Shown piece after piece: positions 1 through 64,000 of a stretch of DNA of 64,000 bases; position 1 is the stretch's first letter; the number at the start of each line of letters is the position of its first letter. The translations under genes were made by a program, and so were the position numbers. The stretch comes from Aliiglaciecola sp. LCG003 (lineage in GTDB: Bacteria > Pseudomonadota > Gammaproteobacteria > Enterobacterales > Alteromonadaceae), in the NCBI RefSeq assembly GCF_030316135.1, contig NZ_CP128185.1, positions 4,030,001 to 4,094,000 on the forward strand, read 5' to 3'. The notes beneath the pieces are model-generated. The model had not been told where the DNA came from. It ran no database searches and saw only the letters and a program-made list of their open reading frames with translations.

Positions 1-1
1 T

Positions 2-100
2 GGCATTGAAATACCTTTCCCTCACTTGAGTTTGTACTCAGGTGAAGCGTCAAAGCCAATCCCTATTTCGTTGCAAAAAGAAGACCCAGAACTAAAGTGA
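2..100 (+). CDS. MscS-type mechanosensitive channel, C-terminal end only (partial)
   Basis: The window opens inside a reading frame that encodes 32 residues before a TGA stop. The peptide begins GIEIPFPHLSLY. A Gly-Ile-Glu-Ile-Pro-Phe-Pro stretch near the C-terminus is typical of MscS-family mechanosensitive channels, where it closes the cytoplasmic domain. The rest of the gene lies left of the window, so neither length nor pore helix can be judged. A short basic and acidic tail follows the motif. The assignment rests on this one motif. Confidence 0.6.
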   Translation, partial: GIEIPFPHLSLYSGEASKPIPISLQKEDPELK

Positions 101-367
101 ATTGGCATCTTTGATGCGCCACGGCAAATTTGAAGCTGCCGAACATAGTCTGCCTCACCTAGAACCCGCACGGGGCTCAGTAGGGTGCACTACTCAATAG
201 GTTTGGCAGCAACTTGGCTTTGATTTCGCCAAGATTAGTGACCCTACAAAGAACAAACCTAAAGATGTTCGGGTTAATTTATCTTTTTTTTCAGATACTT
301 CGTTCATTATATTGGGGTTATTGGTCTATCTTTATAGTCTCAATGCCTAACAATATTTTCATTCACA
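101..367. other. intergenic region before the HD-GYP response regulator
   Basis: No gene is visible in these 267 bases. A short inverted repeat (CTTGGC / GCCAAG) lies near 213-233 but has no T-tract, so it is a weak terminator candidate for the upstream channel gene. The stretch before 368 is AT-rich and probably holds the promoter of the response regulator, but no clear -35/-10 pair or Shine-Dalgarno sequence stands out. Confidence 0.4.
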
Positions 368-1909
368 ATGAACGATACTTTTATTTTTGCTGAAGACACT
401 AAGGATGACACCCCAGTTCTGGCCACCAAGTGGAAGATACTGGTGGTTGATGATGAGCCTGAAGTGCACAATATCACTCGCTTGGTGTTAAGTGACTTTA
501 GTTTTGAGAATGGCTCGGTAGAATTTAACAGTGCGTTCTCAGCCAAAGAAGCAAAGCAAATCATGCTCGAGACCGATGAGCAGTTTGCAGTCGCCTTAGT
601 GGACGTGGTGATGGAGACCAACCATGCGGGACTAGAATTCGTAAAGTGGGTCAGAGAAGAGTTAAATAATCATCAGATTCGCCTGATACTTCGCACCGGA
701 CAACCCGGCGAAGCGCCAGAAGAAAGTGTAATCCGTGATTATGATATTAATGATTACAAAAATAAGACCGAACTGACCGCTCTGCGCTTAAAGACCTCCA
801 TCTATTCTTCGTTACGCAGTTATCGTGACATCGTCACTATTGATAAACATCGACAAGGTCTGGAAAAAATAATCGCTGCGTCTTCAGAATTTATCGCCTG
901 CGATACGCTACCGCAATTTGCTTCCACCATTCTCAAGCAAGTTGTATTGGTGCTGGGCATCGACGAAGAAGAAATTATATGCTGCGCCGCAGCAACTGAT
1001 ACCGCACAGCAGAATTACAAAGTTAATATTCTGGCCATCAATCATTACAACGAGAAAGGCTGTTTTAATGACGCCGATGAAATACTCACCGAAGAAGTAA
1101 ACTCGCGACTCAAGCAAGCATTACGGATCAAGCAATCGGTAAATGAGAAAGACTATTTTGTGGGGTACTTTACCACTAAACGAGGTAGTGAAAATTTACT
1201 CTACGTTTCTCATCAACAACATCTTGAGCCGGTACAGCACAGTTTATTAGAATTCTTTGCTAATAACATTGCCGTAGCCTATGAAAATCTAAAACTACGT
1301 GACACCGTGAAAGAATCGCAAAAAGAGCTTTCATATATCATCGGTGAAGCGGTTGAAATGCGCAGTAAAGAGACCGGTAGTCATGTGAGGCGCGTGGCTT
1401 GTGCAAGCTATATGCTAGCGATAAACATTGGTATACCTGAACACCAGGCCGAGATGATAAAGCTTGCCTCCCCTCTACACGATGTGGGCAAAGTAGGTAT
1501 TCCTGATGCGATTTTAAATAAAGCCGGAAAGCATACTGCCCAGGAATGGGAAATCATGCAGACTCATTCTATGATTGGCTATGAAATGCTAGCTAAATCA
1601 GATAATCCAATATTAAAGCTAGGTGCGACCATTGCCCATCAACATCACGAAAAATGGGACGGCAGTGGATATCCTCAAGGGTTAAAAGCTAACCAAATTG
1701 ACATAGCCGCTAGGATCACGGCGCTAGCAGACGTTTTTGATGCCTTAGGCAGCAGACGCTGCTATAAAGAAGCTTGGTCAATTCGGCAGATTTTAGATCT
1801 GTTGGCCCAACAACGGGGTAAACATTTCGAGCCGAAACTGGTGGATGCTTTATTAGAAAATATCGATGACTTTATACAATTAAGACGGGATTATCCTGAC
1901 CCTAATTGA
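368..1909 (+). CDS. response regulator with DUF3369 and HD-GYP domains (probable c-di-GMP phosphodiesterase)
   Basis: This 513-residue cytoplasmic protein has three parts. A receiver domain spans about residues 22-150, with acidic pair D28/D29 and probable phospho-acceptor D79. A middle DUF3369-type sensory region covers about 150-320. A C-terminal HD-GYP domain follows, with HDVGKVG at about 371-377, a downstream HQHHEKWDGSGYP stretch ending near 436, and the usual HD-GYP spacing. HD-GYP proteins hydrolyse cyclic di-GMP, so the protein probably lowers c-di-GMP when phosphorylated. No cognate kinase is adjacent. The ATG at 368 lacks an evident Shine-Dalgarno sequence. The gene ends at a bidirectional terminator shared with hslU. 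Confidence 0.9.
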   Translation: MNDTFIFAEDTKDDTPVLATKWKILVVDDEPEVHNITRLVLSDFSFENGSVEFNSAFSAKEAKQIMLETDEQFAVALVDVVMETNHAGLEFVKWVREELNNHQIRLILRTGQPGEAPEESVIRDYDINDYKNKTELTALRLKTSIYSSLRSYRDIVTIDKHRQGLEKIIAASSEFIACDTLPQFASTILKQVVLVLGIDEEEIICCAAATDTAQQNYKVNILAINHYNEKGCFNDADEILTEEVNSRLKQALRIKQSVNEKDYFVGYFTTKRGSENLLYVSHQQHLEPVQHSLLEFFANNIAVAYENLKLRDTVKESQKELSYIIGEAVEMRSKETGSHVRRVACASYMLAINIGIPEHQAEMIKLASPLHDVGKVGIPDAILNKAGKHTAQEWEIMQTHSMIGYEMLAKSDNPILKLGATIAHQHHEKWDGSGYPQGLKANQIDIAARITALADVFDALGSRRCYKEAWSIRQILDLLAQQRGKHFEPKLVDALLENIDDFIQLRRDYPDPN

Positions 1910-1935
1910 GCCTATCTTGCGGTTAAATTGATAAC

Positions 1936-1959
1936 AAAGCGCGAAATAGTTCGCGCTTT
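1936..1959. terminator. bidirectional terminator between the HD-GYP regulator and hslU
   Basis: A perfect 10-bp inverted repeat (AAAGCGCGAA / TTCGCGCTTT) with a 4-base loop lies between two convergent genes. The A and T ends of the stem let it act as an intrinsic terminator on either strand. Confidence 0.8.
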
Positions 1960-1982
1960 ATAAATTAAATTGGCTCGAAATT

Positions 1983-3311
1983 CTAAAGAATAAAACGACT
2001 CAAGTCTTCGTTATCAACTAGTCGTTCCAAATGTTCGTTCACATAGGCCTCATCTATTTCAATGACAGTTCCATGCTTTTCACTGGCATCAAAGGAAATG
2101 TCTTCCATCAAACGTTCCATCACAGTATGAAGACGGCGAGCACCGATATTTTCAGTTCGCTCATTAACTTGCCAAGCAGCCTCTGCTACACGTTTGATCC
2201 CATCATTGGTGAAGCTTACACTTACCCCCTCAGTGCCTAACAAGGCAATATATTGCTCGGTTAGCGATGCACTAGGCTCGGTTAGGATCCGCACAAAATC
2301 GCCCACACTCAGCGCTGACAATTCAACCCGAATAGGTAAACGGCCTTGTAGCTCTGGGATTAAATCAGACGGCTTACTCATTTGGAACGCGCCTGAGGCA
2401 ATAAATAATATATGGTCCGTTTTGACCATGCCGTGCTTAGTCGAAACAGTAGAGCCTTCCACTAATGGTAGCAAATCTCGTTGTACCCCTTCTCGTGACA
2501 CATCGGCGCTGCCTGAACCTTCTCGTTTACAGATTTTGTCAATCTCATCAACAAATACAATGCCGTTTTGTTCGACGTTATATAAGGCCTTGTCTTTGAG
2601 CTCTTCATGATTAACTAATTTAGATGCTTCTTCTTCGATAAGTAGTTTAAAAGCTTCTTTGATTTTAAGCTTTTTCTTCTTTTTCTGTGAACCCGACAGA
2701 TTCTGAAACATCCCCTGAAGCTGGTTAGTCATCTCTTCCATCCCAGGAGGAGCCATAATTTCTACACCAACCTGAGGTAATGCCACATCGATTTCGATTT
2801 CTTTGTCATCCAACTGACCTTCGCGTAATTTCTTACGGAATGCTTGGCGAGTCCCTTTATCTTCAACTTTCTCTTTTTCACCCCAAGCATTTTCTGGAGG
2901 TGGCAACAAAGCATCAAGGATACGTTCTTCGGCCGCTTCCTCGGCACGATATTTAACCTTTTGAGTCTCTTGTTCTTTGGTCATTTTAACTGAGATGTCA
3001 GCCAAATCACGAATAATGGTTTCAACTTCTTTGCCCACATAGCCCACTTCAGTGAACTTTGTCGCTTCGACTTTTATAAAAGGCGCATTGGCAAGCTTGG
3101 CTAAACGACGGGCAATTTCGGTTTTCCCCACACCTGTAGGACCGATCATTAAAATATTTTTTGGCGTAACTTCCTGACGCAACTCAGGCTGTAATTGCAT
3201 TCTGCGCCAGCGATTTCGTAATGCTATAGATACGGCACGTTTAGCATCTTGCTGGCCAATAATGTGTTTATCCAATTCGTGGACAATTTCTCTTGGGGTC
3301 ATATCTGACAT
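1983..3311 (-). CDS. hslU: ATP-dependent protease HslUV, ATPase/unfoldase subunit HslU
   Basis: HslU (ClpY) is the AAA+ hexamer that unfolds substrates and feeds them into the HslV peptidase. The 442-residue length matches the family. Visible marks are the Walker A motif GPTGVGKT at 57-64, an acid-rich I domain at about 110-240, Walker B (VFVDEID) near 250, and a C-terminal sensor-2 arginine region ([10 protein letters not shown]). The conserved hydrophobic C-terminus ending SRFIL docks into HslV and activates it. The gene starts 57 bases after hslV and is presumably co-transcribed with it from the sigma-32 promoter upstream of hslV. Confidence 0.98.
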
Positions 3312-3368
3312 AGGCTCAACCTTGTTTCATGTTTATCGATAATTCGGTGATGCAACTATCGATTAAAA

Positions 3369-3893
3369 TTAGTATTCGAGTGTTTCGATCGTTTGGCTGT
3401 GATTGGTAAACACACAGATATCGCCCGCGATGCTCAGGCTTTTTTCAGCTATCTCTTTAGCAGACAAATCGGTATTTGCTAACAAAGCGGTTGCGGCAGC
3501 TTGTGCATAAGGACCGCCGGAACCAATGGCAATAAGATCTTGTTCTGGCTGCACCACATCGCCATTTCCGGTAATTATGAATGAGGCTGTGTGGTCTGCC
3601 ACCGCCAGTAATGCTTCTAATTTTCTGAGCATCCGGTCGGTGCGCCAATCTTTGGCTAGCTCAACTGCGGCTTTTGTTAGATGCCCTTGGTGCATTTCGA
3701 GTTTACTTTCGAAGCGTTCGAATAGCGTAAAGGCGTCAGCTGTGCCACCAGCAAAACCGGCAATTACTTTATTGTTGTATAGCCTACGTACTTTACGAGC
3801 ATTACCTTTCATAACGGTATTGCCCAATGAAACTTGGCCATCTCCAGCGATGACAACCTGATTATTGCGACGTACTGATACAATTGTAGTCAC
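3369..3893 (-). CDS. hslV: ATP-dependent protease HslUV, peptidase subunit HslV
   Basis: HslV is the proteasome-beta-like dodecameric threonine peptidase that partners HslU. The 174-residue protein begins M-TTIVSVRR, so removal of Met exposes the catalytic Thr, and the [13 protein letters not shown] segment is typical of the family. The start codon is GTG, preceded by a strong AAGGAG (3899-3904 on the complement) at 5-nt spacing. Order ftsN-hslV-hslU is the same as in E. coli. A sigma-32 promoter lies about 70 bases upstream. Confidence 0.98.
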
Positions 3894-3962
3894 TGCGACT
3901 CCTTGATCTCGATAGGGTAAGCCAGCACCCTAGAACTGGGTCGCTGGCACTTCAATGAAGTA

Positions 3963-3991
3963 TATGTGGGGAGTGGCGCGAAATTTTCAAG
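3963..3991 (-). promoter_or_regulatory. sigma-32 (heat-shock) promoter of hslVU
   Basis: On the minus strand CTTGAAA (3985-3991) is followed after 13 bases by CCCCACATA (3963-3971). This closely matches the RpoH consensus CTTGAAA-N13-15-CCCCATNTA, with one mismatch in the -10 element. It lies between ftsN and hslV and reads toward hslV. The window also encodes RpoH. Confidence 0.8.
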
Positions 3992-4028
3992 CTTTTAATC
4001 GGCTTGGGACAAAACATAGTCAGTATTG

Positions 4029-4601
4029 TTATAGATCCCAATACCAGATTTGACAGCTTCCGATACCAACTTTTTGGATAATATGGCGATCAGCCTCGGC
4101 ATCACGTTTATAGTCATAAGGTCCTAAGACCACCCGATACCACAGACCATTCTTACCTTCACTGCGTCTCACTTGAGATTCGAGGCCTTGCATGGCCAGT
4201 TTAGCGCGCATTTCATCTGCTTGAGTTTGCTTGCGAAACGAACCACACTGCATAAGGTAGGGACGCTCAGACTTTTGTTGCTCTTTGCGGTCAATTTCGA
4301 CATTGCCATGCTTTAATTCTTCAGGGTAACTGTAACGTTCAATAGGCATGTCTGGTAACGGCTCTATATCATCTGTGCTGGTGGCTTGCTCTGTGGCAGG
4401 AGTCGCTGATTCGACAGCCTCAGGCACAGAGATTTCAACATCTGTGCGACTTATTGACCATAAAAAATATACAAATCCCACCACCAATAAGACGGTCACT
4501 ACAATACGTATCCAAGGCAATTTCACCTGCGCTGGGGCGTTTTTCGATTGAGGTTTTTTTTTCGGCACTTGGCCGCGTTTTACAAAATCTTTGTGAGCCA
4601 T
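4029..4601 (-). CDS. ftsN: cell division protein FtsN (SPOR domain, short form)
   Basis: This bitopic inner-membrane division protein has a short basic cytoplasmic tail that starts MAHKDFVKRG, resembling the FtsA-contacting N-terminus of E. coli FtsN. One membrane helix spans about 29-49. A Pro/Glu-rich linker follows, then a C-terminal SPOR domain from about 113 to 190 (YLMQCGSFRKQ...) that binds denuded septal peptidoglycan. At 190 residues it is well below the 319 of E. coli FtsN, mainly from a shorter periplasmic linker. Position between priA and hslV supports the assignment over a generic SPOR protein. Confidence 0.85.
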   Translation of the reverse strand: MAHKDFVKRGQVPKKKPQSKNAPAQVKLPWIRIVVTVLLVVGFVYFLWSISRTDVEISVPEAVESATPATEQATSTDDIEPLPDMPIERYSYPEELKHGNVEIDRKEQQKSERPYLMQCGSFRKQTQADEMRAKLAMQGLESQVRRSEGKNGLWYRVVLGPYDYKRDAEADRHIIQKVGIGSCQIWYWDL

Positions 4602-4824
4602 GTTATTGCTTTTTTACCCAAACTGCTGAGGTGCGAAGTTATGTCAAACCGTTTAACATTTAAGACCTGATGCTATCTGACATCAGGATTGTAGTTAAGC
4701 CAAATAGTAACGCGAATAGGCTATGGAAACCAAGATGAAAAGTGCATAGGCGGCTTGTTTATTGATATGGCAATTGACACTTGAGTCACACAACTGGGGG
4801 TTCACCTCGCTGGCCTATTTCATC

Positions 4825-6999
4825 TCACATGAAGTCTTGCGGGTCGACATCAATCGACCACCGTACTTTGCGCGTGATAGGTAAAGACTCAATCTGATTA
4901 ACTTGACTGGCGATGACTTTATTTAACAACGAACGGCTATTGGCTTGCAGCAACAGCTGCATACGATAGCGGCCCTGACGCTTTTCCATAATGGCAGGAA
5001 TTGGGCCGATAACTTTGACCCCTAGGCAGGTCAGCATTAACCCCACTTGGGACAAAAATTCGAAGGCCAACTCAATGTGACTGGCTTCGGCTCGAAACAG
5101 TGTATGAAAACAAAATGGTGGTAGTCCAGCGTGTTTACGTTCTAACAAGGCATGACGGGCAAAATGTCCATAGCCGTTGTGAATTAAGTCTTGCAGCAGT
5201 GGATGTCCTGGCTGATGGGTTTGCAGCCACATCTCCCCGGGTTTTTCCGCTCGGCCAGCGCGGCCGGAGAGTTGGGTGATAAGTTGGGCTAGATGCTCTG
5301 GGGCACGATAATCGGCGCTAAATAAGGCTCCGTCTGCATCGAGGATCACCACCAAGGTCACATTAGGGAAATGGTGTCCTTTGGAGAGGATTTGGGTACC
5401 AATCAAAATATGATGGGTGCCTCGATTGATTTCTTCCAGTAAATCATTCAATTTGGTTTTACCGCGCACACTATCACTGTCTATTCGGACTGAACTAAAT
5501 TGCGCAAAGCGCTTTTTAAGACTTTGCTCTAACTGCTCGGTGCCGACGCCATGGGTAACCAACTCATGATGGCCGCACGATTGACAAGAAGAAGGCAAAG
5601 AGCGGGCGGAGCCACAGTGGTGACACTGTATTTTATGTAATGCTTTGTGCACCGTATAAGGCTTGTTACAGCGCTTACACTCTTCAATATGACCACAATG
5701 ATGGCACAACAAAGCAGGGGCATAGCCCCGTCTATTCACAAATAACATGATTTGGCTGCCCGCATTGAGGTGTTGCTCCATCCTCTGCAGCATGCCCTGA
5801 GCTAAGCCAGCAACCAAAGGCTGGTTAGTAATATCCAATACATTTTGCTTTGCTTGCAACGCATTGCCGGCCCGCCTAATCAGTTGCAAATGCTGATATT
5901 TATTGGTGAGGGCATTGTTCAATGTTTCCAAGCAAGGAGTGGCGGATCCCAACACCAGTGGGACATTATGCGCTTTTGCTCTTAGTACGGCTAAATCCCG
6001 CGCGTTATAACGCAAGCCATCTTGTTGCTTGTATGATGAATCGTGCTCTTCATCTACGATGATCATGCCGGGATTGAGCATAGGCGTGAAAATAGCGGAG
6101 CGGGTGCCGATCACAATAGCCACTTCACCCCGTCGGCTTTTTTGCCACACCACTAAACGTTCATTGTCACTGAGCCCTGAATGCAAGACCCCGACTTCCA
6201 GGCCAAAACGCTTTTCAAAACGCTTGACCGTTTGGGGGGTTAAACCAATTTCAGGAACTAATATCAGAACCTGTTGCTTGTTTAATAGCACCTCTTCAAT
6301 ACTTTGTAGGTAAACTTCTGTTTTACCACTTCCAGTAATACCCTCGAGTAGAAAGCAGGCATAACGTCCCAAAGTTTGGGTAATCGCAGTGATTGCTAGT
6401 GCTTGTTCCACATTGGGTGTAGGCTTGTCCCCAACCTCAAGTTTGAGCCACAAATTTGTCTGTATCTCAGCCGCGATAGGTTCTATTTTGGCAATCTCCC
6501 TATCAACCAAGCCCTTGATCACACTATCGCTGAAGTGTTGCTTAAGTCCGGTCAAGGATTGCGGCCCCTCTTGGAGGGCATGAAACAAATGGACTTGTTT
6601 TTTGGCGCGCTTAATAGCCTCTGGCACCTCCAGTTGGCTTTCATCTAATAGACGCAAATAGTCAATTGGTTTTGGTTGGTCTGACTCACCTTTGCGCAAA
6701 GCAACTGGTAAGGCAGCATGCAGCACCTCACCAATGGGATGATGGTAGTATTGCGCCATCCAATGACACAGAGATAATAATGACTCGTCCAATACCGGAT
6801 GCTGATCAAGTAACTGTGAGATAGCTTTTAACTTGGCAAAATGCGGCGAACTAGCGACAGTTCCGGTCACTATTCCGACCATCGAACGTGGTCCAAAAGA
6901 AACACGCACGCGGCATCCTACTTGAATATCAGTTTGATCACTCAGGTAATCGAAAAGTTGTCGTTTGGGTAACGCTAGGGCAACTTGATAAATCGGCAT
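4825..6999 (-). CDS. priA: primosomal protein N' (replication restart helicase PriA)
   Basis: PriA recognises abandoned replication forks and reloads DnaB. The 724-residue protein has an N-terminal 3'-DNA-end binding region (about 1-100), a helicase core with Walker A GITGSGKT and a DEEH box, and a cysteine-rich zinc-binding insertion of paired CxxC motifs (CHHCGHIEECKRC, then CHHCG and CQSCG). Helicase motifs V/VI (GTQILSKGHHFPNVT, QLSGRAGRAEKPG) follow. It is divergent from rpmE, as in E. coli. Confidence 0.98.
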   Translation of the reverse strand: MPIYQVALALPKRQLFDYLSDQTDIQVGCRVRVSFGPRSMVGIVTGTVASSPHFAKLKAISQLLDQHPVLDESLLSLCHWMAQYYHHPIGEVLHAALPVALRKGESDQPKPIDYLRLLDESQLEVPEAIKRAKKQVHLFHALQEGPQSLTGLKQHFSDSVIKGLVDREIAKIEPIAAEIQTNLWLKLEVGDKPTPNVEQALAITAITQTLGRYACFLLEGITGSGKTEVYLQSIEEVLLNKQQVLILVPEIGLTPQTVKRFEKRFGLEVGVLHSGLSDNERLVVWQKSRRGEVAIVIGTRSAIFTPMLNPGMIIVDEEHDSSYKQQDGLRYNARDLAVLRAKAHNVPLVLGSATPCLETLNNALTNKYQHLQLIRRAGNALQAKQNVLDITNQPLVAGLAQGMLQRMEQHLNAGSQIMLFVNRRGYAPALLCHHCGHIEECKRCNKPYTVHKALHKIQCHHCGSARSLPSSCQSCGHHELVTHGVGTEQLEQSLKKRFAQFSSVRIDSDSVRGKTKLNDLLEEINRGTHHILIGTQILSKGHHFPNVTLVVILDADGALFSADYRAPEHLAQLITQLSGRAGRAEKPGEMWLQTHQPGHPLLQDLIHNGYGHFARHALLERKHAGLPPFCFHTLFRAEASHIELAFEFLSQVGLMLTCLGVKVIGPIPAIMEKRQGRYRMQLLLQANSRSLLNKVIASQVNQIESLPITRKVRWSIDVDPQDFM

Positions 7000-7073
7000 G
7001 GTTTAAATTTGGCTATTCCGGCTATTTTTATATATCAAAGCAATGGTTTTGGTTAACAATCAAGCAAAACTCC

Positions 7074-7102
7074 TTGATCCGTCTCGCTCTTTACATTAAT
7101 AT
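7074..7102 (+). promoter_or_regulatory. candidate sigma-70 promoter for rpmE
   Basis: TTGATC (7074-7079) and TAATAT (7097-7102) are separated by 17 bases, about 100 bases upstream of the rpmE start in the divergent priA-rpmE gap. Both hexamers are only moderate matches. A GCGGC/GCCGC hairpin at 7115-7126 lies just downstream in the presumed leader. Confidence 0.4.
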
Positions 7103-7200
7103 GCGCGCCTCTTTGCGGCAAGCCGCTATTTAATTTAATTTGCGTATGGTGTGCAGCTTCGGGCTGTATAGCGATACGGCCCAGAAATGAGGTAATCCAT

Positions 7201-7413
7201 ATGAAACAAGATATTCATCCAGAATACAATGAAATGACAGCAACTTGCTCTTGTGGCAATAAAATTGTTGTTCGTTCAACTTTAGGTAAAGACATCAACC
7301 TTGACGTATGCTCAGCCTGTCACCCATTCTACACTGGTAAGCAACGTAACGTTGACACCGGTGGTCGTGTTGACAAGTTCAAGAAACGTTTTGGTGCATT
7401 GGGCAAGAAGTAA
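7201..7413 (+). CDS. rpmE: 50S ribosomal protein L31 (zinc-binding form)
   Basis: This 70-residue ribosomal protein keeps the zinc-binding cysteines C16, C18, C37 and C40 in the contexts CSCGN and [10 protein letters not shown], and has the [12 protein letters not shown] tail of L31. It is therefore the C+ paralogue, not the zinc-independent YkgM type. It is divergent from priA and followed by a strong terminator, so it is probably monocistronic. Confidence 0.98.
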
Positions 7414-7432
7414 GTCCAGTCAATCTATTGTT

Positions 7433-7459
7433 AAAAAGGCGCATTATGCGCCTTTTTTT
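7433..7459 (+). terminator. intrinsic terminator of rpmE
   Basis: A 6-bp GC-rich stem GGCGCA / TGCGCC (7438-7452) with a 3-base loop is flanked by an A-run and followed by seven T residues. Confidence 0.9.
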
Positions 7460-7751
7460 ATACCTGCTAAATATTAAATAATCACAGCCTCATTCTGCCA
7501 TCCAGCACACTAAAAAACAGCTAAACTGACATTATTGCCCACAGCATCCAGTGTTTGTTTACTGTTGAATATCAGTACTTTGAATAAGATGGCAGATAAA
7601 CATGCGTTTGGTGAATGTTATTTATTCTCTTGTCTGATATGTCTTCGGCCTAAGCCTATGTTACATTTGCCTGCAGTGGCCAAAATAAAAACAATAAACC
7701 ACTAACAAAAAAACAACATACTCACCCTACAAATTAAGGAATAAGACACGT
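7460..7751 (+). other. long leader region upstream of the malic enzyme
   Basis: About 290 bases with no open frame of note. The last 60 bases are A-rich. A purine-rich AAGGA lies 9-10 bases before the malic enzyme ATG and can act as its ribosome binding site. No convincing operator or riboswitch was recognised. Confidence 0.4.
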
Positions 7752-9002
7752 ATGTCTGATTTTCGTCAAAAAGCGTTGGATTATCATGCTAAACCCGTTC
7801 CGGGAAAAATCAGTGTAGAGCTTACCAAGCCAGCGGAAAGTGTCACCGATTTGGCCTTGGCGTACAGTCCTGGTGTTGCGGAACCCGTCAGAGAAATTGC
7901 TGCTGACCCTAATGCCGCATACACCTATACCGGCAAAGGCAACTTAGTGGCTGTCATCACCAATGGCACTGCCATTCTTGGCTTAGGTAATTTAGGGCCT
8001 TTAGCATCCAAACCTGTCATGGAAGGAAAAGCGTTATTGTTCAAGCGCTTTGCTGGCATTGATTCCATTGATATCGAAGTGAAGCACCGTACAACCGAAG
8101 AGTTCATCAATACGGTTGCTAACATTGCTGATACATTCGGAGGAATTAATCTTGAAGACATCAAAGCTCCGGAGTGCTTCGAGATAGAACAAGAGCTGAT
8201 CAAGCGTTGCTCCATCCCAGTGTTTCATGATGACCAACACGGTACCGCCATTGTGACCGCTGCGGGTATGCTTAATGCGCTGGAAATCCAAGGTAAGGTT
8301 ATTCACGACGTGACTATCGTGTGCATGGGCGCTGGCGCTGCAGCCGTTGCCTGTATGGAATTATTGATTAAGTGTGGCGCGCAAAGAGAGCGTATTTATA
8401 TGCTAGACCGTAAAGGTGTGATCCATACCCGAAGAGACGATCTGACTCCACACAAATTATTGTTTGCCAATAATACCGACAAACGTACTTTAGAGGATGT
8501 AATGGAAGATGCGGATGTATTCGTCGGCGTGTCTGGACCAGATGTACTGCCCCCTGAAACACTGAAACTAATGAACGATAATCCGGTAGTGTTTGCTTGT
8601 TCAAATCCAGATCCGGAAATAAAACCAGAGTTGGCCCATCAAGTGCGTGATGACTTGATAATGGCGACTGGCCGTTCTGATTATCCTAATCAGGTTAATA
8701 ATGTCTTATGTTTCCCATTTATTTTCCGTGGTGCCCTTGATGTCAGAGCCTCAACCATAAATGATGAGATGAAAGTTGCAGCTGTAGAAGCTATTCGTGC
8801 CATCGCCAAAGAACTCGTCCCGCAAGAGGTCTTGGCTGCAAGTCAAATCGATGCTTTGGAGTTTGGCCGCAAATACATCATTCCCAAACCTATGGATCCG
8901 AGACTTTGCAAGCGAGTCGCGACTGCTGTAGCACAAGCAGCGATTGCCTCTGGCGTTGCACGGCTAGACCGCTTACCGGCTAATTATTTAGACAAGTTAT
9001 GA
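7752..9002 (+). CDS. malic enzyme, short form (NAD(P)-dependent, decarboxylating)
   Basis: It decarboxylates malate oxidatively to pyruvate and CO2, linking the TCA cycle to pyruvate and reducing power. The sequence follows the malic-enzyme half of E. coli MaeB closely: an AYSPGVAEPVREI segment near residue 38, a nucleotide-binding GAGAAAVACMELL segment near 196, and a metal-site region FHDDQHGTAIVT. At 416 residues it lacks the C-terminal phosphotransacetylase-like domain of the 759-residue MaeB, so it is a complete short-form enzyme and not a truncation. Cofactor preference cannot be read from sequence by eye. Confidence 0.92.
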   Translation: MSDFRQKALDYHAKPVPGKISVELTKPAESVTDLALAYSPGVAEPVREIAADPNAAYTYTGKGNLVAVITNGTAILGLGNLGPLASKPVMEGKALLFKRFAGIDSIDIEVKHRTTEEFINTVANIADTFGGINLEDIKAPECFEIEQELIKRCSIPVFHDDQHGTAIVTAAGMLNALEIQGKVIHDVTIVCMGAGAAAVACMELLIKCGAQRERIYMLDRKGVIHTRRDDLTPHKLLFANNTDKRTLEDVMEDADVFVGVSGPDVLPPETLKLMNDNPVVFACSNPDPEIKPELAHQVRDDLIMATGRSDYPNQVNNVLCFPFIFRGALDVRASTINDEMKVAAVEAIRAIAKELVPQEVLAASQIDALEFGRKYIIPKPMDPRLCKRVATAVAQAAIASGVARLDRLPANYLDKL

Positions 9003-9073
9003 CGGTTCAATAGTTGCTGGCAGGGTGTAAGACTCGCCCTACCAAGCAGCTTTTACCACACAACAACTTTGCA

Positions 9074-10249
9074 TTAGTCTCGATTGCGCCCAAGCTTGTC
9101 ATGACTGCTGACCCAATGCCCACCAATCACAGCACAAGCAAGCGAAATATCGCCGGCCAACACGGTGGCAGCAACGATTTCAGCTAACTTGTTAGCTTTG
9201 CCTTTACCGTAACAGTCCATTAGTTCTAGACATTCCTTTTGAGTTGGTAATCCGGTTCCACCGCCATACGTCGCCACTATCAAAGATGGCAAAGTAATCG
9301 ATAAGTAAAAGTCACCGTTGTCCAATAATTCGTGGGAAAGTAACCCGGCATGGGACTCTACAACATTGGCTTCATCTTGACCCGTTGCAATAAATATAGA
9401 AGCAATCCCATTAGCTGAATGGGGACCATTGTACGCAGCGCCCGCCATTAACGCCCCCGTGTTGGCCAACACAGTTGCCTTAGCTAGCATCTTGGTATCC
9501 ACCTTCATTATTTTTTTAAGCACTTCTTTTTTGAGGACAATTTCAGCTATTACTCGTTTACCCCGGGTGTGCAGCATATTTAAATGAGAGTGTTTTTTAT
9601 CCGTGTCCATATTGCCAGATAGTAAGTACTGACAACCACCTGGGTAGTTCGCGCAAATCCATTCGCAAGCTGCCAAGGTGGCCTTACCCACCATGTTCTG
9701 TCCTGCGGCATCACCGGTTGTGTAGTTAAACCGCAAGTAACGTGTTTTAGATACTGACCACTGCATGATGTGGTCTAGCTTGCCGATGCTGGTAGTGGTT
9801 TCAGCAGCTTGCTTAATTTTTTGAAAATTCTCAACTACCCAAGCGCCAAAGTCTCTCGCCTGTCTAGCATTGTCAAAAATAAACGCTGGGGCTCGTTGCA
9901 TAAATTGTTCAACCACTGTGGTATTCACCCCACCACACTCATTGACCACCCGCATACCACGGCTATAGCTGGCTACCAAGGTACCTTCTGTGGTTGCCAA
10001 TGGCACATGAAATAAACCATTGGCGTATTCACCATTGACCTGAATTGGACCTGCAATACCTACAGGCATTTGTACCACGCCAATAAAGTTTTCAATATTG
10101 CCAGGCAGGGCTGCGGGGTCGATGGAGTAGTGGCCTGTGTGAGGTAATTCAGTGCCGGTCTGTTGAGTGAGATACTCTCTGCGTTTTTGCGCCCACTCGT
10201 TACTGTAATCATTCATGGTGTTACGGGGAATGCGTGGCGTTTTGCTCAT
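9074..10249 (-). CDS. hydroxymethylglutaryl-CoA reductase, class I-like
   Basis: HMG-CoA reductase interconverts HMG-CoA and mevalonate. The 391-residue soluble protein has the catalytic Glu in PLATTEGTLVAS, the Lys in SGNMDTDKK, the Asp in GQDEANVVES and a C-terminal His in SSHDKLGRN. It also carries MPVGIAGPI and TGDAAGQNM. These motifs resemble class I (eukaryotic/archaeal) enzymes more than class II bacterial ones. There is no membrane domain. No other mevalonate-pathway gene is in the window, and this lineage is expected to make isoprenoids through MEP, so its role is unclear. It is convergent with the malic enzyme. Confidence 0.93.
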   Translation of the reverse strand: MSKTPRIPRNTMNDYSNEWAQKRREYLTQQTGTELPHTGHYSIDPAALPGNIENFIGVVQMPVGIAGPIQVNGEYANGLFHVPLATTEGTLVASYSRGMRVVNECGGVNTTVVEQFMQRAPAFIFDNARQARDFGAWVVENFQKIKQAAETTTSIGKLDHIMQWSVSKTRYLRFNYTTGDAAGQNMVGKATLAACEWICANYPGGCQYLLSGNMDTDKKHSHLNMLHTRGKRVIAEIVLKKEVLKKIMKVDTKMLAKATVLANTGALMAGAAYNGPHSANGIASIFIATGQDEANVVESHAGLLSHELLDNGDFYLSITLPSLIVATYGGGTGLPTQKECLELMDCYGKGKANKLAEIVAATVLAGDISLACAVIGGHWVSSHDKLGRNRD

Positions 10250-10517
10250 TTAAATAATCCTTAAATATAGTCCGGGTACTCGCTACATATAAAATGCAAA
10301 GTACTTGCCAGATAATAGTATGGGACTAAAATGACCAAAGTATGAAGTTAAGCTTGAAAATACTCAATAATCTCAACTCGGGCTAAAGTCTACCCGAGAT
10401 AAGACTAGTTTTTGCACCACTTTGGGGTGTGGTGCTATGAGACTATGGTGCAGTGCTCTGAATCTTGTTGATTGCCCTTATAAGCAGGAGCGTGTGCGAC
10501 AAACATCCTTTTACAGC
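10250..10517. other. intergenic region between metJ and the HMG-CoA reductase gene
   Basis: Two hairpin-forming repeats are present: CTCGGG / CCCGAG (10377-10398) and a 7-bp GCACCAC / GTGGTGC stem (10414-10435). Neither is followed by a T-run on the minus strand, so neither is a classical terminator for metJ. The left part should hold the reductase promoter, but I could not identify it. Confidence 0.35.
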
Positions 10518-10835
10518 TTATTCCTCACTGTCTTTAATCTCCAAACCCATTGATTCCATCAGTTCACGGGCTACTTTTGGAATTCTATTTGGGTTATCTT
10601 TGCGTAGATCATCATCATCGGGCAAGGGTTGGCCATTAAATGCGTGCAAAAATGCCTCGCACAATAATTCTGAATTGGTTGCATGCCGTAAGTTGTTGAC
10701 TTGACGACGAGTGCGTTCATCCGTCAATACTTTTAACACTTTGAGTGGAATTGAGACCGTGACTTTCTTTACCAACTCACTCTTTTTACCGTGTTCAGCG
10801 TAGGGATGTATGTATTTTCCGTTCCACTCTGCCAT
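10518..10835 (-). CDS. metJ: methionine repressor MetJ
   Basis: MetJ is the ribbon-helix-helix repressor that binds tandem met boxes with S-adenosylmethionine as corepressor. The 105-residue product starts [18 protein letters not shown] and matches E. coli MetJ across its length, including the DNA-contacting strand [12 protein letters not shown] and the [19 protein letters not shown] helices. The frame stays open for 23 codons upstream, but the ATG at 10835 is chosen because it matches the known N-terminus. It is divergent from metF, and both share met-box arrays. Confidence 0.97.
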
Positions 10836-10890
10836 GTTGATGCTCTTTTTAATCTTTCTTATAAACGGAAATTCTAACCGTAAGTCAGTT

Positions 10891-10914
10891 AGATGTCTAA
10901 ACATCTTGACGGCT
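10891..10914. promoter_or_regulatory. MetJ operator, three contiguous met boxes (metJ side)
   Basis: Three adjacent octamers, AGATGTCT, AAACATCT and TGACGGCT, match the met-box consensus AGACGTCT to decreasing degrees. They lie 56 bases upstream of the metJ start, consistent with autorepression. Confidence 0.85.
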
Positions 10915-10934
10915 TAGCCAACTCAGTTTAGTTT

Positions 10935-10950
10935 AGACGTCTAAACGGCT
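10935..10950. promoter_or_regulatory. MetJ operator, two met boxes (metF side)
   Basis: A perfect consensus met box AGACGTCT (10935-10942) is followed directly by AAACGGCT (10943-10950), 33 bases before the metF ATG. MetJ binds cooperatively to such tandem octamers, so metF is expected to be repressed when S-adenosylmethionine is abundant. Confidence 0.88.
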
Positions 10951-10968
10951 AATTGTTTACTATATTGA

Positions 10969-11865
<897 letters not shown>

Positions 11866-11907
11866 ACCCTATAAACTAAACACCAATGTATAGTGATAGT
11901 AGGTGTT

Positions 11908-12795
11908 ATGACTCAAATCTCTGCGCTGGAAAAAATTAAAAGCGTCCTGGCTCATACTGGGGCGCTGCTAAGCAATGTGTTTCACCATTGCCAAAAAGAT
12001 AAGATAACCACCTCTGCTGGGCATCTAGCCTATGTCTCGTTATTATCGATCGTTCCCTTTATCGTAGTTTTTTTCAGTATTTTGTCAGCCTTCCCGGCCT
12101 TCTCCGAAGTCCGAGAACAATTGCAAGGATTTGTATTCAGCAATCTGATCCCTACCTCCGGCGATGTGTTGCAGCAGCACATGTCTCAATTTGTGGCCAA
12201 TGCATCCAAAATGGGTGCAGTGAGTATCCTTTTCTTAGTGGCCGTAGCGCTAGCACTTATCTCCAATGTTGATAAAACCCTTAATAATATTTGGCAAGCG
12301 AAAAGCGAAAGGCCACGGATCTATACTTTTGCAGTGTATTGGATGGTGCTTACCTTGGCACCATTGCTAATTGGTGTAAGTGTGTTGGTCAGCACCTATT
12401 TGGTTGGTTTGGCTAATTATGCAGAGGAATACACCCCTGGCATATCCACCATACTGCTTAAAATTGTACCCTTTGTGACCTCCGTCATCGCCTTTTTTAT
12501 TCTGTATATGGTGGTGCCTAATAAACGCATTAGTCCTAAGCATGCCATTAGCGGAGCGCTGCTCGCCGCATCTATGTTCGAGCTTTCTAAGAAAATGTTT
12601 GCCTTGTATATTGAACACTTTCCGTCCTATCAAATGATCTACGGCGCCATAGCAGTCATTCCCATACTATTTGTTTGGGTATATTTAAGCTGGATTTTAG
12701 TCTTAATAGGGGCAGAATTCACCCGAGCTTTAGAACGTTTATTGCCGGAAGAAGATACTGGAAAAGAGCGAAATATCATTGACCCAGAGGAATAG
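11908..12795 (+). CDS. yihY: YihY/BrkB family inner-membrane protein
   Basis: This is a polytopic membrane protein of the YihY/BrkB (UPF0761) family with about six predicted helices. It has the family's N-terminal TTSAGHLAYVSLLSIVPFIVV segment, a NVDKTLNNIWQAK loop and a C-terminal YGAIAVIPILFVWVYLSW helix. E. coli YihY was once called RNase BN, but that activity belongs elsewhere and function is unknown. The start at 11908 has AGG five bases upstream; an in-frame GTG at 11893 is the alternative. In E. coli yihY precedes dtd and yiiD; here three extra genes lie between. Confidence 0.88.
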   Translation: MTQISALEKIKSVLAHTGALLSNVFHHCQKDKITTSAGHLAYVSLLSIVPFIVVFFSILSAFPAFSEVREQLQGFVFSNLIPTSGDVLQQHMSQFVANASKMGAVSILFLVAVALALISNVDKTLNNIWQAKSERPRIYTFAVYWMVLTLAPLLIGVSVLVSTYLVGLANYAEEYTPGISTILLKIVPFVTSVIAFFILYMVVPNKRISPKHAISGALLAASMFELSKKMFALYIEHFPSYQMIYGAIAVIPILFVWVYLSWILVLIGAEFTRALERLLPEEDTGKERNIIDPEE

Positions 12796-12805
12796 TCTGG
12801 GTCAA
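12779..12805. terminator. inverted repeat spanning the yihY stop codon
   Basis: A perfect 10-bp repeat TTGACCCAGA / TCTGGGTCAA with a 7-base loop overlaps the end of yihY and faces a convergent gene. There is no T-tract, so it may be a weak bidirectional terminator or an mRNA-end stabilising hairpin. Confidence 0.55.
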
Positions 12806-12833
12806 TGGAAGGACTTTATGTTTGCCTCAACAA

Positions 12834-13469
12834 TTAACTTTTTATGCTTGATATGAAGTCATTTGATTGAGCTATTGCACTGTTCATTTCTTTAATCAAC
12901 AAATCAATGTCTTTCTTGATGAGATTAAATTCACCTTGCAGTGCACCCACTGCATTGGCATTAAGATTATGTTTAAGATACAACACATTATCTTGCAAAG
13001 CCGTTAATACCGGAGCCATTTTAGATTCAGCCTTGCGCATGGCGGTAATTAACGTTTTGTAACGTTTTTGGGTGTCGTTTAGCTGTCTTTTACTATCATT
13101 TTTGAGCTTGGCGTTACTGTACTTTTCCAACTCATCATTCCATTCGTCAAATAATGCTTCGGCTACGCTTTCGACTTTATCGATCCGATTGCTAACGTCA
13201 TTTGCAGCAGCCTGACTGGCTTCAAACTGACTATTTAACTTTTCATAGACATCTTGCAAATCCCCACCATCGAAATTGATTAAATGGCTAAATTCTTCCA
13301 ATGCAGAAGCAAACTGTTTTTGAGCATCTTCTTGGGAGTCTTTGGCGTCTTCCACGCGGTCGACCAAAATATCGCGTTTTTCCACCCCGAGTTTTTCCCA
13401 GGCTGCATAATAAGCGCTTTGACAGCCGAATAATGACAATGTAAGCAAAGCGATAACAAGGCTTTTCAT
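12834..13469 (-). CDS. DUF2959 family lipoprotein
   Basis: This 211-residue protein has a lipoprotein signal peptide with lipobox LSLFGC, giving lipidation at C16. The mature part is almost entirely helical and charged, with likely coiled coils at about 35-70, 85-130 and 170-205. The pattern matches the DUF2959 family; no function is known. Its start overlaps by four bases the stop of the small membrane protein upstream (ATGA), so the two are translationally coupled. No enzymatic motif is visible. Confidence 0.8.
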   Translation of the reverse strand: MKSLVIALLTLSLFGCQSAYYAAWEKLGVEKRDILVDRVEDAKDSQEDAQKQFASALEEFSHLINFDGGDLQDVYEKLNSQFEASQAAANDVSNRIDKVESVAEALFDEWNDELEKYSNAKLKNDSKRQLNDTQKRYKTLITAMRKAESKMAPVLTALQDNVLYLKHNLNANAVGALQGEFNLIKKDIDLLIKEMNSAIAQSNDFISSIKS

Positions 13470-13702
13470 AGCTGATTTCCTCTATAAGTAGCCGCATCGA
13501 TGATTGACCATAGATGGAATATTGCGCCCACTATCCACATGAAAAAGAGGATAACAGTAGCCGTCAACGCATAACTTACCGTTGCAATTACAAAGAACAA
13601 CAGTGCTTTGAAAATACGCCCTTGCACCAATTGTCCTAAACCAGGTATAAAAAAACTGCAAATCGCGGCTAACACATTGCCGCCTGAACCTTGTCCAGCC
13701 AT
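13466..13702 (-). CDS. small two-helix membrane protein
   Basis: The product is a 78-residue hydrophobic protein with an SFFIPGLGQLVQGR segment that resembles the Gly-rich turn of TM2-like small membrane proteins, followed by two probable membrane helices (about 30-50 and 52-72). The ATG at 13702 is preferred because GGAG lies six bases upstream. A longer in-frame ATG at 13714 overlaps that Shine-Dalgarno. It overlaps the DUF2959 lipoprotein gene by four bases, suggesting a two-gene envelope operon of unknown role. Confidence 0.7.
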   Translation of the reverse strand: MAGQGSGGNVLAAICSFFIPGLGQLVQGRIFKALLFFVIATVSYALTATVILFFMWIVGAIFHLWSIIDAATYRGNQL

Positions 13703-13808
13703 AACTTTCTCCATTTAAATCGATTTGTGGAAACAAATGTTTATTTTCAAGTATTAAGTGCTAAATTAAAGCAAAGCGATGGAATTCACAAACAAAAAAG
13801 CGGAGTTT

Positions 13809-14774
13809 ATGCATCATATATATCCGCCTCTGAAAGCATACTATTCTGAATTGCTTGATGTAGGTGACGGACACACATTATATCTTGAACAATCTGGTAA
13901 CCCAGACGGCATTCCCGTGTTATATATACACGGTGGCCCAGGGGCTGGATTATCTGACTCTTACCGTAGCTTTTTTGATCCCAACATCTATAGAATTATA
14001 GGCTTTGATCAGCGCGGGTGCGGAAAATCTACTCCTTTTGCCAGCCTAATTAACAATACCACTGCGCATATCCTCGCGGATATCCAACGAATACGGGAAC
14101 ATTTGCAGATTTCCAAGTGGATGCTTTGCGGCGGCTCTTGGGGCACCACCCTGGCTCTATTAAGCGCCATTGAATATCCTTTACATGTCAGCTCGATTGT
14201 ACTTAGAGGGGTATTCTTAGCCCGTGAGCAAGATATGCAATGGTTTTTGCACGGCAATGGTGGTGCGGCTCAAATATTTCCAGACCACTATGCTTCATTT
14301 ATAGAAATTGTAAAAGACCGTTTGGGCAAGATGTCGGTGGCGGAGGCTTTTTATCAAATTTTTTCCCAAGGTGATGAGCTTACCAAGGTTCATGCAGCTA
14401 AGGCTTGGTGCATGTGGGAAGAACGAATATCTTTGATGAACAATTCAATCATCGAGCAAGATATGAGTCAAAACTTAAATCGAGCCATCAGTCTGGGGAT
14501 GTTGGAGTGTCACTTTATCAAACATAATTGTTTTATTGACGAAGATTACATTTTGCAAAACATCGATAAGATCAATAGCATTCCTGGCACTATCATCCAT
14601 GGCCGCTACGATATGGTCTGCAAGCTAGAAAACGCCTATTCACTAAGTCAATCTTGGCGTGCTGGCCAATTGTTAATTGTACCTGAAGCGGGACACAGTA
14701 CCTCCGACCCAAATATCAGTGAGGCTATTTGTCATGCAACTGATGCTATGGCCAAGTTTCTGCAAGAAAGCTAA
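13809..14774 (+). CDS. pip: proline iminopeptidase (alpha/beta hydrolase, S33 family)
   Basis: It removes N-terminal proline from peptides. The 321-residue alpha/beta hydrolase has the [10 protein letters not shown] oxyanion segment near residue 40, FDQRGCGKS, the nucleophile elbow [10 protein letters not shown], an acid in HGRYDMVCK and the catalytic His in EAGHSTSDP. The ATG at 13809 puts the conserved YPPLKAYY near the N-terminus as in relatives and has CGGAG just upstream. A longer start at 13779 adds ten residues and lacks a good ribosome binding site. It ends two bases before dtd. Confidence 0.9.
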
Positions 14775-14776
14775 AG

Positions 14777-15217
14777 ATGATTGCATTAATTCAACGGGTA
14801 ACCCAAGCAAAGGTAAGAGTAGATCAGCAAACAGTTGGTCAGATTGGACAGGGTATGCTGGTGCTCTTAGGTGTGGAGAAGTCTGACACCCAGGCCACAG
14901 CTCAGAAACTCATGGGTAAAATTGCCAAGCTGCGTATATTCAATGACAGCGACGGTAAAATGAACCTGAACATCAGTCAGTCCCAAGGCGAAATATTGGT
15001 GGTTTCGCAATTCACTTTAGTAGCAGATACCCAAAAAGGTAATCGACCCGGTTTTTCAAATGCAGCTTCCCCAGAGCAGGGGAAATCGCTGTATTTAGCA
15101 TTTGTTGAGCACTGCCGACAAGCTGGGATTAATTGTCAAACCGGTCAATTTGGTGCAGATATGCAAGTGTCACTGGTCAATGATGGTCCGGTCACCTTCC
15201 ACCTTCAAATAAATTAG
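14777..15217 (+). CDS. dtd: D-aminoacyl-tRNA deacylase
   Basis: It hydrolyses D-aminoacyl-tRNAs, and glycyl-tRNA-Ala, to prevent misincorporation. The 146 residues match E. coli Dtd in length. The characteristic [21 protein letters not shown] segment and the C-terminal NDGPVTFHL motif with its Gly-Pro are present. Two bases separate it from pip, so they are probably one transcript. Gene order with a YiiD-type protein downstream is that of E. coli. Confidence 0.97.
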
Positions 15218-15352
15218 TCTGTCTATTGTGCCCTGTTTCTGATTAGGTTTTAATGGTTAGCGTTGTCTGCACTCCCACATCCATGATGTGACACCATATG
15301 TATGCATAGATAGCAAACGAAAGACGATTGATAACAAGAGATCCAAACTTTT

Positions 15353-16264
15353 ATGTACAGAATTGAAATACCAAAAACCGATGAACAGTTAGCTGCTTAT
15401 TTCCTATTTCGTTGGGAAATGCTCAGAAAACCTTGGAATCATCCGCTTGGCTCAGAGAAAGATGAATATGAGCAAGTGGGAGAACATCGTATGGTAGTCG
15501 ACAGCCAAGGAAAGGTCATCGCTGTGGGCCGTGTACATCTCAACATGGCTGAAGAAGCGCAGATTCGCCATATAGCGGTCTCTAAAGAGCATCAAGGCAA
15601 AGGAGTGGGTAAGTTAATTTATTCCGCGCTGGAGGAGGTAGCTCGCCAACAGGGCGCAAAACGTCTAGTCACAAACAGCCGTAAAGTGTCTATCGAGTTT
15701 TTTACTGCCTGCGGTTTTGAAATAGAAAAAGAAGTCTCTGCCGAAATGGGTAAGCTTAAGCGCACCCAAATGATCAAAAAACTCTCTGATGTTAATCAAG
15801 TAATGCTCCACCCAAAATGGTGTCAGGAATTGCAAAATACATGGTATGAAACTATTCCGATCAGTGAGCAAATGGGCATTCAGCTTTATCAATATACAGG
15901 CAAGACTCTCGAAACCAGAGCGTCGTTAAACAAAAATATTAATCTTCACGGAACCATGTTCGCCGGCAGTATATTTTCTTTGGCTACTTTGACTGGCTGG
16001 GGCATGATCCACCTTAAGTTAAAAGAAAAATCATTGTCAGGTGAGATAGTTTTGGGGGACGGTGACATTCATTATCACAAACCCATCACCATGCAACCTA
16101 GAGCCAAATGCAACATAGAAACCCTAGAAGGGAAGTTTGAATTACTCGAGCGTGACAAGAAAACTGCCATCAAACTGCAAGTGGACATTCTTGATGGCGA
16201 AATGCCAGTGGCTGAATTCAAAGGCGTATTTTGGGTGTTACCTAGCGCTAAAGCCGAGGGTTAA
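15353..16264 (+). CDS. GNAT acetyltransferase / YiiD-type hotdog thioesterase fusion
   Basis: This is a two-domain protein of 303 residues, like E. coli YiiD (FabY/MadA). Residues 1 to about 145 form a GNAT fold with the acetyl-CoA loop RHIAVSKEHQGKGVGKLIY. Residues from about 150 form a YiiD_C hotdog domain (LHGTMFAGSIFSLATLTGWGM). E. coli YiiD has been linked to initiation of fatty acid synthesis by malonyl-ACP decarboxylation; whether this homologue does the same is inference. It lies downstream of dtd as in E. coli, separated by 135 bases. Confidence 0.9.
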   Translation: MYRIEIPKTDEQLAAYFLFRWEMLRKPWNHPLGSEKDEYEQVGEHRMVVDSQGKVIAVGRVHLNMAEEAQIRHIAVSKEHQGKGVGKLIYSALEEVARQQGAKRLVTNSRKVSIEFFTACGFEIEKEVSAEMGKLKRTQMIKKLSDVNQVMLHPKWCQELQNTWYETIPISEQMGIQLYQYTGKTLETRASLNKNINLHGTMFAGSIFSLATLTGWGMIHLKLKEKSLSGEIVLGDGDIHYHKPITMQPRAKCNIETLEGKFELLERDKKTAIKLQVDILDGEMPVAEFKGVFWVLPSAKAEG

Positions 16265-16284
16265 GCTACTCCCAAATTACGGAT

Positions 16285-16317
16285 ATAAAAAAAAGCGCGA
16301 TATACGCGCTTTTTTTG
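16285..16317. terminator. bidirectional terminator between the YiiD-like gene and rpoH
   Basis: An 8-bp stem AAAGCGCG / CGCGCTTT (16292-16312) with a 5-base loop is flanked by an A-run on the left and a T-run on the right, between two convergent genes. Confidence 0.9.
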
Positions 16318-16329
16318 CTCTGAAGGATA

Positions 16330-17184
16330 TTAAGCAACCATCGCTGACTGTAATTTCTTCATTGCATTCTTTTCAATTTGACGAACTCGCTCAGCTGACA
16401 CTTGGTATTTATCAGCAAGTTCTTGCAAAGTAAGTTTATCGTCAGTCAACCAACGGGTTTGAATAATATGTTGGCTGCGCTCGTCTAAGGTTTTGATCGC
16501 CGAGTATAAACGCTTACTAGCGTTTTTATCATAGTCGGCATCCAATACTTCGCTTTCAACATCGGCAGATTTGTCTTCCAAAAATTGGACGGGAGCAAAG
16601 CTTCCACTTTCATCATCATCAGCTGATAGGTCAAAAGCCTGATCTTGGCTACTCATACGAGCTTCCATTTGCAGTACTTCTTTGGTACTCACACCCAGTT
16701 CTTTTGCAACTTTTTGCACTTCATCGTGGGTAAACCAACCTAAACGCTTCTTATTCTTACGTAGATTGAAAAATAACTTACGTTGGGCTTTAGTGGTTGC
16801 AACTTTCACTATGCGCCAATTTTTTAAGACAAATTCATGAATTTCGGCTTTAATCCAATGCACAGCAAAGGAGACTAGGCGAACACCAACTGTTGGATCA
16901 AAACGTTTAACCGCTTTCATCAAACCGATATTACCTTCTTGAATTAAATCCGCTTGTGGCAATCCATAGCCAGAATAAGATTTAGCTATATGGACAACAA
17001 AACGTAAGTGAGACATAACCAGTTTACGTGCAGCTTCTAAGTCATCATCTTGCTGAAGACGCTCGGCAAGCGCACGCTCCTCTTCAACCGTCAGCATATT
17101 AATAGTGCTGACCGCTTGAATATAGGTTTCGATGCTTCCACTTTGAGGGACGCTCAATGCTAAAGCTCGCATATTTGTGCTCAT
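16330..17184 (-). CDS. rpoH: heat-shock sigma factor RpoH (sigma-32)
   Basis: This sigma-70 family factor directs transcription of heat-shock genes. Its 284 residues equal the E. coli length. Region 2 contains [19 protein letters not shown] and the -10 recognition stretch [18 protein letters not shown]. The RpoH box QRKLFFNLR, specific to sigma-32, follows. Region 4.2 ([20 protein letters not shown]) reads the -35 element. Its likely target upstream of hslVU is in this window. In E. coli it follows ftsX directly; here two EAL-HDOD genes intervene on the other strand. Confidence 0.98.
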
Positions 17185-17495
17185 GTAAACCCCTTAATTT
17201 GTTACTACCTGGTAGTCTACCAAAGACTATTGGGTGACGCTACTCGTCTATACGTTGTAAGACCGTCAGAACGACCAAATAATTCAATAAATTTTATAAA
17301 AACTAGTTATTTTTAGTCAATAGAGCTTAATGGGGGCATATCTAAACATTTAAAGATATGAATTGTTAAGTTTTTGTTCCAGAATGCCAACGCTGATTAT
17401 AAAACTAGCTAGAGAGGTTGAAAAGTCTCAGGTTTGCTGAATTTCAACTCAGGTTAGAAAACATAAATATTTTTTATATTATAGGGCCGGTTTAG
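17185..17495. other. divergent regulatory region rpoH / EAL-HDOD gene
   Basis: These 311 AT-rich bases separate divergent starts and must hold promoters for both. A GGGCCGG about seven bases before the ATG at 17496 may serve as a ribosome binding site. I could not assign a specific operator or a convincing thermosensor fold for the rpoH leader by eye. Confidence 0.4.
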
Positions 17496-18716
17496 ATGTT
17501 TGCATACGTCGCAAGACAAGCTATTTTTGATAATAATTCTGAAGTATATGCGTATGAGCTACTTTTTAGAGACGGAAAAAGTAATTGTTTCCCTGAAATC
17601 GGACCTGATGAGGCAACCTCTAAACTGATCACCGGTAGTCATCTATCTATGGGTGTAGAGGAGATAACGGCTGGCAAAATAGCCTTTATAAATTTCCATA
17701 CTGATACGCTTCTTTATCGCTTCCCGACCTCATTAAATCCACAAAATGTGGTGATTGAAGTTGTTGAGACGGTCGACATCAGCTCAGAACTTATCGCGGC
17801 ATGTAAACATATTTCCAATTTGGGCTACAAGGTCGCGCTGGACGATCACGACTTTGATCCTAAATGGGATCCACTACTGCCTTATATTCACATAATAAAG
17901 GTTGATTTGGCCGAAGTGGAATTTGCTACAGTTGAGCGGTTAATTCCAAAATATCAGCAAATGGGAATTAAATTAGTTGCTGAAAAAATTGAAACACAAG
18001 AGGAATTTCTGCGCTGTAAGGCTATAGGATTTGATTTTTACCAAGGTTACTATTTCGCCAGACCTGAAATCACTAAACACCGAAATATTCCTTCTTCAAA
18101 GTTGGTCTTGCTTGAGCTTATCAGTGCGAGCAGTGGAATTTTATTTGATTTTGAAAAAATCCATAACATTATTGCCAAAGATGTTTCCTTGTCTTATATG
18201 TTGCTACGGTTTATCAACAACCCCATTCTCAACAAGCGCAATAAAATCACTTCATTGAACCACGCACTAACCTATATGGGTGAAGTGGAAATTAGGAAAT
18301 TTATCGCCTTGGTCGCATTAGCCAATATGGCAGAAAATAAACCCCCAGAGCTTGTGCACTTATCCTTAGTGAGAGCTAAATTTTGTGAACTAGTGGGTAA
18401 TGAGAAAAAAGCGGCAAACAATCCCCCCATGGGCTTTTTGGTGGGCTTGTTATCGTTGCTAGACGCATTGTTAGACCAATCAATGCAGCAATTGATGGAG
18501 AAATTACCACTGATAGATGACCTAAAAAATGCTTTATGTGGTATAGAATCTCAACTTAGAGATTATTTATCACTGGCCAGAGCATTCGAATATACTGACT
18601 GGAAAGGCGTTAAACAGCTTGCTACAAAGCTTGAACTAGATCAGCGCTTGTTGCATAGTTTCTATAATGAGGCGATGAATTGGGGCGCATCAATGACAGA
18701 TTCTATTAAAAAATAG
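17496..18716 (+). CDS. EAL-HDOD signalling protein, copy 1
   Basis: This 406-residue protein joins a degenerate EAL domain (about 1-200) to an HDOD domain (about 200-400). The EAL signature is replaced by YELLFRDG, the DDFG position reads LDDHDF, and the later VAEKIETQEEF and FYQGYYFARP segments remain. Such YuxH/CdgJ-type proteins usually have weak or no phosphodiesterase activity and act as c-di-GMP or protein-binding regulators, often of motility. The HDOD half contains SYMLLRFINNP and MGEVEIRKFIAL. A close paralogue follows 52 bases downstream in the same direction. Confidence 0.88.
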   Translation: MFAYVARQAIFDNNSEVYAYELLFRDGKSNCFPEIGPDEATSKLITGSHLSMGVEEITAGKIAFINFHTDTLLYRFPTSLNPQNVVIEVVETVDISSELIAACKHISNLGYKVALDDHDFDPKWDPLLPYIHIIKVDLAEVEFATVERLIPKYQQMGIKLVAEKIETQEEFLRCKAIGFDFYQGYYFARPEITKHRNIPSSKLVLLELISASSGILFDFEKIHNIIAKDVSLSYMLLRFINNPILNKRNKITSLNHALTYMGEVEIRKFIALVALANMAENKPPELVHLSLVRAKFCELVGNEKKAANNPPMGFLVGLLSLLDALLDQSMQQLMEKLPLIDDLKNALCGIESQLRDYLSLARAFEYTDWKGVKQLATKLELDQRLLHSFYNEAMNWGASMTDSIKK

Positions 18717-18768
18717 CCATATATTGATTTAACTCTAAAAAACTAAAATCAAAATTGAGGATTAATAA

Positions 18769-20007
18769 ATGTTTGCTTTCGTCGCTCGGCAACCGATATT
18801 AGACAGAGAAAAGGATGTGTTTGCCTATGAGCTGCTATTTAGAGACGGTATAAAGAACTGCTTTCCAGAATATAATATAGATGCTGATGAACCATCAACG
18901 GCGAATTATTCGCCGCAAAAACTCGCCCTTGACGATATTTCTTGTCAGAAGACTTCCTTCATCAACTTTACTAATGAAACCTTGTACAAAGGCCTTCCGA
19001 AAAGTTTAGACCCTAAAACGGTGGTAGTTGAAGTATCCGATGGCGACGTAGGAGACATGAATCTCGTCAAAGCCTGTGAAAACATTCGTGAAATGGGTTT
19101 TCAGATCGCCTTAGCCGAACCTAAATTAACCACCAGCAGTGATCTACTCAATTTAGTCAATATCGTCAAAATTGATACCTTGCGTCACGCTATTCCGAGT
19201 ATTGCTAAGCAAGTACCGCGCTTTAATAACGCAAACGTTAAAATGGTAGCAGACAACGTTAATACTCAGCAGAGCTTTCAACAATTTAGTGAAATGGGTT
19301 TTGATTATTTTCAAGGTTATTTCTTTTCCAAGCCTGAGTCCTTTACCCAATCTCCCCTGCCTGTAAACAAACTGTCAATGATTGAACTCATTAGTGAGAC
19401 CAATAATGATAATTTTGCAATCGATCGGGTCAATGACATCATTGAGCGGGATGTGGGTCTATCGTATATGTTATTGCGTTTCATCAATAACCCCATGATC
19501 AACAAGCGCTTTAAAATTACCTCTTTAAAACATGCGTTAAATTACATGGGTGAAGTGGAGGTTAAGAAATTTATAGCCCTGCTGGCAATTGCAAATTTAG
19601 CGGATGACAAACCGATGGAATTACTCCATATGTCTTTGGTACGGGCTAAATTTTGTGATTTGTTAGCCAAAGAGCGTAAGGTGGGTGACAATCCACCCAC
19701 TGGCTTTATGACTGGGTTGTTTTCCTTACTGGATGCATTACTAGACCAAGAAATGCAGCAATTGGTCACAAAAATGCCAATTGTTGATGAAGTGAAATTT
19801 GCTTTATGCGGCGGCCAGAACGATTTGCTACTTTACATTATGTTAGCCAGAGCATTTGAAAGTGGTACCTGGCTGAAAGTAAAACGTATCTGTGATGCCC
19901 TCAAGCTGGAGCAAAAGTTTGTACATGGTTTATTCAATGAAGCGATTTTGTGGGGTAACGGCGTCAGACATTCCATTTCGCCGCATTATCCAAGAACCGT
20001 CGCTTAA
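18769..20007 (+). CDS. EAL-HDOD signalling protein, copy 2
   Basis: A 412-residue paralogue of the preceding gene, collinear end to end (MFAFVARQPILDREKDVFAYELLFRDG; later SYMLLRFINNPMINKR and MGEVEVKKFIAL). The HDOD halves are clearly more alike than the EAL halves. The EAL domain is further decayed: the LDDHDF segment of copy 1 reads LAEPKL and AEKIE reads ADNVN, removing acidic metal ligands, so catalysis is unlikely. A GAGG precedes the ATG. The pair probably forms one operon and arose by tandem duplication. Confidence 0.87.
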   Translation: MFAFVARQPILDREKDVFAYELLFRDGIKNCFPEYNIDADEPSTANYSPQKLALDDISCQKTSFINFTNETLYKGLPKSLDPKTVVVEVSDGDVGDMNLVKACENIREMGFQIALAEPKLTTSSDLLNLVNIVKIDTLRHAIPSIAKQVPRFNNANVKMVADNVNTQQSFQQFSEMGFDYFQGYFFSKPESFTQSPLPVNKLSMIELISETNNDNFAIDRVNDIIERDVGLSYMLLRFINNPMINKRFKITSLKHALNYMGEVEVKKFIALLAIANLADDKPMELLHMSLVRAKFCDLLAKERKVGDNPPTGFMTGLFSLLDALLDQEMQQLVTKMPIVDEVKFALCGGQNDLLLYIMLARAFESGTWLKVKRICDALKLEQKFVHGLFNEAILWGNGVRHSISPHYPRTVA

Positions 20008-20035
20008 TTTACCCTAGCGGTCCACTGCCATGCAC

Positions 20036-20080
20036 AGAGGTATTGCTCAAGAGCGCGAGTTATTTTGGCTCAATACCTCT
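20036..20080. terminator. inverted repeat between convergent EAL-HDOD copy 2 and ftsX
   Basis: A perfect 10-bp repeat AGAGGTATTG / CAATACCTCT flanks a 25-base loop and overlaps the ftsX stop. The loop is long and no T-run follows, so terminator function is uncertain. Confidence 0.4.
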
Positions 20081-21040
20081 AACATGGCGGTGAACTGAAA
20101 TCATCGAGCCTGCTAAACCTAAAAATACGGAGACCCCCAACATCACTAGCAAGGCTTCTAGATTCATACCAGTGAGATCGAAATTTTTGTCATATTTAGC
20201 CGTGAGTGCATCGATACTGCCGCCCATCCACCAAAGTAAGATTAGGACCGCGAACCACGCCATCAAGCCGCCCAACAAACCATACCAGAAGCCGGTATAC
20301 ATAAACGGACGATGGATAAAAGCATCCGTTGCCCCCACTAGCTTCATGACCAATATTTCGTCGCGACGACTGAGAATATTCAATCTGATGGTGTTGCCAA
20401 TGATCAGCACAACTGCTAGAAATAATAGCAAGGCAACTGCATATATCAGCTCTTTAGCTATAGACAAGAAACCATGCAATCTTTCAAGCCACTTAATATC
20501 CAATTTTCCTTGTTCAACGAACCGCTCATTGCGCAGTTTTTCGAGCAACAGCTTAGCGGCCGTCGGCGAGCTATATTTCGCAAGAGGTTTAACCAGCACC
20601 ACATCGGGTAGCGGGTTTTCAGATAGGTAATCTAACGCGTCCCCTAAGCCTGATAGCTGTTGAAACTCTTTGAGACCTTGGTCTGCAGGAATAAAGCTTA
20701 CGCTGTCAATTTCAGACCACAGACCCAGTCGTGTGACCAGTTGAGCGCTATCTTTTGGTTTAATGTCTTTTTGCAAGAACAAGGTAATCTCAGATGCTTG
20801 CTCCCACCCATCAGCAATATGCTCAGCATTTTTGACCAGAATATAAAAGGTGCTGGGTAAGGTTATACTCAGCCCCAACACCCCTATAGTCATTAAAGAT
20901 GCCACAGGGGCTCGCCACAACTCGCCTAGGCTGCTAAGCGCTTGACGCACATGACTAACAAAAAACATTAAGATGCGCTGTACAAGCCCGACTTGAGTGG
21001 TTTGTGCGCCATGAGAACGGCCCGTAAACAGAATACTCAT
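20060..21040 (-). CDS. ftsX: cell division ABC transporter permease-like protein FtsX
   Basis: FtsX, with FtsE, forms a type VII ABC complex that activates septal amidases through EnvC. The 326-residue protein has an N-terminal cytoplasmic tail, a first membrane helix (SLMTIGVLGLSITLPSTFYIL), a periplasmic domain of about 110 residues and three further helices. The ATG at 21040 is chosen because it overlaps the ftsE stop as TAATG, with AAGGAG upstream. A longer in-frame ATG at 21076 would overlap ftsE by 37 bases. Confidence 0.95.
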   Translation of the reverse strand: MSILFTGRSHGAQTTQVGLVQRILMFFVSHVRQALSSLGELWRAPVASLMTIGVLGLSITLPSTFYILVKNAEHIADGWEQASEITLFLQKDIKPKDSAQLVTRLGLWSEIDSVSFIPADQGLKEFQQLSGLGDALDYLSENPLPDVVLVKPLAKYSSPTAAKLLLEKLRNERFVEQGKLDIKWLERLHGFLSIAKELIYAVALLLFLAVVLIIGNTIRLNILSRRDEILVMKLVGATDAFIHRPFMYTGFWYGLLGGLMAWFAVLILLWWMGGSIDALTAKYDKNFDLTGMNLEALLVMLGVSVFLGLAGSMISVHRHVRGIEPK

Positions 21041-21744
21041 TAGAGACTGTACTCCTTGGGTGATGTCCCGTCCCATTCATCGGTTAAACCATCTGTGATC
21101 ATTTGGCCTTGCTTGAGGGTTAGGGTGCGGTACTTCATGCGTGCAATCAAGCCAAGATCATGGGTAGCAATAAACACTGATACGCCTGCTTGATTAAAGT
21201 CTTCAAACAAGCGAATAATTTCCATCGATAGTTTCGGGTCTAAGTTTCCGGTGGGCTCATCGGCCAACAATAGCGGAGGTTTGTTTACCACGGCACGGGC
21301 GATTCCAACCCGCTGTTGCTCACCACCGGATAGCATAATCGGTAGGTTGCGGATCTTATCTCTGAGCCCCACCATCTCAAGCGCTGCGTGCACTCGTTTG
21401 GTGATTTCTTTGTGTGAATAGCCTTCAATAACTAATGGTAAGGCGACATTGTCGAATACTGTTTTATCCATCAATAATTGGTGACTTTGGAAAATCATTC
21501 CAATATCGCGCCTGATGTAAGCAATTTGTCGGCGCTGGATCTTATTCAGATCGTGACCGTTGATCAGAACCTGTCCTACAGTTGGACGCTCCATAATGCT
21601 AATCAGCTTGAGCAATGTACTTTTGCCCGCCCCAGAGTGGCCGGTGAGAAAGGCCATTTCGCCTGGCTCAATGTGAAAACTCACCTTACGCAGCGCCTGT
21701 TGGCCACCAGCATAAGTTTTGCTTACTTTGTCAAACTTTATCAC
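21040..21744 (-). CDS. ftsE: cell division ATP-binding protein FtsE
   Basis: This is the ABC ATPase of the FtsEX complex at the septum. The 234 residues contain Walker A GHSGAGKST, the signature LSGGEQQR and Walker B LLLADEPTG, with the H-loop in FIATHDLG. The start codon appears to be GTG (GTG ATA AAG), giving MIKFDKVSK, close to E. coli FtsE. It lies 27 bases downstream of ftsY and is translationally coupled to ftsX. Confidence 0.97.
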   Translation of the reverse strand: MIKFDKVSKTYAGGQQALRKVSFHIEPGEMAFLTGHSGAGKSTLLKLISIMERPTVGQVLINGHDLNKIQRRQIAYIRRDIGMIFQSHQLLMDKTVFDNVALPLVIEGYSHKEITKRVHAALEMVGLRDKIRNLPIMLSGGEQQRVGIARAVVNKPPLLLADEPTGNLDPKLSMEIIRLFEDFNQAGVSVFIATHDLGLIARMKYRTLTLKQGQMITDGLTDEWDGTSPKEYSL

Positions 21745-21771
21745 CGGATATTTTACCTACATCGTTGACCT

Positions 21772-23112
<1,341 letters not shown>

Positions 23113-23242
23113 GGGAAATTCTGTTCTCTCAATTACTCAAATTTAATACTTCACTGCGCCTTTCAAAACTCACGAGTGCAGAAAAACGCCTAAAGGTTTA
23201 CACTATCAACCAATTTTGACAATCATAGCATTTCTTGGATTC

Positions 23243-23845
23243 ATGAAGCGAGGCGTAAAAAAGCATTCTTCCCCAACAGGGGTACTGAGGATCATCAGTG
23301 GCAAGTGGCGTGGCCGTAAATTAGCGGTAATCGATGTCGAGGGTCTTCGGCCGACGACAGATCGAACGAAGGAAACCTTGTATAATTGGTTGATGCCTTA
23401 TTTGACTGACAGTAGCTGTTTGGACATGTTCGCAGGTAGCGGAAGTTTGGGTCTCGAAGCCTTGTCTCGATATGCCGCACATGTCACTTTCATCGAACAA
23501 AATAAAGCGGCATGCGAGGTCATCCGAACTAACCTCAAAACCCTGTCGGTTTCAGCCGATGCTGCCGTTGTCCTGCATGGTGATGCGCTTACACTAAGCG
23601 CCAAGTTACAAAATAATTTCAACATCATTTTTATCGATCCGCCCTTCAACCAAGGGCTAGTAGCGAAATCTATTAGCCAATTAGTGGCGGCCGAATTGGT
23701 CAATTCAGGCAGTCTAATTTATATCGAATGTGAAAGAGAAAATGCCAATTATGCGGTGCCAGCCAATTGGCAGTGTATTAAGGACAAACAAACCCAGCAA
23801 GTCAGTAGCCGTGTTTTTCAAGTAACTGCGCTAAACCAAGATTAG
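23243..23845 (+). CDS. rsmD: 16S rRNA (guanine966-N2)-methyltransferase RsmD
   Basis: It methylates G966 of 16S rRNA. The 200-residue protein has the N-terminal LRIISGKWRGRKL and LRPTTDRTKETLYNWL segments, the SAM site LDMFAGSGSLGLEALS and the catalytic DPPF motif (IIFIDPPFNQGL). ATG at 23243 is preferred over an in-frame TTG at 23216. It is divergent from ftsY as in E. coli, and its stop overlaps by four bases the end of the convergent DUF416 gene. Confidence 0.95.
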   Translation: MKRGVKKHSSPTGVLRIISGKWRGRKLAVIDVEGLRPTTDRTKETLYNWLMPYLTDSSCLDMFAGSGSLGLEALSRYAAHVTFIEQNKAACEVIRTNLKTLSVSADAAVVLHGDALTLSAKLQNNFNIIFIDPPFNQGLVAKSISQLVAAELVNSGSLIYIECERENANYAVPANWQCIKDKQTQQVSSRVFQVTALNQD

Positions 23846-24423
23846 ATTTCGATGCCTATATTGGAAACACCTTCTTCAACGGCCAGCTTTTTAAGCAGCT
23901 TGATACTGTCAGATGAGGGGGACATATTGTGTAAAGCGTCTAATAGCTCAGTTTGAAATTCAACTTCCCAGGCCATCAAAGGATGTTGTTTAATCTCTTC
24001 TGCCGACAAGGATTCACCCGCGACAGCCTCTACAAAGGCTTCCACACAGCCTTGCGAGAGTTTACTGACCATTACGGCACCTTGCGGCTCGTCGTTCATA
24101 ATCAATGATATAGTCGCCGCCAAGGAGATTGCTGCGTCAATTGCAGGATAGACACCATAATTATCAAAATCTGCGGCATCCGGAGTCGCCTCTTCAACTT
24201 TATCCAGTTGCAAAGCAAAATTAATTTTCGTTCCGCTACGGCCTAACCACTGCCAAATAGATTCCAATGATTTTCGAAACTGTTCGGCATCGGAATATTC
24301 CGTCGCTTGACAAAAAAGCTGATAATTGGGTTGCATACGCTGTACTAAGGTGGCTGCAAATGCCACCGCATGCCAACCGGTAAGTTCTCGAACTCGTTGA
24401 AAGGTGTTTAGCTTAGTGTTCAC
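23842..24423 (-). CDS. DUF416 (YjaG) family protein
   Basis: This 193-residue, mostly helical cytoplasmic protein matches the YjaG/DUF416 family: an N-terminal LTGWHAVAFAATLVQRMQPNYQLF segment, WQWL near residue 58 and a DNYGVYPAIDAAISLA core. The function is unknown. The start is GTG, overlapping the MarC gene stop as GTGA with GGAG seven bases upstream, so the two genes are translationally coupled. Confidence 0.85.
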   Translation of the reverse strand: MNTKLNTFQRVRELTGWHAVAFAATLVQRMQPNYQLFCQATEYSDAEQFRKSLESIWQWLGRSGTKINFALQLDKVEEATPDAADFDNYGVYPAIDAAISLAATISLIMNDEPQGAVMVSKLSQGCVEAFVEAVAGESLSAEEIKQHPLMAWEVEFQTELLDALHNMSPSSDSIKLLKKLAVEEGVSNIGIEI

Positions 24424-25019
24424 TTACTCGCTCCAAACGCATAATAATTACCCACGCCATCAAGAAACATTTGAATGGCTAGCATGATTAAAATCATACC
24501 CATCAAACGTTCAATAGCAATTAACCCACGCTCACCTAAAATTTTAAACAATAACCCTGAAAACATTAGAATAGCAGCCGATGCCAGCCATGCTGATGCC
24601 ACGGCAATCGACCAATCAAACATTCTTAACGGATCCTGATTGGCCAATAGAATCAATGCGGCTAGCAAAGATGGGCCGGCAATCATCGGGATCGCCAAAG
24701 GTACAATAAAAGGTTCCTGCTCTCCTATGTCATCGTCATGATGCCCCTTTTGCGGAAAGATCATCCGTATGGCAATCAGGAATAGGATAATTCCACCGGC
24801 AATGCTTACTGCTTGTTGTTTGACGTTGAGAAAATCAAGCACTGCCTGACCACTAAATAAAAACAAAAACATAATTAGCAGAGAAAATATCAGCTCTCTT
24901 GCCAGCACAATTCGACGACGCTTAGGCTCTATGGATTTCAGAATAGACATAAATATTGGCAGGTTTCCCAAAGGGTCCATAATTAAAAATAACATGACTG
25001 CCGCAGACCAAATATCCAT
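24420..25019 (-). CDS. MarC family integral membrane protein
   Basis: This 199-residue membrane protein of the MarC/YhgN family has six likely helices. The typical N-terminal LFLIMDPLGNLPIFMSILK motif and the central PLAIPMIAGPSLLAALILL motif are both present. MarC proteins have no established substrate; an early link to multiple antibiotic resistance was not upheld. It is first in a two-gene operon with the DUF416 gene. Confidence 0.9.
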   Translation of the reverse strand: MDIWSAAVMLFLIMDPLGNLPIFMSILKSIEPKRRRIVLARELIFSLLIMFLFLFSGQAVLDFLNVKQQAVSIAGGIILFLIAIRMIFPQKGHHDDDIGEQEPFIVPLAIPMIAGPSLLAALILLANQDPLRMFDWSIAVASAWLASAAILMFSGLLFKILGERGLIAIERLMGMILIMLAIQMFLDGVGNYYAFGASK

Positions 25020-25251
25020 TCCACCTCCATTAATAAATTCCGTGGAATTGTAAACCGAATCCGACTAATTCCATAACCCTATCTAGAATAAAAGCTAAAT
25101 CAATTACTTGCACCAAGGTAGGAGTTAATTTACTTTAGATGCTCAAATAAAAATTTGCATATAAAGTAGCTTCGAAACTAGCAATCTAAGCAAGTTGCGC
25201 TTTAATAGTAGCAGAACGAAAATATCTAAAAGTAACTAAGAGGAAAGATTG

Positions 25252-25434
25252 ATGAGTTTGATGTCAGTAACAGAAGTCGCTGAGTTTTTGGGCGTACAAG
25301 AGCTACGTGTAGAGAGATTGGAACGAGAGAGCCTACTTATATCTAAAGACAAAGATGCCGAGGGTAAGCCTTTGTTCGACAAATCTGATGTTGAAAAATA
25401 CAAAGAATTTGCAGAACGCATTGGTGGTATTTAA
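25252..25434 (+). CDS. small MerR/excisionase-like helix-turn-helix protein
   Basis: This 60-residue protein consists of little more than one winged helix-turn-helix: MSVTEVAEFLGVQELRVERL followed by KPLFDKSDVEKYKEF. The layout resembles the excisionase/MerR N-terminal domain. No integrase or other mobile-element gene is nearby, so it is more likely a small host regulator. ATG 25252 has AGAGGAAAG upstream; an in-frame TTG directly before it is ignored. An intrinsic terminator follows. Confidence 0.7.
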   Translation: MSLMSVTEVAEFLGVQELRVERLERESLLISKDKDAEGKPLFDKSDVEKYKEFAERIGGI

Positions 25435-25470
25435 TCAATTCACAACATAATGAATTGATAAAATTGACAG

Positions 25471-25507
25471 GTGGATCGACAACTTGGTCGACCCACATCA
25501 GTTTTTT
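25471..25507 (+). terminator. intrinsic terminator after the small HTH gene
   Basis: A 10-bp stem with one G-T wobble (GTGGATCGAC / GTCGACCCAC) and a 6-base loop is followed after five bases by six T residues. It overlaps the pepB stop region by two bases. Confidence 0.8.
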
Positions 25508-26798
25508 AAGCGTCAAGTAGCACTTTGGCAATTCCACGGAAACCAATGCCTGTGGCACCTGCAGGTAAGAAAGCATTAGCATTTGAGTTGTATGCGGCTG
25601 CCAAATCCACATGTACCCACCCATCGCCTTGATTGGCTACAAAACGAGACAGGAATCCAGCTGCATTGGATGCACCGCCTGCGCCACCTCCTTTTTGCGC
25701 TCGACTGTTAGCCGTGTCTGCAAAATTTGAAGGACATTTGTCTTGATGCCAGATTTCAAGAGGTAGCGGCCAGACCATTTCATTTTCTTGCTCTGAGCAA
25801 CCCATAAAGTTTTTCAAAGCGGCTTTATCTAAGGCGAACAAGGCGTTGTAATCACCACCAGTAGCAGCAACAGCGGCGCCAGTAAGTGTCGCTGCATCTA
25901 TGATAATTGGGGCTTTGGTTTCGCTTGCGGCTAACAAACCATCCGCCAGAACGAGTCGGCCTTCGGCATCAGTGTTGACTATTTCTACCGACACACCATT
26001 TTTATAAGTTAGTACGTCGCCAAGTTTATAGGCATGGCCACTAATCAGGTTTTCCGCACAGCATAGAAACAATTTAACCCGTTTATTCAAACCTTGCATT
26101 ATCGCCAAACCGAGTGCGCCAGTTACAGTTGCAGCGCCCCCCATGTCACATTTCATATTGAGCATGCCTTCGCTGCTTTTAATGCTGTAGCCACCGCTAT
26201 CAAAGGTAATCCCTTTTCCAACCAGTGCAGCGGCCACTGGTTCTTGATCGTTCAAACCAGGATTGAAATCTAGTTCTAGCAATACCGGTGGTCTAACACT
26301 GCCTCGGCCGACATTGTAAATCCCCGTCCAACCAGCGTCAGCCAGTTCTTCGCCAACCCATTGTTTGACGCTTACCGCGTCTTTAGCCAACGAAGTGATC
26401 CAATCTATACTGCGTTTAGCCAGGGCTTCTGGCGAGAGTTCTTCTGGCGTGGCATTGACCATGTCACGGGTGAACTCTAGAGCAGCATAGCGCTGTTCTA
26501 AAGTTTCCTTATCGTCGTTGTCTAGCCACACAACTGGCTGTGCATTACGGGGCCTACGGAAACTAAAGGCGAACATCCATTGCTGCTCTAATTGCCATTC
26601 ACCCGCAAATTTAATGCCTTGTAAATCTAATCCATCTATCTTTCTAGCTGCTTTTTGAATCGCCATATTTTGCTCGTCAGACGATTGATTTGGGTCCAGG
26701 TGAATAGTGGCTTTGTCTGCGTCAAAGCTAAGCAGAGCAGGGTCGCCCCAATGATGTGCTGCAGTTTGATAACTGAGTTCGACTAAAAGATGTGGCAT
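25506..26798 (-). CDS. pepB: M17 aminopeptidase PepB
   Basis: This di-metal leucyl aminopeptidase family enzyme acts on short peptides in the cytoplasm. The 430-residue length fits PepB (427 in E. coli) better than the roughly 500-residue PepA. The N-terminal domain is short. The catalytic domain has VGKGITFDSGGYSIKSS (Lys and Asp ligands), MKCDMGGAATV, and the family signature NTDAEGRLVLADG. It is convergent with the small HTH gene. Confidence 0.93.
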   Translation of the reverse strand: MPHLLVELSYQTAAHHWGDPALLSFDADKATIHLDPNQSSDEQNMAIQKAARKIDGLDLQGIKFAGEWQLEQQWMFAFSFRRPRNAQPVVWLDNDDKETLEQRYAALEFTRDMVNATPEELSPEALAKRSIDWITSLAKDAVSVKQWVGEELADAGWTGIYNVGRGSVRPPVLLELDFNPGLNDQEPVAAALVGKGITFDSGGYSIKSSEGMLNMKCDMGGAATVTGALGLAIMQGLNKRVKLFLCCAENLISGHAYKLGDVLTYKNGVSVEIVNTDAEGRLVLADGLLAASETKAPIIIDAATLTGAAVAATGGDYNALFALDKAALKNFMGCSEQENEMVWPLPLEIWHQDKCPSNFADTANSRAQKGGGAGGASNAAGFLSRFVANQGDGWVHVDLAAAYNSNANAFLPAGATGIGFRGIAKVLLDA

Positions 26799-26901
26799 AC
26801 TAAGTCATTCCTAATTCGATTAGATGGGTCACAGCGTTGCACTGTTCAACGCTCCAAGATGAAAGGCTATTAAGTTAATAGCTTCAGGTAATAGAGGTAA
26901 T

Positions 26902-27618
26902 ATGCAGTTCCAGACACCACTTATCAAGGGCACACTGATAAAACGCTATAAAAGATTTTTAGCCGATATTGAGTTAGAGAATGGAGAACTGGTCACTGCC
27001 TATTGCCCCAATACAGGTGCCATGACGGGCTGCGCTGAACCCGGATATACAGTTTGGTTGAGCCCTTCAACTAACCCTAAACGTAAACTTGGCTATACTT
27101 GGGAGTTAGCACAAACCTTTGGTGGTGATTGGATTGGGGTAAATACCCATAACGCCAATAAGCTGGTTAGCGAAGCCATAAATGACAATCGCATTAGCGA
27201 ACTCAGTGGCTATTCCAGTTGTACAGCAGAAGTGAAATACGGTGCGGAAAATAGTCGCATCGATCTGCTGCTCCAAAGCGAAGATCGAGCAGATTGTTAT
27301 GTCGAGGTTAAATCTGTCACTTTAGCAAGAGGGCAAGATGGCTTTTTCCCCGATGCCAAAACGGCGCGGGGAAGTAAACATTTACGGGAGTTAATGCAGA
27401 TTGTCGAACAACAAAAACGCGCTGTTTTACTCTATTGCGTACAACATTCTGCTATCAGTACAGTGCGGGTCGCAGCAGAGATAGATCCGGAATATGCTCA
27501 GACTTTACACACAGCTAAACAAGTAGGAGTGGAAATTTACGCTTATGGCTGCCATATTAGTCAACAAAAAGTCGAGCTAAATCAAGAGTTAAAATTCATT
27601 TGCAAAAAAAAGGGTTGA
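26902..27618 (+). CDS. sfsA: SfsA (sugar fermentation stimulation protein)
   Basis: The protein has 238 residues and an OB-fold-like N-terminal region (IKGTLIKRYKRFLADIELENGE) with the TAYCPNTGAMTGC motif. The C-terminal part resembles PD-(D/E)xK nucleases: IDLLLQ and CYVEVKSVTLA supply the Asp and Glu-x-Lys. E. coli SfsA was named for effects on maltose metabolism; a nuclease role is inferred from the fold. It precedes dksA as in E. coli. Confidence 0.95.
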   Translation: MQFQTPLIKGTLIKRYKRFLADIELENGELVTAYCPNTGAMTGCAEPGYTVWLSPSTNPKRKLGYTWELAQTFGGDWIGVNTHNANKLVSEAINDNRISELSGYSSCTAEVKYGAENSRIDLLLQSEDRADCYVEVKSVTLARGQDGFFPDAKTARGSKHLRELMQIVEQQKRAVLLYCVQHSAISTVRVAAEIDPEYAQTLHTAKQVGVEIYAYGCHISQQKVELNQELKFICKKKG

Positions 27619-27832
27619 TTTTTTATTTTAGGAGCCTATGTTTGCCAGTCGTAAAAAACAGCCACGTAGATTTTTGTAGGGCAAGTCGGCTAGAATCGTA
27701 CCGACTTTGACAGATTGTAATAACAGTCATTGCATATTTTCGACCAGGCTAGGTTTACTAGGTTTATCACCTTCTTCTTTAGATGGATTCCTAGTAAGCA
27801 CTGTTTGCGTCGTAGTGTAGGAGATTTGGCAC

Positions 27833-28279
27833 ATGCCAACAGGAAAAGAAAAAGCATTAGGGTTAATGGCACTCGCTGGTTTGACTCCATATCAGGAAAA
27901 ACCTGGCGAAGAATACATGAACGAAGCTCAGATGGAGCATTTTCGTAAAATTTTGTCTGCATGGCGTTCGCAACTACGTGAAGAAGTTGACCGCACTGTG
28001 CACCATATGCAAGATGAAGCAGCTAACTTCCCTGATCCAGTCGATCGTGCTGCTCAAGAAGAAGAGTTTAGTCTTGAACTTCGTACCCGCGACCGCGAGC
28101 GGAAGTTGATCAAAAAGATAGAGAAAACCCTAAAACGTATTGAAGATGACGACTTCGGGTTTTGTGATGCCTGTGGAATCGAAATTGGTGTACGCCGCCT
28201 TGAAGCGCGCCCTACTGCCGATTTATGTATCGATTGTAAAACACTTGCTGAGATCAAAGAAAAACAATTGCAGGGCTAA
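27833..28279 (+). CDS. dksA: RNA polymerase-binding transcription factor DksA
   Basis: DksA enters the RNA polymerase secondary channel and works with ppGpp in the stringent response. The 148 residues have a coiled coil (about 33-108) whose tip reads FPDPVDRA with the two key acidic residues. A zinc finger follows with C-x2-C (FCDACG) and C-x2-C (LCIDCK). An AAGTCGG/CCGACTT hairpin (27683-27707) lies between sfsA and the dksA leader. A strong terminator follows. Confidence 0.98.
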
Positions 28280-28299
28280 TTTCTGCTAAATTGTAATTC

Positions 28300-28322
28300 A
28301 AAAGCCGCTGTAGCGGCTTTTG
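28300..28322 (+). terminator. intrinsic terminator after dksA
   Basis: A 9-bp stem AAAAGCCGC / GCGGCTTTT with a 4-base loop lies between dksA and gluQ. Because gluQ starts about 20 bases later, this hairpin probably sets a lower level of read-through into the downstream genes. Confidence 0.8.
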
Positions 28323-28341
28323 TCGTTTTTTAGAGTTCACT

Positions 28342-29199
28342 ATGCAACCAACCTCTTCATACATAGGTAGATTCGCTCCTAGCCCCTCCGGCCCTCTGCA
28401 TATGGGATCATTGGTGACAGCGCTGGGTGGTTTTCTGCAAGCTAAAGTTCACAATGGTATATGGCGACTTAGAATAGATGATATCGATCCGCCACGAATT
28501 GTGCCTGGCGCAGTTGAGTCTATTCAAAGCAGCTTAATTGCCCACGGTTTGCTATGGCAGGATGAGGTTGTTATGCAAAGCCATAATCAGCAACGCTATC
28601 AGAAAGCTTTACATCAACTTAGCGAATCAGGTTTAGTCTATTTTTGTGAATGCACTCGTCAGCAAATCAAAGCTAAAGGGCCCTACTATGCTGGAACTTG
28701 CAAATATAAAACCAACCTAACTCCTCCCTATTCTGTGCGCTTTAACAACCCCGGTGGCGTCTGCTCAATTGAGGATAATAGACTTGGGACAGTTTCCACC
28801 GACCCAGTGGCCACAGGAGAAGACTTCATTGTGAAGCGGAAAGATGGCCTCTATGCCTATCATCTGGCTTCAGTCGCAGATGATATTGCCATGGGTATAA
28901 CCGAAATTGTCAGGGGCGAAGACTTACTGTTACCGACAGCATGCCAATGGAGTTTATTTCGAGCGCTACAAAAAACACCTCCGCAATGCATGCATTTGCC
29001 GCTAGTTACCTTTGCAGATGGCCGTAAGTTTAGTAAGCAAAATTACGCACCAGCGCTGGATAACAACTGTGCAGCTCAGAATCTAACTGAAGCATTGAGT
29101 TACCTAAATCTTCAGGTTCCAGTTGAAATCGTTCACTCAGGCGTCAATGAAGTATTACACTGGGCAATAGAAAAATGGCATACAAAGCATTTTTGCTGA
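28342..29199 (+). CDS. gluQ: glutamyl-Q tRNA(Asp) synthetase
   Basis: GluQ-RS attaches glutamate to the queuosine base of tRNA(Asp). It is a 285-residue stand-alone catalytic core of a glutamyl-tRNA synthetase, lacking the anticodon-binding domain. It has the HIGH-type motif PSGPLHMGS near residue 14, a zinc site (CECTRQQ ... YAGTCKYK), and a KFSKQ equivalent of KMSKS. Position between dksA and pcnB is conserved in gammaproteobacteria. Confidence 0.95.
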   Translation: MQPTSSYIGRFAPSPSGPLHMGSLVTALGGFLQAKVHNGIWRLRIDDIDPPRIVPGAVESIQSSLIAHGLLWQDEVVMQSHNQQRYQKALHQLSESGLVYFCECTRQQIKAKGPYYAGTCKYKTNLTPPYSVRFNNPGGVCSIEDNRLGTVSTDPVATGEDFIVKRKDGLYAYHLASVADDIAMGITEIVRGEDLLLPTACQWSLFRALQKTPPQCMHLPLVTFADGRKFSKQNYAPALDNNCAAQNLTEALSYLNLQVPVEIVHSGVNEVLHWAIEKWHTKHFC

Positions 29200-29277
29200 G
29201 CCAATAGATAGAAAATAGTCTTTATCCAGTATATTATTGCGCGCCAAACCACCAGAATTAATATGGGCTGGAAAGTC

Positions 29278-29282
29278 AGGAG
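29278..29282 (+). promoter_or_regulatory. Shine-Dalgarno sequence of pcnB pointing to a non-AUG start
   Basis: AGGAG lies 8 bases before an in-frame ATC (29291) and 11 bases before an in-frame ATT (29294). No ATG in the pcnB frame exists upstream of the conserved domain, and no comparable site precedes the upstream TTG at 29237. Confidence 0.65.
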
Positions 29283-29293
29283 TCAAAACAATC

Positions 29294-30727
29294 ATTTCCC
29301 GCGTGATCAAAAAAGTCAAAAGTGCTTTGACTGCAAATAATAAAAAACCGCAATCTACTTTGCTTAATCCTAAAGTATTGACCCGCGGTGAGCATGGTAT
29401 TTCCAGAAAAGGGATTAGTGATAATGCCCTTAAAGTTTTATATCGTCTTAATAGCGCCGGATTCGAGGCTTATCTGGTAGGTGGTTGCGTACGAGATTTG
29501 ATCGTCGGCTTACACCCTAAAGATTTTGATGTGGTAACCAATGCCACGCCAGATGAAGTAAAAGAGCTATTTAAAAATTGCCGCTTAATAGGTCGACGCT
29601 TTCGCCTCGCCCATGTGGTTTTTGGTCGTGAAATCATCGAAGTAGCCACTTTTCGCGGACACCACCAAAGCGAACCAGAAAAATCCGATAAAAAATCAGA
29701 CAAAAAATCTAATAAGGAAGTTCTGGGCAAACAAAGCCAAGAAGGGCAGATTTTACGAGACAACGTGTTCGGTAGTATAGAAGAAGATGCCGAACGCCGT
29801 GACTTTACCGTTAACGCTATGTATTACCGCGTGACGGATTTTACTGTAACTGATTTTGCCAATGGTATGGATGCAATCAAAAATAAGCGCATTGAATTGA
29901 TTGGTGATCCTGAGACTCGCTATCGCGAAGATCCCGTCAGAATGTTAAGAGCGGTAAGGTTTGCAGCCAAACTAGATATGACCATTAGCGATGATTCTGT
30001 TGAAGCAATCAGACGTTTAGGCTCATTGCTAAGTAATATCCCACCAGCACGGCTGTTTGAAGAAGTCCTTAAACTGTTCATTTCAGGTCAAGGATTACAA
30101 ACCTATGACTTGATGAATAAATACGACCTTATTCAACCTTTGCTACCACAATTAGCCCCTTTACTAGTCGATGCGCAGAGTCGAGAAAGCCAATTTATCC
30201 GCCAGGTGTTGATCAATACTGACAACCGCATTAATACTGGCATGCGCGTTACACCGGCCTTTCTATATGCCGCATTTTTGTGGTATCCGATTGAAGAATA
30301 TTGTCAGAAAATGATGGATGAAGCTGGGTTGAATCATTTTGATGCATTCAATATTGCCATCAATGATGTGTTACATCGCCAAGTACAGCGCATCATGATC
30401 CCTAAACGCTTTACCACGACCATGCGTGAAATCTGGCAATTGCAATTGCGTCTACCCAAGCGTTTTGGTCGCAGAGCCTATCAAATGTTAGAGCATCCGC
30501 GCTTCCGTGCGGCCTACGATTTTCTGTTATTGCGAGGTCAAATCGAAGGTGGGCAATTACTTGAGCTAGCCGATTGGTGGACAAGTTTCCAAGAAGCGAG
30601 TGTCGAACAGCGTAAAACCATGTTAATTAAGTTACGAGATGAAGAAGGCGGTGCTGTCCGTCGTCCGCGTAAACGGCGGACTAATAAAAAACCGAAATCA
30701 ACAGCATCTAATCCTTCGCCGCAATGA
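29294..30727 (+). CDS. pcnB: poly(A) polymerase I
   Basis: It adds 3' poly(A) tails that promote RNA decay. The nucleotidyltransferase core includes YLVGGCVRDLIVGLHPKDFD near residue 57, then RRDFTVNAMYYR and DPVRMLRAVRFAAKL, and the C-terminus is basic (RRPRKRRTNKKPK). A Lys/Ser-rich insertion (KSDKKSDKKSNKE) follows the core strands. E. coli pcnB starts at AUU. Here the reading from ATT 29294 gives a start collinear with E. coli (xSRVIKKVKSAL versus xFTRVANFCRKVL), and AGGAG is upstream. ATC 29291, GTG 29303 and TTG 29237 are alternatives. It overlaps folK by four bases. Confidence 0.93.
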   Translation: MSRVIKKVKSALTANNKKPQSTLLNPKVLTRGEHGISRKGISDNALKVLYRLNSAGFEAYLVGGCVRDLIVGLHPKDFDVVTNATPDEVKELFKNCRLIGRRFRLAHVVFGREIIEVATFRGHHQSEPEKSDKKSDKKSNKEVLGKQSQEGQILRDNVFGSIEEDAERRDFTVNAMYYRVTDFTVTDFANGMDAIKNKRIELIGDPETRYREDPVRMLRAVRFAAKLDMTISDDSVEAIRRLGSLLSNIPPARLFEEVLKLFISGQGLQTYDLMNKYDLIQPLLPQLAPLLVDAQSRESQFIRQVLINTDNRINTGMRVTPAFLYAAFLWYPIEEYCQKMMDEAGLNHFDAFNIAINDVLHRQVQRIMIPKRFTTTMREIWQLQLRLPKRFGRRAYQMLEHPRFRAAYDFLLLRGQIEGGQLLELADWWTSFQEASVEQRKTMLIKLRDEEGGAVRRPRKRRTNKKPKSTASNPSPQ

Positions 30728-31230
30728 CCCCTCATATTAGTTACATTGGCTTGGGCAGCAACCTCTCCAAGCCAACAGAACAATTGCGTGAGGCGTTAAG
30801 CGCGCTTTCTAAGCTTGAGCAGACGCAACTGACCCAATGTTCGTCATTTTACGCTAGCAAGCCGATGGGCCCGCAAGATCAACCGGACTACGTCAATGCA
30901 GTGGCAGAGATCCATACCCAGTTAACGGCCTTTGAATTATTAGAAGCCTTGCAAAAAATTGAACATGAGCAAGGACGACAACGGAAAAATCAACATTGGG
31001 GGCCACGTACCTTAGATTTAGATATTTTGTTGTTCGACCAACAACAGATTAATTCTACTCTACTGACAGTTCCACATTATGGTATGAAAGAGCGCGAATT
31101 CGTACTGTACCCACTGCACGAAATCAATCCACAACTGCTATTGCCTTGTGGTAATTCATTGATTTCTGTACTAAACAATATTTCTAGGAATGGACTCCAA
31201 ATTATCCAACAGGATGTAACTTGGGAATGA
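30724..31230 (+). CDS. folK: 2-amino-4-hydroxy-6-hydroxymethyldihydropteridine pyrophosphokinase
   Basis: HPPK transfers pyrophosphate from ATP to the pterin in folate synthesis. The 168-residue protein begins ISYIGLGSNLSKP and has the family signature with GPRTLDLDILLFD, including the two Mg-binding Asp residues. It overlaps pcnB as ATGA, so the two are coupled as in E. coli. Confidence 0.97.
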   Translation: MTPHISYIGLGSNLSKPTEQLREALSALSKLEQTQLTQCSSFYASKPMGPQDQPDYVNAVAEIHTQLTAFELLEALQKIEHEQGRQRKNQHWGPRTLDLDILLFDQQQINSTLLTVPHYGMKEREFVLYPLHEINPQLLLPCGNSLISVLNNISRNGLQIIQQDVTWE

Positions 31231-31297
31231 AATAGGTTCGCAGTAAGCTCCTAATTATGGACACTGCGCTATTTGAGTTAGCAAAAGGTGATAAGAG

Positions 31298-32095
31298 ATG
31301 AATAAAAAAGTAACCACATCAACCTTGTTAAGCATGAAGCAACAAGGTCAAAAAATCACTGCGCTAACCGCTTATGATGCCAGTTTTGCAAAATTGTTCG
31401 ATGAACAAGGCATCGATGTGATGTTGATTGGTGATTCTCTGGGTATGGTTTTACAAGGTAGTGAAGACACACTAACTGTTACTGTGGACGACATTGTTTA
31501 CCATACACGTTCCGTCAGACAAGGCACACAAAGAGCTTTTGTGATAGCTGACATGCCTTTTATGAGCTATGCCAACTCAGAGCAAACTTACCATAATGCA
31601 GCTAAATTGATGGCTGCTGGCGCAAGTATGGTGAAGGTAGAAGGCGGTGACTGGTTACTAGAAACCATTAAAGGGCTGAATCAACGTGGCGTCCCAGTCT
31701 GTGGTCACCTAGGGCTTACCCCTCAATCTGTACATGTTTTTGGTGGATTCAAAGTCCAAGGGCGTGGTGATTTGCAAGCCGAGCAACTACTTGAGCAAGC
31801 CCAAGCCTTAGCCCATGCCGGTATTCAAATGTTAGTATTGGAATGTGTTCCAACCAGTTTGGCTGAAAAAATAACTCTAGCGGTAAATATTCCAGTCATT
31901 GGAATAGGTGCGGGGGCAAAAACTGACGGCCAAATTCTAGTTATGCATGACATGTTTGGCATCAGCGCTAACTATATGCCAAAGTTTTCAAAGAATTATT
32001 TAGAGCAAACTGGCGATATGCGCGAAGCCGTCAAATCTTATATCGAAGAAGTCCAGTCTGGCGCCTTTCCTGGCGAGCTGCACAGCTTCAATTAG
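31298..32095 (+). CDS. panB: 3-methyl-2-oxobutanoate hydroxymethyltransferase
   Basis: This is the first enzyme of pantothenate synthesis, adding a hydroxymethyl group to alpha-ketoisovalerate to form ketopantoate. At 265 residues it has the TIM-barrel motifs [30 protein letters not shown] (Mg-binding Asp), VKVEGG and [12 protein letters not shown]. It is followed closely by panC (22 bases from stop to ATG), in one operon. Confidence 0.98.
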
Positions 32096-32117
32096 CACTT
32101 TGAATAAAGGAAATTTG

Positions 32118-32972
32118 ATGCAGCAAATTAGTGATATAACCCCCCTTCGTGAATTGCGCCGTGAGTGGCAAATCAGCGGCAAAACTATTGCTTTCGTGCC
32201 CACCATGGGTAATTTACATCAGGGCCATTTGCACTTGGTTGAACAAGCCAAGCAGCACGCGGAAATAGTAGTGGTCTCAATTTTTGTGAATCCACTACAA
32301 TTTGGTCCTGATGAAGATTTAGCCGCCTATCCACGAACATTGGAACAAGATAAAGCTTCGTTGCAAGCATTGGGCGTGGATGTGCTATTTACGCCTCATG
32401 CAGACGATATTTACTCTCGCGGTTTAGAAAAGCAAACCTATGTAGAAGTACCAGGTTTGTCATACATGATATGTGGGGCGAGTCGCCCAGGTCATTTCCG
32501 AGGCGTTGCCACTATAGTGTGTAAGCTGTTCAATATGGTGCAGCCGAACATGGCGTTTTTTGGCGAAAAAGACTTTCAACAGTTACAAGTCATCAAAGCG
32601 ATGGTCACTGACCTTTCTATGAATTTGCAAATTTTCGGTGTACCCACAGTGCGCGAAACAGACGGCCTTGCTATGTCATCACGGAATCATTATTTGACCG
32701 CTGAAGAGCGCCTCAAAGCACCTGCGATGTATCAGGTATTACAAGGTTTGCGCGAGAGTATTCAGTTAGGACGCAGAGATTTCAGTGTGCTAGTTGAACA
32801 GGCAAAGCAAGTTCTCAAAGAAGCTGATATGAAAGTGGATTATATTGAGATCCGCTCGATAGAAACATTACTCAGTCCTGGCCATGAAGAAACTGAACTG
32901 GTAGTGCTTGCCGCCGCCTTTTTGGGCCGCACGCGATTAATCGATAATATCCAAATATCGCTCAACGTATAA
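32118..32972 (+). CDS. panC: pantoate-beta-alanine ligase
   Basis: It condenses pantoate with beta-alanine using ATP. The 284-residue length matches E. coli (283). It has the [17 protein letters not shown] nucleotide motif with Hx[13 protein letters not shown], and [11 protein letters not shown] with the KMSKS-like segment MSSRNHYL. The ATG at 32118 has AAAGG seven bases upstream; the in-frame TTG at 32100 lies upstream of that site. Beta-alanine is probably supplied by the convergent panP gene. Confidence 0.97.
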
Positions 32973-32981
32973 ATGCATATC

Positions 32982-33015
32982 AGCAGTCTGGCGGCTAACC
33001 GACAGACTGCTTTTT
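32982..33015 (+). terminator. intrinsic terminator of the panBC operon
   Basis: A perfect 9-bp stem AGCAGTCTG / CAGACTGCT with a 12-base loop is followed by a T-run. It sits inside the 3' end of the convergent panP gene, whose stop is at 32995, so the panP coding end doubles as the terminator. Confidence 0.8.
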
Positions 33016-34617
33016 GTCATCAACCATCAAATCTCGGCCCGCTTTTAGCTCTTTCCACGCTTTGGTTTTTTTCGCAAAATCTAACTGCTCTTGTAAAATG
33101 TTTTTCAGATCTTGCTTGGTGGTTAAGGGGTTAGCGAGAACGACCCTAAAGACCGTTATAATCTGGCTACCATACTTTTCAACTGCTAAGCGCGTTCGCG
33201 ATACAAAAGACTTACCCGCTTCACGCTGCTGTTTCTGCACAATCACGGTTAACCGGTCTAAAATCTCATTTTCTGCCTCAGAGGGTTCAACCACAAACTC
33301 TGGTTTGATACGATAAGTTAACAGCGCCAATGTGGGGGCCGTAACCAGCTCAAAATTAGGATGCTGTTCTATCATCTCGGCAAATATATTAGCTTTTTTG
33401 ATGCTATGGTCGATTAGCAACTCATAGCCTTGGCGACCAAATATATTAAATGAGGCATACACCATCATTGCCATGCCGTTTCGCGACCCTTCTAATGTGG
33501 TCGCACCTAAGTCCTTAGAGCCTGCCCGTAAAATGTACTGAGCATGATGCCGTACCGCGTTGCTGTCTCCTGGATCCTTAAACACCACCATGCCCGCGCC
33601 CATAGGCACATACATTTGTTTGTGGGCGTCTAAGGTGACTGAATCGGCCCTATCAATACCTTTTAGTTTTTGCCTGTGTTGTCTAGAGAATAAGGTCGCT
33701 CCACCCCATGCAGCATCAACATGAAAATGACAGTCCAGTTCCTTTGCCACATCAGCTAATTCATCCAAGGGATCAATATGACCCGTCTCCGTCGTACCAG
33801 CAATGCCGACTATGGCAAGTAACTTATTCCCTTGCTGTTGAAATTCTTGACCTAAAGCCAAAGCTTTCTCTGGTGATAGGCGCTGGGTAGGACAATCAAT
33901 CATCAGCATTTGTTCGCGGCCAATACCGAGAATATCAACTGCCTTCGATAACGAATAGTGGCCCCGCTTGGAGGATAAAATACCTAAGCTCTGATAACCG
34001 TAATGCTTTAATCCAGCAGCTAAACCTTGTTGTGCAATACCTCTAAATTTACCTTCAGCACGCAGGGCTTTATTCCGAGCCACCCATAAAGCAGTAATGT
34101 TAGCGATGGTGCCGCCAGAGCAGAAAGCCCCCAAAGATTGACGTGCACTGTGTAAATATTGATTATAAAACACTTCTGATTGACCGTAGACTAATTCATG
34201 GGTCATTCCTAGAACTTGTCTCTCAAGGGGAGTAAACGCCTTGGAGGTCTCAATCTTTACTAGGTTTTGATTTAACCCAACTAACAATTTCGCCAACGGC
34301 AGATGAAAATATGGCAGTGCAGAGGTCATATGGCCAATAAAGGTTGGCGAATAAGTATTGACTGAGTGAGCAACGAGTTTATCTAACAACTTTTCCGCGT
34401 GCTCGGATACGAATTCCGGCGACTCGGGAACCTGATAATCACAAAAGTGCTTTTCGATATCTTCTAGCGATTTGGCTTTTGTAACCACATGCTGAGACAA
34501 AAAATCAGACAAATTGTCTGATAAATGTTCTTCTATTTGCGCAAGTTTTGAATCTTTACCTTCTGGCTTGGTAAATACTCGGTATAAATGCTCTATACTG
34601 GCAGAGGCTTTTCCCAC
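32995..34617 (-). CDS. panP: pyridoxal-dependent aspartate 1-decarboxylase PanP
   Basis: This is a group II PLP-dependent decarboxylase of 540 residues. The PLP lysine is in TLDAHKQMYVPMG, preceded by HVDAAWGG with the cofactor-contacting Asp; FCSGGTIANITALW forms the phosphate-binding region. The long N-terminal extension and glutamate-decarboxylase-like sequence fit PanP, which makes beta-alanine from aspartate in Vibrio and relatives that lack PanD. Position convergent with panBC, and no panD in the window, support this. The start appears to be GTG. Confidence 0.85.
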   Translation of the reverse strand: MGKASASIEHLYRVFTKPEGKDSKLAQIEEHLSDNLSDFLSQHVVTKAKSLEDIEKHFCDYQVPESPEFVSEHAEKLLDKLVAHSVNTYSPTFIGHMTSALPYFHLPLAKLLVGLNQNLVKIETSKAFTPLERQVLGMTHELVYGQSEVFYNQYLHSARQSLGAFCSGGTIANITALWVARNKALRAEGKFRGIAQQGLAAGLKHYGYQSLGILSSKRGHYSLSKAVDILGIGREQMLMIDCPTQRLSPEKALALGQEFQQQGNKLLAIVGIAGTTETGHIDPLDELADVAKELDCHFHVDAAWGGATLFSRQHRQKLKGIDRADSVTLDAHKQMYVPMGAGMVVFKDPGDSNAVRHHAQYILRAGSKDLGATTLEGSRNGMAMMVYASFNIFGRQGYELLIDHSIKKANIFAEMIEQHPNFELVTAPTLALLTYRIKPEFVVEPSEAENEILDRLTVIVQKQQREAGKSFVSRTRLAVEKYGSQIITVFRVVLANPLTTKQDLKNILQEQLDFAKKTKAWKELKAGRDLMVDDKKQSVG

Positions 34618-34820
34618 TCTTCGTAACCTCGGTTGAAAACTTTCAGGGGCGGACTTTAACCCACTTCTGCCTTTGGGCCAACTAATACCCTATGGGCCTG
34701 GCAAATGTTACCCGTTACACCGGTAAAAATAGCCGAAAACCGCGCTACTAAGGATTAATTGTTTCTCCACAAGGGTAAAGAAGTGCTATGGTTAAATGAT
34801 ACTAGGCTGTGAGGATAGAG

Positions 34821-35540
34821 ATGCAAATTAAAGAAGTAACCGAGCATTTTGATTTGGACCGGGTTGTGCCGTTTTTCCAACCCATAATGGATATTTCCCA
34901 TGATACTGTGTGGCGTTTCGAATGCCTTGCTCGGCTAGTCACACCCTGTGAACAAACCTTCTTACCCAGTGAGTTCCTCTATCTTGCCGAGCGCCATCAG
35001 TCAGTCGAGCGCTTAACTGAGACTATTTTCAATCAAAGTGCCGCTTATTTTCGCAATATCAATGCAGCCTGGAATATTAATATTGGTGTGCAAGACCTTC
35101 TCAACCCCAATTTACTTGATAACCTCGCCGAGGTATTACAGTTTTACCCAAACCCAAGCCGGGTAAGTTTAGAGTTGACCGCTGCGGTAGTATTGGACAA
35201 CCTTGAGGTGTTTCATCACTTTGCTGAACGATGTCAAAAAATGAATATGGGAATTTACATTGATCACTTTGGCGCCACGCCAGGAAATATCAATAGCATC
35301 CTAAATTTACCGGTGAACGGGATCAAAATTGCCGGCAAACTAATTAGCCAACTGATGGAAAATCAACAAACTTACGAATTTGTGGACCATTTAACCCAAT
35401 TGGCCAATAAAAAAGGTATTTTTGTCGTTGCCGTGCATGTGGAAGACAAAGCTACTCTGGATAAAATCCAAGATATGGGTATACGCTATGCGCAAGGCTT
35501 TTACTTTAGCCAACCAAAACCCGAGGCTCAATCTATATAA
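34821..35540 (+). CDS. degenerate EAL-domain protein
   Basis: A stand-alone EAL domain of 239 residues with no sensor part. The opening FFQPIMDI and a FECLARL version of the EAL motif are present. The DDFG motif reads IDHFG and the following KID reads KIA, so two metal-binding Asp residues are missing. The C-terminal YAQGFYFSQP keeps the Gln. It probably binds c-di-GMP or a protein partner and does not hydrolyse. ATG 34821 has GAGG six bases upstream; an in-frame GTG at 34809 overlaps that site. Confidence 0.82.
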   Translation: MQIKEVTEHFDLDRVVPFFQPIMDISHDTVWRFECLARLVTPCEQTFLPSEFLYLAERHQSVERLTETIFNQSAAYFRNINAAWNINIGVQDLLNPNLLDNLAEVLQFYPNPSRVSLELTAAVVLDNLEVFHHFAERCQKMNMGIYIDHFGATPGNINSILNLPVNGIKIAGKLISQLMENQQTYEFVDHLTQLANKKGIFVVAVHVEDKATLDKIQDMGIRYAQGFYFSQPKPEAQSI

Positions 35541-35548
35541 CTCTGCCG

Positions 35549-36250
35549 TTATTGGTCCAGTGGTGATAATTGGCAGGTAACACGCCAGCTTTGTTGGCCA
35601 CTAGCCCAGTATTTACGCTCAAATGGCGTATCCGCTTTGGCGCCACTGTATTCTTTCGTAGTGGCCGGAAAACCGGCGGTTTGTAATGCGATAGCGAACT
35701 CTTGCACATACATATCCCAATTACTGCGAACTTCCAAACAACCGCCCAGTAAAATAATGTCTTTAAACGCTGCACAGGCGTGCCAGCGGCGCTGCACATG
35801 TGCTGACTTTGGATAAGGGTTGGGATACAGCAAAAAGTGCTGTGCCAACTGCCAATTGGCTTGATGAGCTAGACGCCAAAAATCATTCACGTCCGCTCGA
35901 ACGACCATGTAGTTGGCGGTATTCTGTGCATAGTGATCATGCTTAAGGGTTCGTAGCTCCGACTTATCAATGCCGACCACTAGCGCGTCGGGAAAACGTT
36001 CTGCGATGCGTGCGGTACTTTCTCCCACCCCGCAACATGAATCGAAAATCAATGGCCGTGCGGCCGTTGGGTCGATTTTATCTCGCCACGCTACCACTTG
36101 TTTGAAGGCTTCCATCGTATGTTGATTGAATGGCTTCTGACTAGTGTTTGCCAGATGACGATTAACCAACTGTGGAATTTTTTCATGGGGTCCAAGCTGG
36201 TTAGTGGTAATCCTACGTGAATTACCACTTTCATTGCTGTGGTGGCTCAT
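35549..36250 (-). CDS. TrmB-like SAM-dependent methyltransferase
   Basis: This 233-residue protein is of the tRNA (guanine46-N7)-methyltransferase superfamily. The SAM loop reads DSCCGVGESTARIAERFP; the TrmB catalytic FPDPWPK-type motif appears as LLYPNPYPKSAH. Later SNWDMYVQEF and TPFERKYWASGQ correspond to TrmB's TDWxxY and T-x-FE segments. These substitutions (D to N and W to Y in the PDPW motif) make it a divergent relative. tRNA G46 methylation is possible, but a different substrate is equally plausible. Confidence 0.72.
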   Translation of the reverse strand: MSHHSNESGNSRRITTNQLGPHEKIPQLVNRHLANTSQKPFNQHTMEAFKQVVAWRDKIDPTAARPLIFDSCCGVGESTARIAERFPDALVVGIDKSELRTLKHDHYAQNTANYMVVRADVNDFWRLAHQANWQLAQHFLLYPNPYPKSAHVQRRWHACAAFKDIILLGGCLEVRSNWDMYVQEFAIALQTAGFPATTKEYSGAKADTPFERKYWASGQQSWRVTCQLSPLDQ

Positions 36251-36267
36251 TTAGTAAATACTCTTCA

Positions 36268-37038
36268 TTAACTACGAATACCCACACCGCGATTTATCAG
36301 TTGGTATGCGACCGTAAATAGCACTACATTAAAACCAACCAACAATGCCAATGACGTCATATAATCCACGTCAGAAACACCTAAAAACCCATAACGGAAA
36401 CCATTCACCATATACACTATAGGGTTGGCTTTGCTAACCATCTGCCAGAACTCTGGCAATAAAGTTAACGAATAGAACACACCGCCCAAATAAGTTAAGG
36501 GTGTTAGGACAAATGTCGGAACCATACTGATGTCGTCAAATGTTTTGGCAAACACGGCATTGATAAGACCTGCAGTGGCAAACAAGGATGAAGTCAGAAT
36601 CAGGGTGACAATAATGATCGCTAAGTTGTATATCTGAATATCCACAAACAACATAGACACACAAGTGACGATAATCCCGATCAGAATAGCTCTGGCCACA
36701 CCGCCGCCAACAAAACCTAACACGATGATCCAATTAGGTACGGGTGCGACTAACAACTCTTCGATATTGCGCTGGAACTTAGCACTAAAAAAAGACGAAC
36801 TCACATTCGCATAGGAGTTAGTGATCACTGACATCATGATCAGTCCAGGGACAATGAACTCCATATAGGAAAAGCCCCCCATATCGCCGATTCGCTTGCC
36901 AATCAAGCTTCCGAAAATCACAAAGTACAATGACATGGTAATGGCTGGAGGTACCAACGTTTGGATCCAGATGCGCAGAAAGCGAGTACACTCTTTTATC
37001 CAAATAGTGCGTAATGCGGTAAAATTGCGACTTGCCAT
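36268..37038 (-). CDS. ABC-2 type exporter permease (YadH-like)
   Basis: This 256-residue membrane protein has six predicted helices and the ABC-2 pattern (MEFIVPGLIMMSVITNSYANVSSSFFSAKFQRNIEELLVAP, positions about 65-105). It matches the E. coli YadH type. The gene overlaps the upstream ATPase gene by one base. The substrate is unknown. In E. coli yadGH also lies close to the pantothenate genes. Confidence 0.88.
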   Translation of the reverse strand: MASRNFTALRTIWIKECTRFLRIWIQTLVPPAITMSLYFVIFGSLIGKRIGDMGGFSYMEFIVPGLIMMSVITNSYANVSSSFFSAKFQRNIEELLVAPVPNWIIVLGFVGGGVARAILIGIIVTCVSMLFVDIQIYNLAIIIVTLILTSSLFATAGLINAVFAKTFDDISMVPTFVLTPLTYLGGVFYSLTLLPEFWQMVSKANPIVYMVNGFRYGFLGVSDVDYMTSLALLVGFNVVLFTVAYQLINRGVGIRS

Positions 37039-37970
37039 TATGCTGCTCCTGCCTGTTCTTTTCTGCCTGATTGAACCATTCTGACAAACAACTCTTCTAA
37101 TCGGTTAGATTTGTTACGCATGCTCAGAACCGAAACCTGTTGCTCGGTCAATTGCCTAAAGACGTCATTCAAGCCAACATCTTTTTTTACATCTACTTCC
37201 ATAGTGTGATCGTCGACATTGCGATATTCAAAGCCCGTTAAACTAGGCGGTGTGCTTTGCACCGGCAAATCAAGTACAAAAGTTTCCATATTCAATTGGG
37301 ATAACAGGGCTTTCATACTGGTATTTTCTACAATGATGCCCTTGTCAATAATGGCAATATTGCGACATAGCATTTCGGCTTCTTCCAGATAGTGGGTGGT
37401 TAGAATGATTGTTATGCCTTGCTTATTAATTTCTTTCAAGAATGTCCACATGGAGCGACGAATTTCGATATCGACACCTGCGGTGGGCTCATCGAGGATC
37501 AACATTTTGGGTTCATGCATTAATGCTCGGGCGATCATCAAGCGCCGTTTCATACCGCCAGATAACTCTCTGGCAGGTTCATTGCGTTTTTCCCATAAAT
37601 CTAATTGCTTGAGGTATTTTTCCGCGCGCTGTTTAGCCACACCACGGGGTACCCCATAATAACCGGCTTGATTAATCACGATTTGCAGCAAGGTTTCAAA
37701 TTGATTGAAGTTAAACTCTTGTGGCACTAAGCCTATGCAAGATTTGGCCTCTACTAAGGCGTCATCTAGTGAATGACCAAATACCTTGACCGTTCCCGTA
37801 GACTTATTGACCAATGAGCTAATCACACCAATAGTGGTTGATTTCCCAGCACCGTTAGGCCCGAGCAAGGCGAAGAAATCCCCTTCCTGCACTTCTAGAT
37901 TAATACCTTTCAACGCCTTGGTACCACCCTTATAGGTTTTGGTAAGGCCGCTTATATCCAAAGCTTTCAT
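37038..37970 (-). CDS. ABC exporter ATP-binding protein (YadG-like)
   Basis: This 310-residue ABC ATPase has Walker A GPNGAGKST, the signature LSGGMKRR and Walker B MLILDEPTAG, with an H-loop in ILTTHYLEEAE. A C-terminal extension of about 90 residues after the ATPase core resembles the YadG/DrrA subgroup. It pairs with the overlapping permease gene to form a two-component exporter of unknown substrate. Confidence 0.9.
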   Translation of the reverse strand: MKALDISGLTKTYKGGTKALKGINLEVQEGDFFALLGPNGAGKSTTIGVISSLVNKSTGTVKVFGHSLDDALVEAKSCIGLVPQEFNFNQFETLLQIVINQAGYYGVPRGVAKQRAEKYLKQLDLWEKRNEPARELSGGMKRRLMIARALMHEPKMLILDEPTAGVDIEIRRSMWTFLKEINKQGITIILTTHYLEEAEMLCRNIAIIDKGIIVENTSMKALLSQLNMETFVLDLPVQSTPPSLTGFEYRNVDDHTMEVDVKKDVGLNDVFRQLTEQQVSVLSMRNKSNRLEELFVRMVQSGRKEQAGAA

Positions 37971-38229
37971 TTAACTTCCCAATAGTGGATTTTATTTTTG
38001 CTGTACATGTGGCGTCATTTTGCCATAAATCAAGTCTGAATGAACCTGTGTTAGTGAATGTGTTGCATGGAGCAGTGATCTTTTGGGTTTGTCTGCACTC
38101 AAGTCACGACTTAGGTTTGATAACCTCAGCATGACAATGTTAACGTGCAGCCAGATAACGTATATAATATTGATTGAGCGCGCATAGCTTCAATACGGCA
38201 TTCCACTTCATAGCAGTTCAAGGTGAAAC

Positions 38230-39144
38230 ATGACTCAATACCCTATCGGTACCCTAGGCGAAGCCTGGGACGAACAGAACAAACTCGAATGGCTCGCGGC
38301 CCAGCAAGTTAAACGTGAGTATCAACAAGAAGTGTTAGACAAGCTAACAAATCTGCCCAGTGAACTTAAAATGGTTCAATATGGTGCCTTACCTTATGAT
38401 GAATCGCGCTATCCAGTATTTGCCCTCATATCAGCCAACTGGGACACGAACAAACCAAATATCATGATTACCGGCGGCGTTCATGGCTATGAAACCAGTG
38501 GTGTTCAAGGTGCAATTCGCTTCGCTTTAACTCAAGTTCAGCATTATTCGTCAGCATTTAATTTTGTCATCTTGCCATGTATTAGCCCTTGGGGTTATGA
38601 AACCATAAACCGTTGGGGTCCTTATGCGCTGGATCCCAACCGGTCATTTTATCCCGACTCACCGGCACCAGAATCCGCGTTAGCAATGGCCTATGTGAAG
38701 AGTCTGGATATTGAACTACTGGCCCATTTTGACTTACATGAAACCACTGATTCAGATAACTCTGAATTTCGCCCGGCACTAGCAGCCCGCGACGGTGTGA
38801 CCAATCACAATTGGAATATTCCTGATGGTTTCTATGGCGTAGGGGATACCAGCAATCCTGTTCCTGAATTTCAAAAAGCCATTATTGATTCCGTGGCGAA
38901 AGTAACCCATATTGCGCCCGCGGATCCTGATGGTAAGTTAATCGGAGTTGAATTGGCCCAACATGGCGTAATTAATTATGACAAACGGAAGCTACATTTG
39001 TGTGGCGGATTTGCTGGCGGTGACTTTGTTACCACCACCGAAGTTTATCCTGACAGTCCAAATTCTGATGCTGAAAACTGCATAAACGCGCAAGTTGCCG
39101 CCATTGTTGGTGGCTTAGATTATCTATTAGAACGCCAAAAGTAA
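38230..39144 (+). CDS. M14-family zinc metallopeptidase
   Basis: This 304-residue cytoplasmic protein has the carboxypeptidase/aspartoacylase zinc site: GGVHGYETSG supplies H-x2-E and HFDLHE the third ligand His. CISPWGYETINRWG and DPNRSF are the M14 substrate-pocket segments, with Asn-Arg contacting a carboxylate. A Glu near TTTEVYP may be the catalytic base. There is no signal peptide. Substrate (a C-terminal amino acid or an N-acyl group) cannot be told from sequence. Confidence 0.82.
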   Translation: MTQYPIGTLGEAWDEQNKLEWLAAQQVKREYQQEVLDKLTNLPSELKMVQYGALPYDESRYPVFALISANWDTNKPNIMITGGVHGYETSGVQGAIRFALTQVQHYSSAFNFVILPCISPWGYETINRWGPYALDPNRSFYPDSPAPESALAMAYVKSLDIELLAHFDLHETTDSDNSEFRPALAARDGVTNHNWNIPDGFYGVGDTSNPVPEFQKAIIDSVAKVTHIAPADPDGKLIGVELAQHGVINYDKRKLHLCGGFAGGDFVTTTEVYPDSPNSDAENCINAQVAAIVGGLDYLLERQK

Positions 39145-39150
39145 CGCCGA

Positions 39151-39182
39151 AGGTCATCCCAGCAAAACAGTTGGGATGACCT
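39151..39182. terminator. hairpin between convergent M14 peptidase and sortase genes
   Basis: A perfect 11-bp inverted repeat AGGTCATCCCA / TGGGATGACCT with a 10-base loop sits between two convergent genes. No T-run follows on either strand, but the stem is strong. Confidence 0.65.
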
Positions 39183-39200
39183 AACAACATTGGCATTATT

Positions 39201-39803
39201 TCACAACAGAACGGCCCTCACCACGTACCTGAGTTCTGGGTTAGGCTCTATACCTGCAAATGGATAACAGGTAATTAAGGTCAACACGTTATCTCCTGTG
39301 GATTCAGTCAATTCCACTTGGCTTTGATGGGCGATGCGAATATCGGCAACTTCATAACGACTTTTGTGCTTGGCGGTTTCGGTCGTGATCACATCGCCCA
39401 CTTGTAGCTTTTGTAATATCGCAAAGTGGGTGTCACGGTGTCCGGAAATTACCGCATTACCCTGTTCTCCAGGCATCGAAGTACTGCTCATATGACCGGG
39501 ACCAAAAGCTAAAACCCGTCCAGATGCTCCCGACAATACATAGAAGTCTTCCTGCGCCAGAGTTAGTTTAGCTACCGGATAGGTATCGGCCCACGCCCAA
39601 GGGGATACCGGCTGGCCAGAGGCAAGACTTTGATTCCAAGCATCCTCTATCAAATATTGGGCAAGCACTGCTTTGACATGAATGTAGCCGCTAGCGGCAA
39701 ACAAATATGTACTGGCGACAAAGCAGCACAGCGCCCATTTGTAACGCCACATGCCCTGCCGAAGTCTAACCCTTAGTGGCTTTTTGTGAAAATGACCGTA
39801 CAT
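39201..39803 (-). CDS. class GN sortase of the proteobacterial dedicated sortase system
   Basis: A membrane-anchored cysteine transpeptidase of about 200 residues. It has one N-terminal membrane helix (WALCCFVASTYLFAASGYI), the catalytic His in VISGHRDTHF, the Cys in LTLITCYPF and the Arg in ELRYVVRA. Proteobacterial class GN sortases serve one dedicated substrate encoded next door, here the LPQTA protein. The start is uncertain: ATGs at 39839, 39803 and 39752 are in frame. The first two overlap the end of the target gene, so the genes are coupled in any of these readings except the last. Confidence 0.92.
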   Translation of the reverse strand: MYGHFHKKPLRVRLRQGMWRYKWALCCFVASTYLFAASGYIHVKAVLAQYLIEDAWNQSLASGQPVSPWAWADTYPVAKLTLAQEDFYVLSGASGRVLAFGPGHMSSTSMPGEQGNAVISGHRDTHFAILQKLQVGDVITTETAKHKSRYEVADIRIAHQSQVELTESTGDNVLTLITCYPFAGIEPNPELRYVVRAVLL

Positions 39804-41911
39804 ATACCCATACTCAATAATAATAGACCTAACATCCATTGCAGTTGCGCTGATGTAGCAGTTTGTGGCAACGACCCTACAGCGTGAAGTTGGCCTTTAG
39901 GCCGATGGGACTTAACCGTAGTGTCTTGGCTGATATCTAATGCTGTTGGGGTCACATCTACCGCCACCAGACTGGTCATTTCACTGACCAAATGATGAGC
40001 CATGGCAAGGTGTTCAATTTGTTGATTTATAGCTTCTGCTTCCCCTCCAAATACTCTATCCCTGCCAAGTTGAGCTATTTTGCGCCTAGCCCAGAGAACA
40101 TCTAACCCCCTTTGGTTGGCACTTTGTTGCAACGACAAGCTCTTCTGCCAAAATTGATGTTTTAAACTGCCAGTGAGCTTGAGATTATCCAACGGCAGAG
40201 CCGATTTATAGCTCACCATCACAGGTTCGCCTTTATATAAGTCAGGTAAGTTGCTCGGATATACCTCTACGTTTGTAGAAAAATTCATCGATAGGTCTGC
40301 CAGCACAGGGTGAGTCAATTTGCTGAATAACTGCTGCATATTTTGCTGCACATTATCGATAGAGCCAATATAGCTGAAAGTGCCCTTGCCCATTCTGGCG
40401 GCCTCAGTCATAAAAAAGCTATTTGGCGCTGAACCTATGCCAACCGTAAACAGGCGGCTTTTTTGTAGATTTGCATGAATATATTCAAATAGTTGATTTT
40501 CGTTACCCACAGAGCCATCGGTAATAAATATCACTTGGCGAATTCGCTCTGTTTGCTCGGGCTGATTACCTAATGCCAATTGCAGCGCAGCCAACATTTC
40601 AGTACCACCATCAGCGCTCAAAGCATTAATGTAAGTAAGTGCTCGCTTTTTGTTTTCCGTACTAGCAAAATTAGCCGAATTCCACATTTTGCTCGCTGTA
40701 GAGTCGAATTGCACCAGATTAAAACTGTCAGTTTCTGGTAGGTGTTCAACCGCATAATAAAGCGCTTGCTTGGCTTGCTGCATTGATTCTCCAGACATAG
40801 AGCCTGAAGTATCAATCACAAAGATAACCTCTCTGGCGATACTGGTATCCTGAGCATCAACATCGGGAGGCATCATCATTACCATGCCATAAAATCCGTC
40901 TTCTCCTTGCTGTATAAAATGCGCTGCTCTAGGCAATTGACTAGGGCTTGGCTGCCAGCTCAACACAAAATCTTGGTTAGCTATCATATCTTGCTGCAAT
41001 GAGATTTCGTAACGGCCCTGTCCTTTCTCTGCGGTGTGTATAGGATGGAATTCGCTGTCAATCTGCTCAAGCTCAAAACCGGGGTTAAGCCGCACATCTA
41101 TCGATACCTTGTTTAATCTTTCAATATGATCCTCATTCGCCACGCCGGTTGTGGAGGGGGATTTATAACTTGGCTGGGTTAATGCCCACCCGCTATGACC
41201 GATTTCAGCACCATCACTAGCCGTTTCATTGGAGGGCAAATAGCGCTCAGTGATCGTGGTTGGAAAGCGCAGACTAAACGTCCCCCCTTGATATTGAACC
41301 CCTTGTTGATATTCGATAGTCACTTGTATCGATTCACCCGGACCAATATTGGCCACCGAGTTTTTAAACAAGTTCGGCCGTTGTTGTTCCAACAAACTGG
41401 CTTTTTTGCCCTCGCGCTTGGCCTGTTTATAAATTTCTTTGGCTTTTTTGTTAGGATGAATCTGTCCAACTATAGTGCGTTCACCTATCTGCATTTGCAG
41501 ATGGTCCACCGCAGCGTTTTCAGGCAGCGGAAATACATAGATACCATTTACCCAATCATCACTGGTATTGGTAAATACTTGCGTCACCGTTGCCCGTGCA
41601 ACCAAACCGCTAATGTTGATATCCACACGCGTATCTAATAACGGCGAGAGTAAATACCCTGCTTGACCTTCTTTTTGAAGAAACATACTACCTTGCTCAA
41701 CGTGCTGATAGTTTTCTACATATACATTTGGTAGAGATTGTTGTGCTGTATGCCCATTAAAGGCTTCGTAGGAAAGGTTGATATTTAATTTAGACTGGGA
41801 CGAATCCTGCGCTTTGTTTTCATTGTTAAGTAACAGCGGCATTGCATATTGCAATGCCCCGATTAACAATAATAACAACAGCACAATGACAAACCTCATG
41901 CGCTTGATCAC
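39773..41911 (-). CDS. marine proteobacterial sortase target protein (VIT + VWA)
   Basis: This 712-residue exported protein has an N-terminal hydrophobic signal/anchor and then a VIT domain (about 85-220; LVARATVTQVFTNTSDDWVNG). A von Willebrand A domain follows with the MIDAS motif DTSGSMS near residue 367, and a further beta-rich region. The C-terminus carries a sorting signal: LPQTA at 681-685, a hydrophobic helix, then the short tail TKSH. This is the single substrate expected for the adjacent sortase. The start appears to be GTG 41911 with an upstream GGAAGG; ATG 41899 is the alternative. Confidence 0.93.
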   Translation of the reverse strand: MIKRMRFVIVLLLLLLIGALQYAMPLLLNNENKAQDSSQSKLNINLSYEAFNGHTAQQSLPNVYVENYQHVEQGSMFLQKEGQAGYLLSPLLDTRVDINISGLVARATVTQVFTNTSDDWVNGIYVFPLPENAAVDHLQMQIGERTIVGQIHPNKKAKEIYKQAKREGKKASLLEQQRPNLFKNSVANIGPGESIQVTIEYQQGVQYQGGTFSLRFPTTITERYLPSNETASDGAEIGHSGWALTQPSYKSPSTTGVANEDHIERLNKVSIDVRLNPGFELEQIDSEFHPIHTAEKGQGRYEISLQQDMIANQDFVLSWQPSPSQLPRAAHFIQQGEDGFYGMVMMMPPDVDAQDTSIAREVIFVIDTSGSMSGESMQQAKQALYYAVEHLPETDSFNLVQFDSTASKMWNSANFASTENKKRALTYINALSADGGTEMLAALQLALGNQPEQTERIRQVIFITDGSVGNENQLFEYIHANLQKSRLFTVGIGSAPNSFFMTEAARMGKGTFSYIGSIDNVQQNMQQLFSKLTHPVLADLSMNFSTNVEVYPSNLPDLYKGEPVMVSYKSALPLDNLKLTGSLKHQFWQKSLSLQQSANQRGLDVLWARRKIAQLGRDRVFGGEAEAINQQIEHLAMAHHLVSEMTSLVAVDVTPTALDISQDTTVKSHRPKGQLHAVGSLPQTATSAQLQWMLGLLLLSMGICTVIFTKSH

Positions 41912-41921
41912 GGTCCTTCCC

Positions 41922-42656
41922 CTACTGATTGGCTGCAGTCATTGAAACCTGACCCTGAGCAATTCTTACTAATACACGGCGGTCAAAAAAGAAGTCTTCG
42001 TTAGATGATTGGGCAGATACCGGCTGTGCCTCACCTATAGCATAAGTAAGTACCCGCTTACCATTCACTCCTTTACCTTCCAGATAGCTTTTGACACTCA
42101 ATACTCGCTGTTGGGACAAACCTTGATTGTAAACATCGTCACCACGAGCGTCAGCGAAACCTGTAAGGGTGACCTGCAACTTTGGATTGCCGTTGAGACC
42201 CTTAGCGACCAAATCTAACTGACCTTTGAAGTGTTCTTCCAAAACATAGGAACCGGTTCGAAATTGAATGTTTGACTCGATATCCTGCATCACTCGTTCA
42301 ATTTCGTGATCCATCGCGACTAACTGCATTTGACTAGCACTTTGTGCCTGTTCATATTGTTGTTGCAATGCCACTAGTTGGCTATCTCGACGGGACAACT
42401 GGGCATGGGTTTGGGCCAATTCAACGGCCGCAGAATCAAGTTTTTCATCATTATTGACATCTTCAGCGATTAAAATACCCATTATCCCGCCCACAATTGC
42501 ACCAACGGGGCCGCCGACCAGAGCGCCCGCAGCCGCACCGGATCCGAATCCGAACATCTGATTGGTTTGTTCTTCTTTGCTCGCGGAAGAGGCGAAAGAG
42601 GATGTTGACAGGCTTAATGCCAGCAGGGTCAGTGGCAATATAATACGTTTTTTCAT
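41922..42656 (-). CDS. pdsO: sortase-associated OmpA-like protein PdsO
   Basis: This 244-residue envelope protein has a signal peptide (cleavage likely after SSFA), a glycine-zipper-like hydrophobic segment (GSGAAAGALVGGPVGAIVGG, about 39-58), a short coiled coil and a C-terminal OmpA-like peptidoglycan-binding domain (VTLTGFADARGD ... LSQQRVLSV). The gene starts the pdsO-target-sortase operon, ten bases before the target gene. It is divergent from the PdsR gene, separated by about 215 bases. Confidence 0.92.
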   Translation of the reverse strand: MKKRIILPLTLLALSLSTSSFASSASKEEQTNQMFGFGSGAAAGALVGGPVGAIVGGIMGILIAEDVNNDEKLDSAAVELAQTHAQLSRRDSQLVALQQQYEQAQSASQMQLVAMDHEIERVMQDIESNIQFRTGSYVLEEHFKGQLDLVAKGLNGNPKLQVTLTGFADARGDDVYNQGLSQQRVLSVKSYLEGKGVNGKRVLTYAIGEAQPVSAQSSNEDFFFDRRVLVRIAQGQVSMTAANQ

Positions 42657-42871
42657 TAGTGTTCTCCAAAGGTAGGCAGGGATTAAGATATCGTTGTTGT
42701 TTCACTGCAGATAAGTAAAACGCGATTTTCTGGCGAATTGTGGGAGCAATAATGGCAATGTGGTGAGCAAATGTGGCGAAAAAATGGAAATTACCGCATA
42801 GCCGACAAAAGGGCATGGGTTGAAGAATTTTTTACGATATAGTTGTTGATAACAACTTAAGCGGTAGTCCT

Positions 42872-43564
42872 ATGTCAAAACGTATAGCCATTGTGGAAGA
42901 TGACCCAGCCATTCGGGAAAATTATGCATCTGCTCTGCAGAAACAAGGATATGAAGTACTCACTTATAGCAGTCGAATTGATGCTGAGCGTGCGTTTACC
43001 CAGCGCTTACCCGACTTGGCAGTTGTGGATATAGGTTTGAACGAAGAAATAGATGGTGGTTTTATGTTGTGCCAGCAACTAAGATCTTTGTCCAAAACGC
43101 TGCCAATCATCTTTTTTACCGCCAGAGATAATGATTACGATACCATTTGCGGTCTGCGCATGGGTGCAGATGACTACCTCACCAAGGATATCAGCTTACC
43201 GCATTTGCTAGCACGAATTGCCGCGCTTTTTCGCCGCACTGCATTGCTTAATCAACCGCAACTCGCTAGCGACTTGATTGAATCAGGGCATTTGCTAATG
43301 GACAGTAACCGCATGACAGTAAGGTGGCAGCAGCAACCAATCGAATTGACTGTAACCGAGTTTTGGATGCTACATGCCATCGCGAAATACGCGGGACACG
43401 TGAAAAGTCGCCAGCAATTAATGGATGAATCGAAGATGGTGGTCGACGACACCACCATCACCTCCCATATAAAGCGCATACGCAAAAAATTTGTGCAGAT
43501 AGACTCTCAGTTTGACCGGATCGAAACTGTCTATGGTATGGGTTACCGCTGGAAAGCCCAATAG
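42872..43564 (+). CDS. pdsR: proteobacterial dedicated sortase system response regulator PdsR
   Basis: This OmpR-family regulator has 230 residues: a receiver domain with D10/D11, phospho-acceptor D53 and a Lys in YLTKD, then a winged-helix DNA-binding domain (about 135-228, TVTEFWMLHAIAKYAGHVKSR and VYGMGYRWK). It is divergent from the pdsO-target-sortase operon, which it presumably controls, and lies three bases before the kinase gene. Confidence 0.92.
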   Translation: MSKRIAIVEDDPAIRENYASALQKQGYEVLTYSSRIDAERAFTQRLPDLAVVDIGLNEEIDGGFMLCQQLRSLSKTLPIIFFTARDNDYDTICGLRMGADDYLTKDISLPHLLARIAALFRRTALLNQPQLASDLIESGHLLMDSNRMTVRWQQQPIELTVTEFWMLHAIAKYAGHVKSRQQLMDESKMVVDDTTITSHIKRIRKKFVQIDSQFDRIETVYGMGYRWKAQ

Positions 43565-43567
43565 CTC

Positions 43568-45751
43568 ATGTTTCGCTTACGCTTTGGTATTCGCCTTAAA
43601 CTATTATTCTTGTCGCTGTTTTTATTCGCGATTCCCTGGCTAGGATACAAATATGTCTGGGAACTAGAAAGTTACTTACGTATCGGCCAAGAACAAACCA
43701 TGGAAGGTACTGCTAGAGCGGTGGCTACCGCCCTGCACGAACGCCCGTCGTTATTTGATAGCCAATCTTCCTATTTGCAAGATGTGAAACCGGGCACGGA
43801 TCTGTATGCCCATAAAATAATCGACCCGATCCGTCTGGACGGCAAACTTGATGATTGGCAAGATTACCGTCACTTGTCTTTGCGCTATGCTCAAATGCAA
43901 CTAATTGAGCAAACTACTGCTTATGACCCGCAAAGCTTGCAGTTCGAGCATATGGTTGGGCAATACAACCAGTACTTGTATGCCATGTTTGAAGTCACCG
44001 ATGACACGCTGATTTACCGACCCAACAATAGCTTGCGGGTTGACCGCAATGACTATTTACTGATTGCTGTGACCGACCCTATTGGGGTTTTTCGTCGCTA
44101 TATTGTAGCCCCACAACAATCGGGTTGGGTGAACGCTTACTTACTCGATGACAATCCCGAATCTTATCGGCCCCAAAATCTAGAAACCGCCATTCAAGGT
44201 TTTTGGCAACAAACGCCCAGCGGATACAACATAGAACTGCGTTTTCCACTAGATATCATGTCTAGCAAAATAGCCTTTGCCATCACTGATGTAGATACGC
44301 TGCAAAGCCGTGAAAGAAAATATATTATTGGTACCGCCAACCCCAATCAACCGGATTCCTTGGGGACGGTGTTAATTCCTTCTCCAGAGATTGAAAAAAT
44401 ACTCAAAGGCTTAAAATATTCAAACGCCAGAGTGTGGGTAGTAGACAAGCACATGCGGGTTTTGGCTCGTTCTGGCAGTATTCAGGCCGCAACAGGCGTA
44501 CGATCAGCGCCGGTAAATGGTCGCACAAATGATTGGTGGCAACGGTTTGAGCAAAATTGGTTATTTCCCCTCTACTACCACGTCTTAACCAAGCCGCCGG
44601 CAGATTTTGTTGATGAGCTTGAAAATGCTTATGCGTTAAAAGGTAAGGATCTAGCGGACGCGCTAACAGGCAAGGCCAGCTCTCAATGGCGACTCACACC
44701 TGACAACAAGGCGGTGATTTTGTCAGCGGCTCATCCAATATTTATCGATGACACCGTGATGGGCGCAGTGGTGGTTGAACAGACCACTCACGGTATTCGG
44801 ACGCTGCGAAATCGAGCTTTGGAGCAACTTTTTCATGTGATACTCGCGGTGGTATTTTTAGGCACGAGCGCTTTATTTTTATTCGCATCCCGTATTTCAT
44901 TTCGGATCCGTAAATTACGCAATCAAACCGAGTCTGCGATAGACGAAAATGGCAAAATTTTAACCAATATTCCCCGCTCCGAAACCAAAGACGAAATCGG
45001 TGATCTGTCTCGAACCTTCCATACTGTATTGGACAAATTACAACAATATAATAGCTACTTAGAAAACATGAGCGCTCGTTTGTCCCACGAGTTGCGCACC
45101 CCTGTTGCCATTGTTAAATCGTCTTTAGAGAACCTGTCATTAGAACAATCTGGCGCCAATGGCGCCAATGGCGCCAATGACGATAATGAAAAACAGCAAT
45201 ATATTGAACGGGCTCAAACTGGGATTAATCGGCTAAGTAAAATACTCAGTAACATGAGTGAAGCGACTCGTTTAGAGCAAGCGATTCAATATAGTGATAG
45301 GGAAGAATTTGAATTGAGTGAATTATTGAGAGGTTGCAGCGAAGGCTATGGCGCTGCGTACCCGCAACATCAGTTTGAAACCTCTTTTGGCAATATTCAA
45401 CATAAGCTAACTGGTTCACCGGAGCTTTTCTCGCAGATGCTAGATAAAATTATCGCCAACGCCGTTGAGTTTAGCGCACCTGGCTCGCCTATAAGCATCG
45501 GCTTAACGGTTAAACATAACCAAGTTTACCTTAGCATTGCCAATCAAGGCCCATTACTACCAGAGAATATGCACGAACAGTTGCTCGATTCCATGGTATC
45601 TGTGCGTCGCCAACAAGACGCCGGAGAAACACATTTAGGGCTAGGCTTATATATCGCTAAAATCATCGCTGAATATCACAAGGGTACCATACGCATCAAC
45701 AATCAAGCCGATAAAACAGGTGTTGAGGTCACTATCAGCTTTGATAGCTGA
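43568..45751 (+). CDS. pdsS: proteobacterial dedicated sortase system histidine kinase PdsS
   Basis: This 727-residue membrane kinase has an N-terminal helix (about 8-26), a large periplasmic region of about 400 residues with a carbohydrate-binding-like segment (IDPIRLDGKLDDWQDY), a second helix near 425-450, then HAMP, HisKA with H507 in LSHELRTP, and HATPase (LGLGLYIAKIIAEYHKG). A 9-base repeat gives GANGANGAN just after the HisKA helix. The DGKLDDW motif resembles CBM9-like folds and suggests a polysaccharide ligand, which is inference. Confidence 0.9.
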   Translation: MFRLRFGIRLKLLFLSLFLFAIPWLGYKYVWELESYLRIGQEQTMEGTARAVATALHERPSLFDSQSSYLQDVKPGTDLYAHKIIDPIRLDGKLDDWQDYRHLSLRYAQMQLIEQTTAYDPQSLQFEHMVGQYNQYLYAMFEVTDDTLIYRPNNSLRVDRNDYLLIAVTDPIGVFRRYIVAPQQSGWVNAYLLDDNPESYRPQNLETAIQGFWQQTPSGYNIELRFPLDIMSSKIAFAITDVDTLQSRERKYIIGTANPNQPDSLGTVLIPSPEIEKILKGLKYSNARVWVVDKHMRVLARSGSIQAATGVRSAPVNGRTNDWWQRFEQNWLFPLYYHVLTKPPADFVDELENAYALKGKDLADALTGKASSQWRLTPDNKAVILSAAHPIFIDDTVMGAVVVEQTTHGIRTLRNRALEQLFHVILAVVFLGTSALFLFASRISFRIRKLRNQTESAIDENGKILTNIPRSETKDEIGDLSRTFHTVLDKLQQYNSYLENMSARLSHELRTPVAIVKSSLENLSLEQSGANGANGANDDNEKQQYIERAQTGINRLSKILSNMSEATRLEQAIQYSDREEFELSELLRGCSEGYGAAYPQHQFETSFGNIQHKLTGSPELFSQMLDKIIANAVEFSAPGSPISIGLTVKHNQVYLSIANQGPLLPENMHEQLLDSMVSVRRQQDAGETHLGLGLYIAKIIAEYHKGTIRINNQADKTGVEVTISFDS
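45152..45178 (+). repeat. 9-bp tandem repeat (x3) in the kinase gene
   Basis: Three perfect copies of GGCGCCAAT encode Gly-Ala-Asn three times in the dimerisation region of PdsS, between the HisKA helices. Slippage here would add or remove three residues and keep the frame. Confidence 0.95.
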
Positions 45752-45790
45752 TGTCAGTTGAAGCGCAAGACATAGACTCCAATCAACCCG

Positions 45791-46684
45791 TTATAGCAAC
45801 CAATCTTGCTGTTTGCATTGTTGGATAAACCAGTTAAGGGCTTTGCCCGGTTGCTGTTTGTTCCATGCAATATAAACGGGTATTAGTGGGCGATGCAGAT
45901 AGGTGGTTTTTATAACCAATTGCTGTTGTTCGACCTGCTGCTGAATTAAATGCCGCGGCAGAAAGCCTATACCCAGACCTGACACTTGCGTATCAATCTT
46001 TGCGGACATATTCTGCACTCTGATAATTTGCTTACTTTCAAATAGGCCATGGGATCGAGCCGGTAAAATACGCGCGCTATCGGCTACCACCACCGCCGGA
46101 AAATCAAACATCTGTTCGGCTTCCAGTACGCCGACATAATTCGCCAAAGGATGATGATTAGCCACCGCAAATACAAATTCTACTTCACCCATTTTATGCA
46201 CTTCGTATTGGCCTTTGGGCAACTCACCGGTTACCCCAATGGCAATATCACAGCGTTGTGAATGCAAAGCATCCCAACCGCCGCCCAAGGCTTCTTCAAA
46301 CAAACTGATCTCCACATGTTTGTCCATTAAGCAAAACCGTTGCATAACATCCAGCACTGGCTGGTTGGCAATAATAGTATCTTTGGATATTACCAACTTG
46401 GTCTCCCAGCCGGATTCAACTTGTCGTACTTTTTGCTCAAGCTTTGAGGCTGCCGCAAGTAACGTTTGCCCCTCAGCAAGCAATAACTCACCAGCCTCGG
46501 TCAGCACGGCACGTTGGCCGTTTCGATTGAACAGCTCAACCCCTAAATCCGTTTCGAGTTTTTGCATGGTGTAAGTTAAAGCTGAGGGAACTTTGAAAAG
46601 GGATTTGGCCGCTTGAGCAAAGCTACCTTTTTGCTGAATAGCGTTTAACACACGCAAGGCGTCCAGTGTGATGGCATGATGCAT
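45791..46684 (-). CDS. LysR-family transcriptional regulator
   Basis: This 297-residue LysR-type regulator has an N-terminal winged HTH (LDALRVLNAIQQKGSFAQAAKSL...ALTYTMQKLE) and a C-terminal ligand-binding domain from about residue 90. It is encoded on the same strand downstream of the DoxX and pirin genes. LysR regulators adjacent to pirin/DoxX pairs often control them in response to redox or aromatic stress. The 21-bp dyad upstream of doxX has the T-N11-A pattern LysR proteins use. That link is inference. Confidence 0.9.
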   Translation of the reverse strand: MHHAITLDALRVLNAIQQKGSFAQAAKSLFKVPSALTYTMQKLETDLGVELFNRNGQRAVLTEAGELLLAEGQTLLAAASKLEQKVRQVESGWETKLVISKDTIIANQPVLDVMQRFCLMDKHVEISLFEEALGGGWDALHSQRCDIAIGVTGELPKGQYEVHKMGEVEFVFAVANHHPLANYVGVLEAEQMFDFPAVVVADSARILPARSHGLFESKQIIRVQNMSAKIDTQVSGLGIGFLPRHLIQQQVEQQQLVIKTTYLHRPLIPVYIAWNKQQPGKALNWFIQQCKQQDWLL

Positions 46685-46769
46685 TTAACATTACTCGATA
46701 CTAAAAAAGGGAGTCCACCCAATACTAAGCAAACTCCCCACTTTACACAACTCACTAAGCTAGGCTGGC

Positions 46770-47468
46770 CTACGCAGGTAAATCAAATAGCAATGCGCTA
46801 GCCGTTTGTGCTGAGTGATTGAACAACTCAAGAGCCGATTCTTGCTCTATTTTGGCGCCATCTCCTTGTTCGAGGCTTTCACCAACGACCGACATGGTAC
46901 CTTCGACTTGGTGCACGTAGTATTTTCGCCCCTCGTTGGCAGCAAAGGTAAGCGTCTCACCCGCCAACAAAATAATTTGATGCAAACGGCTATCTTGCTT
47001 AATTTTCAAGGTGCCATTTTCACCCGTAGGCGTGATAATAGTCGTAAGACCCGGGTTGTTACCAAACTGTTTTTGCTGATAGCCTGGCTCGCCGCCCTTC
47101 TCATTTGGTTCTATCCAAATCTGTAAAAAAGTTAACACGTCGGTTTTAGAACCGTTGTATTCGCTGTGCTGCACGCCGCGACCAGCTGACATCAGTTGGA
47201 ATTCACCTTTAGGCAAAGACTGCACATTCCCCATACTGTCTTTATGTTCAATTACGCCCTTGGTCACATAGCTAATAATCTCCATATCACGGTGCCCATG
47301 GGTGCCAAAACCTGCGCCTGCTGCTACAGCATCGTCGTTGATCACCCGCAAAACCGAAAACCCCATGTGTTGTGGATCATAATAGGAACCGAAAGAGAAA
47401 GTATGTTTACTGTCGAGCCAACCAAAATTGGCTTTACCGCGTTCACTGGCTTTTCTGAGCGTAATCAT
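46770..47468 (-). CDS. pirin family protein (YhhW-like quercetinase)
   Basis: This bicupin of 232 residues has the family's metal ligands in FGTHGHRDMEIISYV and GEFQLMSAGRGVQHSEYN (His, His, His, Glu). The sequence is closest to the YhhW type, which can oxidise quercetin in vitro; its natural substrate is unknown. The gene starts nine bases after doxX and precedes the LysR gene, all in one direction. Confidence 0.9.
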   Translation of the reverse strand: MITLRKASERGKANFGWLDSKHTFSFGSYYDPQHMGFSVLRVINDDAVAAGAGFGTHGHRDMEIISYVTKGVIEHKDSMGNVQSLPKGEFQLMSAGRGVQHSEYNGSKTDVLTFLQIWIEPNEKGGEPGYQQKQFGNNPGLTTIITPTGENGTLKIKQDSRLHQIILLAGETLTFAANEGRKYYVHQVEGTMSVVGESLEQGDGAKIEQESALELFNHSAQTASALLFDLPA

Positions 47469-47477
47469 TACAACCTC

Positions 47478-47927
47478 CTATGCATTAATTTTATCTGCGA
47501 TGAATTTATCAAATGCTAGCGTTCCTGAGCCTGAGAAGACTAAAGAAACGGAAGCAGCCAGCAGGGCTAAGGCATATTCATAGCCATTGTTAGACATAAA
47601 CAAACCATGTTGAAAATGTACGCTAAAAATAGCCACTAACATAGTGATCGCTAGTACTACTGACGACGGCCGAGTTAGCAATCCCAGCAATATAAATAAG
47701 CCACCGAAAAACTCGCCGCTACCGGCAAGCAATGCCATCAAATATCCTGGCTGCATGCCAATGGATGCCATCCATTGACCTGTACCTTCCAATCCATACC
47801 CACCAAAGGCACCAAATAATTTTTGCGCACCGTGGGCGATAAATATAATTCCAACCGGAACACGTAACGCCAATGGGCCAAACCCCGCATCAGAAGCCAA
47901 TACCTTTCCTAAAAATAATTTATTCAC
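47478..47927 (-). CDS. DoxX family membrane protein
   Basis: This four-helix membrane protein of 149 residues has the DoxX pattern (LALRVPVGIIFIAHGAQKLFG, FFGGLFILLGLLTR). The frame is open for 61 codons upstream, but GTG at 47927 is chosen: GAGG lies eight bases before it, and the upstream part looks non-coding. An ATG overlapping this site reads into an immediate stop. DoxX proteins are tied to thiosulfate or redox metabolism. It is first in a doxX-pirin-lysR run. Confidence 0.88.
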   Translation of the reverse strand: MNKLFLGKVLASDAGFGPLALRVPVGIIFIAHGAQKLFGAFGGYGLEGTGQWMASIGMQPGYLMALLAGSGEFFGGLFILLGLLTRPSSVVLAITMLVAIFSVHFQHGLFMSNNGYEYALALLAASVSLVFSGSGTLAFDKFIADKINA

Positions 47928-48040
47928 AACATAATCCTCAAAATTTTTGAACCAAAAAGCTTCACAACCCCATTTGAGAAGCTGCTTACTTACATTTATG
48001 ATGAGTATATTGATATTTTTAAGTAATCGAAATCGGACAA

Positions 48041-48061
48041 TTTTGAACTTTAAGTTCAAAA
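48041..48061. promoter_or_regulatory. 21-bp perfect palindrome upstream of doxX
   Basis: Ten-base arms TTTTGAACTT and AAGTTCAAAA surround a single central T. Located 114-134 bases before the doxX start. It fits the T-N11-A dyad of LysR sites (TTGAAC...GTTCAA), and a LysR gene closes this operon. Confidence 0.55.
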
Positions 48062-48236
48062 AATTTGAGCTAACTTCCACTCTATTCTCCATTGCTGGTA
48101 AATAGCCCATTGCAAGGAGAATTCAGCATCAAAATTCACTTTTAAAACTTGACGGTTAAAACCCACTAAACACGACAATTGTTCCAACCCATGACAGATG
48201 AATTGGTCAACTACTGTATGACTATTTATAGCTAAT

Positions 48237-48250
48237 TTGACCCTAGTCAA
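48237..48250. promoter_or_regulatory. FNR/CRP-type box upstream of the Arg/Asp-rich protein
   Basis: TTGACCCTAGTCAA, a perfect TTGAC/GTCAA dyad with 4-base spacer. A TTTTAT -10-like element (48274-48279) lies about 30 bases downstream, the spacing expected for a -41.5 activator site. The gene starts at 48330. Confidence 0.7.
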
Positions 48251-48329
48251 ATTGCAAAGCGTTAAATATGTGATTTTATCCTAAGACGTACGCACGCTAT
48301 TTTAGCTTTAATTACATCTGGAGATAACT

Positions 48330-48947
48330 ATGAAACACCAACATATTTCTTTAGCGATAGCAGCAGCCCTAGTAGTAAGCACCTCTTTACCTGCTTTTTC
48401 TCAAAATCAAAATCGAGACCGCGATACTGTTCGTCAAGTTGACCGAGAGCATCAATCAGATCGTGACCGAGAAGGAGATAGAGATCACGATAGAATTATG
48501 GACAGAGATGGCGATCAAGACAGAGATCGCGACAGAATAATGGATAGAGATGGAGATCAAGACCGAGAGCGCGACAGAGACAGGGACCGAGATCACGTTA
48601 ATGATGGTATGGGCGGTATGATATACGGTGCCGAAGCCATGACAGAACAAGAACGAAATCAATATAGAGAACAACTCAAATCAGCAACATCTGAGCAGCA
48701 ACGAAATCAAATTCGAATGGAGCATCAGCGGCGTATTCAGGCGAAACAACAAAATGACCCGCAGTTTGACGATGGCATTGGAGGTACTATTTTTGCTGGA
48801 AATCAAATGACTGAGCAAGAGCGTAATCGCTATAGAGAGCAGCTCAAATCAGCGACATCTGAACAACAGCGAAATCAGATTCGGATGGAGCATCAACAAC
48901 AAATGCAAAAACGTTTATCAGATAAATCTCCTTTAAATCAACCATAA
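48330..48947 (+). CDS. secreted Arg/Asp-repeat protein with duplicated C-terminal module
   Basis: This 205-residue exported protein has a signal peptide (cleavage near AFS-Q, residue 24-25). Residues about 28-90 are mostly Arg-Asp repeats including two MDRDGDQDRD units, resembling Asp-rich calcium-binding repeats. Then follow two near-identical 43-residue modules, each starting DG(M/I)GG and containing MTEQERN-YREQLKSATSEQ. No enzymatic motif is visible; a mineral, metal or polymer-binding role is a guess. A GGAG lies six bases before the ATG. The beta-barrel gene follows 13 bases later, so they form an operon. Confidence 0.75.
   Translation: MKHQHISLAIAAALVVSTSLPAFSQNQNRDRDTVRQVDREHQSDRDREGDRDHDRIMDRDGDQDRDRDRIMDRDGDQDRERDRDRDRDHVNDGMGGMIYGAEAMTEQERNQYREQLKSATSEQQRNQIRMEHQRRIQAKQQNDPQFDDGIGGTIFAGNQMTEQERNRYREQLKSATSEQQRNQIRMEHQQQMQKRLSDKSPLNQP
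48600..48896 (+). repeat. duplicated 129-bp coding module
   Basis: Two copies (48600-48728 and 48768-48896) encode the same 43-residue helical module with few changes, separated by a 13-codon linker. Nucleotide identity is also high in the central SATSEQQRNQIRMEHQ part, pointing to a recent internal duplication. Confidence 0.85.
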
Positions 48948-48960
48948 TTGGAGGTTTAAC

Positions 48961-49746
48961 ATGAATTCACTTCAGAACTCCTTCAAGGTTGCCCTGGCAG
49001 TTGCTCTTGTCTGCGGCAGCACCTGCAGTTTGGCCACAGATAATAATCTAATTTTTTCTACGGGTGCGGATTATTCAAATGGTGACTATGGAGGTGATCA
49101 AACGATTGAAGAATGGTATGTCCCCGTTACGCTAAAATATGTTGGAGATACGATGAGTTACGGAGTTACGATACCTTATCTTTCGGTGCGTGCGCCAAAA
49201 GGTACTGTGGTTACTGACACCGATGGACAGATTGTTATTGGTGGCGGTGAAAAACGCACCGAAAGTGGGATAGGAGACATTATCGGCCGAATAACCTTTT
49301 TTGACGTTTACAGAAATGATGATTTAGACATTGCAGTAGATTTAGGAGCAAAGATCAAACTCGGAACAGCAGACGAAGAAAAAGGCTTAGGAACGGGAAA
49401 AACAGACTATTCACTGCAAATTAATTTGTTTAAATTTTATGATGATTACTATCTCAGCGGTACCCTTGGATACAAAGTTAGAGGAGAGCCTGATGGATTA
49501 GACCTTGAAGACGTATGGTTTGGATCTGTAGGAGCGGTATATCTTTATTCAAGTAAAACAAAGGTAGGTCTAGCATTTGATTTTAGACAATCTTCTTTTT
49601 ATGATGGTGAACACATTCGCGAACTAAGTGCATTTGTTTATCATCGACTTGAAAATTCCTGGGGAATTTCGGCTTACTCTTATGCGGGCTTAAGTGACAG
49701 CAGTCCAGATTTTGGAATAGGAGTTTCTGTCAAATATTATTACTAG
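48961..49746 (+). CDS. putative outer-membrane beta-barrel protein
   Basis: This 261-residue protein has a signal peptide (cleavage near SLA-T) and a mature part made of alternating amphipathic strands. It ends in an aromatic residue (VSVKYYY), as outer-membrane barrels do. A glycine-rich GIGDIIGRITFF and strand pattern resemble the transporter-like family related to phenol MetA-type barrels. GGAGG precedes the ATG by six bases. It is co-transcribed with the Arg/Asp-repeat protein and may be its exporter or anchor, which is inference. Confidence 0.75.
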   Translation: MNSLQNSFKVALAVALVCGSTCSLATDNNLIFSTGADYSNGDYGGDQTIEEWYVPVTLKYVGDTMSYGVTIPYLSVRAPKGTVVTDTDGQIVIGGGEKRTESGIGDIIGRITFFDVYRNDDLDIAVDLGAKIKLGTADEEKGLGTGKTDYSLQINLFKFYDDYYLSGTLGYKVRGEPDGLDLEDVWFGSVGAVYLYSSKTKVGLAFDFRQSSFYDGEHIRELSAFVYHRLENSWGISAYSYAGLSDSSPDFGIGVSVKYYY

Positions 49747-49905
49747 TTTATTATTGTCATAATCAACATAATTGAGGGTTGTTAGAGCTTTAATTATTTA
49801 ACACCCCTCTATTCCCCGCCTTCATGTAAACTGACTTTATCCACCAGATGCTAGCCATTACTTTGATTTGCGAGGCTGGTTTTTAGCTGGCAAATTAAGC
49901 TAGCA

Positions 49906-51057
49906 TTAAAATAAGTATTCAGGTTTTAATAACAGTAATCCACCTAGCGCCAAAATAAAACAGCCACTAATTAATTTTAGCCAGCGTCCTTGTCGCTCAG
50001 ATAATTTGTATTTTTGTAAAGTAAATACCACAACACCCACCATCAATGCATCGTCAAAAATATAGGCCAGATTATACAACAGTAAATAGGCGTAATATTG
50101 CATGGGTTGCAATTGTTGCAAGGTTAAAACTTGGGTATATATTGCCGGTAACCCAGCGGTACAAATCAATTCAAGTAAGTTTACAAGTATTGCTACGACC
50201 ACCACTGCGAACAGCGCAGTGGATATATTTTTAGCCTGTACAATACCCCGCACTTTTTCATACAATCCTGCTTTTGATGATTCAGGGATCCCCAAGGTTA
50301 TACCCTGTTTGAAAGCAAAGTAGTCTTTAATATTTATACTTCCCACAATTAGTGCGACAAGTGCAATCACAACTTGGATGTTTCTTGAAATACCGATAAT
50401 CAGGAACAGGTTTAACCACGCGGCCATAAACGCAAAATATACCACGCCACTGACTATCACAAAGGTACCTGCAATCAAAAGCATACGTTTGCGATCTCTG
50501 ACGTTAACTAACAACGAAAGAAGAAACATCAGCACCCACATTGCGCAGGGGTTAAACCCATCTAGCAATCCTGTCATTAGCGTAAATAGCGGTAATCCAT
50601 ATTGTCCCGCCGTTATTTGGCCAATAAAAGGCAGGCTAATGGATTGCTCTGGATTGCTGTGCTGATTTAGCGGCGCTTTGCCAGCAAGATCGGTATGAAG
50701 AAGCAGATTATTCAGGGTAACAGACGGCTCAAAGCCAACCCAAAACTGCCCACAAGCATAAAACGAAGGTACCCCAGGCATATCTATTTGGTAACGAGTG
50801 TTAAGCCAGATAAAATGCTGTAAATTGTCCTGATTGTCTTCGACATCCCGCTTGACAACGGTTAGCTGAGGGTAAGTTTTCGCTATATCTTCAAGAAATT
50901 GATAGGCATCTTGGCAATGAGGACAGGATTTTTTTGAAAACACCTCAACGGTAAAACATTGATCTTGAGCTTTATAGTCAGTAGCTTGACTTTGCCCGCT
51001 AACTGGCAAAGGCATAATTAGACCAATTAAACTTCCCAAAATCAGCAATAATTTCAT
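49906..51057 (-). CDS. thioredoxin/glutaredoxin domain fused to a CcdA-like membrane domain
   Basis: This 383-residue envelope protein has a signal peptide, then a thioredoxin-fold domain with the dithiol motif SCPHCQDA near residue 44, and about six membrane helices from residue 155 on. The membrane part has NPCAMWVL and LICTAGLPAIYT, each with a Cys next to a membrane edge, as in CcdA/DsbD electron conduits. It probably moves electrons between cytoplasm and periplasm. It is transcribed away from polX, sharing a region with two FNR-type boxes. Confidence 0.8.
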   Translation of the reverse strand: MKLLLILGSLIGLIMPLPVSGQSQATDYKAQDQCFTVEVFSKKSCPHCQDAYQFLEDIAKTYPQLTVVKRDVEDNQDNLQHFIWLNTRYQIDMPGVPSFYACGQFWVGFEPSVTLNNLLLHTDLAGKAPLNQHSNPEQSISLPFIGQITAGQYGLPLFTLMTGLLDGFNPCAMWVLMFLLSLLVNVRDRKRMLLIAGTFVIVSGVVYFAFMAAWLNLFLIIGISRNIQVVIALVALIVGSINIKDYFAFKQGITLGIPESSKAGLYEKVRGIVQAKNISTALFAVVVVAILVNLLELICTAGLPAIYTQVLTLQQLQPMQYYAYLLLYNLAYIFDDALMVGVVVFTLQKYKLSERQGRWLKLISGCFILALGGLLLLKPEYLF

Positions 51058-51111
51058 TAGTGAGCTCTCACGAAAACCTCTCTAATAATAAGCAAGTATA
51101 TGTTCAATAAT

Positions 51112-51125
51112 TTGATCTCTATCAA
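51112..51125. promoter_or_regulatory. consensus FNR box (between thioredoxin-CcdA and polX genes)
   Basis: TTGATCTCTATCAA is a perfect match to the FNR consensus TTGAT-N4-ATCAA. On the minus strand a TATTAT element (51085-51090) lies about 29 bases from its centre, fitting activation of the thioredoxin-CcdA gene. Confidence 0.8.
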
Positions 51126-51156
51126 ATAGAAATAAACAGCATTTTTGACCTTTTCA

Positions 51157-51170
51157 TTGACGGCTATCAA
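51157..51170. promoter_or_regulatory. second FNR-type box in the same divergent region
   Basis: TTGACGGCTATCAA (TTGAY-N4-RTCAA), 45 bases centre-to-centre from the first box and on the polX side. The -10 candidates for polX are weak. Confidence 0.65.
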
Positions 51171-51205
51171 AAAAGTTTGCAGATAATCAGTTACTAAGGT
51201 GAACA

Positions 51206-52945
51206 TTGCTTACTTATAGTGACACAAACATGTTTGAACACAATTTACAAATTGCAAAAATATTCAATCAGATTGCAGATATTCTCAGTGTGGAAATCGA
51301 GAATAGCTATCGCGTAACGGCTTATCGTCGTGCAGCCAGATTTTTATCCGATTTTAAACAGGATATCAGGGCCTATGTGATACAGGGAAAAGATCTTAAA
51401 GCCTTACCCACTATCGGAGCTAGCTTGGCAAATAAGATTATCGAAATACTTGAAACCGAGTCGTGCAATACGCTCACCCAGTTACTAAGAGACGCTCCAC
51501 TTGGTTTAATTGATTTATTGCATATTCCTGGTTTGGGGCCCTCGCGCATTCATACTTTATACTATGAATTAGGTGTGCATACGCCTGAACAGTTATTAAG
51601 GGCGGCGAAAGACAACAAGGTACGGGAGCTTCCTGGCTTTGGGGTTAAAAGCGAAAAGACGCTTATCAATACCCTGGAAGCCAACCTGCGCAATAAACCA
51701 AGCTTCAAGCTAGCATTAGCAGCGACCTATGCTGAGCCATTGCTAGCTTATCTGCAGCAATCCGGGATTGTTGAAAATGTCATCATCGCGGGCAGCTATC
51801 GACGCCAGAAGGCCTGTATTCATGATATTGATATTCTAAGTTGCACCGAGCAACCTGAAAAGGTGATAGACAAATTGGTGCATTACCCTAAGGTGAGCCA
51901 AGTGCTATCGAAGGGCGCTAAGCGCTGCAGTGTTGTTCTGGAGCAAAAAATACAAGTTGATTTACGTACCATTGATAAAAATAGCTATGGCTCAGCGCTC
52001 TACCACTTTACTGGTTCAAAATCCCACAATATCGCGCTACGCCAGCGGGCAAAGCAACTTGGGCTTAAAATAAATGAATATGGCGTGTTCAAGGGGAGAA
52101 AGAAAATCGCCGGAAAAACGGAATCATCCATTCTAAAAGCCGTTAACTTACCGTGGATCCCAGCTGAATTGCGCGAGAATAATGGAGAAATTGAAGCGGC
52201 TGAGAAAAAACAACTGCCAGTGTTAGTTGATTTTAACCAACTTAAAGGTGACATGCATATTTGTCCAACGGTGCCACTCGATCATCAATATATCAACCAG
52301 ATGACAAGGCAAGCTAGCAAACAAAATTTCAACTTTTTAGGTTTGGCCCTAAGCGCACAGGCGGTTTTGAAGCACACAAAAACTGATCCATACTTCATTG
52401 ACCAACAGCTAGAATTAATTGACATTATTAATCAAACAAATAGCGTCACACTGTTAAAAACGTTACAGATAGGTATATTGGAAAATGGCACCTTTCCCAT
52501 GTCAGACTCCACCTTAGCTAAATTTGATGTTGTGATAGCCGTGATTGATGAGCATTTTAATTTGTCGCAAAAAAGGCAAACGGCAAGAATAGTAAAAGCG
52601 ATGGACAATCCGCATTTTTCTATATTGGCTCAACCAACTGGTGCACTGCTAAAAGAACGTGAAGCCTTCGATGCTGACATGTACAAAATCATCAAGCATG
52701 CTAGGCAACAAAGTTGTGCATTAGAGCTTAGCGCTCATCCTGATAGATTAGATCTTTCAGAATTATACTGCCAAATGGCCAAAAGTGAAGGCGTGAAAAT
52801 ATGCGTCAGTTCTTACGCACAACACGTCGCAGAGTTGAATTATTTATCCCTTGGCATTGGTCAAGCGAGACGCGGTTGGCTGGAAAAAGCAGACATTTTG
52901 AACACCTTATCTCTGCGCCAAATAAAACGATATCTAGGTAAATAA
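51206..52945 (+). CDS. family X DNA polymerase (PolX) with degenerate PHP domain
   Basis: This 579-residue protein has the layout of bacterial PolX: an N-terminal 8-kDa/HhH region (NSYRVTAYRRAARFLSDF), a second HhH near 108-120, a nucleotidyltransferase palm with Asp residues in HDIDIL and a third in QVDLRTI, then a C-terminal PHP-like region from about 345. The PHP motif HxH reads MHIC and the other metal ligands are largely lost, so 3'-5' exonuclease activity is doubtful. The TTG at 51206 has AAGG six bases upstream; ATG 51230 matches relatives better. Confidence 0.85.
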   Translation: MLTYSDTNMFEHNLQIAKIFNQIADILSVEIENSYRVTAYRRAARFLSDFKQDIRAYVIQGKDLKALPTIGASLANKIIEILETESCNTLTQLLRDAPLGLIDLLHIPGLGPSRIHTLYYELGVHTPEQLLRAAKDNKVRELPGFGVKSEKTLINTLEANLRNKPSFKLALAATYAEPLLAYLQQSGIVENVIIAGSYRRQKACIHDIDILSCTEQPEKVIDKLVHYPKVSQVLSKGAKRCSVVLEQKIQVDLRTIDKNSYGSALYHFTGSKSHNIALRQRAKQLGLKINEYGVFKGRKKIAGKTESSILKAVNLPWIPAELRENNGEIEAAEKKQLPVLVDFNQLKGDMHICPTVPLDHQYINQMTRQASKQNFNFLGLALSAQAVLKHTKTDPYFIDQQLELIDIINQTNSVTLLKTLQIGILENGTFPMSDSTLAKFDVVIAVIDEHFNLSQKRQTARIVKAMDNPHFSILAQPTGALLKEREAFDADMYKIIKHARQQSCALELSAHPDRLDLSELYCQMAKSEGVKICVSSYAQHVAELNYLSLGIGQARRGWLEKADILNTLSLRQIKRYLGK

Positions 52946-53059
52946 ATACTGCACTAGCACAACAAAATCAAGCTTCCTCACATTCCTTACGCTTATGGTA
53001 ACAATGGGACTTGTGAGTACCAAGAGCAAATTCCCGCTAAGTTGAAACACGTCAAAAAC

Positions 53060-53073
53060 ATGACCTCGGTCAA
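53060..53073. promoter_or_regulatory. FNR-type box upstream of the TrxC-like gene
   Basis: ATGACCTCGGTCAA differs from the TTGAC-N4-GTCAA dyad by one base. TATA-like hexamers follow at 53086-53098. It lies about 130 bases before the gene start. Confidence 0.5.
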
Positions 53074-53201
53074 ACCTGTTTCAGATATACACTATACCTT
53101 CATACCAACAAGCCGACGATACATCAGTCGAGCCTAGCGCCAAAAGCCTCTTTAGGTTGTTATCTAATAGCAGTTTAATTTGATTGATAGGACATAAGCA
53201 T

Positions 53202-53654
53202 ATGCGCGAAAAAACTCACTTAGTTTGTCCTGCATGTTGGTGCGTGAATCGTGTTCCACTGGCACTCGTTGAACACTCGCCAATGTGTGGAAGGTGTAAT
53301 ACCAAGTTATTTAATGGTAAACCGCTAAGCCTGTCGTCTTTGAATATCCTGATGTTTTTAGAGCGCAATGAAATGCCAATTGTGATCATTTTTTACGCCC
53401 CAAAAAGTGACCCAAAAAAGAATATATCTTTGTCTTATGATTTATGTGCTAGCTTTTTAGAGCCCTATATTCGGCTTGCAAAGGTAAATATTGATAAAGA
53501 CAAAGAACTGGCCTGGTTGCTAGGTGTAAAAACGACTCCCACTATCACAATATTTCATCATAACCACGAGGTTGCGCGTTCCAATTCGTTAGCAACAACC
53601 GAGGATATTGTTAAATGGGTGAAAGATTTTTCCTTGTCCGAATCAAAACCATGA
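53202..53654 (+). CDS. TrxC-like protein lacking the active-site cysteines
   Basis: This 150-residue protein has the thioredoxin-2 layout: an N-terminal zinc-ribbon with C9/C12 and C29/C32 (CPAC ... CGRC), then a thioredoxin fold with the cis-Pro loop (GVKTTPTITIF). The active-site WCGPC is replaced by KSDPK at 68-72, so both redox cysteines are gone. It cannot act as a normal disulfide reductase and may be a chaperone or binding protein. ATG 53202 is preferred over TTG 53184; AGGA lies about 10 bases upstream. Confidence 0.8.
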   Translation: MREKTHLVCPACWCVNRVPLALVEHSPMCGRCNTKLFNGKPLSLSSLNILMFLERNEMPIVIIFYAPKSDPKKNISLSYDLCASFLEPYIRLAKVNIDKDKELAWLLGVKTTPTITIFHHNHEVARSNSLATTEDIVKWVKDFSLSESKP

Positions 53655-53702
53655 AGTTTAAATATACCGAATGTAAAGTCACTGAATGCTAGCGTGGAAG
53701 AT

Positions 53703-53870
53703 ATGAATTTATTTATATTTACACAACAACTTCTTTTGACTGGGTGTTTGATTGGCTGGTTGATATTAGTACCCGCGAAGACCAAAAGAGGATTCTTGGT
53801 ACAGATCTTTATTACCGCCACAACATTTTGGGCAATGCTTTTTTTCACCACCGAGCTCATATCTCTGTAA
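53703..53870 (+). CDS. small two-helix membrane protein (55 residues)
   Basis: This short frame encodes M-NLFIFTQQLLLTGCLIG... with two hydrophobic stretches (about 8-24 and 31-48) separated by the basic turn PAKTKRG. GGA lies four bases before the ATG. No homologue is recognised. It sits between the TrxC-like gene and the FNR box ahead of the SAP gene, on the same strand. Coding status is uncertain: the evidence is the start site and the hydrophobic pattern. Confidence 0.45.
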   Translation: MNLFIFTQQLLLTGCLIGWLILVPAKTKRGFLVQIFITATTFWAMLFFTTELISL

Positions 53871-54043
53871 AATGAATGAGTTAAAAATCTTCGTTTTCCT
53901 TTATTTCCTATTGTTAAACCTAATCACCTATCAGCAAAACTAGGAGTTCCGAAAATCCCAACAATAACTTGACCGAAGTCAAATGTATTTGCCACATAAG
54001 CGCAATAATGTTCAATGATTAATGTGTTGATGGTGATCGAAAA
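53871..54043 (+). other. promoter region of the SAP-phosphoribosyltransferase operon
   Basis: AT-rich stretch holding an FNR-type box (53969-53982) and a -10-like AATAAT (54004-54009) with the expected spacing. No further gene is seen. Confidence 0.55.
53969..53982. promoter_or_regulatory. FNR-type box upstream of the SAP-domain gene
   Basis: TTGACCGAAGTCAA, a perfect TTGAC/GTCAA dyad. AATAAT begins about 29 bases from its centre, consistent with a class II activator position. The operon starts at 54044. Confidence 0.75.
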
Positions 54044-54247
54044 ATGAAAATAAAAGACATTACTGCGATAGCAAAAGAGCGTGGCATCTCTCGTACAAAA
54101 ATGAGTAAAACACGACTAATTAAGGCAATTCAATTAAATGAAGGTAACTTCGACTGTTTTGCGACCGCGCAATCGGGAATCTGTGACCAGCTCGATTGTA
54201 TTTGGCGTTCTGATTGCTTTGACTCAGCAAAAGGTAAAGTACATTGA
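54044..54247 (+). CDS. small SAP-domain protein with four conserved cysteines
   Basis: A 67-residue protein: residues 1-30 form a SAP/Rho-N-like helix pair (MKIKDITAIAKERGIS, KTRLIKAIQ) followed by NFDCFATA, GICDQLDC and SDC. The four Cys (38, 47, 52, 58) may bind metal. Small proteins of this design occur in many anaerobic or metal-respiring bacteria; function is unknown. Its stop overlaps the TTG start of the downstream phosphoribosyltransferase by four bases. Confidence 0.75.
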   Translation: MKIKDITAIAKERGISRTKMSKTRLIKAIQLNEGNFDCFATAQSGICDQLDCIWRSDCFDSAKGKVH

Positions 54248-54924
54248 TACAACAACATAAAAACAACTCCAAGGAAACTATATCATTACCTTTCGTAAAT
54301 AGGGGAGAAGCAGGTAGATTATTGGCAAAGCAACTCATGTCCCATGCTGGCCGCCCTGACACCCTAGTGCTTGCATTGCCTCGTGGCGGACTGCCAGTCG
54401 CCTTTGAGGTAGCTCAAGCGCTGACGGCTCCACTTGATATTATTTTAGTGCGTAAAATATCAGCCCCATACCAAAGCGAACTCGCGATAGGCGCCGTTGC
54501 CGAAGGAGGAATATTCTTTGCTAATTCTTCACTAATTGAATCTCTTGGAGTCAGCGAGCGCGAACTGAACCATCAAAAAAGACTCGCGGAAGATGAATTA
54601 AGTAGGCGTACAAAATTATATCGAGGTAGATCAACCGCACCGGATATACATGACAAAGTGGTCATTTTGGTTGATGACGGCCTCGCAACTGGAGCGACTA
54701 TGTTAGCCGCAATTTCCTCGCTGAAATTACAACTGGCCAGGCAAATTGTAATCGCAGTTCCGGTGGCGTCAGATTCGGCTCTGCAACAGGTAGAAAAGCA
54801 AGTTGATGAAGTCATATGCTTGGCTGTTCCGGAGATGTTTCAAGCTGTAGGTAATTGGTATCAGTCTTTTCCCCAACTCAACGATGAACAGGTGCTAAGT
54901 TACTTAACTAGGCGCAGTAGCTGA
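54244..54924 (+). CDS. phosphoribosyltransferase family protein
   Basis: This 226-residue type I PRTase fold has the PRPP-binding loop VVILVDDGLATGATM near residue 140 and an N-terminal ALPRGGLPVAFEVA segment. Similar stand-alone PRTases are often found in oxygen-limitation or dormancy regulons; the substrate is unknown. The start is TTG at 54244, overlapping the SAP gene stop (TTGA); no ATG is available before the conserved region, so translation is probably coupled. Confidence 0.82.
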   Translation: MIQQHKNNSKETISLPFVNRGEAGRLLAKQLMSHAGRPDTLVLALPRGGLPVAFEVAQALTAPLDIILVRKISAPYQSELAIGAVAEGGIFFANSSLIESLGVSERELNHQKRLAEDELSRRTKLYRGRSTAPDIHDKVVILVDDGLATGATMLAAISSLKLQLARQIVIAVPVASDSALQQVEKQVDEVICLAVPEMFQAVGNWYQSFPQLNDEQVLSYLTRRSS

Positions 54925-55229
54925 ACATACAGCAGACTATCATCTGCTTAATAATAGATTCGCGCAATTGCGTTGCCGGTTATTGCAAGTCATTTACAAG
55001 CTCTTTATTAGCGTTTTGATAAGAAAGCCCTGTCTTTTCCACAACATACAATTGCTATATAGTTGAGTAAATTGATGTAGGTCAACTATCTGCTGAGCAA
55101 AGTAAATTATGATACTTGTTCCAATCGTTACACTATTTGAGCAGTTAATTGAGTTAAGCTGAAAAATTAAGAACAACTCAATCTGTGGATAAATGGTGTT
55201 GTCACTCATTATATCTGGAGTGTCAAATT
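54925..55229 (+). other. promoter region of the NarL-type regulator
   Basis: About 305 bases without a credible gene. It holds an FNR-type box (55072-55085) and a good -10 element. The transcript leader would be about 110 bases long. Confidence 0.55.
55072..55113 (+). promoter_or_regulatory. FNR-type box with class II promoter for the regulator gene
   Basis: TTGATGTAGGTCAA (55072-55085) is followed by TATGAT at 55108-55113. The -10 begins 29.5 bases from the box centre, which places the box at about -41.5, the classic FNR class II position. Confidence 0.8.
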
Positions 55230-55883
55230 ATGGAACAAACCAAAAAACAAGTGTTTGTGATAGATGACCATGAACTAGTACGACAAGGGTTAAAACAACT
55301 AATAAACGGTGAGCCGGATCTGCAAGTTTGCGCAGAAGCCGCCAGTGTGAAAGAAGTATCCAAGTTAAAAAAAACAGTGAAACCCGATCTAGCTATTGTT
55401 GATATATCCTTACCTGATGGTAATGGACTTGACTTAGTCAAACAATTGCGCCGCTGGCGTCCCGCAATGCCCATCATAGTGCTGTCAATGCATGATGATG
55501 AATTATTTGCCGAACGGGCTCTGAATTTTGGTGCGCTTGCTTATATTAACAAGCAAAATTCGGCGGAAAAATTACTTATAGGAATAAGAGAAGTCCTCAA
55601 CAATAAAATTTACGTTAGTTCCTTGATTAACGAGAGGTTACTCAGAAGGATTACCGGTAAAACTGATTGTACTTCCCTGTCCCCATTAACGTCTTTATCA
55701 GATCGAGAGTTGCAAGTGTTCGAAGGCATAGGTCGATGCAAAAAAACTAAAGTTATTGCTGCAGATCTGAATCTTAGCATTAAAACAATTGAGACATATA
55801 AAAGTAATATTAAAAGAAAGCTGAATTTACAATCCGGCGAGGAATTAACTCGGGCCGCCATTCTGTGGTCAGTAGAAAGTTGA
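55230..55883 (+). CDS. NarL/FixJ-family response regulator
   Basis: A 217-residue regulator: receiver domain with IDDHE at 11-15, phospho-acceptor D58 in LAIVDISLPDG and a Lys in YINKQ, then a LuxR-type HTH (LSDRELQVFEGIGRCKKTKVIAADLNLSIKTIETYKSNIKRKL). ATG 55230 is preferred, with GGAG nine bases upstream; an in-frame upstream ATG would add 15 unrelated residues. The HisKA_3-type kinase encoded next is its likely partner. Confidence 0.9.
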   Translation: MEQTKKQVFVIDDHELVRQGLKQLINGEPDLQVCAEAASVKEVSKLKKTVKPDLAIVDISLPDGNGLDLVKQLRRWRPAMPIIVLSMHDDELFAERALNFGALAYINKQNSAEKLLIGIREVLNNKIYVSSLINERLLRRITGKTDCTSLSPLTSLSDRELQVFEGIGRCKKTKVIAADLNLSIKTIETYKSNIKRKLNLQSGEELTRAAILWSVES

Positions 55884-55970
55884 TAATAGATCATAATAAG
55901 TTTCCTACTTTGTGGTGCTCTGGGTGGATAAAAGTGGCATTATTAATTAGTCTCCATAGTTAAAGTTGAA

Positions 55971-58900
55971 ATGCCGTTTATGCCGAATCAAGAAAATAGA
56001 TCACCCGTAGCTGTTGTTGGCATTGGCGCGTCCGCTGGTGGTCTGGAGGCATTTACAACATTTTTCCAAAACATGCCAAATGACTCCCATATTGCATTTG
56101 TTTTACTCCCCCATTTAGCCCCAGATCACCCTAGCATTCTAACCTCTTTGATTGCTAAGCAAACTAGCTTAAGAGTAAATACAATTGTTAATAATATGCC
56201 TCTGCTAGGAGACAATGTATATGTCCTGCCACCGGGCAAGCAACTGAGCGTTAAAAATGGGCTGCTTCAACTTAAATCTATAGACCAAAACGAACAGCAG
56301 TGGTTGTTAATTGATCGCTTTTTCACTTCAATGGCAATTGCATATGGCGAGCGCTGTATTGCAATAATCATGTCTGGGACAGGTAATCACGGCACCTTAA
56401 GTTTCGAAGAAATAAAATTAGCAGGTGGAATGATCATTGCGCAAGATCCGCAAACCACGAAATTTAGCCAAATGCCAGAATGTGCAATTGATACAGGCTT
56501 AGTTGACATGGTGCTTGCTCCGGAAAAAATGCCTTCTACCATATTGAGTTACATAAGCCATCCCTATCTAAATATTACTGGCAAAAATGAGACTCTATTA
56601 GTCAATGAAAATATCTCGCCGATTTTAGAAATACTTAAGTCAGTTGTGAAATATGATTTTAGCGGCTACCGTAAAAACATGCTGCTAAGGAGGATCCAGC
56701 GGCGCATGCATGTAACCGACAGTGCTACTATTAGCGAATATACTCACTACTTATCCAATCACCCTAATGAAGCAAATGCCTTAAGCAATGAATTATTAAT
56801 AGGTGTGACTGCATTTTTTCGTGACAAAGACGCCTTTTCGGTACTCGAGGAAAGGGTGATACCTGATTTGGTGAGCAACAAAAAAAATGGGGATTCAATT
56901 AGAATTTGGGTACCTGCCTGTTCAAGTGGGGAAGAGGTTTATAGTCTTGCTATATTAATTTGTGAAGAAATCGAAAAGCAGCAAAAAGAGTTAGCTATTC
57001 ATATTTTTGCCAGTGATATCGATAAAGCATCGTTAAATCGCGCCCGTCGAGGCACATACTCCTATGAGGCAATGTCACGAATATCTTCAAGCCGACGGCA
57101 ACGTTTTTTTCAAAAGACAGATGACAACAGGTATCAAATAATTAATTCTTTACGTGAAAATATAGTGTTTGCCTGTCAAAATATTATTGCAGATGCGCCA
57201 TTTTCACGGCTCGACTTAATAAGTTGCCGGAACTTTTTAATCTACTTGCAACCAGAACTCCAAAGAAAAGTACTGGACGTGTTTCACTTTTCCTTGAATC
57301 CACAAGGTTATTTAGTTTTAGGCCCTTCTGAGTCACTTGGGCAACATAGTGAAAACTATCAAGTTATCTCCAAAAAATGGCGGATATTTCAACATGTCGC
57401 CACGAGCAAAAAGAAGCCATTCAATTTGCTGTTAAATGGCGCATTTACCTCATTATCTGGAATTGGAATGGAAGAAAGTCGAACGAAATCATATTTACCT
57501 ACAAATTTTGCCAATTTGTTTCAACGTGAATTGATTGATGCTTACGCCCCCGCTGCAGTGCTGATCAATCGCGCTTATCATATACTGCAATTTCATGGGC
57601 CTGCATCTGACTATCTCGAGTTTCCAAAAGGTGCACCTTCTAATGATCTTTTAACATTGCTCAGAGATGGCTTACGCACTCGAGTACGAACAGCTGTTCA
57701 TCGTGCCATTGAAGATAAAAGTACCTATATAGATAGTGATGCAAGAGTTAAAATTGAAGGTCATTACAAGCCTTGTATCTTAACTGTTAGACCGATTTCC
57801 GACTCCCGTAATAACGAGCAATACTTCTTAATTACCTTTGAAAAAAAGCAGCCACTGAAGATTGACGGTTCGCCATTTGCTGATTCTGCTGAAGTATCCC
57901 TTACTGGCTCTCAGGAAACTAACAAGATTATTGAACAACTTGAGTATGAATTAAATGCCACAAGCGATGAGCTGCAAACATCGATTGCAGAGTTAGAGCA
58001 ATCTAATGAAGATTTAAAGTCTTCAAACGAAGAAGTTATGTCAATGAACGAGGAGCTGCAATCTGCCAATGAAGAATTAGAAACTTCTAAAGAAGAGTTG
58101 CAGTCTATGAATGAAGAGCTCAATACGGTTAATACTGAACTTGTTTGGAAAGTTGAAGAACTCGAAAAAAGTCACGACCATGTTAATAACCTTCTCAGTA
58201 GTACCGATATAGCCACACTCTTTCTGGATATAGATATGCGAATTATCTTGTTTAATCCAGTGACGACCCAGTTACTCAGTTTACAAAAAAATGATATAGG
58301 TCGGCAGATTAGTGACTTTTCTTTTAAATTTGAGGATAAGAGTTTGCTGGATGATTGCAGGCAGGTTATTCAAAATTTATCAGCGATAGATCGTGAAGTA
58401 TCTTTACAACGCGGAGGAGTCGATGACCAGAAAATATTTTTGCGGCGTATTGTGCCCTATCGTACCGCTAAAAATCAGATTGAAGGTGTTGTAGTCACCT
58501 TTACTGATGTCACCCATTTGCACAACCAGCGACGGGAACTTGAGAAAAAGGTTGCGGAGAAAACCAAGGAACAATATTTATACCAAGAGAGCCTCAAGTC
58601 TATTATGCAAGTTGCCTTTGAAGGGCTTATTGTATTAGACAAGCAGGGAATAATTACCGATTTCAATGTGGCCGCAGAGAGTACCTTTGGCTATGCTCAC
58701 AGTGAAATCATTGGTAAGCCACTTAGCCAGTTATTCAGTGAAAAAGACACCTATTCGCTGAATCACTTTTTTCGATCAACAAATAAACGCAAATTTCCTC
58801 GAGAATTTACCGGATGTTGTAAAAATGGCAGGCAAATCCCACTGGATTTATTGATCGCTAAGATTGACGATACGGGTTCTTATTTGGCTACTGTGCAAGA

Positions 58901-59537
58901 TTTGACTGAACAAAAAGCCTTAAAAAAAGCGATCGTCGATATTAGCTCCTACGAACAGGAAAAAATTGGAATTGAATTACATGATAGTTTAGGCCAAAAA
59001 TTAACCGGTATTAGCTTGCTTGCAGGAAATCTCAAACGCCAAATTAATAATGGGGCTGGCGACCTAGGCACGAATATTGATCACATCGTTGGCCAGTTGA
59101 GCAATACAATTGGTGATATTCGCAACATTTGCCATGGACTCGCGCCTTTGACCTTTAACCCACAGGGTTTACCAGTTGCATTAAGTGCACTGACCAACCA
59201 AATTGAGCAAGCTGGTTTATTGGCAAGTTTCAAATGTGACCCTAGGGTCAAAATCAAAGAACGTGTGGTAGCAATTCAATTTTACCGAATCGCTCAGGAG
59301 GCGACTAATAATGCGATTAAGTACGCAAATGCCACTGAAATTGATCTAGAAGTATCCTATAACGAGGGCCGCCCAGCCCTATCTATACGAGACAATGGAA
59401 AAGGGTTTGATGTTGGCAAACAACTTAACCAAGGGGGAATTGGCCTTAAAATTATGCGTTATAGGGCATCTGCCATTAATGCTCGTTTAGAAATAAGCTC
59501 TACAAAAAAAGGCACTGAAATTAGCTGCAGACTATAG
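55971..59537 (+). CDS. CheB-CheR-PAS-PAS-HisKA_3 fusion histidine kinase
   Basis: This 1188-residue protein starts with a CheB methylesterase-like domain (1 to about 195: S21 in GASAGG, H48 in PHLAPDH). The catalytic Asp position of GTGxDG is H140. A CheR methyltransferase domain follows (about 215-480, ACSSGEE SAM loop). Then come an Asn/Glu-rich coiled coil (about 650-720), two PAS domains (about 735-855 and 875-985), and a NarX/UhpB-type HisKA_3 kinase with H1004 in LHDSLGQKL and HATPase (DNGKGF). It follows a NarL-type regulator that it probably phosphorylates. No receptor or chemotaxis gene is near. Confidence 0.9.
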   Translation: MPFMPNQENRSPVAVVGIGASAGGLEAFTTFFQNMPNDSHIAFVLLPHLAPDHPSILTSLIAKQTSLRVNTIVNNMPLLGDNVYVLPPGKQLSVKNGLLQLKSIDQNEQQWLLIDRFFTSMAIAYGERCIAIIMSGTGNHGTLSFEEIKLAGGMIIAQDPQTTKFSQMPECAIDTGLVDMVLAPEKMPSTILSYISHPYLNITGKNETLLVNENISPILEILKSVVKYDFSGYRKNMLLRRIQRRMHVTDSATISEYTHYLSNHPNEANALSNELLIGVTAFFRDKDAFSVLEERVIPDLVSNKKNGDSIRIWVPACSSGEEVYSLAILICEEIEKQQKELAIHIFASDIDKASLNRARRGTYSYEAMSRISSSRRQRFFQKTDDNRYQIINSLRENIVFACQNIIADAPFSRLDLISCRNFLIYLQPELQRKVLDVFHFSLNPQGYLVLGPSESLGQHSENYQVISKKWRIFQHVATSKKKPFNLLLNGAFTSLSGIGMEESRTKSYLPTNFANLFQRELIDAYAPAAVLINRAYHILQFHGPASDYLEFPKGAPSNDLLTLLRDGLRTRVRTAVHRAIEDKSTYIDSDARVKIEGHYKPCILTVRPISDSRNNEQYFLITFEKKQPLKIDGSPFADSAEVSLTGSQETNKIIEQLEYELNATSDELQTSIAELEQSNEDLKSSNEEVMSMNEELQSANEELETSKEELQSMNEELNTVNTELVWKVEELEKSHDHVNNLLSSTDIATLFLDIDMRIILFNPVTTQLLSLQKNDIGRQISDFSFKFEDKSLLDDCRQVIQNLSAIDREVSLQRGGVDDQKIFLRRIVPYRTAKNQIEGVVVTFTDVTHLHNQRRELEKKVAEKTKEQYLYQESLKSIMQVAFEGLIVLDKQGIITDFNVAAESTFGYAHSEIIGKPLSQLFSEKDTYSLNHFFRSTNKRKFPREFTGCCKNGRQIPLDLLIAKIDDTGSYLATVQDLTEQKALKKAIVDISSYEQEKIGIELHDSLGQKLTGISLLAGNLKRQINNGAGDLGTNIDHIVGQLSNTIGDIRNICHGLAPLTFNPQGLPVALSALTNQIEQAGLLASFKCDPRVKIKERVVAIQFYRIAQEATNNAIKYANATEIDLEVSYNEGRPALSIRDNGKGFDVGKQLNQGGIGLKIMRYRASAINARLEISSTKKGTEISCRL

Positions 59538-59617
59538 TAGTTCGTCAGGATGTAGCACGGCTTTGCATGCCAAACCTGAAAGCGCTCAGATTTGGTTTTG
59601 GATTCACGGATGATTTT

Positions 59618-60373
59618 TCAGCCAGTTTTATCCTGTAAAATTCTATCCATGCAGATTCGTTTCAAGCTATCCATATCAAGAATTTCAATGGTTCTGTGGT
59701 TAACTCTAATAATATTTTCACATTGTAGCTTATTGAGTTGCCTACTAGCTGTTTCGATAGCCATGCCCAAATAATTCCCGAGATCTCTGCGTGTCATACT
59801 CAGCGAAAACCTATTATTTTTCAATCCTTCAGCACTTGCAGCATCGGATTGACTGAGTAAAAATGCGGCTAATCGTTGCTCGGCATTGTGATTATTTAAG
59901 TCTAACCTTGTATAATATTCAGTCACTAACGCATGGCTAATTTTTTGCAGCAATTGTTTACCTGAATCTTCCGATTCACCTAATACATTATGTAAACTAT
60001 TAGCATCAATAAAACATATACAACTGGTTTCTAGAATACTAGCCTGGCATGCGTGAACTCCTCGATCGAAGCCATCAAATCCGACTAAATCATTCGGTCT
60101 AAGAAAAGCAGAAACCTGTTCTTCTCCATCAGCGGTAATGATACTGGTTTTGGCTGAGCCGGAATGTAAAATATATAATCCTCTAAAATCATCCCCAGGA
60201 GAGAATAAAACTTCGCGTCGATGATATATTCTCTGAACTGGTTTAATTGAAGATAATATAAAGCCAGTTCGACTACTTGGCAGAGGAGCAACTGATGACT
60301 TGCATGGACAGACACTTTTTATAACACAATTCTGGCATGCTTTAGTTTGTCTAAGCGGTATTATTCTCGACAT
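59618..60373 (-). CDS. FNR-family oxygen-sensing transcriptional regulator
   Basis: This 251-residue Crp/Fnr regulator has C13-x2-C16-x5-C22 at the N-terminus (the exact FNR spacing, plus C24) and C120 at the position of FNR C122, so a 4Fe-4S cluster is likely. A cyclic-nucleotide-type beta-barrel (about 35-150) leads to a C-terminal HTH MTRRDLGNYLGMAIETASRQL, whose E-x2-SR matches FNR's DNA-reading residues for TTGAT half-sites. It is probably the regulator of the FNR-type boxes in this island. E. coli-type Fnr itself could be elsewhere in the genome. Confidence 0.88.
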   Translation of the reverse strand: MSRIIPLRQTKACQNCVIKSVCPCKSSVAPLPSSRTGFILSSIKPVQRIYHRREVLFSPGDDFRGLYILHSGSAKTSIITADGEEQVSAFLRPNDLVGFDGFDRGVHACQASILETSCICFIDANSLHNVLGESEDSGKQLLQKISHALVTEYYTRLDLNNHNAEQRLAAFLLSQSDAASAEGLKNNRFSLSMTRRDLGNYLGMAIETASRQLNKLQCENIIRVNHRTIEILDMDSLKRICMDRILQDKTG

Positions 60374-60706
60374 TGTAATTTCCTGTTACTGACTATCATC
60401 AGCTCCTTAAGGAATTGATGACAACAATCCGGATTCAAATAATGACAAAACTAATTCACTTTGTTTATAGGGGATTACCTGATGGGCTTATAGTCAAACG
60501 CACATTTTTCGCACAACCTTAGAGTTGGTGACTTACATGGACAGGCACCTTTAGCTTACATTTTGACTTACATGGACAGGCACCTTTAGCTTACATTTTG
60601 ACTTAAATACTTGCATGGACGGCATGTTAATAAGAGCTCAAACGTTCTGAAAATTCACTCAAATAGCAAGAGATGCCTTGTACTTGAATTACCTAAAAAG
60701 GCTAGG
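60374..60706. other. intergenic region with tandem repeats upstream of the FNR-family gene
   Basis: A 333-base gap on a stretch transcribed leftwards. It holds the 35-bp tandem repeat described separately and AT-rich sequence near 60400-60470 that should contain the FNR-family promoter. No FNR box with correct spacing was found here, and no open frame is credible. Confidence 0.5.
60529..60618. repeat. 35-bp tandem repeat related to the FNR-family gene 5' end
   Basis: Two identical 35-bp units run 60529-60563 and 60564-60598, with a diverged partial third unit to about 60618. The unit contains GACTTACATGGACAGGCAC. A similar 23-bp stretch (20 of 23 bases) occurs inside the neighbouring FNR-family gene at 60297-60319, in the codons for its Cys-rich Lys-x2-Cys-Pro-Cys-Lys segment. 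Confidence 0.85.
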
Positions 60707-63136
60707 CTAGAGTGTCACAGCAAAACTCTCTTTGTCTGACTTCAAATACAAATCAACAATGAGAGGTAGGTGGTCTGAGGCAACTCTCGTTAACTGTGTC
60801 CGAGGTACTCTAACCTCTTTGACAATTACATCATTTGGCACAAAAACATGATCAATCCGAGCTATCGGAAAGCGGGGTAAGAAAGTTTTTTTAGGATGAT
60901 GGCCGATAAGTTGGGTCTGTGCATCATGCAAATATTTTGTGAACAGGTTATAGGCGACTGAGCGCGGAGAAGCATTGAAGTCACCACACAATATGGTAGT
61001 GTCTTTTTTTAGTGCCGAATTGCCTAACCATTCATGTCCCATTAGCGCTTTGGCTTGTGCCACTCGCTCCGCGGATTGCAGGCCCAGATGGGTATTAATT
61101 ATATTCACAATCCGCCCACCTGCGTTAACTGATACACAGATTGCCGCACGTGGCTCACATTTTCTAATTGAATGCCATGTAGGAAGGGCCTCGGCTTTGA
61201 TTAACTTACCTGGTAAGTGAGTTAAAATAGCATTGCCATAACTTCCTTGCTCAAAGTGCATCGAAGGATGGAAATGAAAATACATATTGAGGTATTCACT
61301 GATTATTCTAACCTGATTCACATTAAAGCTTCGCTGTCTGCCAATATCTAATTCCTGCAGAGCGATAATGTCAGGCTTGTATTGAGCTATTACTCGGGCG
61401 ATACGACGAGGTGAGACTTTTCCATCCATACCTAAACAATTATGCACATTGTAGGTTAGTAGACGAATTTTGTTATTTAGACTGAATACGTACTCAGTAG
61501 ATGTTTTGACACTTGACCTTCCCAACTTTTGTTTGGCTACTTTATAGAGGTCTTTAGCTCTGAGGAATGTGTGGTCTGCCGATTCAACCTGTGCATCTTT
61601 AGGAAGTAAAGCAAATCCGTGGGTCTCAAATTTCCCAGGTCCTGCATGCGCACCGTTTTCTGTAGCAAAACTAACATTTACCTCCTCATTACACCAACCA
61701 CATAAGACCATCTGCCCAGAGCTCTTATGCTGGCATAGTGCGATCATATCCATACTAACTTCTTCTAAAAAAGGATGAACCGCCCCAAATACACTTTGTT
61801 TATCCTTAGGCAGTTGGAACACACCATATTTGGACCATACTTTGGCTTTGTCTTTACCGTCTGCTACTAGCACTAATGGAATGTCACCATAGCTCACCAG
61901 CCATTTAGCAATCTTATCACGTTGTGCTAAATCACATAAATCCTGTGAATAAATAAAACCAATTGGGCCAATCGCAGTCACGTGGACATCTTTTTTATGC
62001 TCAATTGCAGAGGTGCCAGATTGAGTTAAGAACTTACGTCTCAAGTAATCACTTAGCCATAGAAACCTTTGGGCTTGGACGCCTGTAACGTGACTTGAGG
62101 CTTGGACCACAGGAATATCCACTCGTACATTTTCAAAAGCCTTGGCCACAACACTTTCAATTTCATTACCAAATTTTTTAGCGTAGGGGGTGACGGTCTC
62201 TTGGCCATGGTCAGAATGTATCCATACTTCATAGTCTCTAGATTGAGAGGTAAAAGCAGCATTTGAAATTCGTGAAATCGCGTCATCGATGCCCTTCAAA
62301 GTCCAATGAGCAAACGCTGAATTAGGCCCTCGACGGTGGGATTGTTCATCATAACCCAGCAGATTTAAGTGCACTATCGGTAGCCCTCTGGCAATATCCA
62401 ATTTAGTCCCAATAACAATAAGCTCGCGCAATAAAATACAAATTCCCACACGCTTAGGGATTTGCAAAAGCTCATTTAAAAAATCTTTCCGCGCAATAAT
62501 ACCTCGGCAGAAATCAATAAAGGCAATGAGAAACTCTAGTGGTAACAAGACCAGCACTCGAATAAAGCTATATAAGTTTAGTATTACAAAGGCAACAATA
62601 GCGAAAGGATTCGCATTGTTAAATAAACTGTCCCAACCCATTGATGCTGGACAAAAATTCACTTCCGAAGCCTCACCGGTATAAATATTGGAGTAGGAAC
62701 TACCTTCTTTTAACAAACCTTCTGCTTGTTTACTTAGCTCTTTTTCAATTTTAATAGCAGCATTGGGCTCATACATACGAACCAATTTTCCATCATCGCG
62801 ATCAATAAAGCTAAAAGCCGGAACAATACCTTTTACACCATAAAATAACTCCCCTTGAAACGCTGGTGTACTGGAAGGCAATCCTGAATATAGAGAATGT
62901 AAAATGTAATGTTCAGAGTGTATAAGTTTGGCAAGATATGGCATTTGATGTTTATTGAATGCATTTCGCAATTCAGCTAAAGACAGCCCGTCTATTTGAA
63001 TAATGATTAGCCCAGGTTCCGTTCCCTGAGTATCCAATTTAGTACGACACAGCAAGCGCAACAGCCATTCGCTGCGGCTAAATAATAATAAGATTTTCTT
63101 AATTGAAAATTCAATTTTATGCAGCACGCATTGCAC
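60707..63136 (-). CDS. fusion of an alkaline-phosphatase-type phosphodiesterase and an endonuclease/exonuclease/phosphatase domain
   Basis: An 809-residue protein. The N-terminal part (about 40-555) is type I phosphodiesterase-like: IIIQIDGLS with metal Asp, SSTPAF with the nucleophile Thr, LLGYDEQSHRRGP, HSDHG and NGAHAGPG. Two hydrophobic stretches near 185-225 may touch the membrane. The C-terminal part (about 555-800) is an EEP domain: LLTYNVHN, IIALQELD, GDFNASP, IDHVF and SDHLPL. Both catalytic sets look intact. The start seems to be GTG, 22 bases after the glycosyltransferase gene, so both share an operon. A phospholipid or phosphodiester envelope substrate is a guess. Confidence 0.82.
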   Translation of the reverse strand: MQCVLHKIEFSIKKILLLFSRSEWLLRLLCRTKLDTQGTEPGLIIIQIDGLSLAELRNAFNKHQMPYLAKLIHSEHYILHSLYSGLPSSTPAFQGELFYGVKGIVPAFSFIDRDDGKLVRMYEPNAAIKIEKELSKQAEGLLKEGSSYSNIYTGEASEVNFCPASMGWDSLFNNANPFAIVAFVILNLYSFIRVLVLLPLEFLIAFIDFCRGIIARKDFLNELLQIPKRVGICILLRELIVIGTKLDIARGLPIVHLNLLGYDEQSHRRGPNSAFAHWTLKGIDDAISRISNAAFTSQSRDYEVWIHSDHGQETVTPYAKKFGNEIESVVAKAFENVRVDIPVVQASSHVTGVQAQRFLWLSDYLRRKFLTQSGTSAIEHKKDVHVTAIGPIGFIYSQDLCDLAQRDKIAKWLVSYGDIPLVLVADGKDKAKVWSKYGVFQLPKDKQSVFGAVHPFLEEVSMDMIALCQHKSSGQMVLCGWCNEEVNVSFATENGAHAGPGKFETHGFALLPKDAQVESADHTFLRAKDLYKVAKQKLGRSSVKTSTEYVFSLNNKIRLLTYNVHNCLGMDGKVSPRRIARVIAQYKPDIIALQELDIGRQRSFNVNQVRIISEYLNMYFHFHPSMHFEQGSYGNAILTHLPGKLIKAEALPTWHSIRKCEPRAAICVSVNAGGRIVNIINTHLGLQSAERVAQAKALMGHEWLGNSALKKDTTILCGDFNASPRSVAYNLFTKYLHDAQTQLIGHHPKKTFLPRFPIARIDHVFVPNDVIVKEVRVPRTQLTRVASDHLPLIVDLYLKSDKESFAVTL

Positions 63137-63158
63137 CCAAATAGCTTGTCATGACTCG

Positions 63159-64000
63159 CTATTCACTCATTGCATCTGCAGCGGACTGAAGATAATTTCT
63201 GATAATTTTAAATTCTGACCGAATTAACGGCAGTAAATCGGCCCAACGTTGTTGCTCTGCTGAACGGTGAACATAATCTTTGCCTAAAAGATCTGTGTAT
63301 ATTTTCAAAGCCGCTTTGGTACTATTTTCAATTGAAAATTGGTTCGCAGTTTTAATGGCTGCCTGTTTGTATTGAAGATTATTTTGTTCCAACTGAGCTT
63401 TGAAAAGAAGTAACTCCTTGGCGAAAACATGGTAATTAATATTGGTATCTAGCAGACGCCCATTAACATTATCAATCACCACCTCGCGTACCCCAGGTGC
63501 ATCCAACGCAAAAACCGGCACTGATGCCGCCATCGCTTCTGTAATCACCATGCCTTGGGTCTCACTTTTAGACGCAAAAACAAACAAGTCTAGCGCACGA
63601 TAAGCACTGGCAAGCAAAGGTTGTTCTAAAAACCCTAAACTGTGGACTTGAGCCATTACATCAGCGTGTAAAAACCAATCCATCATTTTGGATTGTAAAT
63701 CGCCAGAGCCAACCAATAAAAAGTGTATTTGTTTATTTTTTTGCATCGCTTGAATCAAGGCTTGAGACAAATATTTTAGGTTTTTCTCTGCTGCAAGACG
63801 TCCTATATGGCCCACTAAAAATACATTTTCAGGTATACCCATTGCAGCTCTAAACCCATTCCCACTTCCTACTGAGAAAGCCTTAACGTTGACGCCTGTA
63901 GGAACAACACAGATTGATGCAGTAACACCTCTTTGGGCCAGCACCTCGGCAATACTCTGACTGGGTGCAATAACGGCATCACACATATTTGCATATGCAG
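63159..64000 (-). CDS. glycosyltransferase family 4-type (partial, cut by window edge)
   Basis: The C-terminal 280 or so residues of a GT-B glycosyltransferase. It has AVIAPSQSIAEVL, VVPTGVNVKAFSVG, VGHIGRLAAEKNLKYL, the DVMAQVHSLGFLEQP segment and E-x7-E (SKSETQGMVITEAMA) that binds the nucleotide sugar. The frame is open to position 64000, so the N-terminal Rossmann half is beyond the window, and the ATG at 63986 is internal. It lies upstream of the phosphodiesterase-EEP fusion on the same strand, which suggests a lipid or polysaccharide pathway. Confidence 0.9.
   Translation of the reverse strand, partial: AYANMCDAVIAPSQSIAEVLAQRGVTASICVVPTGVNVKAFSVGSGNGFRAAMGIPENVFLVGHIGRLAAEKNLKYLSQALIQAMQKNKQIHFLLVGSGDLQSKMMDWFLHADVMAQVHSLGFLEQPLLASAYRALDLFVFASKSETQGMVITEAMAASVPVFALDAPGVREVVIDNVNGRLLDTNINYHVFAKELLLFKAQLEQNNLQYKQAAIKTANQFSIENSTKAALKIYTDLLGKDYVHRSAEQQRWADLLPLIRSEFKIIRNYLQSAADAMSE

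What the first reader, a model, noticed from the sequence alone, without database searches (positions are those of the whole stretch)
48237..60373. FNR-type box cluster defines a candidate low-oxygen/redox regulon
Six near-identical dyads (TTGAY-N4-RTCAA: 48237, 51112, 51157, 53060 with one mismatch, 53969, 55072) fall in five consecutive intergenic gaps over 7 kb. For the exact pattern about one in 262,000 positions is expected by chance, so five exact hits here are not random. At 55072 a TATGAT sits at the classic -41.5 geometry, and 53969 and 51112 have -10-like elements with similar spacing. A FNR-family gene with all four cluster cysteines and the FNR recognition helix ends the island. 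The controlled genes are poorly described: an Arg/Asp-repeat secreted protein, a thioredoxin-CcdA fusion, a decayed PolX, a cysteine-less TrxC, a SAP protein with a PRTase, and a NarL regulator with a CheB-CheR kinase.
Basis: partly seen in the sequence, partly recalled or inferred. Interest (0 to 1): 0.78.

Follow-up and report, generated by a model that had tools for sequence, protein, structure and literature searches.

The report
Low-oxygen gene island with FNR boxes
A stretch of DNA missing from this bacterium's close relatives carries stress and repair genes whose promoters bear the binding site of an oxygen-sensing switch, plus an extra copy of that switch, so it looks like an acquired kit for life with little oxygen.

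Summary
All five exact TTGAY-N4-RTCAA sites of the 64-kb window lie at 48237-55085 (0.41 expected by shuffles), each upstream of a gene start. They are the densest 7-kb cluster among 87 genome sites; 22 of 20,000 random placements reach five. Promoter-positioned sites have -10-like hexamers 31-32 bp from the box centre, as in class II FNR activation; coding sites do not.

Corrections: the FNR gene does not end the island and has no clear box itself. The accessory region starts near 48.1 kb, after a DoxX gene conserved in congeners, and spans up to about 33 kb, past the window, with two more boxed units. PolX lost only its PHP motifs; its polymerase triad is kept. The regulator belongs to a second FNR clade apart from the genome's canonical FNR; examined members sit among FNR boxes. 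Boxes recur upstream of some PolX, PRTase and SAP-type homologs in the class.

New member of a known kind: an FNR/FixK-type low-oxygen island. Oxygen control and the acting FNR paralog are inferred.

The parts
48237..48250 (.). FNR-type box TTGACCCTAGTCAA upstream of the RD-repeat gene (box centre about 86 bp from ATG)
   Evidence: aligned box in G010; poor -10
48330..48947 (+). Arg/Asp-repeat protein with an apparent signal peptide (by eye), 205 aa; only weak family matches below cut-off
   Evidence: 46% homolog in G010
48961..49746 (+). probable outer-membrane protein (by eye), 261 aa, likely one operon with the above; no Pfam or NCBIfam match at E <= 0.001
   Evidence: 60% homolog in the same arrangement in G010
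49906..51057 (-). thioredoxin/glutaredoxin-like domain (CPHC) plus hydrophobic C-terminal half, 383 aa
   Evidence: C-terminal half not matched by Pfam
51085..51090 (-). -10-like TATTAT at distance 31 from box 51112, towards the thioredoxin gene
51112..51125 (.). FNR-type box TTGATCTCTATCAA in the divergent gap thioredoxin/PolX
51157..51170 (.). FNR-type box TTGACGGCTATCAA, about 67 bp from a likely PolX ATG at 51230 (start chosen by eye)
51206..52945 (+). family-X DNA polymerase with polymerase Asp triad kept and PHP ligand motifs lost
53042..53073 (.). two adjacent one-mismatch dyads (53042 TTGAAACACGTCAA, 53060 ATGACCTCGGTCAA)
53184..53654 (+). TrxC-like protein without the active-site CxxC; N-terminal zinc-ribbon-type cysteines kept
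53703..53870 (+). small predicted membrane protein, 55 aa (frame read by eye)
   Evidence: read
53969..53982 (.). FNR-type box TTGACCGAAGTCAA, 68 bp upstream of the gene at 54044; AATAAT at distance 31
54044..54247 (+). 67-aa four-cysteine protein, weak Rho_N-like N-terminus (below cut-off); matched in 54 of 369 class genomes, this one included
   Evidence: exact box upstream in 2 of 29 homologs
54244..54924 (+). phosphoribosyltransferase (PF00156), overlapping the preceding gene
   Evidence: exact box upstream in 5 of 29 homologs
55072..55085 (.). FNR-type box TTGATGTAGGTCAA upstream of the response regulator
55108..55113 (+). -10-like TATGAT at distance 32 from the box centre
55185..55883 (+). 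NarL/FixJ-type response regulator
55971..59537 (+). CheB-CheR-PAS-HisKA_3 sensor kinase, 1188 aa
59618..60373 (-). FNR2-clade regulator with CxxCx5C plus fourth Cys and ETASR helix; best dyad in its own upstream gap scores only 4.9 bits
60707..63136 (-). phosphodiesterase plus endonuclease/exonuclease/phosphatase fusion, last of a minus-strand gene run whose first gene (VTT domain) has a box at G000:C1:4097479, outside the window
63159..64000 (-). glycosyltransferase group 1 in the same run; continues past the window end

Best explanation
From about 48.1 kb onward the window holds a horizontally variable accessory region whose transcription units carry FNR-class activator sites, mostly at class II promoter positions (shown by sequence). 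When oxygen falls, an FNR-family protein with its iron-sulfur cluster intact binds these sites and switches the units on (inferred). The cargo points to envelope, thiol, DNA-repair and nucleotide-salvage functions plus a two-component system (annotation), that is, survival under low oxygen or a redox shift (inferred). The region includes an FNR2-clade regulator gene (shown), which probably shares control with the chromosomal canonical FNR (inferred; which one dominates is open).
For: Five exact sites, all in this segment, 0.41 expected; genome-maximum cluster. Sites in the start-bearing gaps and not in the others. -10-like hexamers at distance 31/32, sites picked by a fixed rule (start 40-140 bp from the box): island 10 orientations, mean 3.8 of 6 matches against 2.71 at random distances (9 of 20,000 draws as high; 8 inside the window alone 3.62, 128 of 20,000); 21 other promoter-positioned orientations 3.76 against 2.55 (0 of 20,000); 90 coding orientations 2.26 against 2.28. 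Box upstream of the RD-repeat/OMP pair aligned in G010. Congener DNA matches stop at window 48,074; the next conserved gene lies about 33 kb on. FNR2 clade at 100/100; FNR2 neighbourhoods box-rich in G000, G002 and G010, that of canonical FNR not. Exact box near the start of 6 of 56 PolX against 20 of 620 other frames; of 5 of 29 PRTase and 2 of 29 SAP-type homologs, 0.04 expected each.
Against: No expression or binding data. Only 3 of 8 site-orientations inside the window have at least 4 of 6 -10 matches; 48237 is poor and 51157 weak. The FNR gene has no clear box of its own, and the G010 segment with the shared genes has no FNR gene in the 35 kb read, so local control is not conserved there. 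The PolX/box association rests on 6 loci, 3 of one genus, one (L086) inside another called frame. Most PolX, PRTase and SAP-type homologs examined have no exact box.
Confidence: 0.78

Rival explanations
1. The island is run wholly by the genome's canonical FNR; the FNR2 gene is a passenger or serves another signal.
For: Canonical FNR is present and an FNR-family match is found in 55 of 60 related genomes, this one included; the G010 segment has boxes without an FNR gene in the 35 kb read; other promoter boxes of the genome have the same geometry.
Against: FNR2-clade genes repeatedly lie in box-rich neighbourhoods; island boxes have more TTGAC half-sites (9 of 14) than other promoter-positioned boxes (8 of 36; p 0.008), hinting at a different preference.
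Confidence: 0.4
2. The boxes are sites for another CRP/FNR-family member or act mainly in repression, so the units do not form an oxygen regulon.
For: CRP/FNR-family motifs overlap (recalled); the genome has five HTH_Crp_2 proteins above the Pfam cut-off; the C paralog lacks the N-terminal cysteines.
Against: The -10 spacing favours activation; two of the three FNR-like paralogs of this genome keep all four cysteines and all three carry the ExxSR helix.
Confidence: 0.12
3. Chance clustering of dyads without function.
For: 45 of 86 classified genome sites are in coding DNA.
Against: 0 of 100 shuffles reach five, 22 of 20,000 placements reach this cluster, placement in start-bearing gaps, -10 spacing, one site aligned across genera.
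Confidence: 0.03

Closest known systems
FNR/Anr regulons of Gammaproteobacteria
   Same: Box like TTGAT-N4-ATCAA (the Anr motif quoted in PMC6588701, passage seen), class II geometry (recalled), four-cysteine FNR protein with ETxSR helix.
   Different: Boxes concentrated in one accessory region with its own second-clade FNR; a word search of PMC6588701 found 0 occurrences of polymerase or thioredoxin.
FixLJ-FixK2 microoxic regulon of Bradyrhizobium diazoefficiens
   Same: Low-oxygen set with universal stress, CBS-domain and DnaJ-type proteins (table passages of PMC6515984); similar genes lie near FNR boxes in G000 and relatives (names partly by reading).
   Different: Here the kinase is a CheB-CheR-PAS fusion with a NarL-type regulator and the FNR keeps the cysteine set; cargo of PolX, RD-repeat and OMP genes.
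DosR dormancy regulon of mycobacteria (recalled)
   Same: Hypoxia set of Usp, CBS, Hsp20 and PRTase genes with a NarL-type regulator (recalled).
   Different: Different regulator and boxes; an analogy of gene content only, not tested.
Bacterial family-X DNA polymerase (PDB 3AU2)
   Same: Aligned over residues 13-574 at E 1.4e-99; polymerase Asp triad kept.
   Different: PHP ligand motifs lost; of 56 relatives aligned (two rows the same contig) only L022 shows comparable loss.

Membership tests
FNR-class oxygen-sensing regulator (window 59618-60373) | CxxCx5C plus fourth cysteine aligned to the cluster ligands of a solved FNR | tested here: met
   (which residues are ligands is recalled)
FNR-class oxygen-sensing regulator (window 59618-60373) | DNA-recognition helix E-x-x-S-R | tested here: met
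   ETASR
FNR-class oxygen-sensing regulator (window 59618-60373) | oxygen-labile [4Fe-4S] cluster and anaerobic DNA binding | not testable with these tools
   needs protein chemistry
Canonical Fnr (NCBIfam NF008365) | score above the curated cut-off; grouping with canonical FNR | tested here: not met
   155 bits against a cut-off of 228; separate clade at 100/100
FNR regulon (class II activated promoters) | TTGAT-like dyad upstream of gene starts | tested here: met
FNR regulon (class II activated promoters) | -10 element about 31-32 bp from the box centre | tested here: met
   as a set: island mean 3.8 against 2.71, 9 of 20,000 draws; individually 5 of 10 island orientations (3 of 8 in the window) and 14 of 21 others have at least 4 of 6 matches
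FNR regulon (class II activated promoters) | induction on oxygen limitation dependent on FNR | not testable with these tools
   no expression data
Horizontally variable genomic island | absent from congeners between conserved flanks | tested here: met
   no DNA match beyond window 48,074 in 7 congeners searched (G005 not searched) apart from 71-142 bp fragments within the kinase gene in three; SDR gene 3.5 kb from DoxX in G004, 9.8 kb in G001, about 33 kb in G000, not seen in the G006 stretch
Horizontally variable genomic island | integrase, att repeats or tRNA at the edge | tested here: inconclusive
   no tRNA in the window; a gene that looks like a REP transposase (recalled) at G000:C1:4097669; att repeats not searched
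PolX (PHP-containing family-X polymerase) | polymerase catalytic Asp triad | tested here: met
PolX (PHP-containing family-X polymerase) | PHP metal-ligand motifs | tested here: not met
   motifs changed in the window protein, kept in G010

The most novel reading that the evidence does not exclude
A second FNR clade in this family travels with, or nucleates, box-tagged cargo islands and, through a shifted half-site preference (TTGAC over TTGAT), forms a partly insulated second oxygen-response channel beside canonical FNR: a portable plug-in low-oxygen regulon.
Probability: 0.25. Interest if true: 0.65.

Novelty: new member of a known kind. Interest (0 to 1): 0.45.

Why it matters
It would show how oxygen-responsive control can be gained as a block: cargo genes arriving with ready-made activator sites and a spare sensor-regulator. 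It also links family-X DNA polymerase, a PRTase and a small four-cysteine protein to FNR boxes in some gammaproteobacterial lineages, a link I did not find in the searches, and it gives a testable case of specificity divergence between FNR paralogs.

Tried and rejected
Rejected: chance clustering. Rejected as sole proof: the reversed-pattern control (10 against 87); it is lenient because 45 of 86 classified sites are coding, so I relied on placement and -10 spacing. Rejected: a fully decayed PolX. The genome-contig scan with PolX gave only four distant relatives, none with an exact box in the 3.7-21.7 kb held. The PolX/box association across the class is weak (p 0.015; 4 of 60 loci dropped as partial or at a contig edge). 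The first -10 tests used sites I picked by hand (17 other orientations, mean 4.18; 8 island, 4.0; 1 of 20,000); on review I repeated them with a fixed rule, which lowers the island value to 3.8 (9 of 20,000) and is the one I cite. The half-site comparison was repeated likewise: 9 of 14 against 7 of 30, p 0.017, by hand; 9 of 14 against 8 of 36, p 0.008, by rule; the five window sites alone against the hand set gave p 0.052; coding sites have 32 of 90. Papers: listings; passages only of PMC6515984, PMC6588701 and PMC11539149; the last lists a PolX/PHP protein among raised proteins and, in the passage seen, does not tie it to FNR. In some searches the 55-aa membrane protein was entered out of frame, and the 67-aa protein too, so their absence from those hits means nothing.
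Full report
What was checked. The window is G000:C1:4030001-4094000 of a 4.41-Mb single-contig genome with 87 exact sites, against 10 for the reversed pattern. Thirty-four relatives hold 11 to 88 sites with controls of 0 to 38, the count above its control in each. Of 86 sites classified (1172847 had no fetched stretch with enough flank) 45 lie in coding frames, 24 between genes and 17 within 200 bp of the start of a called frame, some of these frames spurious. The window cluster is the densest: five in 7 kb, next four at 1.669 Mb; 22 of 20,000 uniform placements reach five.

Promoter anatomy. With a matrix from 22 hand-picked promoter sites (the five window sites among them, so their scores are partly by construction), each start-bearing gap between 48.1 and 55.2 kb has a site of 12.7 bits or more, while the 3'-3' and short intra-operon gaps, and the gap upstream of the FNR gene (best 4.9 bits), do not. 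In a first look a TATAAT-like hexamer stood out at 31 bp from the box centre (mean weighted score 3.92 against about 2.0 at other distances, 25 orientations). The distance was fixed after seeing that peak, but it is also what -41.5 geometry predicts (recalled). With sites chosen by a fixed rule, best of distances 31/32: island 3.8 of 6 (10 orientations, two of them outside the window), other promoter-positioned sites 3.76 (21), coding sites 2.26 (90), the rest 2.66 (32); random-distance draws reach these values in 9, 0, 12,387 and 760 of 20,000; the 8 orientations inside the window alone give 3.62, 128 of 20,000. The clear island cases are 51112 on the minus strand, 53969, 55072, and outside the window 4097479 and 4099777; 48237 is poor and 51157 weak.

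The accessory region. With window 44,000-63,900 as DNA query, seven congeners match up to at most window 48,074 and not beyond, apart from 71-142 bp fragments within the kinase gene in G003, G007 and G008; G003 matches only to about 45,681. The response-regulator, kinase, LysR, pirin and DoxX genes left of the boundary are conserved in order in G006 and, with insertions, in G004. The next conserved gene on the right is an SDR gene at 81.4 kb in window coordinates continued past the end: 3.5 kb from DoxX in G004, 9.8 kb in G001, not seen in the 20-kb stretch of G006. G+C falls from 0.44-0.47 to 0.37-0.44 at 48 kb. Beyond the window the region holds a boxed VTT-domain gene heading the minus-strand run that includes the fusion gene at 60707, and a boxed CBS-domain gene.

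The regulators. The genome has five HTH_Crp_2 proteins above the Pfam cut-off. The canonical FNR is at 2219951; an FNR-family match is found in 55 of 60 related genomes. The window FNR aligns to a solved FNR-type regulator (5CVR) over residues 13-240 with the four cluster cysteines matched. In a 28-row tree it falls with the C paralog of the same genome and proteins of G030, G002, G007 and G010 in a clade of six at 100/100, apart from 22 other rows; its branch is long and its place inside the clade is at 88/74. C, G010 and G007 lack the N-terminal motif; the window protein, G030 and G002 have it; the fourth cysteine was not recovered by my pattern in G030 and G007. Exact sites within 10 kb: 7 for the window FNR (one coding), 5 for C, 1 for canonical FNR. 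G002 has 5 and G010 4 in 19.9 kb (Poisson 8e-6 and 3e-4); G030 has 2; the G007 neighbourhood was not read. Genes around these FNR2 loci look like Usp, D-lactate dehydrogenase, cytochrome c, GlgC and PAS-kinase/response-regulator genes (names by reading and similarity, not profile-tested).

Comparative evidence for the cargo. PolX matches: 0 of 8 congeners and 2 of 60 relatives with this genome, 2 of 394 in the order, 60 of 369 in the class, this genome counted each time. G010 carries the OMP (60%), RD-repeat protein (46%) and PolX (50%) with exact boxes at L028 4065, 7016, 12168 and 16734, and a fifth (8522) in a coding frame; the 7016 box aligns with the window's 48237 box. Among 56 usable of 60 PolX loci, 6 have an exact box near the start against 20 of 620 other frames (p 0.015), three of them one genus. 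Of the 29 best other PRTase loci (78 genomes matched, this one included) 5 have an exact box within 300 bp, one of them 235 bp away, shuffles 0.04; of the 29 best other SAP-type loci (54 genomes matched) 2, shuffles 0.04.

PolX. The polymerase Asp residues are kept; the PHP motifs that carry metal ligands (recalled) are changed throughout, while G010 keeps them; of 56 relatives aligned only L022 shows comparable loss.

Reading. The sequence supports an FNR-activated low-oxygen module in an acquired region that includes its own FNR2. Oxygen control and the identity of the acting FNR are inferences. The kind is known (FNR, Anr and FixK regulons; passages of PMC6588701 and PMC6515984). FNR2-linked islands and an FNR-boxed PolX were not found in the searches.

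Noticed in passing
G000:C1:2303000-2330000 (L032, L033): Second box-rich region with the FNR2 paralog that lacks N-terminal cluster cysteines, and genes that read as CBS, Usp, D-lactate dehydrogenase, formate dehydrogenase and a second ATP synthase operon.
   Followed up: partly
G000:C1:1660000-1679000 (L031): Four exact boxes in 2.8 kb around genes that read as cytochrome b561, small cytochrome c and GlgC.
   Followed up: partly
G000:C1:3404376 and 3405239 (L155): Boxes upstream of genes that read as Hsp20 and a glycine-zipper lipoprotein (not profile-tested).
   Followed up: no
window 51206-52945: PolX with polymerase triad kept and PHP ligand motifs lost; only L022 of 56 aligned relatives is comparable.
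   Followed up: partly
L201, L202, L203: FNR2 genes lie divergently from PAS-kinase genes (with FixJ-like regulators in L201 and L202), a FixLJ-FixK-like arrangement; in L201 an exact box lies 75 bp upstream of FNR2 itself.
   Followed up: partly
L030 5836-9622 (outside the window): Gene run of glutathione-synthetase, MATCAP and N-formylglutamate amidohydrolase families with a one-mismatch box upstream.
   Followed up: no
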